From Meinhardsimonia xiamenensis (GTDB lineage: Bacteria; Pseudomonadota; Alphaproteobacteria; Rhodobacterales; Rhodobacteraceae), in NCBI RefSeq assembly GCF_900102905.1, contig NZ_FNFV01000001.1, forward strand, positions 565,501 to 629,500: 64,000 nucleotides of DNA. The letters are read 5' to 3'. Both the position numbers and the translations under genes were made by a program. Below, piece by piece: positions 1 to 64,000 of the stretch. Below the pieces are notes generated by a model. The model saw nothing but the letters and a program-made list of their open reading frames with translations. It was not told the origin of the DNA and made no database searches. Position 1 is the first letter of the stretch, and each line of letters begins with the position of its first letter.

Positions 1-851
1 TAGATCGGGAAATCCATTCCCGGCGCGGTCACCGCCAGCGACTTGTAGCCGTCGGCACCCGCGCCCACGGGCAGCACGTCATTCTCGGAGCCCGACCACC
101 AGATGCCGATGAAGTGATCCATCGGGAAGCGGATGTTGGCGGCTTCCTGAATCGCCACCTGGTTCATCACGCCCCAGCCCCACATCAGCACATAGTCGGG
201 GCGTTCACGGCGGATCTGCAGCCACTGCGACTTCTGCTCCTGACCGGGGTGATCCACCGGCAGCAGCATGAGTTCATAGCCGTGCTTCTTGGACAGCTCC
301 TCCAGCGTGCGGATCGGTTCCTTGCCGTAGGCGGAGTTGTGGTAGACGAGCGCGATCTTCTTGCCCGAGATGTCGCCGCCCTCGAGATCCATGATGTGCT
401 TGATCATGATCGAGGCGCCATCCCAGTAGTTGGCGGGGTAGTTGAAGACCCACTCGAACACCCGGCCATTCGCCGCCGAGGTGCGGCCGTAGCCCATGGA
501 GTGGATCGGAATTCCGTCTGCCGAGGCCTTGGGGATCAGCTGATAGGTGATGCCCGTGGAGAGCGGCTGGTAGACGAGCGCGCCCTCGCCCTTGGTGGCC
601 TCGTAGCACTCGACCCCCTTTTCGGTGTTGTAGCCGGTTTCGCAGGGCAGCACGCGCACCTTGACGCCGCCGATGCCGCCGTCGCGCTCGTTGAGCAGCG
701 TGAAGTAGTCGGCATATCCGTCGGCCACGGGAATGCCGTTGGGCGCGTAGGGCCCGGTGCGGTAGTCGAGCGAGGGGAACACCAGTTCCGCCATCGCGGG
801 GCCGGCGGCCATGACCGCGGCCAATGCCAGGCTTGCCAGTTTCAGTTTCAC
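1..851 (-). CDS. Liv-type ABC transporter substrate-binding protein (3' end outside window)
   Basis: Periplasmic ligand-binding protein of a branched-chain amino acid type (HAAT) ABC importer. I start it at a GTG (849-851) because GGAGGAGAAGGAC lies just upstream. The N-terminus is a signal peptide (VKLKLASLALAAVMAAG, then AMA|E), followed by a type I periplasmic binding fold (Peripla_BP_6): a segment around LLNERDGGIGG, a CETGYN segment, and GKKIALVYHNSAYGKE in the second lobe. About 283 codons are visible and the C-terminus is cut by the window edge. It is the last visible gene of a minus-strand operon that includes both permeases and one ATPase. The second ATPase (LivF type) is not in the window and may lie beyond the left edge. 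The substrate cannot be read from the sequence; the ligase gene in the cluster hints at a carboxylic acid rather than leucine. Confidence 0.85.
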   Translation of the reverse strand, partial: MKLKLASLALAAVMAAGPAMAELVFPSLDYRTGPYAPNGIPVADGYADYFTLLNERDGGIGGVKVRVLPCETGYNTEKGVECYEATKGEGALVYQPLSTGITYQLIPKASADGIPIHSMGYGRTSAANGRVFEWVFNYPANYWDGASIMIKHIMDLEGGDISGKKIALVYHNSAYGKEPIRTLEELSKKHGYELMLLPVDHPGQEQKSQWLQIRRERPDYVLMWGWGVMNQVAIQEAANIRFPMDHFIGIWWSGSENDVLPVGAGADGYKSLAVTAPGMDFPI

Positions 852-938
852 GTCCTTCTCCTCCCTTGGACTGGCCCCGTTCGGGGCGTTTGCCGTCTCG
901 GGCCGGCAATGCCCGGCCCCCATGCCCTCACCCTAGCC

Positions 939-2063
939 TCAGTAGGGGAAGGGCCAAAGCCTCAGTTTCTCCTTTGTCAGCCGCCAAAGCTGCGCGAGCC
1001 CGTGCGGCTCGGCGATCAGGAAGCCGATGATGAGCGCGCCGACGATGATGAACTGGGTGTGCTCGGCAAGGCTCGTGGGCCAGCCGAGCGTTCCCACGAG
1101 CAGGTTCTTCAGAAACACCGGCATCAGCACCAGAAAGGCCGCGCCGGCGAAGGAGCCGAAGATCGAGCCCAGCCCGCCGATGATGATCATGAACAGAACG
1201 AGGAAGGATTTCTGGATGCCGAAGGCCTCGGTCACCTCGACCGCGCCGAGATAGACGGAGAAGAACAGCGCCCCCGCGATGCCGACGAAGAAGGACGACA
1301 CCGCGAAGGCCGAGAGCTTTGCCGCAAGCGGGTTCACCCCGATGATCTCGGCGGCGATGTCCATGTCGCGGATCGCCATCCACTTCCGCCCCGTCGCCCC
1401 GCGGGTGAGGTTGCGCGCCAGCCACGCCAGCACGAAGACGAAGACCGCGCAGAAGAGGTATGCGGCCCAGGGCTGGGCGGTGGGGCCGGTGATCTCGACA
1501 CCGAAGATCGAGCGCGTCGGTGCGGTGATCTGGCCCGAGGCGGAGTAGTTGTAGGCCCAGGCCCACTTGTTGAACAGCCAGACGAGGAAGAACTGCGCCG
1601 CCAGCGTGGCCACGGCCAGGTAGAAGCCCTTGATCCGAAGCGAGGGCAGACCGAAGAGCACCCCCACCCCCGCGGTCACGATGCCGGCAAGGATCACCGA
1701 AAAGAAGATGTTGATGGGCGGCAGCGCGTATCGCACCCACTCGCCGTTCTCGCCCGGCAGCCAGATGTCGAGGCCGGTCATGAACTTGTAGCAGGCATAG
1801 GCGCCCACGGCCATGAAGCCGCCGGTGCCGAGGCTCACCTGCCCGCAATAGCCGGTGAGAATGTTCAGCCCCAGGGCCGCGATGGCGTAGATCAGGAAGG
1901 GCAGGAAGATGGCGTTGAGCCAGTAGTCGTTGATGACGAAGGGGATGACCAGAAAGCCGATGACCAGCACCGCGTAATAGGCGTAGCGGTCGAACCGGAT
2001 CGGAAAGGTCTGCCCGTCCTGCACATAGCTTGTGTGAAACTCGCCGGCCTCGCGGTAAAGCAT
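939..2063 (-). CDS. livM: Branched-chain amino acid type ABC transporter permease (LivM family)
   Basis: Inner-membrane permease of a liv-type importer, 374 aa. It has a series of hydrophobic segments beginning near residue 27 (YYAVLVIGFLVIPFVI) and the family-typical stretch LGLNILTGYCGQVSLG followed by GGFMAVGAYACY. The C-terminal part has the conserved LGSIFGSFAGAAFLV region. The start ATG overlaps the stop of the upstream 83-aa gene by one base (TGATG), so translation is probably coupled. Its partners are LivH-like (2318-3304), the ATPase (3338-4156) and the binding protein downstream. The family assignment is clear; the substrate is unknown. Confidence 0.9.
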   Translation of the reverse strand: MLYREAGEFHTSYVQDGQTFPIRFDRYAYYAVLVIGFLVIPFVINDYWLNAIFLPFLIYAIAALGLNILTGYCGQVSLGTGGFMAVGAYACYKFMTGLDIWLPGENGEWVRYALPPINIFFSVILAGIVTAGVGVLFGLPSLRIKGFYLAVATLAAQFFLVWLFNKWAWAYNYSASGQITAPTRSIFGVEITGPTAQPWAAYLFCAVFVFVLAWLARNLTRGATGRKWMAIRDMDIAAEIIGVNPLAAKLSAFAVSSFFVGIAGALFFSVYLGAVEVTEAFGIQKSFLVLFMIIIGGLGSIFGSFAGAAFLVLMPVFLKNLLVGTLGWPTSLAEHTQFIIVGALIIGFLIAEPHGLAQLWRLTKEKLRLWPFPY

Positions 2064-2314
2064 CAGACGGTCTCCTCTTCCTCACCGGGGTTGCGCGGCA
2101 GCTTGCGCGGGTGGCGCGGCGCGTAGCCGATCTCCTCGGCGTGCCGCACGAGCCACATCCAGCACATCAGCCCGATGCCGCCGCCGGCCGCGGCCAGCAG
2201 CAGCGCAATCAGCGTGTTCGGCCCGCCCTCGGTCTGGCTGGTCAGGGCGATGTAGCCGAAGGCCCAGAAGCCGCACCAGGCAATGACGTTGACGGTCGCA
2301 ATCAGCTTGGCCAT
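2063..2314 (-). CDS. Small two-span membrane protein inside a liv-type ABC operon
   Basis: An 83-aa protein with two hydrophobic segments (about residues 4-24 and 34-58) and a charged C-terminal tail (RHPRKLPRNPGEEEETV). It sits 3 bp after the LivH-like gene and overlaps the LivM-like start by one base, so it is almost certainly translated as part of the importer operon. I recognise no family. A role as an accessory subunit or assembly factor of the permease pair is inference from position only. Confidence 0.7.
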   Translation of the reverse strand: MAKLIATVNVIAWCGFWAFGYIALTSQTEGGPNTLIALLLAAAGGGIGLMCWMWLVRHAEEIGYAPRHPRKLPRNPGEEEETV

Positions 2315-2317
2315 GGC

Positions 2318-3304
2318 TCAGACCCTTTCGATGATCTTCTCGCCAAACAGCCCCTGCGGGCGGAAGACGAGGAAGACGAGTGCCAGAACATAGGCAAACC
2401 AGTTCTCCGTTGCCCCGCCCACCAGCGGCCCAACAAGAAACTCGAAGAGCTTCTCGCCCACGCCGATGATGAGCCCGCCGACGATGGCGCCGGGAATGGA
2501 GGTGAAACCGCCCAGCATCAGCACCGGCAGCGCCTTGAGCGCAATGAGCGACAGCGAGAACTGCACCCCCGACTTGGCCCCCCACATCGCCCCGGCAACC
2601 AGCGCCACGAAACCGGCGAGCGACCAGACCATCACCCAGATGAACTCAAGCGAGATGCCCACCGAAAGCGCCGCCTGATGGTCGTCGGCCACCGCCCGCA
2701 TCGCCCGGCCCTGCTTGGTGTACTGGGCAAAGGCGATCAGTGCGGCAACGAGGATCGCGGCGATTATGCTCGCCACGATGTCGAGATTGTCGATGAAGAA
2801 GCCGTAGCCGAAGGCGTTGTATGTGACCTCGTCGATCCAGGTGTTGATCCCCTGCGGCAGGCCGATGTCGAGCTTCTTGATGTCCGAGCCCCACATCAGA
2901 TCGCCGAAGCCTTCCATGAAATAGGCGAGCCCGATGGTGGCCATGAACAGGATGATCGGCTCCTGGTTGACCAGATGGCGGAAGATGAACCGGTTCACCG
3001 CCCAGGCGAGGACCACCATGACCAGCATGGTCAGCAGAATCGCCGCCAGTGCCGGCACGTGCCAGCCGAAGTGATGGATGTCGGTGCCGAAGATGGCGTT
3101 GATGAGATGGGCGAAGGGAACCTGCCCCTCCATGATTCCCACCAGCGTGAGCGCGGCGAAGAGCGCCATCACGCCTTGCGCGTAGTTGAAGATGCCGCTG
3201 GCCTTGTAGATCAGCACGAATCCCAGCGCCACGAGCGCATAGAGAACGCCCGCCATCAGGCCGTTCAGCGTCACCTCGATGGCAAACAGAAGCTGCTCGG
3301 GCAT
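2318..3304 (-). CDS. livH: Branched-chain amino acid type ABC transporter permease (LivH family)
   Basis: Permease of the same importer, about 328 aa. The N-terminus has the LivH pattern LNGLMAGVLYALVALGFVLIYKA, then GIFNYAQGVMALF; the C-terminal part contains GGFTSIPGAIVGGLIIG and ends FRPQGLFGEKIIERV. I choose the ATG at 3304 because GGGAGG lies 7 nt upstream; a GTG one codon earlier would also read. It has six to eight hydrophobic stretches. The gene lies between the ATPase and the 83-aa membrane protein, all closely spaced on the minus strand. Confidence 0.9.
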   Translation of the reverse strand: MPEQLLFAIEVTLNGLMAGVLYALVALGFVLIYKASGIFNYAQGVMALFAALTLVGIMEGQVPFAHLINAIFGTDIHHFGWHVPALAAILLTMLVMVVLAWAVNRFIFRHLVNQEPIILFMATIGLAYFMEGFGDLMWGSDIKKLDIGLPQGINTWIDEVTYNAFGYGFFIDNLDIVASIIAAILVAALIAFAQYTKQGRAMRAVADDHQAALSVGISLEFIWVMVWSLAGFVALVAGAMWGAKSGVQFSLSLIALKALPVLMLGGFTSIPGAIVGGLIIGVGEKLFEFLVGPLVGGATENWFAYVLALVFLVFRPQGLFGEKIIERV

Positions 3305-3337
3305 CACACTGCCTCCCTGCGCTCGGTGAACCGCGTC

Positions 3338-4156
3338 TCAGTCATGGGCCACCCCCAGATAGGCGTCGATCACGTCCTGGTTGTTGCGCACCTCGTCAGG
3401 GGTGCCGTCGCCGATCTTCTTGCCGTAGTCCATCACCACCACCCGATCGGAGAGGTCCATCACCACCCCCATGTCATGCTCGATAAGCGCGATTGTGGTG
3501 CCGAACTCGTCGTTGACGTCGAGGATGAAGCGGCTCATGTCCTCCTTCTCCTCCACGTTCATTCCCGCCATCGGCTCGTCGAGCAGCAAGAGCTTCGGCT
3601 CCGCGGCCAGCGCGCGCGCCAGCTCCACCCGCTTCTTCAGCCCGTAGGGCAACCGCCCCACCGGCGTCTTGCGGATGTGCTGGATCTCGAGAAAGTCGAT
3701 CACGCGTTCGACCACCTCGCGGTTGGCCACCTCCTCGGCCTCGGCGCGCCCCCACCAGATCGCCTGAGCGGCCAGCCCCGTCTTCATGTGCGTGAGCCGC
3801 CCGGTCATGATGTTGTCGAGCACGCTCATCCCCTCGAAGAGTGCGATGTTCTGGAACGTGCGCGCGATGCCTTGGCGGGCGACCTGATAGGGCTTCATCG
3901 GTGGGCGCTTCTCGCCGCGAAACCAGATCTCCCCTTCCTGGGGGTGGTAGAAGCCCGAGATGACGTTGAGCATCGAGGACTTGCCCGCCCCGTTCGGGCC
4001 GATGATGGCCCGGATCTCGCCTTCGCGGATGTCGAAGGAGGTATCGCGGATCGCCACCACGCCCCCAAAGCGCAGGGTGATGTTCCGGATGTCCATCAGC
4101 ACCCCACCAATCCGGCGGCCATCCGCCGTGACGGTCACCTCAGAGCTGTCGAGCAC
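3338..4156 (-). CDS. livG: Liv-type ABC transporter ATP-binding protein (LivG family)
   Basis: Cytoplasmic ATPase that energises the importer, 272 aa. Walker A is GPNGAGKS near residue 54; a Q-loop region (ARTFQNIALFEGMSV) follows; the signature-like segment is LPYGLKKRVELARALAAEP; Walker B is LLLLDEP; the switch histidine is in ALIEHDM. The start is a GTG preceded by GGAGGAGGAGCAGAGC; an internal ATG at 4096 would remove a 20-residue leader but has a poorer ribosome site. In the LivG family the signature is typically degenerate, as here. Upstream (beyond a hairpin repeat) lies the acyl-CoA ligase. Confidence 0.9.
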   Translation of the reverse strand: MLDSSEVTVTADGRRIGGVLMDIRNITLRFGGVVAIRDTSFDIREGEIRAIIGPNGAGKSSMLNVISGFYHPQEGEIWFRGEKRPPMKPYQVARQGIARTFQNIALFEGMSVLDNIMTGRLTHMKTGLAAQAIWWGRAEAEEVANREVVERVIDFLEIQHIRKTPVGRLPYGLKKRVELARALAAEPKLLLLDEPMAGMNVEEKEDMSRFILDVNDEFGTTIALIEHDMGVVMDLSDRVVVMDYGKKIGDGTPDEVRNNQDVIDAYLGVAHD

Positions 4157-4177
4157 GCTCTGCTCCTCCTCCCTTGC

Positions 4178-4227
4178 ACATCATCCTGGGCCAAATACCC
4201 CGGGGGTGCGGGGGCAGCGCCCCCGCC
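4178..4227 (-). repeat. Gene-end hairpin/GGGGTATTT repeat, copy 1
   Basis: Read on the minus strand this is a perfect 8-bp GC hairpin (4208-4215 with 4219-4226, loop of 3) followed by GGGGTATTTGGCCCAGGATGATG. It lies just past the stop of the acyl-CoA ligase (4267) and before the LivG-like gene. The same hairpin-then-core layout recurs at 36782-36826 and 47064-47115, each time 3' of a gene. The stem followed by a short T-rich stretch resembles an intrinsic terminator or processing site; function is inferred. Confidence 0.75.
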
Positions 4228-4266
4228 GCGCCACGCCGACCCTGCCGAGGCGCCGAATCCCTCGCG

Positions 4267-6237
4267 TCATTCCGCCGCCATCTTCGGCCGCGGCTCCACC
4301 ACCGGGGCATCCATGATCTTCACCGTGGCCTTGATCACACCCTTGCGGCCGTCCTCATAGGTCACCTCCGTCTCGGTGTAGACGCTTTCGGCACCGCTGT
4401 AGAGCGCTTCCACCAGGTCGGCGTATTTCTCCGCGATCACACCGCGGCGCACCTTGCGGGTGCGGGTGAGCTCTCCGTCGTCGGCGTCGAGCTCCTTGTG
4501 CAGGACCAGGAAGCGGTGGATCTGGCATCCCGAAAGCATCTCGTCCTGCGCCAGCGAGCGGTTCACCTCCTCCACGTGCTCGCGGATCATCTCGTAGACC
4601 TTCGGGTGCTGGGCCAGCTCCTGGTAGGAGGCATAGGCGATATTGTTGCGCTCGGCCCAGTTGCCCACGGCGGTGAGGTCGATGTTGATGAAGGCGGTGC
4701 AGTAGTCGCGCCCGGCACCGAACACCACCGCCTCAAGGATGTTGGGATAGAACTTCAGCTTGTTCTCGACGTATTTCGGCGCGAACAGGCTGCCGTCGGC
4801 CATCCGGCCCACGTCCTTCGCCCGGTCGATGATGCGCAGATGCCCCGTCTCGGGCTCGATGAAGCCCGCGTCGCCCGTGGCCACCCAGCCCTCGGCGTCC
4901 TTGGTCTTCGCCGTCGATTCGGGGTTCTTGTAATACTCCACGAAGACGCCGGGGCTGCGGTAGTAGACCTCGCCCTTCTCGTCGATGCGAATCTCCACCC
5001 CCGGCGCGGGCACGCCCACCGTATCGGCACGCACCTCCGAGTCGGGCTGGACGGTGATGAAGACGCTCGCCTCGGTCTGCCCGTAGAGCTGCTTGAGGTT
5101 GATCCCGAGCCCGCGGAAGAACTGGAAGATCTCCGGCCCGATCGCCTCGCCCGCCGTGTAGGCCACGCGGATGCGGCTGAGGCCGAGATTGTTCTTCAGC
5201 GGGCCATAGATCAGGAATTCGCCCAGCCAATATTTCAAGCGGTCCCAGCCGCCCACGGGCCTGCCGTCCAGAATCGCCGGGCCGACCTTTCGGGCATGAT
5301 CCATGAAGTAGTCGAACAGCCGCTTCTTGAGGCGCGCGGCGTCCTCCATGCGGATCATCACATTGGTCAGCATGGTCTCGAAGACCCGCGGCGGGGCGAA
5401 GAAATAGGTCGGCCCGATCTCCTTGAGATCGTTCATCATCGTCTCGGGGCTCTCGGGGCAGTTCACGCAGAAACCGGCCCAGTAGGCCTGCCCCACCGAG
5501 AAGATGAAATCGCCCACCCAGGCCATGGGCAGATAGGCGAGGACCTCCTCCTCGCAGGTCAGCTTGTCGAACTCGCAGGAGGCGCGGGAGCTCTCGATGA
5601 TGTTGCGGTTCGACAGCACCACACCCTTGGGCCGGCCGGTGGTGCCCGAGGTGTAGAGCATCACGCAGGTGTCGTCATAGCCGATGGCGGCGATGCGCTC
5701 GGCCAGGATCTTCTCGAAACGCTCATGGGCCACACGCCCCTCGGCGGCGACGTCCTTGAGTGCGTGCAGCCGGGTGTGGTCGTATTTGCGCAGGCCGCGC
5801 GGGTCGAGATACATCATGTGCTCGAGGTTCGGCAGCCGGTCCTGCACCTCCAGCACCTTGTCCACCTGCTCCTGATCGCCTGCCACCACGTAGCGCGCGC
5901 CGCAGTGCTCGAGCACATAGGCCATCTCCTCGGCGACCGCGTCCTGATAGAGCGGCACCGGAATCGCGCCCACGGACTGCGCCGCCACCATCGACCAGTA
6001 GAGCGCCGGGCGGTTGCGGCCGATGATCGCCACGTGATCGCCGCGCTCCATGCCAAGCGCCAGAAAGCCCATGGCGAGCGCCCGGATCTCCTCGGAGGCC
6101 TCGAGCCACGTCCAGCTCTGCCAGATGCCGAATTCCTTTTCGCGGTAGGCCGTGCGCGTGGCGTATTGGCGTGCGTTGCGCGCCAGAAGCGCAGGTATGC
6201 TGATCAGGGCGTCAGCCGCGCCCGCATCCCGTGCCAA
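4267..6237 (-). CDS. AMP-forming long-chain-type acyl-CoA ligase in a liv importer cluster
   Basis: ANL-superfamily adenylating enzyme, about 656 aa, the size of long-chain fatty acyl-CoA synthetases. The AMP-binding motif is LYTSGTTGRPKGVV; others are YGQTEASVF (A5) and GWVATGDAGFIEPETGHLR (A7/A8). The C-terminal domain is shorter than in small acyl-CoA ligases and carries a long-chain-ligase-like arrangement (KDVGRMADGSLFAPKYVENK). I set the start at a TTG (6235-6237) because GGGAGG lies 7 nt upstream; an in-frame extension to 6294 has no ribosome site. It is the first gene of the minus-strand importer operon, so the imported compound is probably a carboxylic acid made into a CoA thioester on entry. 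The substrate is not predictable from the sequence. Confidence 0.85.
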   Translation of the reverse strand: MARDAGAADALISIPALLARNARQYATRTAYREKEFGIWQSWTWLEASEEIRALAMGFLALGMERGDHVAIIGRNRPALYWSMVAAQSVGAIPVPLYQDAVAEEMAYVLEHCGARYVVAGDQEQVDKVLEVQDRLPNLEHMMYLDPRGLRKYDHTRLHALKDVAAEGRVAHERFEKILAERIAAIGYDDTCVMLYTSGTTGRPKGVVLSNRNIIESSRASCEFDKLTCEEEVLAYLPMAWVGDFIFSVGQAYWAGFCVNCPESPETMMNDLKEIGPTYFFAPPRVFETMLTNVMIRMEDAARLKKRLFDYFMDHARKVGPAILDGRPVGGWDRLKYWLGEFLIYGPLKNNLGLSRIRVAYTAGEAIGPEIFQFFRGLGINLKQLYGQTEASVFITVQPDSEVRADTVGVPAPGVEIRIDEKGEVYYRSPGVFVEYYKNPESTAKTKDAEGWVATGDAGFIEPETGHLRIIDRAKDVGRMADGSLFAPKYVENKLKFYPNILEAVVFGAGRDYCTAFINIDLTAVGNWAERNNIAYASYQELAQHPKVYEMIREHVEEVNRSLAQDEMLSGCQIHRFLVLHKELDADDGELTRTRKVRRGVIAEKYADLVEALYSGAESVYTETEVTYEDGRKGVIKATVKIMDAPVVEPRPKMAAE

Positions 6238-6472
6238 CGATGTTCCTCCCTTGCGGTTTTCGCCGGGACCGTTTCCGGGCGGCGGCCCGGCCACGTCTCC
6301 CCCCGTGCCGGACGAGCCTAAGGTGACGGATTTTTCGCCTCGGTCAAGTGGTCTTTTCGACCGAACGGCCGGTCAAGACTCTGCCTCCCGGTCCCGCGTA
6401 CACACCTCGGCCACCTGTAGCGCTCGAAGCTCCGGTGTGCCGGCTGCCAGAAGGGCCGCGACGCAGCAGGCC

Positions 6473-7678
6473 TCAAGCTGCCTTTGCCGCGACCTCGGCA
6501 ACCGCGCGGGCGAGCACCGCGAGGCCGGCGACGAGATCGGCTTCATCGGTGTCCTCGGCGAAGTCATGGCTGATGCCGCCCTTCGACGGCACGAAGAGCA
6601 TCGCCGCCGGCATCCGCCGCGCCACGTTGGAGGCGTCGTGCAGCGCGCCCGAGGGCATGCGCCGCCAGCGTCCGGGCAGCTCCTCTTCCGCCGCCCGGGC
6701 CAGCGTCTCGACAAGCCGCGCGTCCATCGGCTGCGGGTCGATGGCAAAGAGCCGGCCGAACTCCAGCCCGAGCCCGCGCTCGCGCGCCGCCGCCTCGACC
6801 GCGCGGCGGATTGCCTCCTCCATCGCGCGCAGGCGTTCTGCGTCGGGGTCGCGCCATTGCACCCAGAAGCGCACCATCCCCGGCACGATCGAGGAGGCAT
6901 TGGGCGTGACCTCGACCCGGCCCACCGTCCAGACCGTGACCGGCCCGGCCAGCGCCTCGAGCGCGGCGTTGATGCGCGTCACCGCGGCGACGAAGCCCTG
7001 CACGGCATCCCGGCGGAAGGCCATCGGCGTGGTGCCGGCGTGGTTCTGCTGGCCGGTGAGGCGAATGGGCAGGTCGCGGATGCCGACGATGTCGGTGACA
7101 ACGCCCACGACCTTCCCTTCCTTCTCGAGCCACGGCCCCTGCTCGATGTGCGGCTCGATGAAGGCGCTGAAGCGTTCGGGAGGCGGTGCCTCGCCGGGCC
7201 GCTGCCCGAGCGCGGCGCGCGCCTCGGCCAGCGTCACACCCGCCGCATCGGTCAGCCGGTCGGCCTCGGCGAGTGTCATCGCGCCGCTCCAGACCGAGCT
7301 GCCGGTGAGCCCGCCGAAGCGCCCCTCCTCGTCGGAGAAGGAGACGACGGAGACGCCGCCAAGACCCGCCTCGCGCGCCGCCCGCGCCACCTCGAGCCCC
7401 GCGATCACGCCGAAGGCACCGTCGAGCCAGCCGCCTTCGGGCTGGCTGTCGCTGTGCGAGCCGAGAAGAATGCCGCCCGCCTCAGGCGCAACCCCGAAGA
7501 GATTGCCCACCGCGTCGAATCGCGGGGTGAGGCCGGCCTCCGCAAATCGCTCCGCCAGCCAGTCGCGCGCGGCGATGTCGGCGTCGCTGAAGGCCGGCCG
7601 CACCACGCCTCCGCCCCTGGCGCCGAAGCGCCGCAGGGCATGGAGATCGGCAAGGAAACGTTCGGGCTTGACCTTCAT
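6473..7678 (-). CDS. M20-family amidohydrolase (hydantoinase/carbamoylase type)
   Basis: Zinc-dependent amidase of the N-carbamoyl-L-amino acid hydrolase / allantoate amidohydrolase group, about 401 aa. Visible motifs: [18 protein letters not shown] (metal-binding His/Asp), [11 protein letters not shown] (metal-binding Glu), [15 protein letters not shown] (lid-domain His), and [10 protein letters not shown] near the C-terminus. The start ATG has AGGAG 7 nt upstream. It diverges from the saccharopine dehydrogenase pair, with 74 bp between the starts. Substrate unknown; allantoate, ureidoglycolate or N-carbamoyl amino acids are all possible for the family. Confidence 0.85.
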
Positions 7679-7752
7679 CGCTGGCTCCTGTGCTTTGCGC
7701 CGGAAATGCGTTGCCGCCGCAAAGTAGCGCGGGCGCGTGACGGGAGCGAGGG

Positions 7753-8832
7753 ATGACGCACATCTGGGTCCGGGCCGAGGAGCGGCCGCATGAGCAGAGG
7801 GTGGGGCTGACGCCCGAGGGCGCGCGCGAGCTCCTGCGCCGCGGCTTTGCCGTGACGGTGGAGGAGAGCCGCCAGCGCGCCATCCCCATCGACGCCTACC
7901 GCGAGGCGGGGGCCGAGATTGCCCCCGAGGGCAGCTGGCGCGAGGCACCTGCCGATGCCTTCATCTTCGGCCTCAAGGAGCTGTCCGATGATGGCAGCCC
8001 GCTCACCCATCGCCACATCATGTTCGGCCATGCTTACAAGGGCCAGCCGGCGGGGCGGCGCCTGCTGGAGCGCTTCCGGGCCGGCGGCGGGCGGCTCTAT
8101 GACCTCGAATATCTCACCGACGAGACCGGCCGGCGCGTGGCCGCCTTCGGCTACTGGGCGGGCTTTGCCGGCGCGGCGGTGGCGCTGTGGGCCTGGGCCG
8201 CGCAGGCGCAGGGCGGCATTCTCGGGCCTGTCGGCGTGGCCGGAAGCGCCGAGGCGCTGGTGCGCGACACGCAGGCGCGCCTGGATTCGGCAGCCGTTCA
8301 GCGCCCGCGCGCCATCGTCATCGGGGCGTTGGGGCGCGTGGGCACCGGGGCGAGCGATTTGTGCAAGGCTGTCGGGGTCGAGACGACCCGCTGGGACATC
8401 GCCGAGACGGCCCATGGCGGGCCGTTCCCCGAGATCCTCGAGCATGAGGTGTTTCTCAACTGCATCCTCGCCCGCCCCGGCTGCCCCGTCTTCGTTCCGG
8501 CCGATGCCGTCACGGCATCCCGCCGGCTCACGGTGATCGGCGACATCGCCTGCGACCCAGAAAGCGACTTTTCGCCCATCAAGGTCTATGACCGGGTCAC
8601 GACATGGGAGGAGCCGGTCCTGCGGGTGCATCAGGCGCCGCCGCTCGACGTGACCGCGATCGACAATCTGCCCTCGCTCCTGCCGCGCGAGAGCTCGGAA
8701 GATTTCGCCGCCCAGCTCCTGCCGCATCTGGCGACGCTCGACCGCATCGACGAGGGCGTGTGGGCGCGCGCTGCGGCGGAGTTCGAGCGGCATGTGCAGG
8801 CGCTGGGCGCGGAGAAGGAGACACAGGCATGA
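7753..8832 (+). CDS. Saccharopine dehydrogenase, NAD+, L-lysine-forming type
   Basis: 359-aa enzyme of the alanine dehydrogenase/PNT-like fold; family members interconvert saccharopine with lysine plus 2-oxoglutarate. The N-terminus ([20 protein letters not shown]) matches the family's substrate-binding start; the middle has [30 protein letters not shown] and [13 protein letters not shown]; the nucleotide-binding half includes [13 protein letters not shown]. The stop overlaps the ATG of the next gene (ATGA), which encodes the second saccharopine dehydrogenase type, so the two are surely co-translated. Together they would run the saccharopine route of lysine turnover; direction in vivo (probably catabolic) is inference. 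Confidence 0.85.
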
Positions 8833-9971
8833 CCATCCACTGGTGCGGCACCGGGCTTTCGGCGGTTCCGGGGCTGAGACGGCTGATCGAGGCAGGCCAC
8901 GATGTGACCGTGTGGAACCGCACCCGCGAGAAGGCGGTGGCGGCGGTGGGCGATCTCACCGACGCGATCCGCGCCTTCGACATCGCGGCGCTGGGCGCGG
9001 AGCTGCGCCCGGGCGATGTGGTGGTCTCGATGCTGCCGGCCGACTGGCATGTGCCGCTGGCGGAGGCGGCCATCGCCAAGGGCGCGCATTTCGTTTCCTC
9101 ATCCTACATCTCGCCCGAGATGCGCGCGCTCGACGAGCGCGCCAAGGCGGCAGGCGTGGCGCTCGTCAACGAGGTGGGGCTTGATCCGGGCATCGACCAT
9201 CTGATGGCCCATGACCTGATCGCCGAGTACCGCGAGAGCGCGGCCTTCAACCCGGCCAACACGCTTTCCTTCATCTCCTATTGCGGCGGCGTGCCGAAGC
9301 ACCCCAACCCCTTCCGCTACAAGTTCAGCTGGTCGCCTCTGGGCGTTCTGAAGGCGCTGCGCTCGCCCTCGCGGTCGATCCGTGACGGCGAGGTGTTCGA
9401 CGTCGCCCGCCCCTGGCAGGCGATCAGCCGCTACGTCGCGCCGCTGCCCGAGCCGGAGACCTTCGAGGTCTATCCAAACCGGGACTCACTGCCCTTCATG
9501 GCCGAATACGGCTTCGAGCCAGAATGGCCTGTGCGCGAGTTCGTGCGCGGCACGCTCAGGCTCGAGGGCTGGGCCGATGCCTGGCAAGAGGTCTTCGCCG
9601 AGATCGAAAGCCTTGAGGGAGAAGCAGGCGAGGCACGGTTGAGGGAGCTCTCGAATGCGCTCTGGACCGAGAACGCCTACGCGCCGGGCGAGCCCGACCG
9701 GGTGGTGCTCGTTGTGGCGCTGAGAGCCGAGCGCGAGGGCCGGCCGGTCTGGCACCAGAGCCATGTGCTCGATGCCTGGGGTGACGAACGCGGCACGGCG
9801 ATGGCGCGGCTTGTCTCGGTGCCGGTTTCGCTGGCGGTGGAGGCAGTGGGCGCGGGCCGGATTGCGCCCGGTGTCAGCGCCGCGCCGAAGGAGCGGGAGC
9901 TTGTGCGCGACTGGCTGCAGACAGTCGCAGGCCTCGCCCAGCACATGGCGCGGGTCGATCACCTCGCCTGA
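8829..9971 (+). CDS. Saccharopine dehydrogenase, glutamate-forming type (Lys9-like)
   Basis: 380-aa partner of the preceding gene; family members split saccharopine to 2-aminoadipate semialdehyde and glutamate. The N-terminal Rossmann motif is GTGLSAVPGLRRLIEAG; further family features are VSMLPADWHVPLAE, SSSYISPEMRALDE, NEVGLDPGIDHLMA and SYCGGVPKHPNPFRYKFSWSP. The start is the ATG overlapping the previous stop; a longer in-frame reading upstream is only the shadow of that gene. It converges with an EamA gene remnant whose stop lies inside its last codons. Confidence 0.88.
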   Translation: MTIHWCGTGLSAVPGLRRLIEAGHDVTVWNRTREKAVAAVGDLTDAIRAFDIAALGAELRPGDVVVSMLPADWHVPLAEAAIAKGAHFVSSSYISPEMRALDERAKAAGVALVNEVGLDPGIDHLMAHDLIAEYRESAAFNPANTLSFISYCGGVPKHPNPFRYKFSWSPLGVLKALRSPSRSIRDGEVFDVARPWQAISRYVAPLPEPETFEVYPNRDSLPFMAEYGFEPEWPVREFVRGTLRLEGWADAWQEVFAEIESLEGEAGEARLRELSNALWTENAYAPGEPDRVVLVVALRAEREGRPVWHQSHVLDAWGDERGTAMARLVSVPVSLAVEAVGAGRIAPGVSAAPKERELVRDWLQTVAGLAQHMARVDHLA

Positions 9972-10195
9972 GCGCGCCGCGCCGCCAGCCGCTCTCGGTT
10001 GAGGGTGTAGATGCCGGTGGCAACGATGATCGCCGCGCCGATCCACGTCCAGAAATCGGGGAGCTGGCCGAAGAGGAGCCAGCCGTAGACGGTTGCCCAG
10101 ATCATGATCGAGTAATGCACCGGCGCGACCACCACCGCCAGCCCGATCTCGAGCGCCTTGATGACCATGAGCTCGGCATAATACGGCGTTTCCAT
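9959..10195 (-). pseudogene. 3' remnant of an EamA-family (DMT) transporter gene
   Basis: The last 70 or so codons of an EamA transporter (VIKALEIGLAVVVAPVHYS through LNRERLAARRAQAR) with no 5' part. Over 9990-10177 the DNA matches 11107-11294, inside the intact-looking EamA gene, with about 10 mismatches in 188 bp by my count. Upstream of this tract homology stops abruptly and AT-richer DNA begins. The frame stays open into the island but that extension does not look like transporter. It is therefore a truncated paralogue, cut off by insertion or recombination. Confidence 0.75.
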
Positions 10196-10271
10196 TCGTC
10201 CAGAACGCATCACCAAATTCACTCGATCTAAAGGTAAACCTTGATGGTTGTGAAGCGGCAAGCGCTGTAGA

Positions 10272-10763
10272 TCAAGATCGGTCTCGCACTCGCAACGCTG
10301 TCCACGCTGCAAAAGCACGACGATCTTTCAGCGGGGCTCTCTTAAACATCTTAATGGCCTGCTCCGCAGCATCAATAGAGGCATGAACTTCTGTTAGCGT
10401 ATATCTCGAACTCGGGTCATAATCGGCTTTGTGGCGCTCAATTTGCAATTCGATGAACTGGTTTGCAAAATCCTCTATTTCCTTTGGGAACTTGGAAATT
10501 ACTTCGCTATTCTTGCATTGACTCTTGGCGTATCCGTGATCTACCGCTCTGTAGGCTTGCAGCCAAGCTTTTCGACTCCTGTTTGCGCTCCCCGTTCCAA
10601 TCAATAGATCTGCGCAGTTAGCGCACATGGTGTGGAAAAGTGCATAATATGCGCTGCTAATTGCACGCTTCAGATCGCTTTGTGGTGGCCTTCGTCGCCC
10701 TTTTCGCCCAACAAGGCGGCGGGCGGTCTTGATAAGATCAAGCGGCTTCACCGTCGAGCTCAT
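10272..10763 (-). CDS. HEPN-like domain protein of the island
   Basis: A 163-aa, lysine- and arginine-rich, mainly helical protein. DLKRAISSAYYALFHTMC near residue 30 and ERHKADYDPSSRYT near residue 108 resemble conserved segments of HEPN-superfamily proteins, many of which are RNases in toxin-antitoxin or defence pairs. The start ATG overlaps the 3' end of the 93-aa upstream gene by 26 bp, typical of coupled two-gene modules; its own ribosome site is weak. The codon use is AT-richer than the neighbours. HEPN membership is my recognition of motifs and is not certain; toxic or RNase activity is inference. Confidence 0.55.
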   Translation of the reverse strand: MSSTVKPLDLIKTARRLVGRKGRRRPPQSDLKRAISSAYYALFHTMCANCADLLIGTGSANRSRKAWLQAYRAVDHGYAKSQCKNSEVISKFPKEIEDFANQFIELQIERHKADYDPSSRYTLTEVHASIDAAEQAIKMFKRAPLKDRRAFAAWTALRVRDRS

Positions 10764-11019
10764 CTTGTGTTACAAAAGAGAAAACGGGGAATCCAGTCCT
10801 GTGGATTCGTGCTAGCGGCTCACGTAGATGTCGCGCCAAGCCAACAACCTTTTTCGGGTCCAGCTTTCGCCTATCCGACTCAAGCACGACGACTATGCGG
10901 AATATTCTGTCGCCTTCGTCGTCGACGTCTTCCGAAATTGAAACACGCGAAACTTTCACCGGCGCCAGCTCTGCCTCCACGACGGGCTTCACGGTCTCCA
11001 GCAAGTCGATATCTGACAT
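10738..11019 (-). CDS. Small partner protein upstream of the HEPN-like gene
   Basis: A 93-aa acidic protein. I start at the ATG 11017-11019, which has GGGAGG 7 nt upstream, rather than six codons earlier. It reads as a short alpha/beta domain: VSRVSISEDVDDEGDRIFR, then a strand IVVVLE, then LARHLREPLARI and FPVFSFVTQDELDG. I do not know a named family. Its position, size and 26-bp overlap with the HEPN-like gene suggest an antitoxin or regulatory subunit, by analogy only. Confidence 0.55.
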   Translation of the reverse strand: MSDIDLLETVKPVVEAELAPVKVSRVSISEDVDDEGDRIFRIVVVLESDRRKLDPKKVVGLARHLREPLARIHRTGFPVFSFVTQDELDGEAA

Positions 11020-11093
11020 TTGAGAGCCTCCCGCCATCAGGCTACATCAGATGGTACGTCTTGTGAATCCCGAAAAGAGGATGGCCGTTTGCC

Positions 11094-11927
11094 TTATTGC
11101 GACCGCCGCTCGCGGTTGAGCGTGTAGATGCCGGTGGCGACGATGATCGCCGCGCCGATCCACGTCCAGAAATCGGGGAGCTGGCCGAAAAGGAGCCAGC
11201 CGTAGACGGTTGCCCAGATCATGATCGAGTAATGCACCGGGGCCACCACCACCGCCTGGCCGATCTCGAGCGCCTTGATCACCATGAGTTCGGCCACCCC
11301 GGCAATGACTGCCATGCCGATCAGCAGCGCGAGTTCCAGCCCCCAGTCGGGGGTGCGCCAGACGAAGGGCAGGGGCAGGGTGAGGAGCGCGCTGCCGACG
11401 AAGGCGGTGTAGGCCACAGTCGTCTCGGTGCGGTCGGTCGCGGCGAGGCTGCGGCTGAGGATCTGGCGCAGCGAGAAGAGCGCCGCCGCCCCGATCACCA
11501 GAAACGCCGCCGGATGCAGCACGCCAAGGCCGGGGCGGATGACGATCAGCGTTCCGACAAAGCCCACGATCACGGCCGCCCACCGCCGCAGGCCCACCGG
11601 CTCGCGCAGGAAGATCGCGCCCATCAGCGTGACGATGAAGGGCGCGACGAAGCTGATCGCCACCGCATCGGCAAGCGGCACGAAGGCGACGGCGGTGATG
11701 AAGAGCGTGGCCGATGTGGCCGCGAGCGCGCCGCGCACGAATTGCGCCATCGGCTGGCCCGTGTCGAGAAGCGCCCGCCCGCGCAGTGCCAGAAGCACGA
11801 AGGCGCCGGCGAGAAGCCCCAGCTGCCGCGTCCAGACGATCTGGATCGGGTGCAGGCTCTGAGTGAGGAACTTTCCCTGCGCATCGACCGCGGCAAAGAG
11901 AAACATCGCCAGCGCCATGACCAGCAC
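11094..11927 (-). CDS. EamA-family (DMT) transporter with unclear start
   Basis: Drug/metabolite-type exporter, 277 aa from a GTG at 11925-11927, with about ten hydrophobic segments in two EamA repeats (first FVLLALRGRALL region, second AELMVIKALEIGQAVVVAPV). No ATG, GTG or TTG lies in frame between this GTG and an upstream TAG, and there is no ribosome site before the GTG, yet upstream codons (ARTDNSRAVLVMALAMF) look like a normal EamA N-terminus. So either it uses a rare start such as CTG or its 5' end is damaged. It lies downstream of a second EamA gene (12066-13010) on the same strand. Confidence 0.65.
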   Translation of the reverse strand: MLVMALAMFLFAAVDAQGKFLTQSLHPIQIVWTRQLGLLAGAFVLLALRGRALLDTGQPMAQFVRGALAATSATLFITAVAFVPLADAVAISFVAPFIVTLMGAIFLREPVGLRRWAAVIVGFVGTLIVIRPGLGVLHPAAFLVIGAAALFSLRQILSRSLAATDRTETTVAYTAFVGSALLTLPLPFVWRTPDWGLELALLIGMAVIAGVAELMVIKALEIGQAVVVAPVHYSIMIWATVYGWLLFGQLPDFWTWIGAAIIVATGIYTLNRERRSQ

Positions 11928-12065
11928 GGCGCGGGAGTTGTCCGTGCGGGCAGGGCCGCCCGAGGGGCGCAGGGGGGAGGCGGTTGTTACAGGAACGGCG
12001 CGACTCGCGTCTGAAGGTGTTGATGCCCGATTCTAGCGCGAAAATTCGGTACGCGTCCATTCCCC

Positions 12066-13010
12066 TCAGTGGGTTCGGGTCTGGGCACGGAGCTTGGCCT
12101 CGGCGATGCGGCGCTGGCCGAGCTGGCGCTCGCGCAGGATGATCGCCACGCCTCCCGCCACGATCAGCGCCGCGCCCGCGAGCATCGGCACCGTCGGCAC
12201 CTCGGCAAAGACCACATAGCCGATGATCAGCGACCAGATCATCGAGACATAGGTGAAGGGGGCCAGCACGCTCGCGTCGGCGTAGCGGTAGCTCGCGGTC
12301 AGCAGGATCTGGCCCACCCCGCCGAAGAGCCCCGCGCCGATCATGAAGGCCCATTCCTCCGGGCTTGGCCAGACCCAGCCGAAGGGCAGGGTGAGGAGCG
12401 ACAGCATCGAGGCCGTGAGCGCGAAGTAGAAGACGATCGCTTCGGTCCGCTCGACCGAGGTGAGGCTCTTGATGAAGATCTGGGCGAGTGCGGCCAGCGT
12501 TGCCGAGGCAAGCGTGGCCAGCGCTCCGAACAGCGCGCCCTCGCCGCCCGAGAAGGTCAGCCGCGGCCACATCACGATGAGCACGCCCGCAAGCCCCGCG
12601 GCAACCGCCGAAAGGCGGATGAGCCGGATGCGCTCGCCAAGGATGAGCGCGGCGAAGAGCACGATCAGGATCGGCGTGGCGAAGCGAATCGCCGTGACCT
12701 CCGGCAGCGGCAGGTAATGCAGCCCGGTGAAGCCGAGCCCCATGGCGAGGCTGCCCGCCACGCCGCGCAACGCGTGCCCCTTCCAGTTGCGGGTGCGCAG
12801 CCCGTGCGGAAACTGCCCCTGCACCGCAAGCCAGATCACGATCACCGGCAGCGAGAAGGCGGAACGGAAGAACACCGCCTCCCCCGGCGGGATGCCCGGC
12901 GCGGCCTTGATGAAGCTCGTCATCACCACGAAGAGGGTGACGGCGGTGGTGGTCAGGAGAATGCCGCGCAGGGGGTGCATGGGCGGAGACACTTCGTTGC
13001 CAACACCCAT
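12066..13010 (-). CDS. EamA-family (DMT) transporter
   Basis: 314-aa membrane protein with about ten hydrophobic segments, starting MHPLRGILLTTTAVTLFVV after a 10-residue leader. Family features: PPGEAVFFRSAFSLPVIVIW in the first repeat and ASYRYADASVLAPFTYVSM in the second, ending in a cytoplasmic basic tail (RRIAEAKLRAQTRTH). The ATG at 13008-13010 has AGGGG upstream; the internal ATG at 12980 has none. It is first of a tandem set of three EamA sequences, the last two being much more alike to each other. Confidence 0.85.
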   Translation of the reverse strand: MGVGNEVSPPMHPLRGILLTTTAVTLFVVMTSFIKAAPGIPPGEAVFFRSAFSLPVIVIWLAVQGQFPHGLRTRNWKGHALRGVAGSLAMGLGFTGLHYLPLPEVTAIRFATPILIVLFAALILGERIRLIRLSAVAAGLAGVLIVMWPRLTFSGGEGALFGALATLASATLAALAQIFIKSLTSVERTEAIVFYFALTASMLSLLTLPFGWVWPSPEEWAFMIGAGLFGGVGQILLTASYRYADASVLAPFTYVSMIWSLIIGYVVFAEVPTVPMLAGAALIVAGGVAIILRERQLGQRRIAEAKLRAQTRTH

Positions 13011-13060
13011 GCTCTAGCCCCTGTCACGGGAAAATGACAGGGGGGTGAATGGCTTGCGGC

Positions 13061-13258
13061 TCAGGCCTCGCGGCCACGGGCGATGCGCAGATACTGCAGC
13101 AACCGCGCGGTATCGGAGGCCCTGCGGGGCCGCCGGGCCAGAGTGCGCAGCTTCGGGTGACGGTCCTGCAGCAGGTAGGCGCGGTCAAGCAGCGCATAGA
13201 CGCGCGCCCGCGCGGTATTGGATTCGCTGTGGCCGCGATCGATGAGATGTCGGCGCAT
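13061..13258 (-). CDS. Small basic hypothetical protein downstream of queG
   Basis: A 65-aa arginine-rich protein (MRRHLIDRGHSESNTARARV at the start, then LLDRAYLLQDRHPKLRTL). Chosen because GGGAGGACCACCG precedes the ATG at 13256-13258; the open frame continues upstream but without a ribosome site. It follows queG (stop 13338) on the same strand. No family recognised. Confidence 0.55.
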   Translation of the reverse strand: MRRHLIDRGHSESNTARARVYALLDRAYLLQDRHPKLRTLARRPRRASDTARLLQYLRIARGREA

Positions 13259-13337
13259 CGGTGGTCCTCCCTTGCTGCCTCGATCGTTGACTTCAGCGTA
13301 GCATGTGGGTGTCGCGCGCGCCAAGTGAAGGGGCTCC

Positions 13338-14393
13338 TCACCTCTGGCGAAGCCGTGCCGCAGCCCATCTTCCCGCCTCCGCGACGGTTTCGTCGGCATC
13401 GTTGCTCAGTTCCTGGGCAATCGGCAGAAGGCGGGGGCTGGCCGAGTTGCCGATGGCGTAGGCCACGTTGCGCGCGAAGCGGTTGCGGCCGATTCGCTTT
13501 ATCGGCGAGCCGGAGAAGAAGGCGCGAAAGCCCGCGTCGTCGAGCCGGGCGAGCTGTGCCAGATCGGGCGCGCGCAGCTCCTCGCGCATGGCATAGCGCG
13601 CCTCGCTTGCGGCGCGGGCGAACTTGTTCCACGGGCACACGGCAAGGCAGTCGTCGCAGCCATAGATGCGGTTGCCGAGGGCGGGCCTCAGCTCCGGGTC
13701 GACCGGGCCGGCATGCTCGATGGTCAGGTAGGAGATGCAGCGCCGGGCATCGAGCTGGAAGGGCGCGGGAAAGGCGCGCGTGGGGCAGATGTCGAGGCAG
13801 GCGGTGCAGCTGCCGCAATGCTCGACCTCCGGCGCATCGGGGGGCAATTCGAGCGTGGTGAAGATGGCGCCGAGAAAGAACCAGTTGCCGAGCCGGCGGC
13901 TGAGAAGATTCGTGTGCTTGCCCTGCCAGCCGAGCCCCGCGGCCTGACCGAGCGGTTTCTCCATCACCGGCGCGGTATCAACGAAGACCTTGATCTCGCC
14001 ACCGCCGGCGCGCGCAAGCAGCCAGCGCCCAAGCCGCTTGAGCTTCTTCTTGATGACGTCGTGATAGTCCCGGCCCCCGGCATAGACAGAGATCGCGCCG
14101 GCCTCGCGCTTCTTCAGCACCTCGAGCGGGTCGTGGCGCGGGGTATAGAGATCGGCGAGCATCACGATCGAGCGCGCCTCGGGCCAGAGCGCGGCGGGGT
14201 TGCCGCGCCATTCCATCCGCTCGGCCATCCAGCGCATGGTGCCGTGGCGGCCAAGCTCGACGAAGTGCCTGAGCCGCTCTGCCGCCTCGGGGATGGCATC
14301 GGGCGTGGTGACCCGCGCTTCGGCAAAGCCCACCGCCTCGGCCTCGCGCAGAAGCTCCGCCTTGAGCGCGGCGGGATCGGGGGCGGCGCTCAT
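13338..14393 (-). CDS. queG: Epoxyqueuosine reductase
   Basis: Cobalamin- and iron-sulfur-dependent enzyme of the last step of queuosine synthesis on tRNA, 351 aa. The two 4Fe-4S motifs are [12 protein letters not shown] and [14 protein letters not shown]; the N-terminal domain has the family's [16 protein letters not shown] and [33 protein letters not shown] precedes the clusters. The C-terminal part ([20 protein letters not shown]) looks like a short HEAT-type repeat, usual for QueG. It follows the GST gene by 15 bp. Confidence 0.93.
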
Positions 14394-14408
14394 CGCAGCC
14401 GCCCCGCC

Positions 14409-15074
14409 TCAGAAATCGAGGTCGGCATAATGCGGCGGCGGCGGGAAGCCGGGCACGTGGTCAGCGAGGATCGAGCGGAAGGCCGGGCGCGACTTGATCT
14501 TCGCATACCACTCGCGGACGTTGGCGTTGCGGTTCCAGTCCACGTCCGAGATATAGTCGAGCGCCGAGAGGTGGGCGGCGGCGGCAAAATCGGCAAGGCT
14601 TATCGCGTCGCCCGCCAGCCAGCGCCGGTGGTCGAGGAGCCAGCCCATGTAGTCGAGGTGGTACTTGATCGCCTGCGCACCCTCCTTGACCAGCCGCGAG
14701 TCGGGGTATCCCTTGCCCATCAGCTTCTTCGTCACCCGCTCATGCAGCAGCTTCGAGGTAACCTCGGCGTTGAACTTGTCATCGAACCAGGCGACCAGGC
14801 GGCGCACCTCGTAGCGCCCCTCGGGCGTTTTTGGCATCAGCGGCGGGTCGGGGTAGAGCTCCTCGATGTATTCGCAGATCGCCGCGCTTTCGGCCAGCGT
14901 GCGGCCGTTCATCTTCAGAACCGGCACCTTGCCCGCGGGATTGCGGCGCAGGAACTCGCGGCTCGGCTGCCAGTAGCGCTCTTCCACGAGCTCCACCTCG
15001 AGGCGTTTTTCTCCCAGCGACAGGCGAACCTTGCGGCAGAATGGCGAGAGGGGGACGTGAAACAGTCGGATCAT
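14409..15074 (-). CDS. Glutathione S-transferase family protein
   Basis: 221-aa soluble protein with a thioredoxin-like N-terminal domain (MIRLFHVPLSPFCRKVRLSL; the SPFC motif carries the likely catalytic Ser/Cys) and the cis-proline segment GKVPVLKMNG with LAESAAICEYIEELYP for glutathione binding. The C-terminal all-helical domain contains WLAGDAISLADFAAAAHLS, typical of GSTs. First gene of a probable operon with queG. The substrate is unknown. Confidence 0.88.
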   Translation of the reverse strand: MIRLFHVPLSPFCRKVRLSLGEKRLEVELVEERYWQPSREFLRRNPAGKVPVLKMNGRTLAESAAICEYIEELYPDPPLMPKTPEGRYEVRRLVAWFDDKFNAEVTSKLLHERVTKKLMGKGYPDSRLVKEGAQAIKYHLDYMGWLLDHRRWLAGDAISLADFAAAAHLSALDYISDVDWNRNANVREWYAKIKSRPAFRSILADHVPGFPPPPHYADLDF

Positions 15075-15129
15075 GGCCTGAACCGTTTGCGAGAGAACCC
15101 GCCCTCAATGCCGCGAAGCCGCGTCCGAT

Positions 15130-15861
15130 TCAACTCTTGCCCGTGTCATCCTCGAAACAGGCGGAGCGTCCGTCGCGCCGGATGGTCTCGGCGCCATCCA
15201 TGATCGCCGCGGCGCGCCGGCGCGTGGCGGCATCGGGCGCAACCGGCGAGCGGCTGCGGGGCGCGGGCAGGACCGCCGCCAGAAGCGCGGCCTGGCGCGG
15301 GGTGAGATCGGCGGCCGCGACACCGAAGTACTTCATTGCCGCCGCGCGCACCCCGAACACCCCCTCGCCGAATTCGGCGACGTTGAGGTATACCTCGAGA
15401 ATACGCCGCTTCGACCAGATCAGCTCCACGAGCGGGGTCAGCAACGCCTCGAGCGCCTTGCGCGTCCAGCTCCGCCCCTGCCAGAGATAGACATTCTTCA
15501 CCGTCTGCTGGGTGATCGTCGAGGCGCCGCGCGTCGCACCGGCGTCGATGGCGGCGCGGATCGCGGCGAGATCGAACCCCCAGTGCAGGCAGAAGTTCGC
15601 GTCCTCCGCCGCCACGACCGAGCGGCGCATCACGGGCGCGACCTCCTCGAGCGGTACCCAGGCGTGCTCTATCTGGCCGAGCCGGCGCCGCTCCTCGGCC
15701 ATGGTGCGGGTGACGGGCGGATCGAAGACGGCAAAGACGCAGACCGCGAGGAGCGCCGCCGCAGCCGCGATCAGCGCCGTGCGCCACAGGAGCCGGCGCA
15801 GCGCGCGGATCATGCTGCGGCCCCTACGGGGGCTTCGGCCAGCCTTCGGTTTTCGTGTCAT
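15130..15861 (-). CDS. mtgA: Monofunctional biosynthetic peptidoglycan transglycosylase
   Basis: GT51 glycan polymerase anchored in the inner membrane, about 243 aa from ATG 15861; an alternative ATG at 15813 with AGGGG upstream gives 227 aa. After a basic stretch comes one membrane segment (TALIAAAAALLAVCVFAVF). Catalytic-domain motifs: VAAEDANFCLHWGFD (catalytic Glu), GASTITQQTVKNVYL and KRRILEVYLNVAEFGEGVFG. No transpeptidase domain follows, as expected for MtgA. Confidence 0.92.
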   Translation of the reverse strand: MTRKPKAGRSPRRGRSMIRALRRLLWRTALIAAAAALLAVCVFAVFDPPVTRTMAEERRRLGQIEHAWVPLEEVAPVMRRSVVAAEDANFCLHWGFDLAAIRAAIDAGATRGASTITQQTVKNVYLWQGRSWTRKALEALLTPLVELIWSKRRILEVYLNVAEFGEGVFGVRAAAMKYFGVAAADLTPRQAALLAAVLPAPRSRSPVAPDAATRRRAAAIMDGAETIRRDGRSACFEDDTGKS

Positions 15862-15987
15862 CGCAACCTGATGCCGGCGGGGCGCGCGCCGGTCAACCCC
15901 GGCAAATTGCCCGGCGCAGGCGTTGCAAGCCGGCGCCAAACCCCCATCTCAGTGCCAAGCGCTTCACTCAGCCAGCGGAGACAGGAG

Positions 15988-16335
15988 ATGACCGAGAAGG
16001 ACTTCAAGGACAAGGCCCGTACCTTTGTCGAGCAGATCGAGGTGGCGGGCAACCAGCTCATCGATGAGGTCAAGCGGCTCATTCGAGAGGGCAATGTCCG
16101 CAAGTTGCGGCTCAAGGACAAGGACGGAGACTTCGTGCTCGAGCTGCCGGTGACGGCAGGGGTGATCGTCGGTGGCGCCGTGGCCCTGACCGCGCCCTGG
16201 CTCGCGGTTCTGGGCGTTGTTGCGGGGCTCATCGCGCGCATCGAGATCGAGGTCGAGCGCGAGGGTGAACCGGGGCAAGGCGCCGCGCCCGAAACACCGA
16301 CTTCAAGCCGGGCAAATGACGAGGCGGCCTCCTGA
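15988..16335 (+). CDS. DUF4342 domain protein
   Basis: A 115-aa protein starting MTEKDFKDKARTFVEQIEVA with GGAGACAGGAG before the ATG. The N-terminal half is charged and helical (LIDEVKRLIREGNVRKLRLK), followed by a short strand (FVLELPVTAG) and one or two hydrophobic segments (VIVGGAVALTAPWLAVLGVVAGLIA), then a hydrophilic tail. This is the layout of DUF4342 proteins, whose function is unknown to me. It converges with gltB. Confidence 0.75.
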   Translation: MTEKDFKDKARTFVEQIEVAGNQLIDEVKRLIREGNVRKLRLKDKDGDFVLELPVTAGVIVGGAVALTAPWLAVLGVVAGLIARIEIEVEREGEPGQGAAPETPTSSRANDEAAS

Positions 16336-16350
16336 GCGAAGGCCGCCTCT
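16321..16350 (+). terminator. Hairpin overlapping the DUF4342 stop codon
   Basis: A perfect 9-bp stem, GAGGCGGCC (16321-16329) with GGCCGCCTC (16341-16349); the loop contains the TGA of the DUF4342 gene. It is followed only by TCGTT, so it is a weak intrinsic terminator at best. Confidence 0.55.
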
Positions 16351-16374
16351 CGTTGCAACGGTGCCCGATCCCGG

Positions 16375-20916
<4,542 letters not shown>

Positions 20917-20999
20917 GGCGGATCACTCCTTGCGGAAATGCCGGGAGCCGCGTGGCCCGCGCCGGCATCTTTTGTGACGGTTGCGGTTCATTGCGCCGT

Positions 21000-22436
21000 T
21001 CATTCGGCGGCAATCTGCCGCGCCGCGGCGGCGAAGCGTTCAAGAATGGCATCGGCGGCCTCGCGCCCGTCGCGGATCGCCCAGACGACGAGGCTCGCGC
21101 CCCGCACGATGTCGCCCGCGGCATAGACCCCGTCGAGGCTGGTGGCATGGGTGCGGAAGTCGGCCTTGATGGTACCCCAGCGTGTCACCTCGAGGCCATC
21201 CACGCCCCAGAGCCGGGGCAGCTCCTCCGGCTCGAAGCCCAGCGCCTTGATGACCAGATCGGCGGGCTCGACATACTCCGCCCCCTCTATCGGCTCGGGC
21301 TTCTGGCGTCCCGTGGCATCGGGCGCGCCGAGGCGCATCTTCTGCACGATGACCCCTTCCACCGGGTCGCCGACGAAACCTTTCGGAGCAGTGAGCCAGA
21401 CGAACTCGACGCCTTCCTCCTCGGCGTTCTGCACCTCGCGCACCGAGCCCGGCATGTTCGCACGGTCTCGCCGGTAGAGGCACTTCACGCTCACCGCGTC
21501 CTGGCGGATCGCGGTGCGTACGCAGTCCATCGCCGTGTCGCCGCCGCCGATCACCACCACGCGCTTGCCGGCCGCGTTCAGCGTGCCGTCCTCGAACTCG
21601 GGCACGCGATCGCCGAAGCCCACGCGATTGGCCGCGGTGAGATAGTCGAGCGCGCGCACGATCCCGCGCGCACCGGCGCCGGGCGCGTCGATCACCCGCG
21701 CCTTGTAGACGCCGGTGGCGATCAGCACGGCGTCATGCGCGGCGCGGATCTCGTCGAAGCCGATGTCCTCGCCGACGTTGCAGTCGAGGCGGAAGGTCAC
21801 GCCGCCCTTCTCGAGCTGTTCGATCCGGCGCATGACGACCGGCTTTTCGAGCTTGAAGCCGGGAATGCCGTAGGTGAGCAGACCCCCGGCCCGGTCATAC
21901 CGATCATAGACGGTGACCTGCACGCCGGCACGCCGGAGCCTGTCGGCCGCGGCAAGCCCGGCCGGCCCCGCGCCGATGATCCCGACGCTCTCTTCGCGTT
22001 CATGGGCGGGGGAGGGGATGTCGACCCAGCCCTGCTCCCAGGCGGTGTCGGTGAGGAACTTCTCGATCGCGCCGATGGTTACCGTGCCATGGCCCGCCTG
22101 TTCGATCACGCAATTGCCCTCGCAAAGCCGGTCCTGAGGGCAGATGCGGCCGCAGATTTCGGGAAAGGTGTTCGTGTACTGGCTCAGGCGGTAGGCCTCT
22201 TCGAGCCGGCCCTCGGCGGTGAGCTTGAGCCAGTCGGGGATGTTGTTGTGCAGCGGGCAATGCGTCTGGCAGTAGGGCACGCCGCACTGACTGCAGCGCG
22301 CCGCCTGCTGCGCGGCCTTTTCCGCGGCAAATTCGCCATAGATCTCGCGGAAGTCGTGCGCGCGTGCGGGCGCGGGACGCTTCGGCGGCGTTTCCATCGG
22401 TACATCGACGAACTGGAGCATTCTGAGCTTCTTCAC
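21000..22436 (-). CDS. gltD: Glutamate synthase (NADPH) small subunit
   Basis: 478-aa flavoprotein that feeds NADPH electrons to GltB. I start at a GTG (22434-22436; VKKLRMLQFVDVP) with AAGGAG 7 nt upstream; the frame runs further up but without support. N-terminal cysteines for two 4Fe-4S clusters are in CSQCGVPYCQTHCP and RICPQDRLCEGNC. The FAD site is GIIGAGPAGLAAADRL; the NADPH site is VVVIGGGDTAMDCVRTA. The order gltD-gltB with an 83-bp gap suggests one operon. Confidence 0.95.
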   Translation of the reverse strand: MKKLRMLQFVDVPMETPPKRPAPARAHDFREIYGEFAAEKAAQQAARCSQCGVPYCQTHCPLHNNIPDWLKLTAEGRLEEAYRLSQYTNTFPEICGRICPQDRLCEGNCVIEQAGHGTVTIGAIEKFLTDTAWEQGWVDIPSPAHEREESVGIIGAGPAGLAAADRLRRAGVQVTVYDRYDRAGGLLTYGIPGFKLEKPVVMRRIEQLEKGGVTFRLDCNVGEDIGFDEIRAAHDAVLIATGVYKARVIDAPGAGARGIVRALDYLTAANRVGFGDRVPEFEDGTLNAAGKRVVVIGGGDTAMDCVRTAIRQDAVSVKCLYRRDRANMPGSVREVQNAEEEGVEFVWLTAPKGFVGDPVEGVIVQKMRLGAPDATGRQKPEPIEGAEYVEPADLVIKALGFEPEELPRLWGVDGLEVTRWGTIKADFRTHATSLDGVYAAGDIVRGASLVVWAIRDGREAADAILERFAAAARQIAAE

Positions 22437-22502
22437 GGTGGGGCTCCTTGCTGTCCTCGGTGCTCCTCCGGCCCGCGCGCCGGGGTCATCCGTTCTGGTC
22501 GC

Positions 22503-22629
22503 GGTGTCATGTACATGATCGCGACACCAAAGAAAAGTAAGAAATACTGACATAACTTTCGCCGCAATCCGCGCGGGCTGGAGCCGACCGGGTCAAAATG
22601 CGTGATAACAGGTAAGTAATACTGACTTG
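22503..22629. promoter_or_regulatory. gltD upstream region: palindrome and paired AT-rich direct repeats
   Basis: Between gltD and uppP the DNA is AT-richer than usual. TCATGTACATGA (22507-22518) is a perfect palindrome nested in GGTGTC...GACACC (22503-22528). Two near-direct repeats follow, TAAGAAATACTGACATAA (22538-22555) and TAAGTAATACTGACTTG (22613-22629), 75 bp apart. These look like regulator sites for the gltDB promoter or for uppP. The CTGACATAA in the first repeat also occurs at 25867-25875, in front of the MarR gene. Confidence 0.4.
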
Positions 22630-22694
22630 TTTTTGAGCTTTCCATTGCGGGTGAAGCGGATAGGTTTCGGGCGTTCCTCACGCGAGCCCGGCCC

Positions 22695-23498
22695 ATGCCC
22701 ATCCTGCATCTGCTTCTCGTCGCCACGATCCAGGGGATCACCGAGTTCCTGCCCATCTCCTCATCAGGGCATCTGATCCTCCTGCCGCAGCTCACCGGTG
22801 CGGCTGACCAGGGGCTGGCGGTGGATGTGGCCGTGCATGTGGGCACGCTTCTGGCGGTGATTCTGTATTTCTGGCGCGATGTGCGCCTGGCGGCGGGCGG
22901 CCTGCCGGCGCTTCTTGCAGGGCGCGTCGGGGAGCCGGGCGCGCTGCTCGCGCTGCTGCTGGTCATCGCCACCGTTCCCGTCGTCCTGGCCGGTGCGCTG
23001 CTCGAACTCGCGGGGCTGACCGCGGCGCTGCGCTCTGTTGCCGTCATTGGCTGGACAACGCTGATCTTCGGGCTGCTTCTGTGGTGGGCCGACAGGACAG
23101 GACAGCAGGTCAAGCGAAGCGAGGAATGGTGCCTGCGTGACGCCGTGGTGATGGGCCTGTGGCAGGCGCTGGCGCTCATCCCCGGCACCTCGCGGTCGGG
23201 TGTGACCATTACCGCCGCGCGGCGCCTCGGCTACGCCCGTCACGACGCCGCGCGCCTGTCGATGCTGATGTCGATACCGACCATTCTTGCGTCGGGGGCG
23301 CTCCTCGGTGCCGAGGTCGCGCTTTCGGGCGACCCCGGGCGGCTGTCCGACATGGTGATCGGCGCGGCATTCGCGTTCGCCGCGGCGCTCCTCGCGCTCA
23401 GTCTGATGATGCGCCTCCTGCGCAGCCTCAGTTTCACCCCCTACGTCATCTATCGCGTGGGGCTGGGCCTTGTGCTGCTGTGGGTCGCCTACGGCTGA
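22695..23498 (+). CDS. uppP: Undecaprenyl-diphosphatase
   Basis: 267-aa BacA/UppP-type membrane phosphatase that recycles the C55 lipid carrier for cell-wall synthesis. The two family motifs are ITEFLPISSSGHLILLP near residue 15 and LIPGTSRSGVTITAARR in the second half. About eight membrane segments; the C-terminus ends YRVGLGLVLLWVAYG. The stop is 4 bp from the stop of the convergent NDUFA9-like gene. Confidence 0.95.
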   Translation: MPILHLLLVATIQGITEFLPISSSGHLILLPQLTGAADQGLAVDVAVHVGTLLAVILYFWRDVRLAAGGLPALLAGRVGEPGALLALLLVIATVPVVLAGALLELAGLTAALRSVAVIGWTTLIFGLLLWWADRTGQQVKRSEEWCLRDAVVMGLWQALALIPGTSRSGVTITAARRLGYARHDAARLSMLMSIPTILASGALLGAEVALSGDPGRLSDMVIGAAFAFAAALLALSLMMRLLRSLSFTPYVIYRVGLGLVLLWVAYG

Positions 23499-23502
23499 CC
23501 GT

Positions 23503-24501
23503 TCACGCGCCGTGCCGGTGCCGCGCCCTGAGCCGCCGGGCGCTGTCGCGTATCGCCGCGTATTGCCCGAGTGGGCGATAGGGCCACAGATACTCGGGCA
23601 GCACCGCTTCCATCGGCGTCGGCGTGACGCCGAGGTCAATGAGCCCGCGCGCCGTCTCCGACACCACGTTGTCGCGCCGCAGAAGCCGGATCTGGTCACG
23701 CGTGACGGGCGGCGTCAGAAGCCCGATGGTCAGCGCCGACAGCGCCTCGCTCACGCCGCCGATCGCCGCGCCCGCCCAGAAGGGAAGCGGCAGGATCAGC
23801 CGGCGCCGCTCGATGACGTCGAGCATGCGGCGCATGAGCCCGGCGAAATCGTCGATCTCCGGCCCGCCGAGCTCATACACGCCGGCGGTCTCGTCGTTGT
23901 CGATGGCATTCACCGCCGCGGCCGCGACGTCTTCGACATAGACGGGCTGGAAGCGCGTGCGCGCCCCGAAGACCGGAATCACCGGCGACATCCGTGCCAT
24001 GGCGGCGAAACGGTTGAAGAACTGATCCTCGGGTCCGAACACCACCGATGGGCGCAATATCACCGCGTCCGGCCGCGCGGCCAGCACCGCCGCCTCACCG
24101 GCGGCCTTGGTGCGGGCATAGAGGCTCGGGCTCTGCGGATCGGCGCCGAGGGCGGAGACGTGCACCACGCGCTCAACGCCCTCCTCGGCAGCAATGCGCG
24201 CGACCCGACCCGCGCCCTCGTCATGCACGGCGCTGAAGCTGTTGGCGCCGGACGGCGTGAGAACGCCCACGCAGTTGACCACCGCGTCGGCGGAACGGGT
24301 GGCAAGCCGCACGCTTGCCTCGTCGCGGATGTTGGCGAAGACGGGCTCGATCTGGCCGGGAACGCCGTAGGTGCGGGTAAAGAGCGCCTCGTTGGGCCGG
24401 CGCACCGCGACCCGGATGCGCCAGCCATCCTCGGCCAGCCGTTCGGTGATGTAGCGCCCGATGAACCCGGAGCCGCCGAAAACCGTCACGAGCCTCGACA
24501 T
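23503..24501 (-). CDS. NDUFA9-like NAD(P)-binding protein (atypical SDR)
   Basis: 332-aa protein of the complex I NDUFA9 / NAD(P)H-binding subgroup. The N-terminal nucleotide motif is TVFGGSGFIGRYITERLA; later features are VNCVGVLTPSGANSFSAVH, VHVSALGADPQSPSLYARTK (YxxxK) and RPSVVFGPEDQFFNRFA. The ATG has AGAGGAGGCAGGCG upstream. In alphaproteobacteria such proteins are quinone- or complex I-associated or act in quinone biosynthesis; which applies here is open. Confidence 0.8.
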   Translation of the reverse strand: MSRLVTVFGGSGFIGRYITERLAEDGWRIRVAVRRPNEALFTRTYGVPGQIEPVFANIRDEASVRLATRSADAVVNCVGVLTPSGANSFSAVHDEGAGRVARIAAEEGVERVVHVSALGADPQSPSLYARTKAAGEAAVLAARPDAVILRPSVVFGPEDQFFNRFAAMARMSPVIPVFGARTRFQPVYVEDVAAAAVNAIDNDETAGVYELGGPEIDDFAGLMRRMLDVIERRRLILPLPFWAGAAIGGVSEALSALTIGLLTPPVTRDQIRLLRRDNVVSETARGLIDLGVTPTPMEAVLPEYLWPYRPLGQYAAIRDSARRLRARHRHGA

Positions 24502-24583
24502 CGCCTGCCTCCTCTGGATGGGTCGGCTCTCCTTAGCGTTCCGTGCGCGCGCAAACAAGACGACCGGAACGCGCGATCGGCCG

Positions 24584-24612
24584 TTGACACCCCCCTCGGG
24601 CGGAGATACATC
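24584..24612 (+). promoter_or_regulatory. Sigma-70-type promoter of tRNA-Leu
   Basis: TTGACA (24584-24589), a 17-nt spacer and TACATC (24607-24612) place a start site a few bases before the tRNA 5' end at 24629. It is the cleanest housekeeping promoter in the window; the -10 box is imperfect. Confidence 0.7.
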
Positions 24613-24628
24613 GCCGCTCACGACACCT

Positions 24629-24715
24629 GCCCAGGTGGCGGAACTGGTAGACGCGCTAGCTTCAGGTGCTAGTGCCCGTATGGGCGTGGAGGTTCGAGTC
24701 CTCTCCTGGGCACCA
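24629..24715 (+). tRNA. tRNA-Leu (CAG)
   Basis: 87-nt class II tRNA with encoded CCA. The acceptor arm is GCCCAGG with CCTGGGC, then discriminator A and CCA (24713-24715). The anticodon arm is CTAGC-TTCAGGT-GCTAG, giving anticodon CAG. The long variable arm (TGCCCGTATGGGCG) and T arm (GAGGTTCGAGTCCTC) are intact. It is transcribed between the NDUFA9-like gene and ilvE, both on the other strand. Confidence 0.96.
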
Positions 24716-24780
24716 TTCCCCCGCAGAACTGTTTCCCGAAGAACGTGATACCGGCCATGGTGGGGCGGGCATCGTCCCGC

Positions 24781-24830
24781 ACGGGCGCGCCCTTGCCCCG
24801 ACGCGGGCGCCCTTGCCCCGACGCGGGCGC
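24781..24830. repeat. 20-bp tandem repeat, about 2.5 units
   Basis: A unit containing CCTTGCCCCGACGCGGGCGC occurs at 24791-24810 and 24811-24830 exactly, with a partial, two-mismatch copy just before. It lies between the tRNA and the ilvE end hairpin. No function is evident. Confidence 0.7.
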
Positions 24831-24841
24831 AGGTGCGGGCG

Positions 24842-24864
24842 CGCGGCACCCTTGACGTGCCGCG
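24842..24864 (-). terminator. ilvE downstream hairpin
   Basis: Perfect 8-bp stem CGCGGCAC (24842-24849) with GTGCCGCG (24857-24864), 7-nt loop, starting about 10 nt past the ilvE stop. No T-run follows on the minus strand, so the terminator call rests on position. Confidence 0.5.
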
Positions 24865-24873
24865 ACCCGGAGC

Positions 24874-25740
24874 TCAGCTGCGCACCAGCTTCTCGTAGGC
24901 CTCGGCGATCTCGCGGGTGAGCTGGCCGACCTCGAAGGTGTAGTCGCCGATCTGACCCACGGGCGTGACCTCGGCCGCCGTGCCCGTCAGCCAGCACTGC
25001 TGGAAGTCCTCGAGCTCGCGCGGCTCGATGTGGCGCTCGTGCACCTTGATCTGGCGGTCCTTCAGAAGGCCGATCACCGTCTGCCGCGTCAGTCCGTTCA
25101 GGAAACAGTCGGGCTTCGGCGTGTGCACCTCGCCATCCTTCACGAAGAAGATGTTCGCACCCGTCGCTTCGGCCACATAGCCGCGATAGTCCATGAACAA
25201 CGCATCCGAGCAGCCCTTGTTCTCGGCCTGGTGCTTGGAGATCGTGCAGATCATGTAGAGCCCGGCCGCCTTGGCGTGAACGGGAATCGTCTCGGGGCTC
25301 GGACGCTTCCAGCGCGCGATGTCGAGCTTCGCACCCTTGTACTTGGCGTCGCCGTAGTAGCTGCCCCACTCCCAGGCGGCGATGGCGAGGCGGACGGGAT
25401 TGCGGCGGGCGGCAACGCCCATGTCTTCGCCGGAGCCACGCCAGGCGACGGCGCGCACATAGGCGTCGGTGAGGTTGTTGGCCTTCAGCACCTGCTCCTT
25501 GGCCTGCTCGATTTGATCGACGGTCCAGGGAATCTCGAAATCGAGGCATTTCGCCGAGAAGTGCAGCCGCTCGGAATGTGCGCGGGAAAGGAAGATCCTG
25601 CCACCATAGGCGCGCTCGCCCTCGAAGACCGACGAGGCGTAGTGCAGCGCGTGGGTCAGAATGTGCACGTTCGCCTCGCGCCAGGGCACAAGGCGCCCGT
25701 CCATCCAGATGTAGCCGTCCCGATCGTCATAGCCCGACAT
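24874..25740 (-). CDS. ilvE: Branched-chain amino acid aminotransferase
   Basis: 288-aa PLP fold-type IV enzyme catalysing the last step of valine, leucine and isoleucine synthesis. I start at MSGYDDRDGYIWMDG, with AAAGGAA upstream, not at the in-frame ATG 24 codons earlier. Motifs: HALHYASSVFEGERAYGG, SDALFMDYRGYVAEATGANIFF and PDCFLNGLTRQTVIGL. The PLP lysine is probably within AKYKGAKLDIARWKRP. It diverges from the MarR-type regulator. Confidence 0.9.
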   Translation of the reverse strand: MSGYDDRDGYIWMDGRLVPWREANVHILTHALHYASSVFEGERAYGGRIFLSRAHSERLHFSAKCLDFEIPWTVDQIEQAKEQVLKANNLTDAYVRAVAWRGSGEDMGVAARRNPVRLAIAAWEWGSYYGDAKYKGAKLDIARWKRPSPETIPVHAKAAGLYMICTISKHQAENKGCSDALFMDYRGYVAEATGANIFFVKDGEVHTPKPDCFLNGLTRQTVIGLLKDRQIKVHERHIEPRELEDFQQCWLTGTAAEVTPVGQIGDYTFEVGQLTREIAEAYEKLVRS

Positions 25741-25854
25741 GACCGTGTTCCTTTCCCGATGCCGCAACCGGCTTTTCACATGTTGCGCGCGATAGGTCCG
25801 AAACGGATACAATCTTGCGCAAAATCGGCAAACCGCTAACAGCCAGACCTTGGA

Positions 25855-25888
25855 ATGTCAACAAGGCTGACATAAACTGAGAATGTCA
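25855..25888. promoter_or_regulatory. Three ATGTCA/TGACAT half-sites between ilvE and the MarR gene
   Basis: ATGTCA (25855-25860), TGACAT (25868-25873) and ATGTCA (25883-25888) form alternating inverted repeats with 7- and 9-nt spacers, just before the MarR start (25908). A dyad of this size next to a MarR gene is a natural autoregulatory operator; it could also control divergent ilvE. Confidence 0.5.
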
Positions 25889-25907
25889 GGAAACGGGATT
25901 TGCGGGC

Positions 25908-26414
25908 ATGACCGATCACGCTGGACCGGGGGCGGGGGGCGAGAGCCTTCTGTATCTGACCGACGAACAGCTCCGTAAGGGAATCGAGGCGATGTTCTTC
26001 GCCTATCGCGGTTTCACTGCCGACCCGGACAGGATCCTTGCCGAGAACGGCTACGGGCGGGCCCATCACCGCGCGCTGCACTTCATCCGCCGCTGTCCGG
26101 GAACGACCGTGAACAACCTGCTCGACATTCTGGGCGTGACCAAGCAGTCGCTCAACCGCGTGCTGCGCACGCTCATCGAGGACGGGCTCGTGGAAAGCCG
26201 CGTGGGCAATCGTGACAAGCGTGAGCGTCACCTCTACCTGACCGACAAAGGCGCCGAGCTGGAGACCCGGCTTTCGGAGGTGCAGCGCGAGCGCATGCGC
26301 GCCGCCTACCGCGCCGCCGGGCCCGAGGCGGTCGCCGGTTTCCGAAAGGTGCTCGAGGCGATGATGGACCCGCAGTTGCGCGCCCATTTCAACCGCCTCA
26401 AGGAGGGTGGATGA
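25908..26414 (+). CDS. petP: MarR-family regulator (PetP-like)
   Basis: 168-aa winged-helix repressor. The MarR core runs from HHRALHFIRRCPGTTVNNLL through GVTKQSLNRVLRTLIEDGLV (recognition helix) to the wing KRERHLYLTDKG; N- and C-terminal helices form the dimer interface. Its stop overlaps the next gene, a response regulator, by ATGA. This is the arrangement I recognise from Rhodobacter petP-petR, which is the basis for the symbol. The inverted repeats just upstream are a likely operator. Confidence 0.78.
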   Translation: MTDHAGPGAGGESLLYLTDEQLRKGIEAMFFAYRGFTADPDRILAENGYGRAHHRALHFIRRCPGTTVNNLLDILGVTKQSLNRVLRTLIEDGLVESRVGNRDKRERHLYLTDKGAELETRLSEVQRERMRAAYRAAGPEAVAGFRKVLEAMMDPQLRAHFNRLKEGG

Positions 26415-27133
26415 GCGAGGCTCGGGCCGTGCCGCAGGGGCTTCAGCGTCACCTGTTGCTTGTCGAGCCGGACGAGCGGTTGCGCGGGCTCCTCAGAGGA
26501 TGGCTGTCGCGTCACGGCTGTCTTGTGACCGCCGCGCGGGACGCGGGCCATGCGCGGCGGCTCCTCGAGGGGCTGGACTTCGATCTCGTCGTGGCTCCCG
26601 CAGCCTCGGCAAGCGAGCTCGCCATGGCCGGGCGCGCGCCGCTCCTGGCGCTTGCGGCCGGGCCGGAGGAGGCCGCGGCGGCGCGTGATGCCGGTGCGCG
26701 TGCCGTGCTGGCACGCCCCTTTGCCCCCGAAGAGCTTCTTGCCATGATCGAGCAGCTCGTGCCGCGCGAGGACGCGGCCGGGCCGGAGGAACAGGCGATT
26801 CGCCTCGGCAGCGCGCGCTTCGATCCGGTGACGCGCGAGTTGCGCCGCAATGGCGCGTTACTGCGCCTCACCGCGGCCGAGACGCGACTGATGGAGCGGT
26901 TGGCCGCTGCGGCTGGCGCGCCGGTGCGCCGCGAGAGCCTGATTGACGGCATGGGAAGGTCGCTCGAGGCCGCTGGCCGCGATGCAAGGCGGTCAGAGCA
27001 GGACGCGCGTGCGCAGCTGCGCGCCGTCGATGTCCAGATCACGCGGCTGCGGCGCAAGCTCGAGCCCGACCCGAAGAATCCGCGCTACATTCTCACGGTG
27101 CGCGGCGTCGGCTACATGCTGGTTCCCGACTGA
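26411..27133 (+). CDS. petR: OmpR-type response regulator with degenerate receiver (PetR-like)
   Basis: 240-aa protein. The N-terminal receiver domain has lost its phosphorylation chemistry: the acidic pair reads LLVEPDERL, the phosphoacceptor position is FDLVVAPAASAS (no Asp), the Thr/Ser position is LLALAAG, and the conserved Lys is Arg in VLARPF. The C-terminal winged helix is intact (RLTAAETRLMERLAAAAG, VDVQITRLRRKLEPDPKNPR, VRGVGYMLVPD), with an insert of about 15-20 residues before the recognition helix. No kinase gene is adjacent. It is coupled to the MarR gene. DNA binding is likely; control by phosphorylation is not. Confidence 0.8.
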   Translation: MSEARAVPQGLQRHLLLVEPDERLRGLLRGWLSRHGCLVTAARDAGHARRLLEGLDFDLVVAPAASASELAMAGRAPLLALAAGPEEAAAARDAGARAVLARPFAPEELLAMIEQLVPREDAAGPEEQAIRLGSARFDPVTRELRRNGALLRLTAAETRLMERLAAAAGAPVRRESLIDGMGRSLEAAGRDARRSEQDARAQLRAVDVQITRLRRKLEPDPKNPRYILTVRGVGYMLVPD

Positions 27134-27158
27134 TCCGCCGAGCAGGAGCGAGAGGCCC

Positions 27159-28097
27159 ATGACCACCGCGCTTTTTACCCATCCTTCGGCGCGCGAGCAC
27201 GTCACGCCCCCCGGCCACCCCGAGCAGGTGGCGCGCATCGAGGCCATCTGGCGCGCGCTGGAGGCTCCCGCCTTCACCGCCCTTGATCGGCGCGAGGCGC
27301 CGGAGGCGTCGGAGGCCGACCTCGAACTCTGCCACCCGCGCGGCCACATCGAGGCGATTCGCGCCGCGATCCCCGAGAGCCGCTACGTCGCGCTCGATGC
27401 CGACACCTTCGTCAGCCCCGGCTCGTGGGAGCCGGCGCTGCGCGCCGTGGGCGGCTGCATCGCGGCGGTGGATGCGGTGCTTGCGGGCGAGGTTGCCAAC
27501 GCCTTCGTTGCCATGCGCCCGCCCGGCCATCACGCCGAGCGCGCGCGGCCCATGGGCTTCTGCCTCTTCGGCAATGTCGCCATCGCCGCGCGCCACGCGC
27601 TCGAGCGGCACGGGCTTTCGCGCGTGGCCATTCTCGACTTCGACGTGCACCACGGCAACGGCACGCAGGATCTGATGTGGGACGAGCCGCGCGTGCGCTT
27701 TGCCTCCTCGCACCAGATGCCGCTCTATCCCGGCACCGGCAGCCGCGAGGAGCGTGGCGCGCATGGCAATATCATCAACGTCCCCCTCAAGCCCATGACC
27801 GGCGGCGCCGAGATGCGCGCGGCCTGGGACGGCGAGATATTGCCCGCCATCGACGCCTTCGCGCCCGAGCTGGTGCTCGTTTCGGCGGGGTTTGACGCCC
27901 ACGCCGCCGACCCGCTCGCGCAGCTCAACTGGACGGAAGAGGATTTCGCCTGGCTGACGGGGCGCATCTGCGATGTCGCCGCGCGCCATGCGGGCGGGCG
28001 CGTGGTCTCGACTCTGGAAGGGGGCTATGATCTTCAGGCGCTGGCCGCGAGCGTGGCCGCCCATGTATCGGTGCTGATGGAGAGGGGCGAGGAATGA
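27159..28097 (+). CDS. Histone deacetylase-family amidohydrolase
   Basis: 312-aa zinc hydrolase of the arginase/deacetylase fold (acetylpolyamine amidohydrolase / HDAC-like). Motifs: RPPGHHAERARPMGFCLFGN (catalytic His pair), ILDFDVHHGNGTQ and VSAGFDAHAADP (zinc Asp, His, Asp), LEGGYDLQALA at the C-terminus. The ATG at 27159 has AGGAGCGAGAGG upstream. Its stop overlaps xseB by ATGA. The substrate (an acetylated small molecule or a lysine) is unknown. Confidence 0.88.
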   Translation: MTTALFTHPSAREHVTPPGHPEQVARIEAIWRALEAPAFTALDRREAPEASEADLELCHPRGHIEAIRAAIPESRYVALDADTFVSPGSWEPALRAVGGCIAAVDAVLAGEVANAFVAMRPPGHHAERARPMGFCLFGNVAIAARHALERHGLSRVAILDFDVHHGNGTQDLMWDEPRVRFASSHQMPLYPGTGSREERGAHGNIINVPLKPMTGGAEMRAAWDGEILPAIDAFAPELVLVSAGFDAHAADPLAQLNWTEEDFAWLTGRICDVAARHAGGRVVSTLEGGYDLQALAASVAAHVSVLMERGEE

Positions 28098-28336
28098 GCG
28101 AGAAGCCGGTCGAGGAAATGTCCTTCGAGGAGGCGATGCGCGCCCTTGAGGAGGTGGTGCGGCAGCTCGAGTCGGGCGAGGTGGAGCTCGAGAAGTCGAT
28201 CGAGCTCTACGAGCGCGGCGCGAAGCTGAAGAAGCGCTGCGAGGAGAAGCTGCGCGAGGCGGAGGAGAAGATCGAGGCGATCACGCTGGATGAGACCGGC
28301 ACGCCCAAGGGCACGACGCCGGTCGAGGGACTGTGA
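28094..28336 (+). CDS. xseB: Exodeoxyribonuclease VII small subunit
   Basis: 80-aa, highly charged, helical protein with the XseB core MSFEEAMRALEEVVRQLESG then ELEKSIELYERGAKLKKRCE. It partners the large subunit XseA, not in this window. It overlaps the ends of both neighbours (ATGA upstream, GTGA with ispA downstream), within the deacetylase-xseB-ispA-dxs run. Confidence 0.93.
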   Translation: MSEKPVEEMSFEEAMRALEEVVRQLESGEVELEKSIELYERGAKLKKRCEEKLREAEEKIEAITLDETGTPKGTTPVEGL

Positions 28337-29217
28337 GCTTCGCGGAGCGGCTGCGGGCACGCACCGCGCCGCTCGAGTCCTTTCTCGACGAGGTGATGGC
28401 GCCGAAGCTCGCGGCCTCGGGCGCGCTGCCGCTCGGGTCGGCGATGGCCTATGCGTTGAAGGGCGGCAAGCGGCTGCGCGGCTTTCTCGTGCTCGAAGGC
28501 GCGGCGCTGCACGGGGCGGCGCAAGAGCAGGCGCTGTGGCCGGCGGCGGCGGTGGAGGCGATGCATGCCTATTCGCTCGTCCATGACGATCTGCCCTGCA
28601 TGGACGACGATGACTTGCGCCGCGGCCAGCCCACCGTGCATGTGAAATGGGACGAGGCGACGGCCGTTCTGGTGGGCGATGCGCTGCAGTCGCTGGCCTT
28701 CGAGCTTGCCTCGCATGAGGCCGCGCATCCCGACCCGGCCGTGCGGATCGCGCTTGTGGCGGGGCTCGCGCGTGCAGCCGGGGCTGAAGGCATGGTGCTC
28801 GGCCAGGCGCAGGACATCGCCGCCGAGAGCGCGACGAGCCCCCTCACCCTTGCCGAGATCACCGCGCTTCAGGCCAACAAGACCGGCGCGCTTATCGTCT
28901 GGTCGGCCGAGGCGGGGGCGCGGCTTGCCGGCGCCGACCCCGCGCCGATGGCGGCTTACGCGCGGGCGCTGGGGCTGGCATTCCAGATCGCCGATGACAT
29001 ATTGGACGTCGCAGGCGACGCGGCGAAGGCCGGCAAGCGCGTCGGCAAGGATGCCGCCCGCGGCAAGGCAACCTTCGTCTCGCTGCTCGGCCTTGAGGCC
29101 GCGCGCGCGCGCGCGGCCGAGCTTGTGGATGAGGCGATTGCCGCGCTCGATGGCTACGGCGCCGCCGCCGACGGGTTGCGGGAAGCGGCCCGCTTCGTTA
29201 TTGCCCGCGAGATGTGA
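28333..29217 (+). CDS. ispA: Geranyl/farnesyl diphosphate synthase
   Basis: 294-aa trans-prenyltransferase making C15 isoprenoid diphosphate. First aspartate-rich motif: DDLPCMDDDDLRRGQPTVH; second: FQIADDILDVAGD. Other family elements: ALKGGKRLRGFLVLEG and MVLGQAQDI. It starts at GTG within the xseB stop overlap. Its neighbour dxs makes the precursor side of the same pathway. Confidence 0.93.
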   Translation: MSFAERLRARTAPLESFLDEVMAPKLAASGALPLGSAMAYALKGGKRLRGFLVLEGAALHGAAQEQALWPAAAVEAMHAYSLVHDDLPCMDDDDLRRGQPTVHVKWDEATAVLVGDALQSLAFELASHEAAHPDPAVRIALVAGLARAAGAEGMVLGQAQDIAAESATSPLTLAEITALQANKTGALIVWSAEAGARLAGADPAPMAAYARALGLAFQIADDILDVAGDAAKAGKRVGKDAARGKATFVSLLGLEAARARAAELVDEAIAALDGYGAAADGLREAARFVIAREM

Positions 29218-29244
29218 TCGGACGCCCCCGAGGGGCGCGGAGAG

Positions 29245-31194
29245 ATGTCGGACACGCCGGAAACCACCCCCAGACCCGCCACGCCCACGCTCGACCGCGT
29301 GCGCGAGCCGGCTGACCTGAAGCGGCTCAGCGACGCCGAGCTGAAGCGGCTCGCGCAGGAGCTGCGCGCCGAGACGATCAGCGCGGTCTCGGTCACCGGT
29401 GGCCATCTCGGCGCGGGGCTTGGCGTGGTAGAGCTCACCGTGGCCATCCACGCCGTCTTCGACACCCCGCGCGACAAGCTGATCTGGGACGTCGGCCACC
29501 AGTGCTATCCGCACAAGATCCTGACCGGCCGGCGCGACCGCATCCGCACCCTGCGCCAGAAGGGCGGGCTTTCGGGCTTCACCAAGCGCGCCGAGAGCCC
29601 CTATGACCCCTTCGGCGCGGCGCACAGCTCCACCTCCATCTCGGCCGCGCTCGGCTTTGCCGTGGCGCGCGATCTGGGCGGGCGGGACGAGACCGGCCCC
29701 ATCGGCGACGTGATCGCGGTGATCGGTGACGGGGCGATGTCGGCCGGGATGGCCTATGAGGCGATGAACAACGCAGGCCACCTGGGCAAGCGCATGTTCG
29801 TCATCCTCAATGACAACGAGATGTCCATCGCCCCGCCCGTGGGCGCGATGTCGGCCTATCTCTCGCGGCTCTATGCCGGGGCGCCGTTTCAGGAGCTCAA
29901 GGCCGCCGCCAAGGGCGCGATCAGCCTTTTGCCGCACCCCTTCCAGGAGGGCGCGCGGCGCGCGAAGGAGATGCTCAAGGGCCTCACCGTGGGCGGCACG
30001 CTCTTCGAGGAACTCGGCTTTTCCTACGTCGGGCCGATCGACGGGCATGATCTTGACCAGCTCCTGCCGGTGCTGCGCACCGTGCGCGAGCGTGCCACCG
30101 GGCCGATGCTCATCCATGTCATCACCCAGAAGGGCAAGGGGTACGCCCCGGCCGAGCGCGCCCGTGACCGGGGCCACGGCGTGGGCAAGTTCGACGTCGT
30201 CACCGGCGAGCAGAAGAAGGCGCCCTCGAACGCGCCGACCTACACCAAGGTCTTTGCCCGTGCGCTCATCCGCGAGGCGGAGGATGACGAGCGCATCGTC
30301 GCCGTCACCGCCGCCATGCCCGACGGCACCGGCCTTGACCTTTTCGCCGAGCGTTTCCCGCGCCGCTGCTTCGATGTGGGCATTGCCGAACAGCATGCCG
30401 TGACCTTCTCGGCCGGCATGGCGGCCGGCGGGCTCAAGCCCTTCTGCGCGATATACTCCACCTTCCTGCAGCGCGGCTATGACCAGGTGGTGCATGATGT
30501 CGCCATCCAGCGCCTTCCCGTGCGCTTCGCCATCGACCGCGCCGGGCTTGTCGGGGCCGATGGCGCCACCCACGCCGGCGCATTCGACATCGCGTTTCTG
30601 TCGAACCTGCCGGGCTTCGTGGTGATGGCCGCGGCCGACGAGGCGGAGCTTGTGCACATGGTCGCCACCGCAGCCGGCTACGACGAGGGGCCGATCGCCT
30701 TTCGCTACCCCCGCGGGGAGGGCGTGGGCGTGGAGATGCCAGAGCGCGGCAGACCGCTCGAGATCGGGCGCGGCCGGATCATCCGCGAGGGCGGGCGCGT
30801 GGCGCTGCTCTCCCTCGGTACGCGGCTGCAGGAGACGCTGATCGCCGCCGAGGCGCTGGCGGCGCGCGGGCTCGCGCCGACGGTGGCCGATGCGCGATTC
30901 GCCAAACCGCTCGATCGCGAGCTGATCCTGCGGCTGGCGGCCGAGCATGAGGCGCTGATCACCCTCGAAGAGGGTGCCATCGGCGGTTTCGGCAGCCATG
31001 TTGCGCAGCTCTTGGCCGAAGAGGGTGTGTTCGACCGGGGGTTGAAGTTCCGCTCCATGGCGCTGCCGGACGTGTTCATAGACCAGGCGACGCCGGCGGA
31101 AATGTATGACATCGCCGGGCTTTCGGCCCGTCACATCGAGGCGAAGGCGCTCGAGGTGCTGGGCGTGACCGACATTGCGAGCCTGCGCGCCTGA
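29245..31194 (+). CDS. dxs: 1-deoxy-D-xylulose-5-phosphate synthase
   Basis: 649-aa thiamine-diphosphate enzyme of the first MEP-pathway step. ThDP-binding [18 protein letters not shown] near residue 155; N-terminal [15 protein letters not shown] and [15 protein letters not shown]; central [20 protein letters not shown] and [19 protein letters not shown]. Full length. It ends the divergently controlled petP-to-dxs block; 27 bp separate it from ispA. Confidence 0.96.
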
Positions 31195-31298
31195 TGCGCA
31201 TTTGCAACGTTCGTCTCTTGGTGCAAGGGGCGTCCTCTGGAACTCGAGAACGGGCCCGCCTATGTTCGCGCCCGAACTTCTCGTTGGGGGTTAGGCAA

Positions 31299-31484
31299 AT
31301 GAAGAAAGCAGTCCTTGCAATCGGCCTGTCGATGCTCGTTTCCACCGCGGCGTGGGCCGACGGGCCCGGCGCGCCAATGATGGAGCCGGAAGTCGTGCGC
31401 ACCGAGACGGCGGCGACGGCGTCCGACAGCTGGGTGGTCCTGCTGCTGACCGCGGCGGTTGTCGCGGCGGCTCTGTCCAACTGA
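31299..31484 (+). CDS. Small exported/membrane hypothetical protein
   Basis: 61 aa: a signal peptide (MKKAVLAIGLSMLVSTAAWA|D), a short acidic stretch (PEVVRTETAATASDSW) and a C-terminal hydrophobic segment (VVLLLTAAVVAAALSN). Such a two-segment small protein is common in Rhodobacteraceae genomes, but I know no function. Separated from dxs by 104 bp, so it may have its own promoter. Confidence 0.65.
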   Translation: MKKAVLAIGLSMLVSTAAWADGPGAPMMEPEVVRTETAATASDSWVVLLLTAAVVAAALSN

Positions 31485-31496
31485 ACTGCGCAGGTC

Positions 31497-31518
31497 GGCG
31501 CGGCGGTTAAGCCGCGCC
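31497..31518. terminator. Shared hairpin between the small exported protein and the SDR gene
   Basis: Perfect 8-bp stem GGCGCGGC (31497-31504) with GCCGCGCC (31511-31518); the 6-nt loop GGTTAA contains the stop of the minus-strand SDR gene. It lies between two convergent genes and may serve both directions; there is no long T-run on either side. Confidence 0.5.
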
Positions 31519-32388
31519 GGCCGCTTTCTCTGCCTTGAGAAGCGCTTCGAGCCCGGCCTTGTAGGTCGGGTATTTCAGTTTGACGCCCAGCTCGCGCTTG
31601 ATCCGGTCATTCCGCACCCGCTTTGACTCGGCGTAGAAGCTGCGCGCCATCGGGCTCATCTGCGCCGTCGCGAAATCCTCCGCCGGCGGAACCGGCAGCC
31701 CCATGATCCGTGCGGCATGCGCCATCACCTCCTCGGGCGGCGCGGGGTCGTCGTCGCACACATTGTAGATCGCGCCGGGGTTCGGCCGGGCGACGGAGGC
31801 GGCGAGAACCGTGGCGATGTCCTCGACATGAATGCGCGAGAACACCTGGCCGGGCTTGACGATGCGCCGCGCCGTGCCCGCGCGCAGCTTGGCGAAGGGG
31901 CCGCGGCCGGGGCCGTAGATGCCCGCAAGCCGGAAGATGTGCAAAGGCAGCCCGGTTTCCTCGGCAAGCGCCTGCCAGGCGGCCTCGGCGGCAACGCGCG
32001 CCCGGCCCCGCGGCGTGGCGGGCGCAAGCGGCGTCTCCTCGTCAACCCAGCCGCCGGCGTGATCGCCGTAGACGGCTGTGGTGGAGAGATAACCGACCCA
32101 TTTGAGCCGGGGGGCGGCGGCGGCCATCGCCGCCCGCCAGTCGCGCAGCACCGGATCGCCTGTTTCCACATCGGGTGCGGTGCAGACCAGAAGGTGATCG
32201 GCGGCGGCAATGGCGGGGGCGAGATCCTCGCCCGGCCAGAGCAGCGGCTCGATACCCACTCCGGCGAGCCCCTCCAGCCGTTCGCGCTCGCGGGTCGTGC
32301 CCCACACCCGCCAGCCCTCCTGCGCAAGCCGCGCCCCGAAGACGCGGCCCGTGTAGCCGGCGCCGAAGATCAGCATCTGCCCTGCCAT
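31507..32388 (-). CDS. NAD(P)-dependent epimerase-like protein (YeeZ-type SDR)
   Basis: About 293 aa from the ATG at 32386-32388 (MAGQMLIFGAGYTGRVFG), with GGGGAG upstream; an ATG six codons earlier is possible. The N-terminal Rossmann motif is IFGAGYTGRVFGARLAQEG; later YLSTTAVYGDHAGGWVDE, RLAGIYGPGRGPFAKLRAG and VFSRIHVEDIATVLAAS are extended-SDR features. The substrate is unknown. The VOC gene upstream (stop 32413) is close enough to share a transcript. Confidence 0.8.
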   Translation of the reverse strand: MAGQMLIFGAGYTGRVFGARLAQEGWRVWGTTRERERLEGLAGVGIEPLLWPGEDLAPAIAAADHLLVCTAPDVETGDPVLRDWRAAMAAAAPRLKWVGYLSTTAVYGDHAGGWVDEETPLAPATPRGRARVAAEAAWQALAEETGLPLHIFRLAGIYGPGRGPFAKLRAGTARRIVKPGQVFSRIHVEDIATVLAASVARPNPGAIYNVCDDDPAPPEEVMAHAARIMGLPVPPAEDFATAQMSPMARSFYAESKRVRNDRIKRELGVKLKYPTYKAGLEALLKAEKAAGAA

Positions 32389-32412
32389 GATCCGCTCCCC
32401 TCTCATGTGCGC

Positions 32413-32829
32413 TCAGGCCGGCCCGTTGATCTCGAGCAGGTTGCCGGCCGGATCCTCGACGTAGATGTGCCTGAGCCCCGGAATGGCAAATTCCCCCACC
32501 TCCGAGAAGGCAATGCCGGCCGCGCGCAACCGCTCCGCGACGGCGTCCAGATCGTCGACGTGAAGGGCGACATGCCCGCCCATCGAAGGGTTGTGCATGA
32601 GGTTGTTGCGGCGCGCGAAGTCGGGGTCGGGCGCGATGAGGTGCAGCCCGGTGTTCACCCCCCGCCCGTCGGGGAAGAGCGCCAGCCGGTCGGGCTCGGC
32701 CGGCAGGTAGCCGCGCGCGGGCGGAAAGCGCCACGCCCCTTCCTCAAGCCCCAGAACGGCGGAATAGAACCGCGCCGCCGCCCGCACATCGCGGGCCTCC
32801 AGATTGACGTGATGGATCGACCAGCGCAT
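32413..32829 (-). CDS. VOC (glyoxalase/dioxygenase fold) family protein
   Basis: 138-aa single-domain protein, two beta-alpha-beta-beta-beta modules: HHVNLEARDVRAAARFYSAV at the start and HVALHVDDLDAVAERLRAAG, then GLRHIYVEDPAGNLLEINGP at the end. The latter His/Glu positions are likely metal ligands. GGGGAGGTGCGTC precedes the ATG. The reaction is not predictable. Confidence 0.85.
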   Translation of the reverse strand: MRWSIHHVNLEARDVRAAARFYSAVLGLEEGAWRFPPARGYLPAEPDRLALFPDGRGVNTGLHLIAPDPDFARRNNLMHNPSMGGHVALHVDDLDAVAERLRAAGIAFSEVGEFAIPGLRHIYVEDPAGNLLEINGPA

Positions 32830-32963
32830 GACGCACCTCCCCGGATTGTGACCGGGCGAGCCTAAACGCCGCAGCGTGTGCTGCGCCAGAGGGGAGGGGC
32901 GCGCTTGTTCGTCGGCGCCCCCTCGTCTAAGCCTGCGCGGAGCCGTGTGAAGCAGGAGGACCA

Positions 32964-34757
32964 ATGGCGCGCAACGAGACCTCGAAGGAAGATCGCGCCA
33001 AGTCGCGCGACATCGGCGCGCTGCGCCGGCTCTGGCCGTTCCTGAAGCCCTACCGGCTGCTCATGGCCGCCGCGCTCGTGGCGCTGGTCTTCACCGCCAT
33101 GATCTCGCTGGCGCTGCCCCTGGCGGTGCGCCGGGTGGTGGACGGCTTCGAGACCGAGGTCGCCCGGCTGCTCGACCAGTACTTCCTGGCCGCGCTCGCC
33201 ATCGCCTGGGCGCTCGCGATCGGCACCGGGCTTCGATACTACCTCGTCACCCGGCTTGGCGAGCGGGTGGTGGCCGACATCCGCAAGGCCGTCTTCGATC
33301 GCGTCATCGGCATGAGCCCCGCCTTCTACGAGCGGATCATGACCGGCGAGGTGCTGAGCCGCATCACCACCGACACCACGGTGATCCTGTCGGTGATCGG
33401 CTCCTCGATCTCGGTGGCGCTCAGAAACGTGCTCATCCTCTTCGGCGGGCTCGCGCTGATGCTCGTCACCTCGCCCAAGCTCACCGGCCTCGTGCTCCTG
33501 CTGGTGCCGGTGGTGATCGTGCCGATCATCACGCTCGGCCGCCGCCTGCGTCGGCTGTCGCGCGAGAACCAGGACTGGATTGCGGCCTCTTCGGGCAATG
33601 CCTCCGAGGCGCTTTCGGCGGTGCAGACGGTGCAGGCCTTCACCGCCGAGGAGGAGGCGCGCCGCCGCTTCTCGGAGGTGACGGAGACGGCTTTCCTCTC
33701 TGCCCGCCACCGCATCGCGGTGCGCGCGGTGATGACGGTGATCGTGATCGGGCTGATCTTCACCGGCGTCGTGGGCGTGCTCTGGGTGGGCGCGCGCGAT
33801 GTGCGGGCCGATGTGATGAGCGTGGGCGAGCTCGTGCAGTTCGTGATCTACGCGATCATGGTGGCGGGTGCCGTGGGCGCGCTGTCGGAGATCTGGGGCG
33901 AGCTTCAGCGCGCGGCCGGCGCCACCGAGCGCCTGGTGGAGCTTCTGGGCGCGGTCGATGCGGTGCGCGACCCCGAAAACCCCGTGCCGCTGCCGCGCCC
34001 CGTGAAGGGCGAGATCGAGCTCGATCACGTCTCCTTCAGCTATCCCACCCGGCGCGACACGCGCGCTCTCGACGATGTGACGCTGAAGGTGCGCCCCGGC
34101 GAGACGGTGGCGCTGGTGGGCCCGTCGGGAGCGGGCAAGTCAACCGTGATCCAGCTCATCCTGCGCTTCTATGACCCCGACGAGGGCGCGGTGCGGCTCG
34201 ACGGGATCGATTTGCGCGACATGGCGCGCTCCGACTTTCGCCGCGAGATCGCGCTGGTGCCGCAGGAGCCGGCGATCTTCGCCACCACGGTGCGCGAGAA
34301 CATCCGCTTCGGCCGGCCCGACGCGAGCGACGAAGAGGTGGAAGAGGCCGCGCGCGCGGCGGCGGCGCACGAGTTCATCATGGAGCTTCCCAAGGGCTAT
34401 GAGACGGAGGTGGGCGAGCGCGGCGTGATGCTCTCGGGCGGCCAGCGCCAGCGCATCGCCATTGCCCGGGCGATCCTGCGCGACGCGCCGGTGCTGCTTC
34501 TCGACGAGGCGACGAGTGCGCTTGACGCCGAGAGCGAGCGCGCGGTGCAAGAGGCGGTGGAGAAGCTCAGCCGGGATCGCACCACGCTGGTGATCGCGCA
34601 CCGCCTTGCCACGGTGAAGCGGGCCGACCGCATCGTCGTCTTCGAGGCAGGGCGCATCGTCGCCGAAGGCACCCATGACGAGCTCGTGGCCGAGGGCGGG
34701 CTTTATGCGCGTCTGGCGCGGCTTCAGTTCACCGAAGGGATGGCAGCGGCCGAGTAG
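32964..34757 (+). CDS. ABC exporter half-transporter (MsbA/ABCB type)
   Basis: 597-aa fused permease-ATPase that works as a homodimer in the inner membrane. Six membrane segments in residues 30-310 (PYRLLMAAALVALVFTAMIS first). ATPase motifs: GPSGAGKST (Walker A), PQEPAIFATTVRENIRFG (Q-loop), LSGGQRQRIAIARA (signature), LLLDEATSALD (Walker B), IAHRLATVKRADRI (switch His). Likely exports a lipid or other hydrophobic compound. Stand-alone, divergent from the VOC gene. Confidence 0.9.
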   Translation: MARNETSKEDRAKSRDIGALRRLWPFLKPYRLLMAAALVALVFTAMISLALPLAVRRVVDGFETEVARLLDQYFLAALAIAWALAIGTGLRYYLVTRLGERVVADIRKAVFDRVIGMSPAFYERIMTGEVLSRITTDTTVILSVIGSSISVALRNVLILFGGLALMLVTSPKLTGLVLLLVPVVIVPIITLGRRLRRLSRENQDWIAASSGNASEALSAVQTVQAFTAEEEARRRFSEVTETAFLSARHRIAVRAVMTVIVIGLIFTGVVGVLWVGARDVRADVMSVGELVQFVIYAIMVAGAVGALSEIWGELQRAAGATERLVELLGAVDAVRDPENPVPLPRPVKGEIELDHVSFSYPTRRDTRALDDVTLKVRPGETVALVGPSGAGKSTVIQLILRFYDPDEGAVRLDGIDLRDMARSDFRREIALVPQEPAIFATTVRENIRFGRPDASDEEVEEAARAAAAHEFIMELPKGYETEVGERGVMLSGGQRQRIAIARAILRDAPVLLLDEATSALDAESERAVQEAVEKLSRDRTTLVIAHRLATVKRADRIVVFEAGRIVAEGTHDELVAEGGLYARLARLQFTEGMAAAE

Positions 34758-34874
34758 GCCTCCTGCAAACTGCCGCAACGACACCCGCGCCGCCTTCTTG
34801 AAACGCGGGCGCAATCCTTCCATCCTTGCCGGCCAGGGGGAGAGGGCCGCATGCGGCCCAAGGGAGGAATTGCC

Positions 34875-36767
34875 ATGGCACGATTTGCCTCGAAGGCCGA
34901 CCGCGACGCCATTGAAGCCGAAATGCCGTGGGAGGCGCGCGATGTTCCGGTCACGCTCTATGAACGGCTGACCAAGACGGCGGAGGCGTTTCCCGACCGC
35001 CCGGCGATGAGCTTTCAGATGTTCTCGGGGCCGAAGGATCCGGCCGAGACGCTCACATGGCGTCAGTTTCACGCCCGCGTCACGCAGGCCGCGAACCTCT
35101 TTCGCAGCCTCGGCATCGGCCCGGATGACACGGTGGCCTACCTTCTGCCCAACTGCAACGAGACGCTCTTTGCCTTCCTTGGCGGCGCGGTCGCGGGCAA
35201 GGTCAACCCCATCAACCCGCTGCTCGATGCCGAGCAGATCGCCGGCATCCTGCGCGAGACGGGCGCGAAGGTGCTGGTGACGCTGCGCGCCTTTCCCAAG
35301 ACGGACGTGCCGCAGAAGGCGGCCGAGGCGGTGGCGATGGCGCCGAATGTGGAGACGGTGCTCGAGGTCGATCTTCTGCGCTACCTGACCCCGCCGAAAT
35401 CATGGATCGTGCCGCTGATCCGCCCGAAGAACCCCGCGCGCCACAAGGCGCGGGTGCTGAGCTTCACCCGCGAGCTTGCGCGCCAGCCCGAAAAGCTCGC
35501 CTTTGAGGACGTGCGCGAGGACCGCATCGCGGCGCTCTTTCACACCGGGGGCACCACCGGCATGCCCAAGGTGGCGCAGCAGAAATATTCCGGCCTCATC
35601 TACAACGGCTGGCTGGGGCAGGAGCTTCTCTTCACGGAGAAGGACACGCTGATCTGCCCGCTGCCGCTCTTTCACGTCTTCGCCGCCGTGGTGGTGGTGA
35701 TGGCCTCGATCAGCTCTGGCGCGCATGTGGTGTTCCCGACGCCTGCGGGCTATCGGGGCGAGGGCGTGTTCGACAATTTCTGGAAGCTCATCGAGCGCTG
35801 GAAGGTAAGCTTTGTCATCACCGTGCCGACGGCGATCGCGGCGCTGATGCAGCGGCCCGTCGATGCCGATGTCTCGACGCTTCAGGTCGCCTTTTCGGGC
35901 TCGGCTCCCTTGCCCGTGGAGCTTTATCACCGTTTTCAGAAGGCCACCGGCGTGACCATCGTCGAGGGCTACGGGCTGACCGAGGCCACCTGCCTTGTCT
36001 CCTGCAACCCGCCTTCGGGGGAGAAGAAGATCGGCTCGGTGGGCGTGCCGTTTCCCTACACGGATGTGCGCATCCTCGACTGCGACGAGAAGGGCGAGGT
36101 GCGCCGCGAGATGGGGGTGGACGAAGTTGGCGAGATCTGCGTCTCCAACCCCGGCGTCATCCCTGGCGGCACCTATACCGACCCGGAGAAGAACATCGGG
36201 CTCTATGCCTGGGGCACGCATCTGCGCACCGGTGATCTCGGGCGACTCGACGCCGACGGCTATCTGTGGATCACCGGCCGCGCGAAGGATCTCATCATCC
36301 GCGGCGGCCACAACATCGACCCGGCCGAAATCGAGGAGGCGCTGCTCTCGCACGAGGCGGTGGCCTTTGCCGGGGCGATCGGCCAGCCCGATGCCTTCGC
36401 CGGCGAGCTGCCGGCGGTTTACGTGGAGCTCGTGGAAGGCGCGCAGGTGAGCGAGGCCGAGCTGATGGAGCATGCGAAGAAGCACATCCATGAGCGCGCG
36501 GCGCATCCCAAGTATCTGGAGATCCTGCCCGAGCTGCCGAAGACGGCGGTGGGCAAGGTGTTCAAGCCGGCGCTGAGAAAACTCGCGATCACGCGCGTCT
36601 ACAACGAGGCCCTGACGAAGGCCGGGATTGCGGCCGAGGTCTTCGAAGTGGTCGAGGACAAGCGCCGCGGGCTGGTGGCGCGGCTCAGAAGGACCGGCGA
36701 GGTGGATGAGGCCGAGGTGGAGAAGGTGCTGGGCGAATACACCCGGCCGTGGGAGTGGGCCGACTGA
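34875..36767 (+). CDS. Acyl-CoA synthetase (AMP-forming)
   Basis: 630-aa ANL enzyme; GGGAGGAATTGCC precedes the ATG at 34875. Motifs: LFHTGGTTGMPKVAQQ (P-loop with GG in place of the usual SG), GYGLTEATCLVS (A5), LRTGDLGRLDADGYLWITGR (A7) and the C-terminal LPKTAVGKVFKPALR with its catalytic Lys. A long insert (about 150-210, KSWIVPLIRPKNPARHKARV) gives the extra length. Annotated elsewhere as generic acyl-CoA synthetases; the substrate is unknown. Followed by copy 2 of the gene-end repeat. Confidence 0.87.
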   Translation: MARFASKADRDAIEAEMPWEARDVPVTLYERLTKTAEAFPDRPAMSFQMFSGPKDPAETLTWRQFHARVTQAANLFRSLGIGPDDTVAYLLPNCNETLFAFLGGAVAGKVNPINPLLDAEQIAGILRETGAKVLVTLRAFPKTDVPQKAAEAVAMAPNVETVLEVDLLRYLTPPKSWIVPLIRPKNPARHKARVLSFTRELARQPEKLAFEDVREDRIAALFHTGGTTGMPKVAQQKYSGLIYNGWLGQELLFTEKDTLICPLPLFHVFAAVVVVMASISSGAHVVFPTPAGYRGEGVFDNFWKLIERWKVSFVITVPTAIAALMQRPVDADVSTLQVAFSGSAPLPVELYHRFQKATGVTIVEGYGLTEATCLVSCNPPSGEKKIGSVGVPFPYTDVRILDCDEKGEVRREMGVDEVGEICVSNPGVIPGGTYTDPEKNIGLYAWGTHLRTGDLGRLDADGYLWITGRAKDLIIRGGHNIDPAEIEEALLSHEAVAFAGAIGQPDAFAGELPAVYVELVEGAQVSEAELMEHAKKHIHERAAHPKYLEILPELPKTAVGKVFKPALRKLAITRVYNEALTKAGIAAEVFEVVEDKRRGLVARLRRTGEVDEAEVEKVLGEYTRPWEWAD

Positions 36768-36781
36768 GCGCGCGTGCCGCC

Positions 36782-36826
36782 CCGGCTGGCGCCGGCGCGG
36801 GTGGGTATTTGACCCAGGGTGATGGG
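36782..36826 (+). repeat. Gene-end hairpin/GGGTATTT repeat, copy 2
   Basis: A 5-bp stem (CCGGC 36782-36786 with GCCGG 36791-36795) and a core GGGTATTTGACCCAGGGTGATGG (36803 on). The hairpin is weaker than in the other copies, but core and order match. It is downstream of the acyl-CoA synthetase and between it and convergent glpK. Confidence 0.65.
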
Positions 36827-36844
36827 GGCAGGGCGCGCCCGGTT

Positions 36845-38332
36845 TCAGACGCTCATCGTGGCCTCGACGGCGCGCTGCCAGCGCTCGTAGCGGTGCGCGC
36901 GGGTGGGCTCGTCCGTCTGCGGGGTGAAGCGGCGGTCGAGCGCCCAGCTCCGGGCGAATTCCTCCGGCCCCGGATAGACGCCCGTGGCCATGCCGGCGAG
37001 CCAGGCGGCGCCGAGGGCGGTTGTCTCCAGAACCTCGGGCCGGTCGACCGGGGCGCCGAGGATGTCGGCAAGAAACTGCATCGTCCAGTCCGAGGCGGTC
37101 ATGCCACCATCGACGCGCAGGACGGCGCCCTCGCCTGCGCCGGGCCAGTCGGCGCGCATTGCCTCCCACAGGTCGCGGGTCTGGAAGCCCACGCTTTCGA
37201 GCGCGGCGCGGGCGAACTCGGCGCGGCTGGTGCCGCGGGTGAGGCCGAAGATCGCCCCGCGGCAGTCGGGGTTCCAGTAGGGGGCGCCGAGGCCGGTGAA
37301 GGCGGGGACGAGGATGACCTCCTGGCCGGGGTCGGCACGGGCGGCAAGCTCGCCCGACTGGGCGGCGCTTTCGATGATGCCAAGCCCGTCGCGCAGCCAT
37401 TGCACCACGGCGCCGGCGATGAAGATCGAGCCTTCGAGCGCGTAGGTGGGCTTGCCGGCGAGCTGATAGGCGATGGTGGTGAGCAGACGGTTTTGCGAGG
37501 TCACCGGTTCGGTGCCGGTGTTGAGAAGTGCAAAGCAGCCGGTGCCGTAGGTGGATTTCATCATGCCGGGCGCGAAGCAGGCCTGGCCCACCGTGGCCGC
37601 CTGCTGGTCGCCCGCCACGCCGCGGATGGGGATGGCAGCGCCAAAGATGGCAGGGTCGGTCACGCCGAAATCGGCCGCGCAGTCGCGTACCTCGGGCAGC
37701 ATCTGCATCGGCACATCGAGGATCTGGCAGATGCCCCGGCTCCACTCCCCCCGGCGGATGTCGTAGAGAAGCGTACGCGCGGCATTGGTGGCGTTGGTGG
37801 CGTGCACCTTGCCGCCGGTGAGCCGCCAGATCAGGAAGCTGTCGATGGTGCCGAAGGCAAGCCTTCCGGCCTCGGCCGCGGCGCGCGCGCCTTCGACATG
37901 GTCGAGCAGCCATTGCAGCTTGGTGCCGGAGAAGTACGGGTCGAGCAAGAGCCCCGTGGCCTCGGTGAACATCGGCTCGTGGCCCTCGGAGCGCAAGAGC
38001 GCGCAGGCAGGCGCCGTGCGCCTGTCCTGCCAGACGATGGCGTTGTGGATGGGCTTGCCGGTGTCGCGCTCCCACACCACGGTGGTCTCGCGCTGATTGG
38101 TGATGCCGATGGCGGCGATGTCGGCGGCGGTGAGGCCCGCCTTCTCCATCGCGGCGCGGCAGGTCGAGAGCACCGTCTGCCAGATCTCCTCGGGGTCGTG
38201 TTCGACCCAGCCCGAAGCGGGGAAGTGCTGGGTGAATTCCTGCTGGGCGACCGCCTTCACCTTCAGCGCGCTGTCAAACACGATGGCGCGGCTCGAGGTG
38301 GTGCCCTGGTCGATGGCGAGAACGTGGCTCAT
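36845..38332 (-). CDS. glpK: Glycerol kinase
   Basis: 495-aa FGGY-family kinase phosphorylating glycerol to sn-glycerol-3-phosphate. N-terminal [19 protein letters not shown]-type signatures [17 protein letters not shown] and [17 protein letters not shown]-site [19 protein letters not shown]. The ATG has GGGGAGGAAAACGC upstream and overlaps the glpD stop (ATGA). No glycerol facilitator or transporter gene is next to it in the window. Confidence 0.95.
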
Positions 38333-39906
38333 GCGTTTTCCTCCCCCAACTGCGAGGCCATCCATGCCTGAAGCCGCGCGATCTGATCGGCGTTCATCCT
38401 GAGGCCAAGCTTGCTGCGGCGCCAGAGCACATCTTCCGCCGTGCGGGCGAATTCGTGCTTCATCTGCCAGCGCACTTCCGCCTCGGTCAGCGTGGCGCCG
38501 AAATCCTCGCCGAGATCAGCGGCGCTCTTCGCCTCCCCGACAATCTTCTGCGCCTCGGTGCCGTAGGCGCGCACGAGCCGCCGCGCCCAGTCGCGGCCGA
38601 GGAAAGGGGCACGGGCGAGAAGCGCGGCAATTTCATCCTCCACGCCATCGACGGGAAAGGCGCCGCCGGGCAGCGGTGCGGCGGCCGTCCACGGGCCCTT
38701 GAGGCTGGGGAAGAAGCGGCGGGCCTTGTCGAGTGCGGCTTCGGCCAGCCGGCGGTAGGTGGTGATCTTGCCGCCGAAGACATCGAGAAGCGGGGCGCGG
38801 CCGTCCTCGTCCGTGTCGAGCTTCAGCACGTAGTCGCGGGTGGCGGCGGTGGCCGATTTGGCACCGTCGTCATAAAGGGGGCGGACGCCCGAATAGGTCC
38901 AGACGATGTCATCCTCGCTGACCGGGTTGCGGAAGTAGAGATTGGCGAAGTCGAGGAGATAACGCTTTTCCGCCTCGGTGCAGACGGGCGGCGTGTCCGG
39001 GTCGGGGTGTTCGACATCCGTTGTGCCGATGAGGGTGAAATCCTCCTCATAGGGGATGGCGAAGATGATGCGCCCGTCCAGCCCTTGCAGGAAGTAGGCG
39101 CGGTCGTGATCGAAGAGCCGGCGGGTGACGATGTGCGAGCCGCGCACGAGGCGGATGCGCGCGTTGGTCTCCACATGGATGCGCTCATGCAGGATCTGGC
39201 TCACCCAGGGGCCGGCGGCGTTGACCAGCATGCGCGCGCGGTGTGTGGTCTCGTGGCCCTCTGCATCGCGGCAGTCGATCTGCCAGAGCCCGCCCACGCG
39301 GCGGGCAGAGAGAACTTCGGTGCGGGTGAGGATGCGTGCGCCGCGCTCGGCCGCGTCGCGGGCGTTCAGCACCACAAGGCGCGAGTCCTGCACCCAGCAG
39401 TCGGAATATTCGTAGGCCTTGCGGAATTCCGGGCGCAGCGGCGCGCCGGCCGGGTCACGGGTGAGGTCGAGGGTGCGCGTGCCGGGCAGGATCTCGCGCC
39501 CGCCGAGATGGTCGTAGAGGAAGAGGCCGAGCCGGATCACCCAGGCCGGCCGGCGGCCTTTCGCCCAGGGCATGAGAAGGCCCAGCATGCGGCTCACCGG
39601 CGTGTCGGTGTCAAAGCGCATCTCCGGGTTCAGCGGCAGAACGAAGCGCATCGGCCAGGAGATGTGCGGCATGTTGCGCAAGAGCACCTCGCGCTCGCGT
39701 AGCGCCTCCCGCACGAGGCGGAACTCGAGATATTCCAGATAGCGCAGGCCGCCGTGAAAGAGCTTTGTCGAGGCCGATGAGGTGGCCTGCGCCAGATCGC
39801 CCTTCTCGGCAAGCGTCACGGACAGGCCGCGCCCGGCGGCATCGCGGGCGATGCCGCAGCCGTTGATGCCGCCCCCGATGATGAAGAGATCGCTGGGTTC
39901 GCCCAT
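38329..39906 (-). CDS. glpD: Aerobic glycerol-3-phosphate dehydrogenase
   Basis: 525-aa membrane-associated FAD enzyme oxidising glycerol-3-phosphate to DHAP with quinone reduction. FAD motif [18 protein letters not shown]; GlpD signatures [16 protein letters not shown] and FALPYEEDF-like [15 protein letters not shown]; the C-terminal DAO_C domain carries [20 protein letters not shown]. First gene of the glpDK operon, divergent from glpR. Confidence 0.95.
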
Positions 39907-39971
39907 GGCCGCCTCCCCTGCCGAAATCCGCGGCCATGAAGCATGGCGCCGCCGGACCTGTCAAAGGGAAA

Positions 39972-40053
39972 TTTTCGAGATTGATCGTTTATACGCGTTT
40001 TGTTTTCGATATCAGCTTGCGATGACCGATAGCTTGTAAAAGCGAATCGAAAC
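39972..40053. promoter_or_regulatory. Candidate GlpR operator region between glpD and glpR
   Basis: Three TTTCGA-type half-sites occur in AT-rich DNA: TTTTCGA at 39972-39978 and 40003-40009, and TCGAAA (inverted) at 40047-40052. The E. coli GlpR operator is built from TTCGW half-sites, so these fit a DeoR-type regulator. Spacing does not form one perfect dyad. Confidence 0.45.
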
Positions 40054-40084
40054 GCGCATCCTGCCCGCAAGGAGGCAACCCCCC

Positions 40085-40858
40085 ATGTCGCAAACCATCC
40101 GCCTGCCCGAGATCCTGCAGATCGCCCGCCGCGAGGGCCGGGTGACGGTGGAGGATCTCGCCCGCCGCTTCGGTGTGACCGAGCAGACCATCCGCCGCGA
40201 TCTCGCCGAGCTTGACGCCAGCGGGCGGCTCACGCGGGTGCATGGCGGGGCGATCCTGCCCTCGGGCGTGGCCAACATCGGCTATGCCGAGCGCCGGGCG
40301 CTGAACGCCGAGGCGAAGGCGGCCATTGCCGCGCGGGTGGCGGCGGACATTCCCGAGGATTGCTCGCTGTTTCTCAACATCGGCACCACCACCGAGGCGG
40401 TGGCGCGCGCGCTTCTCGCCCATCGCAAGATCATGGTGGTGACCAACAATCTCAACGTGGCCAACATCCTTGCCGAGAACCCCGGCGCGGAGGTGATCGT
40501 GGCCGGGGGGGTGCTGCGCCGCTCGGACGGGGGGCTTGTGGGCGCGCAGACATTGCGCGCGATCGGCGAGTTCAAGACCGACATCGCGGTGATCGGCTGC
40601 TCGGCGCTTGATGCCGAGGGTGACATTCTGGATTTCGACATTCACGAGGTCGGGGTGAGCCAAATGATCCTCGCCCGCGCGCGCCGTGCCTTTCTGGTCG
40701 CCGACCACTCGAAGTTTCAGCGCGCCGCGCCGGTGCGGATCGCCTCGCTTGCCGAGGTCGAGGCGCTCTATACCGACACGCCACCGCCGGACGCTGTCGC
40801 GTCGCGCTGCGCGGAGTGGGGCACCCGGGTGGTGGTCGCCGAGGCACGGGAAGGGTAG
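40085..40858 (+). CDS. glpR: DeoR-family glycerol regulator
   Basis: 257-aa repressor. N-terminal DeoR HTH (LPEILQIARREGRVTVEDLA then FGVTEQTIRRDLAELDASG and LTRVHGGAIL); C-terminal sugar-phosphate-binding domain with NIGTTTEAVARALL and VGAQTLRAIGEFKTDIAVIG. AAGGAGG precedes the ATG. Its divergence from glpDK and the half-sites between support control of those genes in response to glycerol-3-phosphate. Confidence 0.9.
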   Translation: MSQTIRLPEILQIARREGRVTVEDLARRFGVTEQTIRRDLAELDASGRLTRVHGGAILPSGVANIGYAERRALNAEAKAAIAARVAADIPEDCSLFLNIGTTTEAVARALLAHRKIMVVTNNLNVANILAENPGAEVIVAGGVLRRSDGGLVGAQTLRAIGEFKTDIAVIGCSALDAEGDILDFDIHEVGVSQMILARARRAFLVADHSKFQRAAPVRIASLAEVEALYTDTPPPDAVASRCAEWGTRVVVAEAREG

Positions 40859-40891
40859 GGCGGCGCCCGGCCCGGCGGCCGGGCAAGATGC

Positions 40892-41881
40892 TCAACCTGG
40901 ATAAAGCCCCGCGACGCGCGCCCGCGCCTGCACCAGCGCCAGAATCGTCTCGGTCATCGGCATCTCGATGTTCACGGCGCGGCCGAGCTCGACCACCGCC
41001 GTGACCAGCGCGTCGATCTCCATCGGCCGGCCGCGCTCCAGATCCTGAAGCATCGAGGTCTTGTGCGCGCCGACCGCAGCCGCCCCGTCGATGCGCTTGT
41101 CCACATCGATCGGAAAGCGCGCACCCAGCGCCTCGCCCACGGCCTGCCCCTCGAGCATCATCGCACGCGCGATGCGGCGCAGCTCGGGGCGGGTGGCGAG
41201 GTGGTCGAGCGTCTCATGGGTGAGCGCCGAGAGCGGGTTGAAGGCCATGTTGCCCCAGAGCTTCACCCAGATCTCGTCGCGGATGCGCGGGCGCACCGGC
41301 GCCTTGAAGCCGGCCTTGCGCAGCGCCTCGGAAAAGCGCTGGGCGCGTTCGGATTTCGACCCGTCCGGCTCGCCGAGCGTGAAGCGGTCGCCGGAGATGT
41401 GGCGCACCAGCCCCGGTTTCTCGACCTCCGCCGCGGGATAGACAACACAGCCGAGCGCCTTCTCGGGCGGAAGTGCGGCAGAGACGACGCCGCCTGGGTC
41501 CACCGCCTCCACCCGCCGGCCTTCCCACTCAGGCCCCAGCCCGTGGAAATACCAGTAGGGCACGCCGTTCATGCCGGTGACCACGCAGGTCTCGGGTCCG
41601 ACGAGCGGCTTGAGCTTCTCGGCAATGGGCGGAACGGAGTGGGCCTTGAGCGTCAGCACCAGATAGTCCTGCGGGCCGAGCTCGGCGGGGTCATCCGTGG
41701 CCTCGACCTGCGCCACCTGGTCGCCGAACTCCTCGGAGATCAGCCACAACCCGTTGTCGCGGATCGCGGCAAGATGGGGTCCGCGCGCGACCACGGAGAC
41801 TTGCGCCTCGATCTCGGCATTCGCGAGCCGCGCAGCCATCAGCCCGCCGATGGCGCCGGCGCCGAAGACGCAGATCTTCAT
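40892..41881 (-). CDS. panE: 2-dehydropantoate 2-reductase
   Basis: 329-aa NADPH reductase of pantothenate synthesis (ketopantoate to pantoate). N-terminal VFGAGAIGGLMAARLA; TLKAHSVPPIAEKLKPL; catalytic-lysine region IWVKLWGNMAFNPLSALTH; C-terminal HKTSMLQDLERGRPMEIDAL. The ATG overlaps the stop of the upstream CoA ligase (ATGA). Some ApbA/PanE-family members act on other 2-keto acids, and the ligase neighbour makes that possible here. Confidence 0.88.
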   Translation of the reverse strand: MKICVFGAGAIGGLMAARLANAEIEAQVSVVARGPHLAAIRDNGLWLISEEFGDQVAQVEATDDPAELGPQDYLVLTLKAHSVPPIAEKLKPLVGPETCVVTGMNGVPYWYFHGLGPEWEGRRVEAVDPGGVVSAALPPEKALGCVVYPAAEVEKPGLVRHISGDRFTLGEPDGSKSERAQRFSEALRKAGFKAPVRPRIRDEIWVKLWGNMAFNPLSALTHETLDHLATRPELRRIARAMMLEGQAVGEALGARFPIDVDKRIDGAAAVGAHKTSMLQDLERGRPMEIDALVTAVVELGRAVNIEMPMTETILALVQARARVAGLYPG

Positions 41882-43416
41882 TGCGCCGCCTCCGGCTCGG
41901 CGAGGCCCAGCTTCTCGGCAAGCCCGATGCGTTGCAGCTTGCCGGTGGCGCCCTTGGGGATCTCGTCGAGGATCAGCACCTTCGCGGGCACCTTGAAGGC
42001 GGCCAGCCGCTCGGCGGCGAAGGCGCGGATCTCGGCGGGCGTGGCCGTGGCCCCTTCGGCCAGCACCACCGCCGCGGCCACATCCTCACCCAGCATCCGG
42101 TGGGGGATGGCGAAAGTGACAACCTGGGCGATGGCCGGGTGCGCCATCAGCACGTCATCGACCTCCCGCGGGCTGATCTTCTCGCCGCCACGGTTGATGA
42201 TCTCCTTCAGCCGGCCGCGAATCGTCAGGAAGCCTTCCTCGTCGAACTGCCCCTGATCGCCGGTGCGGAACCAGCCGTTCACGAAGCTCTCGGCATTGGC
42301 CTTTGGATTGTTGCGGTAGCCCTTGGTGACGTTCTCGCCGCGGATCACCACCTCGCCCACGGCGCCGCGGGGCAGGATGTTGCCCTCCTCGTCCATCAGC
42401 TCCACCTCGGGGCCTTGCGCCACGCCCACCGTGCCCGGCTTGCGCTTGCCCGGCGGCAGGAGATTCGAGCACATCTGGTGCGCCGCCTCGGTCATGCCGT
42501 AGGCCTCGATCACCGGGCAGCCGAAGGTCTCCTCGAGCGCATTGAACACCGGCACCGGCAGCGAGGCCGAGGAGGAGCGGATGAAGCGCAGCCGCGCGCC
42601 CCTGATGATCTCGGCATTGCGCGGGGCACGGGCGAGGATCGCCTGATGCATCGTCGGCACGGCGGTGTACCAGGTCGGGTCCGTCTCCTTCAGCCAGCCG
42701 TAGAAGCGCAGCGCGTCGAAGCCCGGTGTGCAGCTGATCGCCGCGCCGGCCTGCACCGAGGCGAGCACGGCGGCGATCAGCCCGTGGATGTGAAAAAGCG
42801 GCATGATGTTGAGGCAGCGGTCGCCGGGGGCGAGCTTGAGCGTGCGGGCGATGTTCTCGGCCGAGGCGCAGATGTTGCGCGAGGTGAGCGGCACGATCTT
42901 CGGCCGCGAGGTGGTGCCCGACGTGTGGAGCACCAGCGCCTCGTCCTCGGGGCCGTTCGGCGTGGCCTCCGCCTCGGGCAGGGGCGTGCCATCCGCGCCG
43001 ACCAGCGTGAAGATTCCCGCCTCGCTCTCCCGGCGCAGCTCGGCCAGAGGGATGCCGAGCCGCGCGGCGGCGGCGCGCGCGGGGGTCTCCACCCCTTCGG
43101 CGACGATCAGAAGCCGCGCCTCGAGGTCTTCGAGATAGAAGGCGAATTCCTCTTCCCTGTAGGCGGGGTTGAGGGGGGCGGCGGTGGCGTGGGCGGCAAT
43201 GCCGAGAAAGGCCGTTGCCATGTGCGGCCCGTTCGGCAGCACGATGGCCACGCCGTCGCCCCGGCCCACGCCGGCGCCGGCAAGCTGGGCCCCGGTGCGG
43301 TTGATCTGCGCCGCGAGCTCCCCATATGTGATATGGTCGGTGCCCGGCGCGCCGATGGCGGGGCCATCCGCGCGCGCGACAAGATCAACAATGGTGCGTG
43401 GCGAGGCGTCTGGCAT
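41878..43416 (-). CDS. Acyl-CoA ligase (oxalate-CoA ligase/FAT2-like)
   Basis: 512-aa ANL enzyme; I start at the ATG 43416 (MPDASPRTIVDLVARADG) because GGAGGAACAG is just upstream. Motifs: VLHTSGTTSRPKIVPLTSRN, PLFHIHGLIAAVLAS, IEAYGMTEAAHQMCSNLLPP, WFRTGDQGQFDEEGFLTIRG and the C-terminal IPKGATGKLQRIGLAE with the catalytic Lys. The AHQMCSNLLPPGKRKPGTVG stretch recalls the plant/yeast AAE3/Pcs60 oxalyl-CoA synthetase group. Coupled to panE. Confidence 0.82.
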   Translation of the reverse strand: MPDASPRTIVDLVARADGPAIGAPGTDHITYGELAAQINRTGAQLAGAGVGRGDGVAIVLPNGPHMATAFLGIAAHATAAPLNPAYREEEFAFYLEDLEARLLIVAEGVETPARAAAARLGIPLAELRRESEAGIFTLVGADGTPLPEAEATPNGPEDEALVLHTSGTTSRPKIVPLTSRNICASAENIARTLKLAPGDRCLNIMPLFHIHGLIAAVLASVQAGAAISCTPGFDALRFYGWLKETDPTWYTAVPTMHQAILARAPRNAEIIRGARLRFIRSSSASLPVPVFNALEETFGCPVIEAYGMTEAAHQMCSNLLPPGKRKPGTVGVAQGPEVELMDEEGNILPRGAVGEVVIRGENVTKGYRNNPKANAESFVNGWFRTGDQGQFDEEGFLTIRGRLKEIINRGGEKISPREVDDVLMAHPAIAQVVTFAIPHRMLGEDVAAAVVLAEGATATPAEIRAFAAERLAAFKVPAKVLILDEIPKGATGKLQRIGLAEKLGLAEPEAAQ

Positions 43417-43745
43417 CTGTTCCTCCACATTGTCCGCGCGGAGTATGGCGCGCGGCTGCGGCGGCGGCAATGCACACCGCCCCGTGCAGTGATGCACGGC
43501 GGCTCGCGAGCACGGCGGCCTGGCAGCGTGGCCACTTGCCAGCGCGGGGCGAAGCGGCTAGAGAGCCGCGCATCGGGAGGCCGCCAGAGCCTCGGGAAGA
43601 ACCATTGGGCAGGGCCGGGGACAACCGCCGGCCCTGATTTGCATGGAAGAGACCCGGGGCGGCTGGCGGGGCAGAACCACTCAAAGACCGGCGGAGACAA
43701 CCGCCTGGCCGGAAATGACGATACACTGAAAGGAACCTGAACTTA
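43417..43745. other. Gene-free interval with rpsA leader hairpin
   Basis: This 329-bp gap separates the divergent CoA ligase and rpsA. The only clear structure is a perfect 9-bp stem, CAGGGCCGG (43610-43618) with CCGGCCCTG (43628-43636), 110 nt before the rpsA ATG. It may belong to a leader controlling S1 synthesis. No credible small gene is seen; cmk, often upstream of rpsA, is absent here. Confidence 0.5.
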
Positions 43746-45431
43746 ATGACCGCAACTGCAACACGCGAGGAATTCGAAGCCCTCCTCAACGAAAGCTTCG
43801 AGATCGACACCCCCAAGGAGGGCTCTGTCGTCAAGGGCAAGGTCATCGCGATCGAGAATGGCCAGGCCATCATCGACGTCGGCTACAAGATGGAAGGCCG
43901 CGTCGATCTGAAGGAATTCGCAAGCCCCGGCGAGGAGCCGAATATCAAGGTCGGCGACGAGGTCGAGGTTTTCCTCGAGCGGGTCGAGAACGCCCGCGGC
44001 GAGGCGGTGCTGAGCCGCGACAAGGCCCGCCGCGAAGAGGCGTGGGACCGGCTCGAGAAGGCCTATGCCAATGACGAGCGCGTTGAAGGCGCCATCTTCG
44101 GCCGCGTCAAGGGCGGCTTCACCGTCGATCTCGGCGGTGCCGTGGCCTTCCTTCCGGGCAGCCAGGTGGATGTGCGCCCGGTGCGCGACGCCGGCCCGCT
44201 GATGGGGCTCAAGCAGCCGTTCCAGATTCTCAAGCTTGATCGGCGCCGCGGCAACATCGTCGTCTCCCGTCGTGCGATCCTCGAGGAAAGCCGTGCCGCC
44301 GAGCGCGCCGAGGTCATCGCGCAGCTCAACGAGGGCGACGTCGTCGAAGGCGTGGTCAAGAACATCACCGAGTATGGCGCCTTCGTGGACCTTGGCGGCG
44401 TGGACGGCCTTCTGCACGTCACCGACATGGCCTGGCGGCGCGTCAATCACCCCTCCGAGATCGTCTCCATCGGCGAGACCATCAAGGTGCAGGTGATCAA
44501 GATCAACAAGGAGACCCACCGCATCAGCCTCGGGCTGAAGCAGCTGCAGGCCGACCCGTGGGACACGGTGGAGGAGAAGTACCCGGTTGGTTCGGTGCAC
44601 AAGGGCCGCGTGACCAACATCACCGACTACGGCGCCTTCGTGGAGCTCGAGCCGGGGATCGAGGGGCTCGTGCACGTCTCCGAGATGAGCTGGACCAAGA
44701 AGAACGTCCATCCGGGCAAGATCGTCTCGACCTCCCAGGAGGTGGATGTGATGGTGCTCGAGATCGACCCGGCCAAGCGCCGCGTGAGCCTCGGGCTCAA
44801 GCAGACCCAGCGCAACCCCTGGGAGGTGTTCGCCGAGACCCATCCGGTGGGCACGGTCGTCGAGGGCGAGGTCAAGAACATCACCGAGTTCGGCCTCTTT
44901 GTCGGCCTCGAGGGCGACATCGACGGCATGGTGCACCTCTCCGACCTCAGCTGGGACAAGCGCGGCGAGGAGGCGATCAAGGAGTATCGCAAGGGCGACA
45001 TCGTCAAGGCGGTGGTCACCGAGGTCGATACCGAGAAGGAGCGCATCTCGCTCTCGATCAAGGCGCTTGAAGGCGATCCCTTCCAGGAGGCCGTGGCCGG
45101 CGTGAAGCGCGGCGACGTGATCACCGTGACGGTCAGCGCCATCGAGGATGGCGGCATCGAGGTGGAATACGAGGGCATGAAGTCCTTCATCCGCCGCTCC
45201 GACCTCAGCCGCGACCGCTCCGAGCAGCGGCCCGAGCGCTTCCAGGTCGGCGACAAGGTCGATGTCCTTGTCACCAACGTCGACCCGAAGAGCCGGCGGC
45301 TTGGCCTGTCGATCAAGGCGCGGGAAATCGCCGAGGAGAAGGAAGCGGTGGAGCAGTACGGCTCTTCCGACTCCGGTGCCTCGCTTGGCGAGATTCTCGG
45401 CGCTGCGCTGCGCGGCGGCGACGACAAGTAA
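43746..45431 (+). CDS. rpsA: 30S ribosomal protein S1
   Basis: 561-aa RNA-binding protein with six S1 (OB-fold) repeats; the last four show the pattern VxNITxYGAFVxL with GLxHxxxMxW (for example NITEYGAFVDLGGVDGLLHV and NITDYGAFVELEPGIEGLVH). The first two are the divergent ribosome-docking repeats. The ribosome site is AAGGA about 11 nt before the ATG, a longer gap than usual, consistent with the autoregulated, SD-poor starts of rpsA genes. A strong terminator follows. Confidence 0.95.
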   Translation: MTATATREEFEALLNESFEIDTPKEGSVVKGKVIAIENGQAIIDVGYKMEGRVDLKEFASPGEEPNIKVGDEVEVFLERVENARGEAVLSRDKARREEAWDRLEKAYANDERVEGAIFGRVKGGFTVDLGGAVAFLPGSQVDVRPVRDAGPLMGLKQPFQILKLDRRRGNIVVSRRAILEESRAAERAEVIAQLNEGDVVEGVVKNITEYGAFVDLGGVDGLLHVTDMAWRRVNHPSEIVSIGETIKVQVIKINKETHRISLGLKQLQADPWDTVEEKYPVGSVHKGRVTNITDYGAFVELEPGIEGLVHVSEMSWTKKNVHPGKIVSTSQEVDVMVLEIDPAKRRVSLGLKQTQRNPWEVFAETHPVGTVVEGEVKNITEFGLFVGLEGDIDGMVHLSDLSWDKRGEEAIKEYRKGDIVKAVVTEVDTEKERISLSIKALEGDPFQEAVAGVKRGDVITVTVSAIEDGGIEVEYEGMKSFIRRSDLSRDRSEQRPERFQVGDKVDVLVTNVDPKSRRLGLSIKAREIAEEKEAVEQYGSSDSGASLGEILGAALRGGDDK

Positions 45432-45737
45432 CCGGTTCTGCGCCGACGGCTCTGATAGGCCCCGCCCGCGTGGCGGGGCCTTTCCCGTGACAGCTCCAGC
45501 GCGAATCGCCGGCGTTGCGCGCCGATGCCGGGCCGGAGGCGATGCGCGATGCAGGTGCCTGACGTGGCGTGAGGCTGTAAATGAGCCGTGAATCAGCGCA
45601 TTAGCCGGGCAAAACTCCGCTTTGCAGGCCATGTTCGGGTTTGGCGCGGGACGCATTGCGCCTATATTGACGCGGTGCCGGCTGCCCCGGCGACAAGGGG
45701 ACTGTGCGAGACCGGCAGCGCGAAGGGGGGAGATGAG
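45432..45737. other. Gene-free interval between rpsA and ihfB
   Basis: 306 bp. Its first part is the rpsA terminator (45457-45484). The remainder holds a TTGACGCGG-like stretch near 45667 that could be an ihfB promoter element, but the spacing to any -10 is unclear. No small gene is supported. Confidence 0.4.
45457..45484 (+). terminator. rpsA intrinsic terminator
   Basis: GGCCCCGCC (45458-45466) pairs with GGCGGGGCC (45472-45480) around a 5-nt loop, then TTTCCC. A classic GC-rich stem with a short T-run, 26 nt past the rpsA stop. Confidence 0.85.
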
Positions 45738-46025
45738 ATGATCAGGTCCGAGCTGATCCAGAAGATTGCGGAAGAGAACCCGCACCTGTACCAGCGCGAC
45801 GTCGAGCGCATCGTGAACACGATTTTCGAGGAGATCATCGAGGCGCTGGCACGCGGTGACCGGGTGGAGCTGCGCGGCTTCGGGGCCTTTTCCGTGAAGA
45901 AGCGCGATGCGCGGATCGGCCGCAATCCCCGCACGGGCGAATCGGTGCAGGTTGAAGAAAAGCATGTTCCCTTCTTCAAGACCGGCAAGCTGCTCAGGGA
46001 TCGCCTGAACGGGCACGAGGAGTGA
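45738..46025 (+). CDS. ihfB: Integration host factor beta subunit
   Basis: 95-aa DNA-bending protein of the HU/IHF family. Start [19 protein letters not shown]; the beta-arm [20 protein letters not shown] and [14 protein letters not shown] are as in IhfB. I choose the ATG at 45738 (GGGGGGAGATGAG upstream), not the longer frame. It pairs with IhfA (not in window). Gene order rpsA-ihfB-lapA-trpFB is a usual one for Rhodobacterales. Confidence 0.93.
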
Positions 46026-46034
46026 CCACGGCAC

Positions 46035-46400
46035 ATGGCCCGCTACATCCGTTACATCCGTTACGCCTTCCTGGCGCTCGTGACCGTGGTTCTGGTGACG
46101 CTGGCGCTGGCCAATTCCGCGCCGGTGACCCTGCGTGCCCTGCCCGAGCAGCTGACGCTGCTGACCGGCTGGAACTGGAGCGCGACGCTGCCGCTGTGGG
46201 TGGTCATCTTCGGCGGCGTGGTGGCCGGACTGTTCATCGGTTTCGTGTGGGAATGGCTCCGTGAGCACCGCTATCGCGCCCAGGCTGCGCGCGAGCGGCG
46301 CGAGCGGGAGCGGCTGGAGCGCGAGGTGGCAAGGGCGCGCCGCGAGGCGGCCGGCGGCGACGAGGTGCTGGCGCTTCTCGAAGAGGGTGGGAAGGCCTGA
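46035..46400 (+). CDS. LapA-domain (DUF1049) inner-membrane protein
   Basis: 121 aa: basic start ([12 protein letters not shown]), membrane segment 1 ([18 protein letters not shown]), a short periplasmic part ([15 protein letters not shown]), membrane segment 2 ([20 protein letters not shown]) and a coiled, Arg/Glu-rich cytoplasmic tail (about residues 75-115). This is the layout of lipopolysaccharide assembly protein A-domain proteins. It follows ihfB by 9 bp. Confidence 0.8.
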
Positions 46401-46413
46401 GCCGGACCTTGCG

Positions 46414-47112
46414 ATGACCTCCCTCGCCATTCGCTTCAAGATCTGCGGCCTGACCCGTGCCGAGGACGTTGCCGCGGCCGTCAGTGCGGGTGCCGCCTAT
46501 CTCGGCTTCGTCTTCTTTCCGCGCAGCCCGCGGCACCTCGACATTGACCGGGCCGCGGAACTGGCGCTGGGAGTGCCCCCCGGGGTGGCGAAGGTCGCGC
46601 TGACGGTGGATGCCGATGACGCGATGCTCGAGGCCATCCTTGCGCGGGTGCCGGTCGACATGCTGCAACTGCACGGGCGCGAAAGCCCGGCGCGGGTGGC
46701 CGAGATCAAGGCGCGCTTCGGCCTGCCCGTGATGAAGGCGGTGGGCGTGGCCGATGAGGACGATCTCGCCCACCTAGATCGTTACGCGGGTGTCGCGGAC
46801 CAGCTGTTGGTGGACGCAAAGCCGCCGCCGGGAGCCGACAGACCGGGAGGCAACGCGGTTGCCTTCGATTGGCGCCTTGTCGCGGGGCGGCGCTGGGCGG
46901 TGCCCTGGATGCTGGCCGGGGGGCTGACGCCGGACAATGTGGCCGAGGCCGTCCGCCTGACCGGCGCCCGGCAGGTCGATGTCTCGTCGGGGGTGGAATC
47001 GGCGCCCGGCATCAAGGATGCGGCGCGAATCGCCGAATTCGCTCGGGCCTTGGGGCAGGTGCGCCGGGGGGCCTTGCCCCCCGGACCCCCCGGGGTATTT
47101 TCACCAAGATGA
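46414..47112 (+). CDS. trpF: Phosphoribosylanthranilate isomerase with repeat-derived tail
   Basis: 232-aa TIM-barrel enzyme of tryptophan synthesis. Start [20 protein letters not shown] (catalytic Cys in KICGLTR); [47 protein letters not shown] near the end. The last 16 residues ([16 protein letters not shown]) are not family sequence: they are the translation of the gene-end hairpin repeat at 47064-47115, and the TGA stop lies in its GATGATGG core. A longer in-frame start upstream has no support. trpB follows. Confidence 0.93.
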
Positions 47113-47115
47113 TGG
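47064..47115 (+). repeat. Gene-end hairpin/GGGGTATTT repeat, copy 3
   Basis: Perfect 8-bp stem CCGGGGGG (47064-47071) with CCCCCCGG (47077-47084), loop CCTTG, then ACCCCCC and the core GGGGTATTTTCACCAAGATGATGG (47092-47115). The element lies inside the trpF reading frame and supplies its stop, just upstream of trpB. Confidence 0.8.
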
Positions 47116-47145
47116 AATGAGGGGCCTGCCCAGATGGAGAGCGCC

Positions 47146-48378
<1,233 letters not shown>

Positions 48379-48410
48379 GGCCCCGAGGGGTGAGGCCCCA
48401 AGGACGGGTA

Positions 48411-48435
48411 GGCCCATAAACGGGAGTTTATGGCC
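48411..48435 (+). terminator. Hairpin after trpB
   Basis: CATAAAC (48415-48421) and GTTTATG (48426-48432) pair around GGGA and extend into GGCC/GGCC with one bulge. It lies about 35 nt past the trpB stop. No T-run, so termination is inferred. Confidence 0.45.
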
Positions 48436-48561
48436 ATCCGCCGGCCGATTATCCGCCGCGCGATAAACCTCCGTCGAATGGATGCGGGTGGCGTCCTCTG
48501 CCTTGCTGTCCCCATCGGCCCGCCGCCGGCGGGTCGCAGGACGGCATCAGGAGGACGACAC

Positions 48562-49067
48562 ATGAGAAAGAAGATTGCAGCGGGTCTGGGCGTGGCGCTG
48601 CTGGTTGCCCTCGGCGCGAAGGCCGACCCCCCTTCACCGACGCCATCGTGAGCGATCTGCAGTCTCAGGGCTTCGAGTTCATCGAGATCAAGAACGGCCC
48701 TTCCACGGTCAAGGTCGAGGCGGTGCGCGGGGCGACGAAGCTTGAGGTGGTGTATGATCGCGCCACCGGGCGCATCGTGAAGCAGGAGACGGCCCCGGCC
48801 GGCGATGATGCCGGGCGCAGCGGCGTGTTCATCCGTTCGCGCGACGATGACTTTGTCGACGCGAATGACGACGTCTCGCGCGATGAGCAGCATGGCGATG
48901 ATCGCGACGGTGGCCGTGTCGACGACCATGACGACGATGATGGCGGCCGCGGGGGGCGGGACGACGACAGAGGGTTGCCTCTCCTGCGGGCGGGCACTGT
49001 GGGTGCCCGTCCGCGCCTTGCGTTCCGTGGGGCGGCGCAGATGGTGGCGACATGGCGACAGCGATGA
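48562..49067 (+). pseudogene. Secreted PepSY-like, Asp-rich protein, frameshifted at a C6 run
   Basis: GGAGGACGACAC precedes the ATG. The first frame gives a signal peptide (MRKKIAAGLGVALLVALGAKAD) and then hits TGA at 48651. From a run of six C (48627-48632) a second frame reads FTDAIVSDLQSQGFEFIEIK, then STVKVEAVRGATKLEVVYD and ATGRIVKQE, the pattern of PepSY-type domains, followed by an extremely Asp-rich region (HDDDDGGRGGRDDD). One extra C would join both. So this is either a sequencing or assembly error, a phase-variable tract, or a true pseudogene. It overlaps the membrane LuxR gene by 16 nt. Confidence 0.65.
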
Positions 49068-49519
49068 ACAGCAGACCGGATCGCAGGAGCTTTCTTGCCG
49101 GTGGCTTCCCGACGGTCATGGTCGCAAGTGCCGGTCCGGCTGCAGCGGAGACGGTGCGCGAGCCGATCGAGATTGGCGCCCCGCTGGGGCTTGTTCTCGG
49201 TGTCGTGCTGGGGGCAATCGCGCTCCAGCGGACGCTGAAGCTCAACCGCCGCATGCAGGCGCAGATCGACGCGGCTTCGGCGGCGTTCCATGCGCTCATG
49301 CAGCAACGCTTCGATGAATGGGGGTTGACCCCGGCGGAACGCGATGTCGCCTTCCTTGCCCTCAAGGGCTGCTCGATTGCCGAAATCGCGCGGTTGAGGG
49401 AAACTTCCGAAGGCACGGTGAAGGCGCAGACCAATGCCATCTACCGCAAGGCCGGCGTGAGCGGGCGGGCGCAGCTTCTGAGCCTGTTTCTCGATGACCT
49501 GATGGGCGTGCGGCCGTGA
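49052..49519 (+). CDS. Membrane-anchored LuxR-type (GerE) HTH protein
   Basis: 155 aa. The N-terminus carries a hydrophobic segment after a twin arginine (PDRRSFLAGGFPTVMVASAG, ending AAA|E like an export signal), then a second membrane segment (IEIGAPLGLVLGVVLGAIAL), a basic helix (KLNRRMQAQIDAAS) and a complete LuxR-type HTH (GLTPAERDVAFLALKGCSIA, RLRETSEGTVKAQTNAIYRK). No receiver or AHL domain. This topology puts the DNA-binding domain in the cytoplasm and the short loop outside. Overlap with the PepSY gene suggests the two act together. The ribosome site is weak. Confidence 0.75.
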   Translation: MATAMNSRPDRRSFLAGGFPTVMVASAGPAAAETVREPIEIGAPLGLVLGVVLGAIALQRTLKLNRRMQAQIDAASAAFHALMQQRFDEWGLTPAERDVAFLALKGCSIAEIARLRETSEGTVKAQTNAIYRKAGVSGRAQLLSLFLDDLMGVRP

Positions 49520-49530
49520 AAAGCGGCCGA

Positions 49531-49935
49531 TCAGCCGTGGTTTGCCGTTCCGGGCGGCGTGCCCGGGTCAAGCGCGCAGGCGCGAAGAATGTGCTGCGGC
49601 ACGATCTCGAGTGCGCGCGCGTGCGTCGCCTCGAGCACCACTTTCGGGGCGCAGCCCTCGTCGTGGGCCTGCAGGAAACGCGCGGCGCACAGGCACCAGC
49701 GGTCGCCGGGCTTCAGGCCGGGGAACAGGAATTCCGGCCGCGGGGTCGAGAGGTCGTTGCCGACATACTTGGAGAAGGCGAGGAATTCGGCCGTCATCAC
49801 CGCGCAGACGGTATGGCTGCCGGTGTCCTCGGCGCAGGTGTCGCAGGCGCCGTTGCGGAAGAGACCGGTCATGGGCGCGCGCGAGCATGGCTGCAGCGGG
49901 CCGCCGAGGACGTTGATGGAAGGGTCCGTGCGCAT
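49531..49935 (-). CDS. DUF2237 family protein
   Basis: 134-aa cysteine-containing protein. The core NVLGGPLQPCSRAPMTGLFR, CDTCAEDTGSHTVCAVMTAE, FLAFSKYVGNDLSTPRPEF and GDRWCLCAARFLQAHDEG is the DUF2237 signature. I start at the second ATG (49935), which has GAGGGA at a normal spacing; an ATG two codons earlier is too close. Function unknown to me. Next to pth. Confidence 0.8.
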   Translation of the reverse strand: MRTDPSINVLGGPLQPCSRAPMTGLFRNGACDTCAEDTGSHTVCAVMTAEFLAFSKYVGNDLSTPRPEFLFPGLKPGDRWCLCAARFLQAHDEGCAPKVVLEATHARALEIVPQHILRACALDPGTPPGTANHG

Positions 49936-49960
49936 GGGCATTCCCTCGCGGATTGCGGGT

Positions 49961-50644
49961 TCAGCGGAACCGGTCGATGAGGCGCTCAAGGGGGCTCTTT
50001 CCCTCTTCTTCTCGGGGCGCCGCCTGCTCGGCTTCGGGCGGGGTTTTTGCGGCCTTCTCGGTCTTGCTGGCGCGGGGCGGGGCCACGCGTCGCGCAACCG
50101 CGTTCATGAAGGCCGCGGTATCGCCGCGCGCCAGAGCCGGGGCGCCGTCGGAGATGCCGCGCAAGAGGTCGTCGAGCCACGCGGCATCGGCCTTGGAAAA
50201 GTCTCCGAGCACATGGGCCGTCACGCGGTCCTTGTGGCCGGGATGGCCGATGCCGATGCGCACCCGGTGGTAGCCGTCGCCGATATGGGCATGGATCGAG
50301 CGCAACCCGTTGTGCCCGGCATGCCCGCCGCCCGTCTTGCAGCGGCACCTACCGGGGGCAAGGTCGAGCTCATCGTGGAACACGATCACATCCTCGGGCG
50401 TGAGCTTGTAATAGTGCATCGCCTCCGACACCGCCTGGCCGGAGAGATTCATGTAGGTCTCGGGCTTGAGCAGGATGACCTTCTCGCCGCCAAGGCGGCC
50501 TTCAGAGACGAGGCCGTGAAACTTGCGTCGCCAGGGTGAAAAGCCGTGGTCCTCGGCGATGCGGTCCACCGCCATGAAGCCGATGTTGTGGCGGTTGCGG
50601 GCGTATTTCTCGCCCGGATTGCCGAGCCCCACGAATAGCCGCAT
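49961..50644 (-). CDS. pth: Peptidyl-tRNA hydrolase
   Basis: 227-aa enzyme releasing peptides from stalled peptidyl-tRNA. [20 protein letters not shown] (conserved Asn and catalytic His), [20 protein letters not shown] and [14 protein letters not shown] are family motifs. The C-terminus has a basic, Ala/Pro-rich extension of about 35 residues ([20 protein letters not shown]), usual for this group. Downstream of rplY but separated by a terminator. Confidence 0.94.
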
Positions 50645-50706
50645 TGCCTGCTCCTCCTTGGTTCGAAACTAGGGCGCGCGGGGCGCCGCCGCAACGGTGC
50701 GCAACG

Positions 50707-50731
50707 AAAACGGGGCCCCGAAGGGCCCCGT
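50707..50731 (-). terminator. rplY intrinsic terminator
   Basis: On the minus strand CGGGGCCC pairs with GGGCCCCG around TTCG, followed by TTTT (50711-50730 stem, T-run 50707-50710). It lies 37 nt past the rplY stop and is a textbook intrinsic terminator. Confidence 0.9.
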
Positions 50732-50767
50732 GCGTTGCGTTCCACCGGCTCGGGGCGCGCGTGCGGG

Positions 50768-51412
50768 TCAGTCCTCCGACTGCTCCGTGGCCGGCACTTC
50801 GCCGGCCTCGGCGCCTTCCCCTTCTTCCTCCTCGGCCACAAGACCGCTCGGCGGAGAGATGTTGGCGATCACGAAATCGCGCTCGATGGTGGGTTTGGCG
50901 CCGGCGGGAAGCTCCACCTGCGAGATGGTCACCACATCGCCGATGTCGAGGCCCGTGAGGTCGACCACCACCTTCTCGGGGATGTCGCCGGCGACCACGT
51001 TGAGCTCGATCTCCGGGCGCACCACGGTCAGCACGCCGCCGCGCCGGATGCCGGGGGCTTCGTCCTCGTTGACGAATTCCACCGGGATGTAAACGTCCAC
51101 CCGGCTCGTGCGGCGCAGGCGCATGAAGTCCACATGGATCGGCAGATCCTTGACCACATCGCGCTGCACGCCGCGGCAGATCACCCGGACGTCGTCCATG
51201 CCCTCGACCTTGAGGTTGAACAGCGTCGAGAGGAAGCGCCCCGCCTTCAGCCGCTTCACCAGCTCGTTGAAGGGGATGTTGATCGGCACCGGATCCTTGT
51301 GGTCGCCATAGACCACACCGGGCACCATGTTCTCACGCCGTGCCTGACGAGCGGCCCCCTTGCCCGTCCCCGTCCGCAACTTGGCGTGAAGATCTGGAAT
51401 CTCACCAGCCAT
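50768..51412 (-). CDS. rplY: 50S ribosomal protein L25/CTC
   Basis: 214-aa long-form (CTC-type) 5S rRNA-binding protein. N-terminal L25 domain: [20 protein letters not shown]; then the TL5/CTC C-terminal domain ([40 protein letters not shown]). Acidic tail [12 protein letters not shown]. Upstream of pth with its own terminator. Confidence 0.94.
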
Positions 51413-51586
51413 GTCTGAAATCTCCGAAAGGTTCTGTCACGTGACACCGGGCGCATCCTCCAAGGGTGTATGCCCCGATGAAGCCGCGCGTATAGTTGAG
51501 CCGCGGCGGCTTGAAAAGGGCAAATGCGCTCGCGTCCTGCAACTCGCGGCTTGCGGCCATGCGCGGGCCGGTGCACAGGCAGACGC

Positions 51587-52729
51587 ATGAGCGTTATCGC
51601 GCCCCTGAGACTGTGTCGCGCTCCGGCCACGGCATTCGTGATCGTCGGCCTCTACTGGGGCGCCTTCGCGGCCAATGTTCCCGTCATCAAGGCGCGAATC
51701 GGCGCCTCCGACGGTGAATTCGGGGCATTGTTGCTTTCGTCGGCCCTGGGGCTCGTGAGCGCCATGTGGCTGGCCCCGCGGGCCGACCGGCTTTTCGGTG
51801 CGCGCGGGCTGCCCCTGGCCGCGCTCGTGCTGGCCGGCGCCTTCCTGCTGCCGGGTCTGGCCATCGGGCCGGCAAGTTTCGCTCTGGCGATGGTTCTGGC
51901 AGGCGCCGCCTCCGGGCTGACGGACGTGATCATGAACGCGCGCGTCTCGGAGCTTGAATCGCGCCACTCCCGCAGCCTGATGAACGCCAACCACGGCGCC
52001 TTCTCGGCCGCTTATGCCGCAAGCGCTGTCGCTGCCGGCCTTGCCCGAGAAGCCGGCACGCCAACGGTGGCGACGTTTGCCGCGCTCGGGGTGGTGACGC
52101 TGCTGCTCGCGCCGGGGCTGGCCGCGGCGCCGGAACACACGCCGTCCAGAGGTGCCGCCGCGCGTGGTTCGTCACTCGGTCCGGTCATCATGTGCGGGGC
52201 CATCGTGCTCGTCGCCTTCATGGCCGAGGCCACGGTGGAGAGCTGGTCGGCACTCTTCATCGAGCGCGAGCTCGGCGGTAGCGCGGCGCAGGGAGCGCTG
52301 GGACCGGCGATGCTCGGGCTGACCATGGCCGTGGGCCGTTTCTCCGGGCAGGCGGTCAGCGTGCGCCTGCGCCCCTCGCAGGTGGTCGTCTGGGCCAGCC
52401 TCATGGCCGCGGCCGGCGCGCTCGTCGCCGCCGCCGCACCGGTCCCGGCGGTGGCCTATGCCGGCTTTGCCGTGCTTGGGCTCGGTGTCTCGGTGATCGG
52501 GCCCCTGGGGCTGGCGATGGTCGGCCAGCTCGTCGCGCCCGCCGACCGCACCGCCGCCATTGCCCGCACCGCGGTGATCGGTTTTTCCGGCTTTGTCATC
52601 GCCCCGGTGCTGATGGGCGGGCTGAGCGAGCTCGTGGGCCTTGGCGCGGCCTTTGGCGCCGTGGCCCTGCTTCTGGCGCTGGCGCCGCTGCCCCTGCCGT
52701 GGATCCGGGCGCGCAATTCGCTTCTGTAG
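51587..52729 (+). CDS. MFS transporter
   Basis: 380-aa protein with about 12 hydrophobic segments and MFS landmarks: FVIVGLYWGAFAANVPVIKA, a cytoplasmic loop APRADRLFGARG (motif A-like) and GLTDVIMNARVSELESRHSR. Resembles the YfcJ/bypass-of-fucosidase-type small MFS groups. The ribosome site before the ATG (51587) is weak. The substrate is unknown. It converges with the lldD-like gene. Confidence 0.83.
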   Translation: MSVIAPLRLCRAPATAFVIVGLYWGAFAANVPVIKARIGASDGEFGALLLSSALGLVSAMWLAPRADRLFGARGLPLAALVLAGAFLLPGLAIGPASFALAMVLAGAASGLTDVIMNARVSELESRHSRSLMNANHGAFSAAYAASAVAAGLAREAGTPTVATFAALGVVTLLLAPGLAAAPEHTPSRGAAARGSSLGPVIMCGAIVLVAFMAEATVESWSALFIERELGGSAAQGALGPAMLGLTMAVGRFSGQAVSVRLRPSQVVVWASLMAAAGALVAAAAPVPAVAYAGFAVLGLGVSVIGPLGLAMVGQLVAPADRTAAIARTAVIGFSGFVIAPVLMGGLSELVGLGAAFGAVALLLALAPLPLPWIRARNSLL

Positions 52730-52739
52730 GGCCCGGCGC

Positions 52740-53930
52740 TCAGGCGCGGCGCTTGCGCGGGCCCCAGTCCTTCCAGCGGCCCTCGAAGTCTTCCGGCACG
52801 AGCAGGATGTCGCGGTCGACCTCCTCCACCCGCCGGCGGCCGCAGAAGGCCATGGTGAGGTCGAACTCGCGCTGCAGGATCTCCAGCGCCTTCGTCACCC
52901 CGGCCTCGCCCATCGCCCCGAGCCCATAGACGAAGGCGCGGCCGATGTAGGTGCCCTGCGCGCCCATCGCCACCGCCTTGAGAATGTCTTGGCCGGAGCG
53001 GATGCCGCCATCGAGATGCACCTCGACCTTGTCGCCCACCGCATCGAGGATCGCCGGCAGGGCGCGGATCGAACTCAGCGCGCCGTCGAGCTGGCGCCCG
53101 CCGTGGTTGGAGACGACGATGGCGTCAGCGCCAAGCTCGGCCGCTTTCTTCGCATCCTCGACATCGAGGATGCCCTTCAGAATGACCTTGCCGCCCCACT
53201 GCTCCATCAGCTTCGCGACCTTGCCCCAGTCGAGCGCGGGGTCGAACTGCTCGGCCGTCCAGGCCATCAGCGAGGAAGTGTCGGACACGCCCTTCACATG
53301 GCCGACGATATTGCCGAACTGGCGGCGCTTCGTGCCCAGCATCTCAAGGCCCCAGCGCCATTTCGTGGCGAGGTCGAGCATCACCGGCAGGGTCAGCTTC
53401 GGCGGGGCGGAAAGGCCGTTCTTCAGATCCTTGTGGCGCTGGCCGAGAATCTGAAGATCGAGCGTGATGACGAGCGCCGAGCAGCCTGCCGCGCGCGCCC
53501 GCTCGATCAGCCGCGAGGTGAAGTCGGTATCCTTCATGGTGTAGAGCTGGAACCAGAAGGGCCGGGTGGTGTGCTCGGCCACATCCTCGATCGAGCAGAT
53601 CGACATGGTCGAGAGCGTGAACGGCACGCCGAACTTCTCGGCCGCGCGCGCGGCCTTGATTTCGCCATCGGCGCATTGCATGCCCGTCAGCCCAACCGGC
53701 GCCAGCGCCACCGGCAGTGCCACCTCCTCTCCGATCATCGTCGAGGCGGTCGAGCGGCCCGACATGTCAACCGCCACGCGCTGGCGCAGGCGGATGAGGT
53801 CGAAGTCGCGCTCGTTGTCGCGGAAGGTCTGCTCCGTCCAGCTCCCCGACTCGGCGTAGTCGTAGAACATCTTCGGCACGCGCCGCCGGTAGAGTTCCTT
53901 GAGATCGTCGATGTTGGTGATGACGGGCAT
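52740..53930 (-). CDS. lldD: FMN-dependent alpha-hydroxy-acid dehydrogenase (LldD-like)
   Basis: 396-aa enzyme of the L-lactate/glycolate oxidase family. N-terminal KMFYDYAESGSWTEQTFRDN; FMN-site PVALAPVGLTGMQCADGE; active-site VSNHGGRQLDGALSSIRALP (catalytic His) and VHLDGGIRSGQDILKAVAMG. The substrate (L-lactate or another hydroxy acid) is not certain. Upstream of trpA on the same strand in a likely short operon. Confidence 0.88.
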   Translation of the reverse strand: MPVITNIDDLKELYRRRVPKMFYDYAESGSWTEQTFRDNERDFDLIRLRQRVAVDMSGRSTASTMIGEEVALPVALAPVGLTGMQCADGEIKAARAAEKFGVPFTLSTMSICSIEDVAEHTTRPFWFQLYTMKDTDFTSRLIERARAAGCSALVITLDLQILGQRHKDLKNGLSAPPKLTLPVMLDLATKWRWGLEMLGTKRRQFGNIVGHVKGVSDTSSLMAWTAEQFDPALDWGKVAKLMEQWGGKVILKGILDVEDAKKAAELGADAIVVSNHGGRQLDGALSSIRALPAILDAVGDKVEVHLDGGIRSGQDILKAVAMGAQGTYIGRAFVYGLGAMGEAGVTKALEILQREFDLTMAFCGRRRVEEVDRDILLVPEDFEGRWKDWGPRKRRA

Positions 53931-53945
53931 GGTATCCTCCCTCTC

Positions 53946-54737
53946 TCACCCGCGATGGGCGCCCTCGGCCAGCGTGCGCACGAACTCCAGCACCTCCGCA
54001 ACCGGTCGGCCCTCGCCGATCTTGGCCACGATCGCCGAGCCCACGACGGCGCCATCGGCCACGCGCGCGATGGCCTCCGCCGCCTCGGGCGTCCTGATGC
54101 CGAAGCCCACCACCACCGGCAGGTCGGTCTTCGCCTTGATGCGCGCGACTTCGGGGGCGACTTCCTCGGCTTGCGCCGCCGCCGCGCCCGTGATGCCGGT
54201 GATCGAAACGTAATAGACGAAGCCGCTGGTGTTGGTCAGCACCTTGGGCAGGCGCTTGTCGTCGGTCGTCGGCGTGGCGAGACGGATGAAGTTGAGCCCT
54301 GCCTGCTGCGCCGGAATGCAAAGCTCGTCATCCTCCTCGGGCGGCAGATCGACGACGATGAGCCCATCCACGCCGACGGCCTTCGCATCCTCGAGAAAGC
54401 GGTCCACCCCGCGGTTGTAGATGGGGTTGTAATACCCCATGAGCACGATCGGCGTGGCGTCGTCCTCGCGGCGGAACTCGGCCACCATGTCGAGCGTCTT
54501 CTGCAGCGTCTGGCCGGCGGCCAGCGCGCGCTGGCCGGCAAGCTGGATGGTGGGGCCGTCGGCCATGGGGTCGGTGAAGGGAACGCCGAGCTCGATGATG
54601 TCCACTCCAGCGGCGGGCAGGCCGCGCAGGATCTCCATCGAGGTGTCGGGGTCGGGATCGCCCGCCATGATGTAGGCGACAAAGGCCTTGCGGCCCTCGC
54701 CCCTGAGCCTCGCGAACGTCTCGTCGATGCGGGTCAT
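53946..54737 (-). CDS. trpA: Tryptophan synthase alpha chain
   Basis: 263-aa TIM-barrel subunit splitting indole-glycerol phosphate. [20 protein letters not shown] holds both catalytic acids (Glu and Asp); [49 protein letters not shown]. The ATG 54737 follows GAGGGAGCCGCC. It is separated from trpFB. Longer in-frame readings upstream cross the ychF start region and are not supported. Confidence 0.96.
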
Positions 54738-54942
54738 GGCGGCTCCCTCGCTCCCCTCGATCTCGCCCGATTTGCCGCGAAACGGGCGGAAAGTGCAAGC
54801 GCCCGCGGCCACTGGTGATGTGGCCTTGCGCCGGTGCGCGGCGCTTCCCATCTCTGCAGGTGCCAACAGGCGCGCCGGCTGCTTGCCAAGCGGGGGGCAC
54901 CGGCTTATCAGCGGCGCGCGATTTCCACCCCGGGGGAACGAG

Positions 54943-56040
54943 ATGGGTTTCAAGGTCGGCATCGTCGGCTTGCCGAATGTGGGCAAGTCCACGCTGTTCA
55001 ATGCGCTGACACGGACGGCCGCGGCACAGGCGGCGAATTTTCCCTTCTGCACCATCGAGCCGAATGTCGGCGACGTGGCCGTGCCCGACCCGCGGCTGGA
55101 GACCCTGGCGCGGCTTGCCGGATCACGCCAGATCATCCCCACCCGCATGACCTTCGTCGACATCGCCGGGCTGGTGAAGGGGGCAAGCCGGGGCGAGGGG
55201 CTGGGCAACCAGTTTCTGGCGAACATCCGCGAAGTTGACGCCATCGCCCATGTGCTGCGCTGCTTCGAGGATAGCGATGTGACGCATGTCGAGGGGCGGG
55301 TTGACCCGATCGCCGATGCCGAGACCATCGAGACCGAGCTGATGCTTGCCGATCTTGAGTCGGTGGAGCGGCGGCTGGCGAACCTCTCGCGCAAGGTGCG
55401 TGGCGGCGACAAGGAGGCGCTGCAGCAGGAGCGGCTGCTTCTGGCGGCGAAGGCGGCGCTCGAGGCCGGGCGGCCGGCGCGCTCGGTGCCAGTGGCCGAG
55501 GAAGACGCCAAGGCCTGGAAGATGCTCCAGCTTCTCACCGCAAAGCCGGTGCTCTACGTCTGCAACGTCTCCGAGGCCGAAGCCGCGACGGGCAACGCCC
55601 ACACCGAGCGCGTGGCCCAGATGGCTGCCGAGCAGGGCGCGGGCGTGGTGGTGATCTCCGCCAAGATCGAGGAGGAAATCGCCCAGCTCGACCCCGAGGA
55701 GCAGAAGATGTTTCTCGAAGAGCTCGGGCTAGAGGAGCCGGGGCTCGACCGGCTGATCCGCGCGGGCTATGCGCTCCTTGGCCTGCGCACCTATTTTACC
55801 GTCGGCCCGAAGGAGGCGCGGGCCTGGACGATCAAGGCTGGCACGCTGGCCCCGCAGGCGGCGGGCGTGATCCACGGCGATTTCGAGCGCGGCTTCATCC
55901 GCGCCGAGACCATCGCCTACGACGACTACGTCGCCTGTGGTGGCGAGCAGGGTGCCAGGGATGCCGGGCGGATGCGCATCGAGGGCAAGAGCTACGAGGT
56001 GCAGGACGGCGACGTGATGCACTTCCTCTTCAACGCCTGA
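54943..56040 (+). CDS. ychF: YchF/Obg-family ATPase/GTPase
   Basis: 365-aa P-loop NTPase with [16 protein letters not shown] (G1), [20 protein letters not shown] (G3) and the YchF-type NxxE in [10 protein letters not shown] replacing NKxD, which makes family members ATP-binding. A helical insert and C-terminal TGS domain ([20 protein letters not shown]) complete it. A perfect 9-bp hairpin follows. Confidence 0.96.
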
Positions 56041-56051
56041 GGCAAGCGCGC

Positions 56052-56078
56052 CGCCGCCGGTGATGAGAACCGGCGGCG
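56052..56078 (+). terminator. Hairpin after ychF
   Basis: CGCCGCCGG (56052-56060) pairs with CCGGCGGCG (56070-56078), 9-nt loop, 12 nt past the ychF stop, between convergent genes. No T-run. Confidence 0.55.
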
Positions 56079-56107
56079 ACGCTGACCGCGCACAGGGAGA
56101 GAAGGGG

Positions 56108-56335
56108 TCAGTGCGGTCCCCAGCGGCGGCGCTGCTCATCCTGATCGGCCCAGCCGATGTTCTCGATCAGGATCATCAGCGCAGCCGCGAGGTCACGTTC
56201 GTTTCGTGCCATGCTCAGCTGTTCGCTCACATAGCTTCTCAGCGCGGGATTGCGGATCTGCTCCAGTGCCAGCGTGGCGAAGGCGCCGCCCCGCCCCAGT
56301 CGGGCGGCGCCGGCGCGATCGGCCCGCCTGGTCAT
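56108..56335 (-). CDS. 75-aa hypothetical protein coupled to luxI
   Basis: A helical, charged protein (LEQIRNPALRSYVSEQLSMA, then RNERDLAAALMILIENIGWA). The start overlaps the luxI stop (ATGA), so it is co-translated with the autoinducer synthase. No hydrophobic membrane segment and no known family. It might modulate LuxI, or be an unrelated passenger. Confidence 0.6.
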   Translation of the reverse strand: MTRRADRAGAARLGRGGAFATLALEQIRNPALRSYVSEQLSMARNERDLAAALMILIENIGWADQDEQRRRWGPH

Positions 56336-56985
56336 GCCGCCATCGCCCGTTGCTTGCGCAGCGAGTCTTCATCCACGAATACGTCGTGGTGAATCCCTGC
56401 GTAGTTGCGGATGGCGGCCACGCGCTCGGGCGTCACGTCCATCAGTGCGGCGAGAGCCGTGACCTTGCCCATCGGCTTGGGCGTTCCGAGATAGCCGCAG
56501 GGCGCGTTGCCGCCGCGCTTGAGCACGCGGTCCATCACCGGGTCGATCACCGCCACCGCATCGGTGATGCCGGCGGCCATGCCATACTCGAAGGCGCCGA
56601 TCATCACCTCCGAGGTGACATAGGAGATGGTGTTGCGCCCGCGCCCGCTCTTGAGCCGGTTCATGTCGACGCAGAAGCGCGTCGCCTCCCAGACGGTGGA
56701 GCTGCGGATCGGCGGCTCGCCGTCGAGAATCGCCGAGAACACGTCCGAAAGCATGTGTGGTCCGGTGGTCTGCAGAAGGCGCATGCAGCCCACCACATTG
56801 CCCTCGTCGTCGAGCGAGACGACATGCGCGGGATAGAGCGCATCGAATCGGTCGTATTCCATGCCGTTGGTGACCGTCACTTCCCAGCCGAGCCGGTCAT
56901 GGAAAACGCGCTTGCGAAGGCGAAAGACGTCCTCGAGCACGTCCGAGAAGGCGTCCTGATTGAGACCGTCTATCACGATGATCAT
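56332..56985 (-). CDS. luxI: LuxI-type acyl-homoserine lactone synthase
   Basis: 217-aa AHL synthase. All the conserved residues are visible: Arg and Phe in LRKRVFHDRLGW (with the Trp), Glu/Asp in GMEYDRFDA, Arg in VVGCMRLLQTTG, and Glu/Arg in VWEATRFCVD. GGGAG precedes the ATG. A perfect 16-bp palindrome lies 59-74 bp upstream, and the luxR-type gene ends 104 bp upstream in the same orientation. The acyl chain cannot be read from the sequence. Confidence 0.93.
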   Translation of the reverse strand: MIIVIDGLNQDAFSDVLEDVFRLRKRVFHDRLGWEVTVTNGMEYDRFDALYPAHVVSLDDEGNVVGCMRLLQTTGPHMLSDVFSAILDGEPPIRSSTVWEATRFCVDMNRLKSGRGRNTISYVTSEVMIGAFEYGMAAGITDAVAVIDPVMDRVLKRGGNAPCGYLGTPKPMGKVTALAALMDVTPERVAAIRNYAGIHHDVFVDEDSLRKQRAMAA

Positions 56986-57043
56986 GGCGACAACTCCCAG
57001 TTTCCCTATGGTTGAGCTTGAGAGAAACCTCTCGCTCCCACCA

Positions 57044-57059
57044 TACGGGAAATCCCGTA
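57044..57059 (-). promoter_or_regulatory. Palindrome upstream of luxI (candidate lux box)
   Basis: TACGGGAAATCCCGTA is a perfect inverted repeat (7-nt arms, 2-nt centre), located between luxR and luxI, 59 bp from the luxI start. It is the natural LuxR binding site for autoinduction. It differs from the classical ACCTG-type lux box. Confidence 0.7.
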
Positions 57060-57089
57060 GTTGGCGCCGTCAGAGCGCAGCGGTCGGCG

Positions 57090-57791
57090 TTATCCGGGCT
57101 GGATCAGGCCAAGGCCGATGGCCCGCCCCACGGCTTGCGGCGTGGTCAGCGCGCCGAGCTTCTCCCGCGCCGAGCGCAGATGCACTTCCACGGTCCGCGC
57201 CGAAATGGTGAGGATATCGGCCACGTCCTGCTGGGTCTTGCCTGCCGCGATCCACTGCAGGATCTCGCGCTCCCGGCTCGACAGGGCGGGCAGGTAGAGC
57301 GCCCGTGTGAGGACATTCGACTGCATGACCGCGTCGTGCAGGTGCACCGCGGCGCCCTGCAGCGGTGTCATGATCTTCTTGCGCAGGAGCGCCCATTCGG
57401 CATCGTCGCAATCGCGCGTCACGCTGAGCAGCCCGCAGTCGCCGTATGGTCCCCGCACCGGTACCGTCATCCCCTGTGGGCGGATGCCGTATTCGTTGGC
57501 GGGGCGGAAGACGAGATCGAACTTTTCGTCACGCTGGAAGCGGCTCCAGTCCACCGGCGCGATGCTGCGCACGGCGACATGAAGCGCCGGGTCAAAGCGG
57601 TGAAGCTGGTGTCGCATGTAGTGCATCCGCCAGCCTTCGGGGTAGTTCGCGTAACCCTGCACCGATCCGCTGACGGGATTCACCGTGGCATAGGAGGCGT
57701 GATCGAGCTCGAATTCCTGGCACAGCTCGTTGATGAAGCGCAGGAAGCTGTCATCGGTGCCGGGAACCGTGCTCAGATCGATCAGGTCCAT
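57090..57791 (-). CDS. luxR: LuxR-family quorum-sensing regulator
   Basis: 233-aa protein: N-terminal AHL-binding domain with the conserved WRMHYMRH (Trp, Tyr), FDPALH (Asp-Pro), a Trp in VDWSRFQ and the VPVRGPYGD Gly; C-terminal GerE HTH (LSSREREILQWIAAGKTQQD, ISARTVEVHLRSAREKLG). I start at ATG 57791 with GGGAAG upstream; a GTG five codons earlier is possible. It sits upstream of luxI in the same direction. Confidence 0.92.
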   Translation of the reverse strand: MDLIDLSTVPGTDDSFLRFINELCQEFELDHASYATVNPVSGSVQGYANYPEGWRMHYMRHQLHRFDPALHVAVRSIAPVDWSRFQRDEKFDLVFRPANEYGIRPQGMTVPVRGPYGDCGLLSVTRDCDDAEWALLRKKIMTPLQGAAVHLHDAVMQSNVLTRALYLPALSSREREILQWIAAGKTQQDVADILTISARTVEVHLRSAREKLGALTTPQAVGRAIGLGLIQPG

Positions 57792-58122
57792 GGGCGCACT
57801 TCCCACTCGGTCGCCAAAGGTCAGGATAACCTGCCCGTCCGTAAAGGTCGAGAGCCCGGACAGAGGCCTTGACGGAGGCGCCGAGGGGCCCGATCCGGGC
57901 AGCGCAAGGGCAGGTCCCTCCCGGATTGTCTTGCCTATGATTTGGACATGTTCTTGTGCGATTCCAGTCGCTACTGAGGCGAGTGGCGCCTTTCATGCTC
58001 GCGGTCTGGCCGAAATGTGACACCGGCGGGCCTCCGGCGCCTTTTCTCGCGCGGGATATGCCCTTGCGGCCACGTCCCTGCTAAGAACGCATTCCGAATC
58101 ATTGACGATTGCGGGGCGAGCC
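57792..58122. other. Interval between luxR and rhodanese genes
   Basis: 331 bp, divergent genes. At 57829-57848, 38-57 bp before luxR, ACCTGCCCGTCCGTAAAGGT has the length and ends of a classical lux box and matches the Vibrio fischeri one at 14 of 20 positions by my count, though it is only partly symmetric. A TATGAT box near 57943 lacks a good -35. No small gene is supported. Confidence 0.4.
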
Positions 58123-58482
58123 ATGCTGCCGGGGAAGACACCGCTGGAGGCCATGGAGATGCTGCGGGCCGGCGCCATTCTGGTTGACGTGCGCGAGCGC
58201 GACGAGATTGCCGCGGCCGCCTATGACGTGGAGGCGCTGCTGATCCTGCCGCTGTCCGAGGCGCAGGACAGGCTCGACGAGATCCCGCGCGACAGGCCGA
58301 TCGTGTGGGCGTGCCGGTCGGGGAGGCGGTCGCGCCAGATCGGCGAGGCGCTGTGGGCGCAGGGCTTTGACAATGCCGTCAACCTCGAGGGCGGCATCAT
58401 CGAGTGGGCGCGTCAGGGCTTGCCGGTGGTCCTGCACGGGGAGCGGCAGCCCACCGGCCGTGGAGCGGCGGGAGGCGCCTGA
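58123..58482 (+). CDS. Rhodanese-domain protein
   Basis: 119-aa single rhodanese domain: GAILVDVRERDEIAAAAYDV, then the active-site loop ACRSGRRSRQ with the catalytic Cys, then NLEGGIIEWARQGLPV. I use the ATG (58123; GGGGCGAGCC upstream) rather than a TTG seven codons earlier. Probable sulfur-transfer role. 3 bp before the export lipoprotein gene, so they are co-transcribed. Confidence 0.85.
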   Translation: MLPGKTPLEAMEMLRAGAILVDVRERDEIAAAAYDVEALLILPLSEAQDRLDEIPRDRPIVWACRSGRRSRQIGEALWAQGFDNAVNLEGGIIEWARQGLPVVLHGERQPTGRGAAGGA

Positions 58483-58485
58483 CCA

Positions 58486-59847
58486 GTGACGGGACCGACG
58501 GCGGCAACAAGGCTGGTCCGGTGGCTGGTGGCTGCGGGCGTCGCGCTGCTGACCGGCTGCGGCGCGGCATACGTGTCGCCGGATGTGCGCGAGGCGGCGG
58601 GGCCGGTGGAGGTGCAGGTGGTCCCGGTCACGCCCGTCACGCTGCCGAGGGCCAACGCCGTGCCCTACCGGCCGCGCACCCTGCCGGCAGCGTTCGCCGC
58701 GCTCGCGGGTGCAAGCGGCCAGTGGCGCGGCGCCGGCGCGCTGCCCGAGGCCGCCGTCCCGCCCGAAGAGATCCCGGCTCCGGTGAGCACCCGGCTGCCG
58801 CCAAGGGTGGAAGACGCGCCATACCGGCTCGGCGTCGGCGATGTGCTTCTGGTCACCGGCCTTCCCGGTGCGGCGCCGGATCAGACCGGCGGTGCCGCAC
58901 CGCGGGCGCGCTACACGGTTCAGGATGACGGGTCCATCGCCATACCCTCCGTCGGGCGTGTGGCGGTGGTGGGCAGGACCATTGCCGAAGCCGAGGAGGA
59001 GCTTGCCCGCGCCCTCCTGGAAGCCGGCCTCGATCCGGCCGCGCGGCTCGAGGTTGCCGAGTTCAGGGCGCATCGCGCTGTGGTGGGCGGGGCGGTGCGC
59101 GCGCCGCGTGCCGTTGCCATCGGCCTGCAGCGCCCGACGCTGGCGGAGGTCCTCGCCGCCGCGGGCGGCGTCGAGCAGGTGGACGAGCGTTTCGCGGTGG
59201 TCCGTCTCTTCCGGGACGGGCGCCTGTACGAGATCCCGCTTTCCGACATTGGCCACAATGCCTCCGTCGCGGCGCTGCCGGTTCTGGCGGGCGATGTGAT
59301 CTTCGTGGACGAGGGCTACGATCTCGAGCGGGCGAGGGCCTATTTCGAGCAGCAGATCCGCCTGGCCGAGCTGCGCCAGGAGGTGCGGGCGCGGGCGCTC
59401 GCCGAGCTCGAGGCGGAAATCGGCAGGCGGCGCGCGGCGCTGGAAGAGGCGCGGCGGAATTTCCTTGCCCGTGTCGAGCTCGATGCGGTCCCGCGCGATC
59501 ACGTCTATCTCGCCGGCGAGGTCGCGGCGCAGGGGCGATTTGCGCTGCCCTTCGAGCGGCAGGCGAGCCTTGCCGATGCGCTGTTCGGCGAGGGCGGGGT
59601 GCCCACGGAAACGGGCAATCCCTCCCAGATCTACGTGCTGCGCGCCGAAACGGCGGATGGATCGCGCGTGACGGCCTGGCATCTTGACGCGCGCAATGCG
59701 GCGAATCTCGTGCTTGCCACGCGGTTCGAGCTCCGGCCCAATGACGTGATCTTCGTCGCCGAACAGCCGATCACCCGCTGGCACCGCGTGCTCAGGCAGT
59801 TCGTTCCGGCGCTGATCACCTCGGGTGTTTCCGCCGCGAGCAACTGA
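58486..59847 (+). CDS. Polysaccharide-export (Wza-like) outer-membrane lipoprotein
   Basis: 453 aa, GTG start. The N-terminus is a lipoprotein signal (WLVAAGVALLTGC, lipobox Cys). Then the poly-export domain (LGVGDVLLVTGLPG, YTVQDDGSIAIPSVGRVAVV) and SLBB-type domains (VVGGAVRAPRAVAIGLQRP, VYLAGEVAAQGRFALPFERQ), with a coiled-coil-like insert in between (LRQEVRARALAELEAEIGRR). The Wza group exports capsule or EPS. No glycosyltransferase, Wzc or flippase gene is in the window, though the region continues beyond it. Confidence 0.83.
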   Translation: MTGPTAATRLVRWLVAAGVALLTGCGAAYVSPDVREAAGPVEVQVVPVTPVTLPRANAVPYRPRTLPAAFAALAGASGQWRGAGALPEAAVPPEEIPAPVSTRLPPRVEDAPYRLGVGDVLLVTGLPGAAPDQTGGAAPRARYTVQDDGSIAIPSVGRVAVVGRTIAEAEEELARALLEAGLDPAARLEVAEFRAHRAVVGGAVRAPRAVAIGLQRPTLAEVLAAAGGVEQVDERFAVVRLFRDGRLYEIPLSDIGHNASVAALPVLAGDVIFVDEGYDLERARAYFEQQIRLAELRQEVRARALAELEAEIGRRRAALEEARRNFLARVELDAVPRDHVYLAGEVAAQGRFALPFERQASLADALFGEGGVPTETGNPSQIYVLRAETADGSRVTAWHLDARNAANLVLATRFELRPNDVIFVAEQPITRWHRVLRQFVPALITSGVSAASN

Positions 59848-59980
59848 GGCAACGCAGGGTCGCGGCGGGCCGGCCGGGGCGCGCGCTCTCGGCGCTCTCT
59901 TGCGCGCGGCGCGCGCCTGTCGCCGCTCCCCTCGCCGCGGGCCGCGGCGGCGGCGGGCGTTACCTTGCCCTCATCGGTGC

Positions 59981-61303
59981 CTACCTCTCGCGCAGGGCTC
60001 GGGCGAAATAGCGCCCGATCGGCCGCAGCAGGTAGGAAAGCGGCGTACGCGCTTCCGTAGTGATGAATGCCTCCACAGGCATGCCGGGCACCAGCCGGAC
60101 ATCGCCGAGCCGTGACGTCTCGGCCGGGCCCAGCGTGACTTCGCCGGCGTAGTAGGAAGCGCCGCGCGCCTCGTCGGAGAAGGCGTCGGCCGAGATGCGG
60201 GCAAGGATGCCGGTGATGGCGGGTGTCATCCGCTGGTCGAGGCCTGGAAACCGCAGTGTCACCGGCTGTCCCGCGTGGACCTCGTCGACCGCCTCTGTGG
60301 AAATGCGGATGCGCGCCACGAGCGGGCTCTCGTCGGGCACGATGCTCAGGATCGGCTCGGCCGCGGCCACCACCGCGCCCGCGCCGTGCACGCCCAGCCC
60401 GTGCACGACGCCCGGCACCGGTGCGCGGATGTCCAGCCGGGCAAGGCGTTCGTCGAGCGCAAGGCGCCGCGTCTCGAGCTCGCTCACCGCGAGGCGGAGA
60501 TCGCGCAGCTCGGCGATGACTGCCTCGCGCTGCGCACTCTCGATGCGAACGAGCTCGAGCCGCGATTCGGATATCATCCCGCCGGTGCGCGCGATGTCGG
60601 CATCAAGCGCGCCGAGCGCGCCGGCAAGCCGCGCAAGCTCGCGGCGCAGATCCAGTTCCTCGGAGGACCGCGCAAGCCCCTTGCCGAGGAGAAGCCGCAG
60701 CCGGGCGAGTTCCTTCTCGAGAAGGCTCATCTGCTGGCGCACCGCCTCCCGCTGGGCGGCGAGGCCCCGGCTCTGGTTTTCAAGCTGCCTGATTCGCTCG
60801 GCCATCCGGGCCCGAAGCTGGGCATTCGATGCCCGGCGCGCGGCAAAGAGCCGGCGCTGTCCCTCCAGCAGTTCGCCCACCTCACCATCCCCGCCGGCGG
60901 CGGCGACGAGTTCTGGCGGAAACGCCACCGCATCGAGCCCGTCGCGCTCGGCGCGCAGGCGGGACATGCGGGCACGCGCCTCATCAAGCTGGGAGAGGAT
61001 GATGGCCCGCTCGGCGCGGAGTGCAGCGCCGTCAAGTTGCAGCAGGAGCTGGCCCGCTGCCACGCGATCGCCTTCGCGCACCAGCAGGCGGGCCACCGTC
61101 CCGCCCTCCTGATGCTGGACGGGTTGGCGATGGTTCTCCACGCCAAGAGTGCCCGGTGCGAGCACCGCGCCCTCGATGCCCGCGCCGACGCCGAAGGCGC
61201 CAAGGCCCAGCACCAGCGCCACCATCGCGAGGAGGCCCAGCGTGACAGGCATTCGCGCCGACCATGGCCCTGCCCGGCGGCTGGTCATGACGCGCCCGCC
61301 CAT
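59981..61303 (-). CDS. Type I secretion periplasmic adaptor (HlyD family)
   Basis: About 440-aa membrane fusion protein. After a basic N-terminus comes one membrane segment (LGLLAMVALVLGLGAFGVGA), a lipoyl half (QHQEGGTVARLLVREGDRV), a long coiled coil (residues about 110-270), the second lipoyl half (LDIRAPVPGVVHGLGVHGAG) and the beta-barrel region ending SYLLRPIGRYFARALRER. The ATG follows the exporter stop (TGACATG). Links the ABC exporter to a TolC-type outer protein, not in the window. Confidence 0.87.
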   Translation of the reverse strand: MGGRVMTSRRAGPWSARMPVTLGLLAMVALVLGLGAFGVGAGIEGAVLAPGTLGVENHRQPVQHQEGGTVARLLVREGDRVAAGQLLLQLDGAALRAERAIILSQLDEARARMSRLRAERDGLDAVAFPPELVAAAGGDGEVGELLEGQRRLFAARRASNAQLRARMAERIRQLENQSRGLAAQREAVRQQMSLLEKELARLRLLLGKGLARSSEELDLRRELARLAGALGALDADIARTGGMISESRLELVRIESAQREAVIAELRDLRLAVSELETRRLALDERLARLDIRAPVPGVVHGLGVHGAGAVVAAAEPILSIVPDESPLVARIRISTEAVDEVHAGQPVTLRFPGLDQRMTPAITGILARISADAFSDEARGASYYAGEVTLGPAETSRLGDVRLVPGMPVEAFITTEARTPLSYLLRPIGRYFARALRER

Positions 61304-61304
61304 G

Positions 61305-63035
61305 TCATGGCCGGGCCACCGGCGTGAGCCGTGCGCGCGGCTCCGCGCTGTTGCGCACCTGCTCTCCCAGAACGCACTCGCGCGGGCCGAATGCCCTCTG
61401 CCGCCCGGCATCCAGCGTCAGCAGCAGCTCGCATTCGGCTATCGCGGCAGGCCGGTGGGCAATCACGATCACGGCGCCGCCCCGTTCCTTCATCGCCCGG
61501 ATGGCGGCGTTCACGCGCGCGCTGCCGACACTGTCGAGGTTGGCGTCCGGTTCGTCGAGAACGAGGAGTTTCGGCGCGCCGTAAAGCGCCCGGGCGAGAC
61601 CGACGAGCTGGCGCTGCCCGCCTGACAGGCGCGATTCGTCGCCGAGCAACGTGTCATATCCCTCGTCGAAGGCCGTGATCATCTCGTGGGCCCCGGCCAT
61701 GCGTGCAGCCGCCACCACCGCTTCCGGGTCGGGACAGAGGGCCATGCGCGCGATGTTCTCGGCGATGGTTCCGCGAAACAGCCGCACCGACTGGGGCAGA
61801 TAGCCGATGTGGCGACCGAGCGCGTCGGGCGGGTACTGGGCAAGCCCGGCGCCATCGAGCACGATCCGGCCGGCGCTGGCGGGCCACAGCCCGACGACGG
61901 CCCGCGCCAGCGTCGACTTGCCGGCCGCGCTCGGGCCGATCACGCCAAGCGCCTGGCCGGGCTCGAGCTCGAGGGTGATGCCCGAAAGCGCCGGCCGCCT
62001 CTCCCCCGGAGGGATGACGACCAGATCACGCACGCCGAGCCGCGCCCGCGGCACGGGCGGCCGGGTGCGGGGCGGCCGGCGCGGCGTCGCCGCGAGCTGT
62101 CGTGCGAGCCGGCGCCATCCGGCAAGAGCCTGCTGTGCCAGCGGCCAGCCCGCGAGAAGCTGCTCCACCGGCGCCAGCGCCCGGCCCAGCAGGATGGAGG
62201 CGGCCACCATGGCGCCCGCGCTCAACTGTTCATGCAGAACCAGCCAGGCACCCGCCGACAGCATCGCCGATTGCAGGAACAGGCGGAACGATCTGGTCGC
62301 CGCACCGAGTGCCGCGGCCCGGTCGGATGCGGCGATGAAATGCCACAGGCCGCGCCTGCGCAATCGCTGCCACCGCTCCCGCGCGGCATCGCCCATTCCC
62401 ATGCCGAGAATGGCCTCAGCCCCGGTGAGGAAGCCGGCCGCCAGCGCCTCGGCCTCCGAGGCAGCGCGGAGCGCCTTCGCGCCGTGCCGGCGTGTTGTCC
62501 ATTGATTGAGCGCCGTCATGAGGATCAGGATGCCCCCACCGGCGAACGCGACCATGCCGAGCAGCGGATGGAAGAGGAAGATCATCACCGCGAAGAGCGG
62601 CGCGAAGGGCATGTCGAAGAGGGCGATGAGCACCGGCGCGCAGAGAAACTGCCGAACCGCCGCAAGGTCGGAGAGTGCCTGCCCGGACGTCCGGTCTGCG
62701 TCACTGACCGCCTTCGCGAGCGTTGAGTCGAACAGCCGCCCGTCAAGGCAGGACTGGAAGCGGGCGCCGACGCGCGCCATCGCCTGGGCCCGCGCCCAGT
62801 CGAGCAGGCCCATGATCACGAAGAGGAAGGCGACGAGAAGTGTCAGCGTCACCAACGTCTCCTCCGAGCGGCTGGTGAGCACCCGGTCATAGACCTGCAG
62901 CATGAAGAGCGGGCCTGTCAGCATGAGCAGATTGACGAAGGCGCTTGCCACCGCCGCGAATATGATGAGGGGCGTGGCTGCGCGCATGACCCTGGCGAGC
63001 TCTTCCCGGCCGGTGGCGATATTGGCCACCGTCAT
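61305..63035 (-). CDS. Type I secretion permease/ATPase (PrtD-like)
   Basis: 576-aa ABC exporter without the C39 peptidase domain, so PrtD/RsaD-type rather than bacteriocin-type. Membrane start PLIIFAAVASAFVNLLMLTG, PLFMLQVYDRVLTSRSEET; ATPase motifs GPSAAGKSTLA, LSGGQRQLVGLARAL, LLVLDEPDANLDSVG, VIAHRPAAIAE. Coupled to the adaptor gene. The exported protein, usually an RTX-type product, is not encoded nearby. Confidence 0.9.
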   Translation of the reverse strand: MTVANIATGREELARVMRAATPLIIFAAVASAFVNLLMLTGPLFMLQVYDRVLTSRSEETLVTLTLLVAFLFVIMGLLDWARAQAMARVGARFQSCLDGRLFDSTLAKAVSDADRTSGQALSDLAAVRQFLCAPVLIALFDMPFAPLFAVMIFLFHPLLGMVAFAGGGILILMTALNQWTTRRHGAKALRAASEAEALAAGFLTGAEAILGMGMGDAARERWQRLRRRGLWHFIAASDRAAALGAATRSFRLFLQSAMLSAGAWLVLHEQLSAGAMVAASILLGRALAPVEQLLAGWPLAQQALAGWRRLARQLAATPRRPPRTRPPVPRARLGVRDLVVIPPGERRPALSGITLELEPGQALGVIGPSAAGKSTLARAVVGLWPASAGRIVLDGAGLAQYPPDALGRHIGYLPQSVRLFRGTIAENIARMALCPDPEAVVAAARMAGAHEMITAFDEGYDTLLGDESRLSGGQRQLVGLARALYGAPKLLVLDEPDANLDSVGSARVNAAIRAMKERGGAVIVIAHRPAAIAECELLLTLDAGRQRAFGPRECVLGEQVRNSAEPRARLTPVARP

Positions 63036-63426
63036 GGCGCCGCTCCTCCGGCCGGGCGCCGCGCGCGTGCAGTGACACCGCCCATGAGCAGTTCAGCCCC
63101 GGTGCGCGCGGCCGGTGGCATCGGCAGGCGGTGTGAGTGCCTGTGGGCGGGATGTTCGGCTCGTTGCATCACGATACTGCGGCATGCCGCCTCTCCCCGT
63201 TGCGGGCCGGCCGGCGCCGGGCGCCACGCCGTGCCGTGATCGAAGGCCGCCGGCCCGGCTGCGCCGCCTGACCCTGCCGGGACTGTCCACGCCGCAGGTG
63301 AAGATTCCCTTGATGCGGCCCGCGCGCTGGCAGGCGGGCGGCTGCGCCCCCGTGGACCGGCGGGCTTTACATCCGGCCGGCAACGCGCAGGATTATCGCA
63401 GGCTGAAACAGGGAGGCGCGCGGCAC
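63036..63426. other. Gene-free interval upstream of the type I exporter
   Basis: 391 bp between divergent genes. I see no convincing promoter or conserved small gene; minus-strand open frames here have no family features or ribosome site. The last 20 bases hold the DUF2905 ribosome site (AGGGAGG). Confidence 0.45.
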
Positions 63427-63639
63427 ATGTCCCGTTTTCTGATCGCGCTTGGCATCATTCTCATCCTCGCCGGGCTTCTGTGGCCGCTGGTGCAGAAGCT
63501 CGGCCTTGGCCGCCTGCCCGGTGACATCGTCATCGAGAGGGGCGGCGCGCGCATCTATATCCCCATCGTCAGCGCCATTCTCGTCTCGGTAGTGCTGAGT
63601 GTGGTGCTGAACCTCATTCTCTGGATCGTCGGGCGGTAG
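63427..63639 (+). CDS. DUF2905 family small membrane protein
   Basis: 70 aa: two membrane segments (LIALGIILILAGLLWPLV and IPIVSAILVSVVLSVVLNLI) joined by LGRLPGDIVIERGGARIYIP, the DUF2905 signature. GGGAGG precedes the ATG, and the longer in-frame reading upstream is not supported. Function unknown. A P450 gene follows 5 bp later. Confidence 0.85.
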   Translation: MSRFLIALGIILILAGLLWPLVQKLGLGRLPGDIVIERGGARIYIPIVSAILVSVVLSVVLNLILWIVGR

Positions 63640-63644
63640 CCCCC

Positions 63645-64000
63645 ATGGCCCACGGTGACGAAACCCCGCTGCGCTCTCCCACCGGCTGCCCGATCTCGCC
63701 GCGCGCGGCCGCCTTCCGCCCCTTCGAGCGGCCCTATCAGGAGGATCCGGCCGCCGCGCTTGCCTGGGCGCGGGCCGAGGAGCCGGTCTTCTATGCCCCC
63801 GACATCGGCTACTGGGTGGTCACGCGCCATGAGGATGTGAAGGCCGTCTTCCGCGACAACATCACCTTCTCCCCGCGAATCGCGCTCGAAAAGATCACCC
63901 CGCCCACCGAAGAGGTGCAGGCGATCCTGAAGCGCTACGGCTACAATCTCCAGCGCACCATGGTGAACGAGGACGAGCCCGATCACATGGAGCGCCGGCG
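63645..64000 (+). CDS. Cytochrome P450, N-terminal part (cut by window end)
   Basis: About 118 codons of a soluble bacterial P450. Visible: FRPFERPYQEDPAAALAWAR, YWVVTRHEDVKAVFRDNITF and NEDEPDHMERRR (the C-helix entrance, equivalent to DPPEHxxxRR). The heme Cys lies beyond the window. Substrate unknown. Close behind DUF2905 but possibly a separate unit. Confidence 0.85.
   Translation, partial: MAHGDETPLRSPTGCPISPRAAAFRPFERPYQEDPAAALAWARAEEPVFYAPDIGYWVVTRHEDVKAVFRDNITFSPRIALEKITPPTEEVQAILKRYGYNLQRTMVNEDEPDHMERR

What the first reader, a model, noticed from the sequence alone, without database searches (positions are those of the whole stretch)
10178..11093. AT-richer HEPN-like two-gene island next to a broken EamA gene
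Seen: a clear drop in GC content, a 163-aa protein with AYYALFH and RHKADYDP segments, a 93-aa acidic partner whose gene overlaps it by 26 bp, and a truncated EamA tail on one side. Known: HEPN proteins are frequent RNase toxins in two-gene modules. Inference: a small, possibly mobile toxin-antitoxin or defence unit whose partner is not a family I recognise.
Basis: partly seen in the sequence, partly recalled or inferred. Interest (0 to 1): 0.6.

Follow-up and report, generated by a model that had tools for sequence, protein, structure and literature searches.

The report
Mobile HEPN toxin–antitoxin-like pair, new partner
Two small overlapping genes in an AT-rich insert look like a mobile poison-and-antidote module: the likely poison has a known HEPN fold, the likely antidote belongs to a family not described in the databases searched, and such modules sit beside gene ends that are sometimes duplicated around them.

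Summary
A ~0.9 kb insert (GC 51% against 68%, the lowest 900-base stretch in the window) carries P2 (93 aa, acidic) and P1 (163 aa, basic), overlapping by 26 bp.

P1 is a HEPN protein of the AF0298/HEPN-T kind: best structural match 2hsb, invariant R..D, conserved upstream H, no canonical Rx4-6H. P2 is not a nucleotidyltransferase by motif; it founds a family without Pfam, NCBIfam or PADLOC match, predicted KH-II-like without GxxG.

The pair occurs in about 8% of family genera, on Rhizobium and Acidisoma plasmids and in Acidobacteria. P2 almost always directly precedes P1. Eleven genera carry it at the ilvE 3' end, from at least two deep P1 lineages. Broken P1 with intact P2 outnumbers the reverse 17 to 1. 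Four other loci also have a neighbouring gene's 3' end duplicated across the pair.

Best reading: type II-like toxin–antitoxin unit, P1 toxin, P2 antitoxin, spread horizontally. Toxicity and RNase activity are untested.

The parts
10738..11019 (-). P2, 93-aa acidic protein (pI about 5.0), proposed antitoxin; first gene of the pair. A longer 99-aa reading starts at 11037.
   Evidence: ORF; homologue start and family alignment A1; AF2 model pLDDT 85.8; pI
10272..10763 (-). P1, 163-aa basic HEPN protein (pI about 10), AF0298/HEPN-T type, proposed toxin; conserved R110, D114, Y115 and H76. Alternative GTG start at 10751.
   Evidence: ORF; profile match to 2hsb, E 2e-6; AF2 model pLDDT 90.4; VIA Z 11.7 to 2hsb; column counts
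10738..10763 (-). 26-bp overlap of P2 end and P1 start (14 bp if the conserved-geometry GTG start at 10751 is used)
11027..11032 (-). Shine-Dalgarno-like GGGAGG 7 nt before the 93-aa P2 start
   Evidence: direct reading
10178..11099 (.). AT-rich non-duplicated insert between the two EamA 3'-end copies
11094..11927 (-). intact EamA transporter gene (EamA1) whose 3' end abuts the pair
   Evidence: PF00892 3.9e-23
11100..11294 (-). right copy of the EamA 3' end (195 nt, end of the intact gene)
9983..10177 (-). left copy of the EamA 3' end (direct repeat, 94-95% identical); its reading frame runs on to a stop at 9959 that overlaps the end of the convergent dehydrogenase gene (8829-9971)

Best explanation
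The pair is a small, horizontally spread toxin-antitoxin-type module. P1 is a HEPN-T (AF0298-like) toxin, probably an RNA-acting protein that uses the invariant Arg110 with Asp114/Tyr115 and the alternative His76. P2, translated first and coupled to P1 by overlap, is an acidic antitoxin that holds the basic toxin by direct binding. P2 is not the usual MNT nucleotidyltransferase. In this genome the module lies at the 3' end of an EamA gene, flanked by two diverged copies of that gene end. The simplest account is that a donor piece carrying an EamA 3' end plus the pair recombined in and displaced the resident gene tail. Shown: gene pair, predicted HEPN fold, linkage, sporadic and discordant distribution, repeats, asymmetric decay. 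Inferred: toxicity, RNase action, neutralisation by binding, route of entry.
For: HEPN fold and AF0298-type residues (motif described in PMC3710099). Gene order small acidic first, basic HEPN second, overlapping; P1 more basic than P2 in 29 of 32 pairs. Linkage tested from both sides: P1-seeded loci and P2-seeded search; distances of P1 and P2 co-vary (Mantel rho 0.67, 0 of 2000 permutations). Sporadic: 35/389 and 31/395 genomes; plasmids of Rhizobium and Acidisoma. Same site, different lineages: 11 genera at the ilvE 3' end, one clade rejected, p-AU 2e-5. P1 broken with intact P2 in 17 loci, the reverse in 1; length-weighted p 0.003. Flanking repeats with E <= 1e-7 in 5/57 pairs against 3/547 control windows, p 3e-4.
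Against: No growth or RNase data for any member were found. P1 lacks the canonical Rx4-6H motif, and its Pfam HEPN score is below the gathering cut-off (15.9 against 22 bits). Some broken P1 genes lie in fragmented metagenome assemblies and could be sequencing errors, and the broken-gene count was made by eye after seeing the data. Only a minority of pairs show flanking repeats, and no close relative with an empty site was available (no other genome of the genus appeared in the searches). In the window the pair is next to EamA1, not ilvE, so the hotspot does not explain this copy directly.
Confidence: 0.66

Rival explanations
1. P1 is a non-catalytic RNA-binding HEPN protein, and P1 and P2 form a regulatory complex (as proposed for MtlR-type HEPN proteins) rather than a toxin with its antitoxin.
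For: The canonical RNase motif is absent; HEPN proteins without it may bind RNA without cutting it (PMC3710099). P2 is predicted KH-II-like, a fold class of RNA binders.
Against: Strong conservation of R110, D114 and H76 down to Acidobacteria; plasmid carriage and patchy, discordant distribution; decay biased to P1.
Confidence: 0.17
2. The pair is an anti-phage (abortive infection) unit triggered by infection.
For: HEPN proteins are frequent in Abi systems (PMC3710099); the pair is patchy and AT-rich.
Against: No PADLOC family matched convincingly; no relative in the phage collection, nor in viral contigs by pattern scan; many copies sit at housekeeping gene ends such as ilvE. An arrangement of two genes alone cannot exclude it.
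Confidence: 0.1
3. An ordinary resident two-gene operon of unknown housekeeping role, inherited vertically at the EamA/ilvE locus and lost many times.
For: In G195, G106, G193, G463 and G497 the pair lies next to a relative of the window's second EamA gene, and in 11 genera it lies at the ilvE 3' end; the site label is clustered on the tree more than chance (3 of 500 shuffles).
Against: One clade for the ilvE-site copies is rejected (p-AU 2e-5). G193, closer to the window by EamA2, QueG and GST, has a P1 of only 31% identity, while a genome of another family (G075) has 58%. Plasmid copies exist.
Confidence: 0.05

Closest known systems
HEPN-T, AF0298 type (PF05168 clade; PDB 2hsb)
   Same: Predicted fold (Z 11.7 to 2hsb); R..D in place of R..H; second conserved H upstream between helices 2 and 3, as described in PMC3710099
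   Different: Partner is not an MNT; extra C-terminal helix; Pfam score below cut-off
HepT/MntA (HEPN-MNT) toxin-antitoxin module
   Same: Two-gene order with small partner first and HEPN second; HEPN fold
   Different: Partner lacks the MNT signature and has a different predicted topology; HEPN motif is the D-variant, not Rx4H
KH type II domain proteins (ribosomal protein S3, Era, RbfA)
   Same: Predicted a-b-b-a-b topology of P2; best VIA matches, Z up to 9.5 with rmsd 3.6 over 81 residues
   Different: No GxxG loop in the family; no sequence similarity; similarity of a small fold only
Insertion with long target duplication of restriction-modification genes (Nobusato et al. 2000, as cited in PMC3031569)
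   Same: Selfish-type gene unit without a recombinase of its own, flanked by long direct repeats of target DNA of varying length
   Different: Here the repeats are gene 3' ends that differ by 5-18% and mostly keep coding sense, which suggests imported gene ends rather than simple duplication; the unit is a HEPN pair

Membership tests
HEPN superfamily, HEPN-T AF0298 subtype | HEPN helical fold | tested here: met
   AF2 pLDDT 90.4; 2hsb Z 11.7, and nearly all of the next 18 VIA rows are HEPN chains; Foldseek rank 1 is 2hsb, at E 0.11
HEPN superfamily, HEPN-T AF0298 subtype | Conserved R with D replacing H, plus a conserved H N-terminal to it | tested here: met
   R110 36/36, D114 36/36, H76 35/36; description in PMC3710099
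HEPN superfamily, HEPN-T AF0298 subtype | Sequence profile membership | tested here: inconclusive
   PF05168 15.9 bits, below the cut-off of 22; family profile finds 2hsb at 2e-6 and 9xbd at 3e-6
HEPN superfamily, HEPN-T AF0298 subtype | RNase activity | not testable with these tools
   needs biochemistry
HEPN-MNT toxin-antitoxin (HepT/MntA) | MNT partner with G-S ... D-x-D nucleotidyltransferase signature | tested here: not met
   No such signature in 39 aligned P2 sequences; no Pfam nucleotidyltransferase match in any of 39 members
HEPN-MNT toxin-antitoxin (HepT/MntA) | Partner has the nucleotidyltransferase fold | tested here: inconclusive
   The predicted topology a-b-b-a-b-a matches KH-II-like chains; absence of MNT chains from the list is no proof
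Type II toxin-antitoxin module | Compact co-directional two-gene operon, small partner first | tested here: met
Type II toxin-antitoxin module | Horizontal, patchy distribution including plasmids | tested here: met
Type II toxin-antitoxin module | Second gene toxic alone, first gene neutralises by protein binding | not testable with these tools
   Only indirect: P1 broken with P2 kept, 17 to 1
KH type II domain | GxxG loop | tested here: not met
   alignment A1
KH type II domain | KH-II topology | tested here: inconclusive
   VIA Z 9.5 at best, Foldseek E not below 0.003
Insertion with long target duplication | Unit flanked by long direct repeats of target sequence | tested here: met
   Window 190 bp; G465 245 bp; G332 recR 101 bp; G195 ilvE 44 bp; G292 31 bp
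Insertion with long target duplication | Empty, single-copy target in a close relative | not tested
   No other genome of the genus appeared in the searches

The most novel reading that the evidence does not exclude
A toxin-antitoxin unit without any recombinase that spreads by riding on gene 3' ends. Each transfer brings a foreign copy of a housekeeping gene's 3' end that restores the gene, puts the pair behind it, and leaves the old gene tail as a repeat through which the pair can later be deleted cleanly. Its antitoxin is a new KH-like family.
Probability: 0.27. Interest if true: 0.68.

Novelty: new variant of a known kind. Interest (0 to 1): 0.52.

Why it matters
HEPN toxins are thought to be among the most abundant prokaryotic toxins, and the AF0298-type variant with a replaced catalytic histidine has no tested mechanism that I found. 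A compact pair with a non-MNT partner gives a direct way to test whether that variant is toxic and how it is held in check. The duplicated gene ends also suggest a way for small addiction modules to move without a transposase or integrase.

Tried and rejected
Canonical HEPN RNase motif (Rx4-6H): absent; replaced by Rx3D with an upstream H. MNT partner: rejected by motif. Phage origin: no tblastn hit in phages, and two viral-contig pattern scans found no relative; the match to phrog_5176 (1.8e-7) leaves remote phage relatives possible. Partner on plasmids by direct tblastn: none, but the neighbour of P1 on the Rhizobium plasmids matches the P2 profile. Promoter and terminator scans: nothing above shuffles. 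Inverted repeats at the insert ends: none. Weak Cas1, CARF, DUF5944 and cystatin matches were judged chance. MNT chains were absent from the VIA list for P2, which proves nothing by itself. EamA1 next to the dehydrogenase in relatives, to see the pre-insertion site: not found. A 28-bp repeat at G538 is low-complexity and not a gene end. Flanking repeats in genome G142 were left out of the final count because that genome holds many copies of the pair. Two control samples gave different background rates (4/462 and 13/442 at E 1e-3), so the stricter E 1e-7 comparison is the one quoted; that threshold was chosen after the hits were seen.

Full report
What is there. The window lies in a 3.13-Mb genome of a family that includes Rhodobacteraceae/Paracoccaceae genomes. 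Between 10178 and 11099 the GC content drops to about 51%, the lowest 900-base stretch in the 64 kb. The stretch encodes, on the minus strand, P2 (93 aa, start 11019 with GGGAGG seven bases upstream) and P1 (163 aa), overlapping by 26 bp. Many homologous pairs overlap by 14 bp, which would put the P1 start at the GTG at 10751; this is inference.

The EamA neighbourhood. Nine of the ten differences fall at third positions and are synonymous (p about 1e-4 against random substitution). Both copies therefore diverged mainly while under selection, so one of them probably came in from another lineage. The frame of the left tail ends at a stop that overlaps the end of the convergent dehydrogenase gene, which suggests that it is the resident end and that the incoming piece brought a replacement end plus the pair (inference).

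P1. The single sequence matches Pfam HEPN only below threshold (15.9 against 22 bits) and phrog_5176 at 1.8e-7. A profile of 36 relatives finds PDB 2hsb (AF0298) at 2e-6 and two recent HEPN entries. The AF2 model (pLDDT 90.4) has 2hsb as its best match (Z 11.7, rmsd 3.4 over 118 residues), followed by sacsin HEPN, TT1696, P95883 and the MntA-HepT and HEPN-MNT toxins. Foldseek alone is weaker (2hsb rank 1 at E 0.11). Invariant or nearly invariant residues are R33, S36, Y39, Y40, F43, H44, R72, H76, R110, A113, D114 and Y115. The canonical Rx4-6H is replaced by R-x3-D, with a conserved H upstream: the AF0298 variant that Anantharaman et al. (PMC3710099) discuss as a possible alternative RNase site.

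P2. Thirty-nine aligned members share a D-x-D-G-D-P turn and a C-terminal F-P but no known family; the single sequence has no NCBIfam match and only chance-level PADLOC and PHROGs matches. The AF2 model (pLDDT 85.8) is a-b-b-a-b-a. The best VIA matches are KH type II proteins (S3, Era, RbfA; Z up to 9.5), but there is no GxxG loop, and Foldseek gives no E below 0.003, so only a KH-II-like topology is claimed. The MNT signature is absent.

Linkage. P1-seeded loci have a P2-type gene directly upstream in nearly every case, including diverged ones that the profile misses but the reading frames show. Exceptions: L060 (order reversed, P1 fragmentary), L061 (none recognised, P1 truncated), L053 (contig edge) and G014:C52 (P2 truncated). 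The reverse search found P2 in 28 of 293 genomes. The hits without an intact P1 show remnants: a short N-terminal stub in L116, both ends of P1 in L124, an apparent transposon end in L123. L195, in the multi-copy genome G142, is a P2-like gene without P1. Distances of P1 and P2 co-vary (Mantel rho 0.67).

Decay. Counted by eye, P1 is interrupted or deleted with P2 intact in 17 loci (L035, L043, L045, L046, L055, L057 first copy, L060, L069, L116, L123, L124, L180, L185, L190/L235, L194, L228, L232); the reverse holds in one (L189/L234); in L037 both are broken. With length weighting p = 0.003. This fits P1 as the costly gene. Assembly errors may inflate the count.

Distribution and mobility. 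P1 is in 35 of 389 relatives and 31 of 395 family genomes, one per genus. It also occurs on 30 plasmid records, mostly Rhizobium, next to plasmid functions in the cases read, and in Acidobacteria. In 11 genera the pair ends a few bases from the ilvE stop codon, convergent with it (G195, G011, G206, G106, G193, G274, G453, G463, G497, G520, G522). Their P1 proteins are not one clade (p-AU 2e-5). Of 29 relatives' ilvE loci read, one carries the pair; in L159, L168, L169 and L176 an EamA2-like gene lies in the ilvE neighbourhood without a pair. In the window, ilvE lies 14 kb away, and the block GST-QueG-EamA2 next to the pair matches the block beside ilvE in G195 and G193, consistent with a local inversion (inference).

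Gene-end repeats. Four other loci show the same layout as the window, intact gene 3' end, pair, second copy of that 3' end: ilvE in G195 (44 bp, 91%, with different stop codons), recR in G332 (101 bp, 82%), a glutamine-synthetase-like gene in G292 (31 bp, 90%) and a gene in G465 (245 bp, 93%). Gene names recR and glutamine synthetase are read from the protein sequence, not from a profile search. At E <= 1e-7, 5 of 57 pairs have such repeats against 3 of 547 control windows (p 3e-4); at 1e-20, 3 of 57 against 0 of 547. Repeat length varies and no common core was seen, so a site-specific integrase is unlikely. Insertion with long and variable target duplication has been described for restriction-modification genes (PMC3031569). 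Here the copies differ by 5-18% and mostly keep coding sense, which fits recombination with foreign DNA anchored in a conserved gene.

Mechanism proposed. P2 and P1 are made from one transcript with P2 first; acidic P2 holds basic P1; if the genes are lost or P2 falls, P1 acts on RNA. Steps shown: gene order, overlap, predicted fold, residues, linkage, distribution. Steps inferred: toxicity, RNA target, neutralisation.

Noticed in passing
L063, L064, L068, L072, L078, L093, L224, L226, L229, L230, L231 (3' side of ilvE): The 3' end of ilvE is a recurrent site for HEPN pairs from at least two deep P1 lineages in 11 genera of the family.
   Followed up: partly
L094, L095, L179-L181, L183-L185, L195 (genome G142): One family member carries about nine diverged copies of the pair, some in tandem, with repeats between them.
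   Followed up: no
window 12066-31194: Gene order GST-QueG-EamA2 and ilvE-marR-HDAC-ispA-dxs matches relatives in pieces, but with gltB/gltD and others between and the first block turned round, as after a local inversion.
   Followed up: partly
L060 5001-5606: A Dehalococcoidia locus with the order reversed: a fragmentary P1 before an intact P2-like gene.
   Followed up: no
L131: The Acidisoma plasmid pair is followed by an integrase, a RelE/ParE-type toxin pair and a Cas3''-annotated gene.
   Followed up: no
L228, L235, L237: A diverged P2 type (VRFRGASEVE ending, ...DPAVWVWAML...) goes with a diverged P1 type and may mark a separate subfamily.
   Followed up: no
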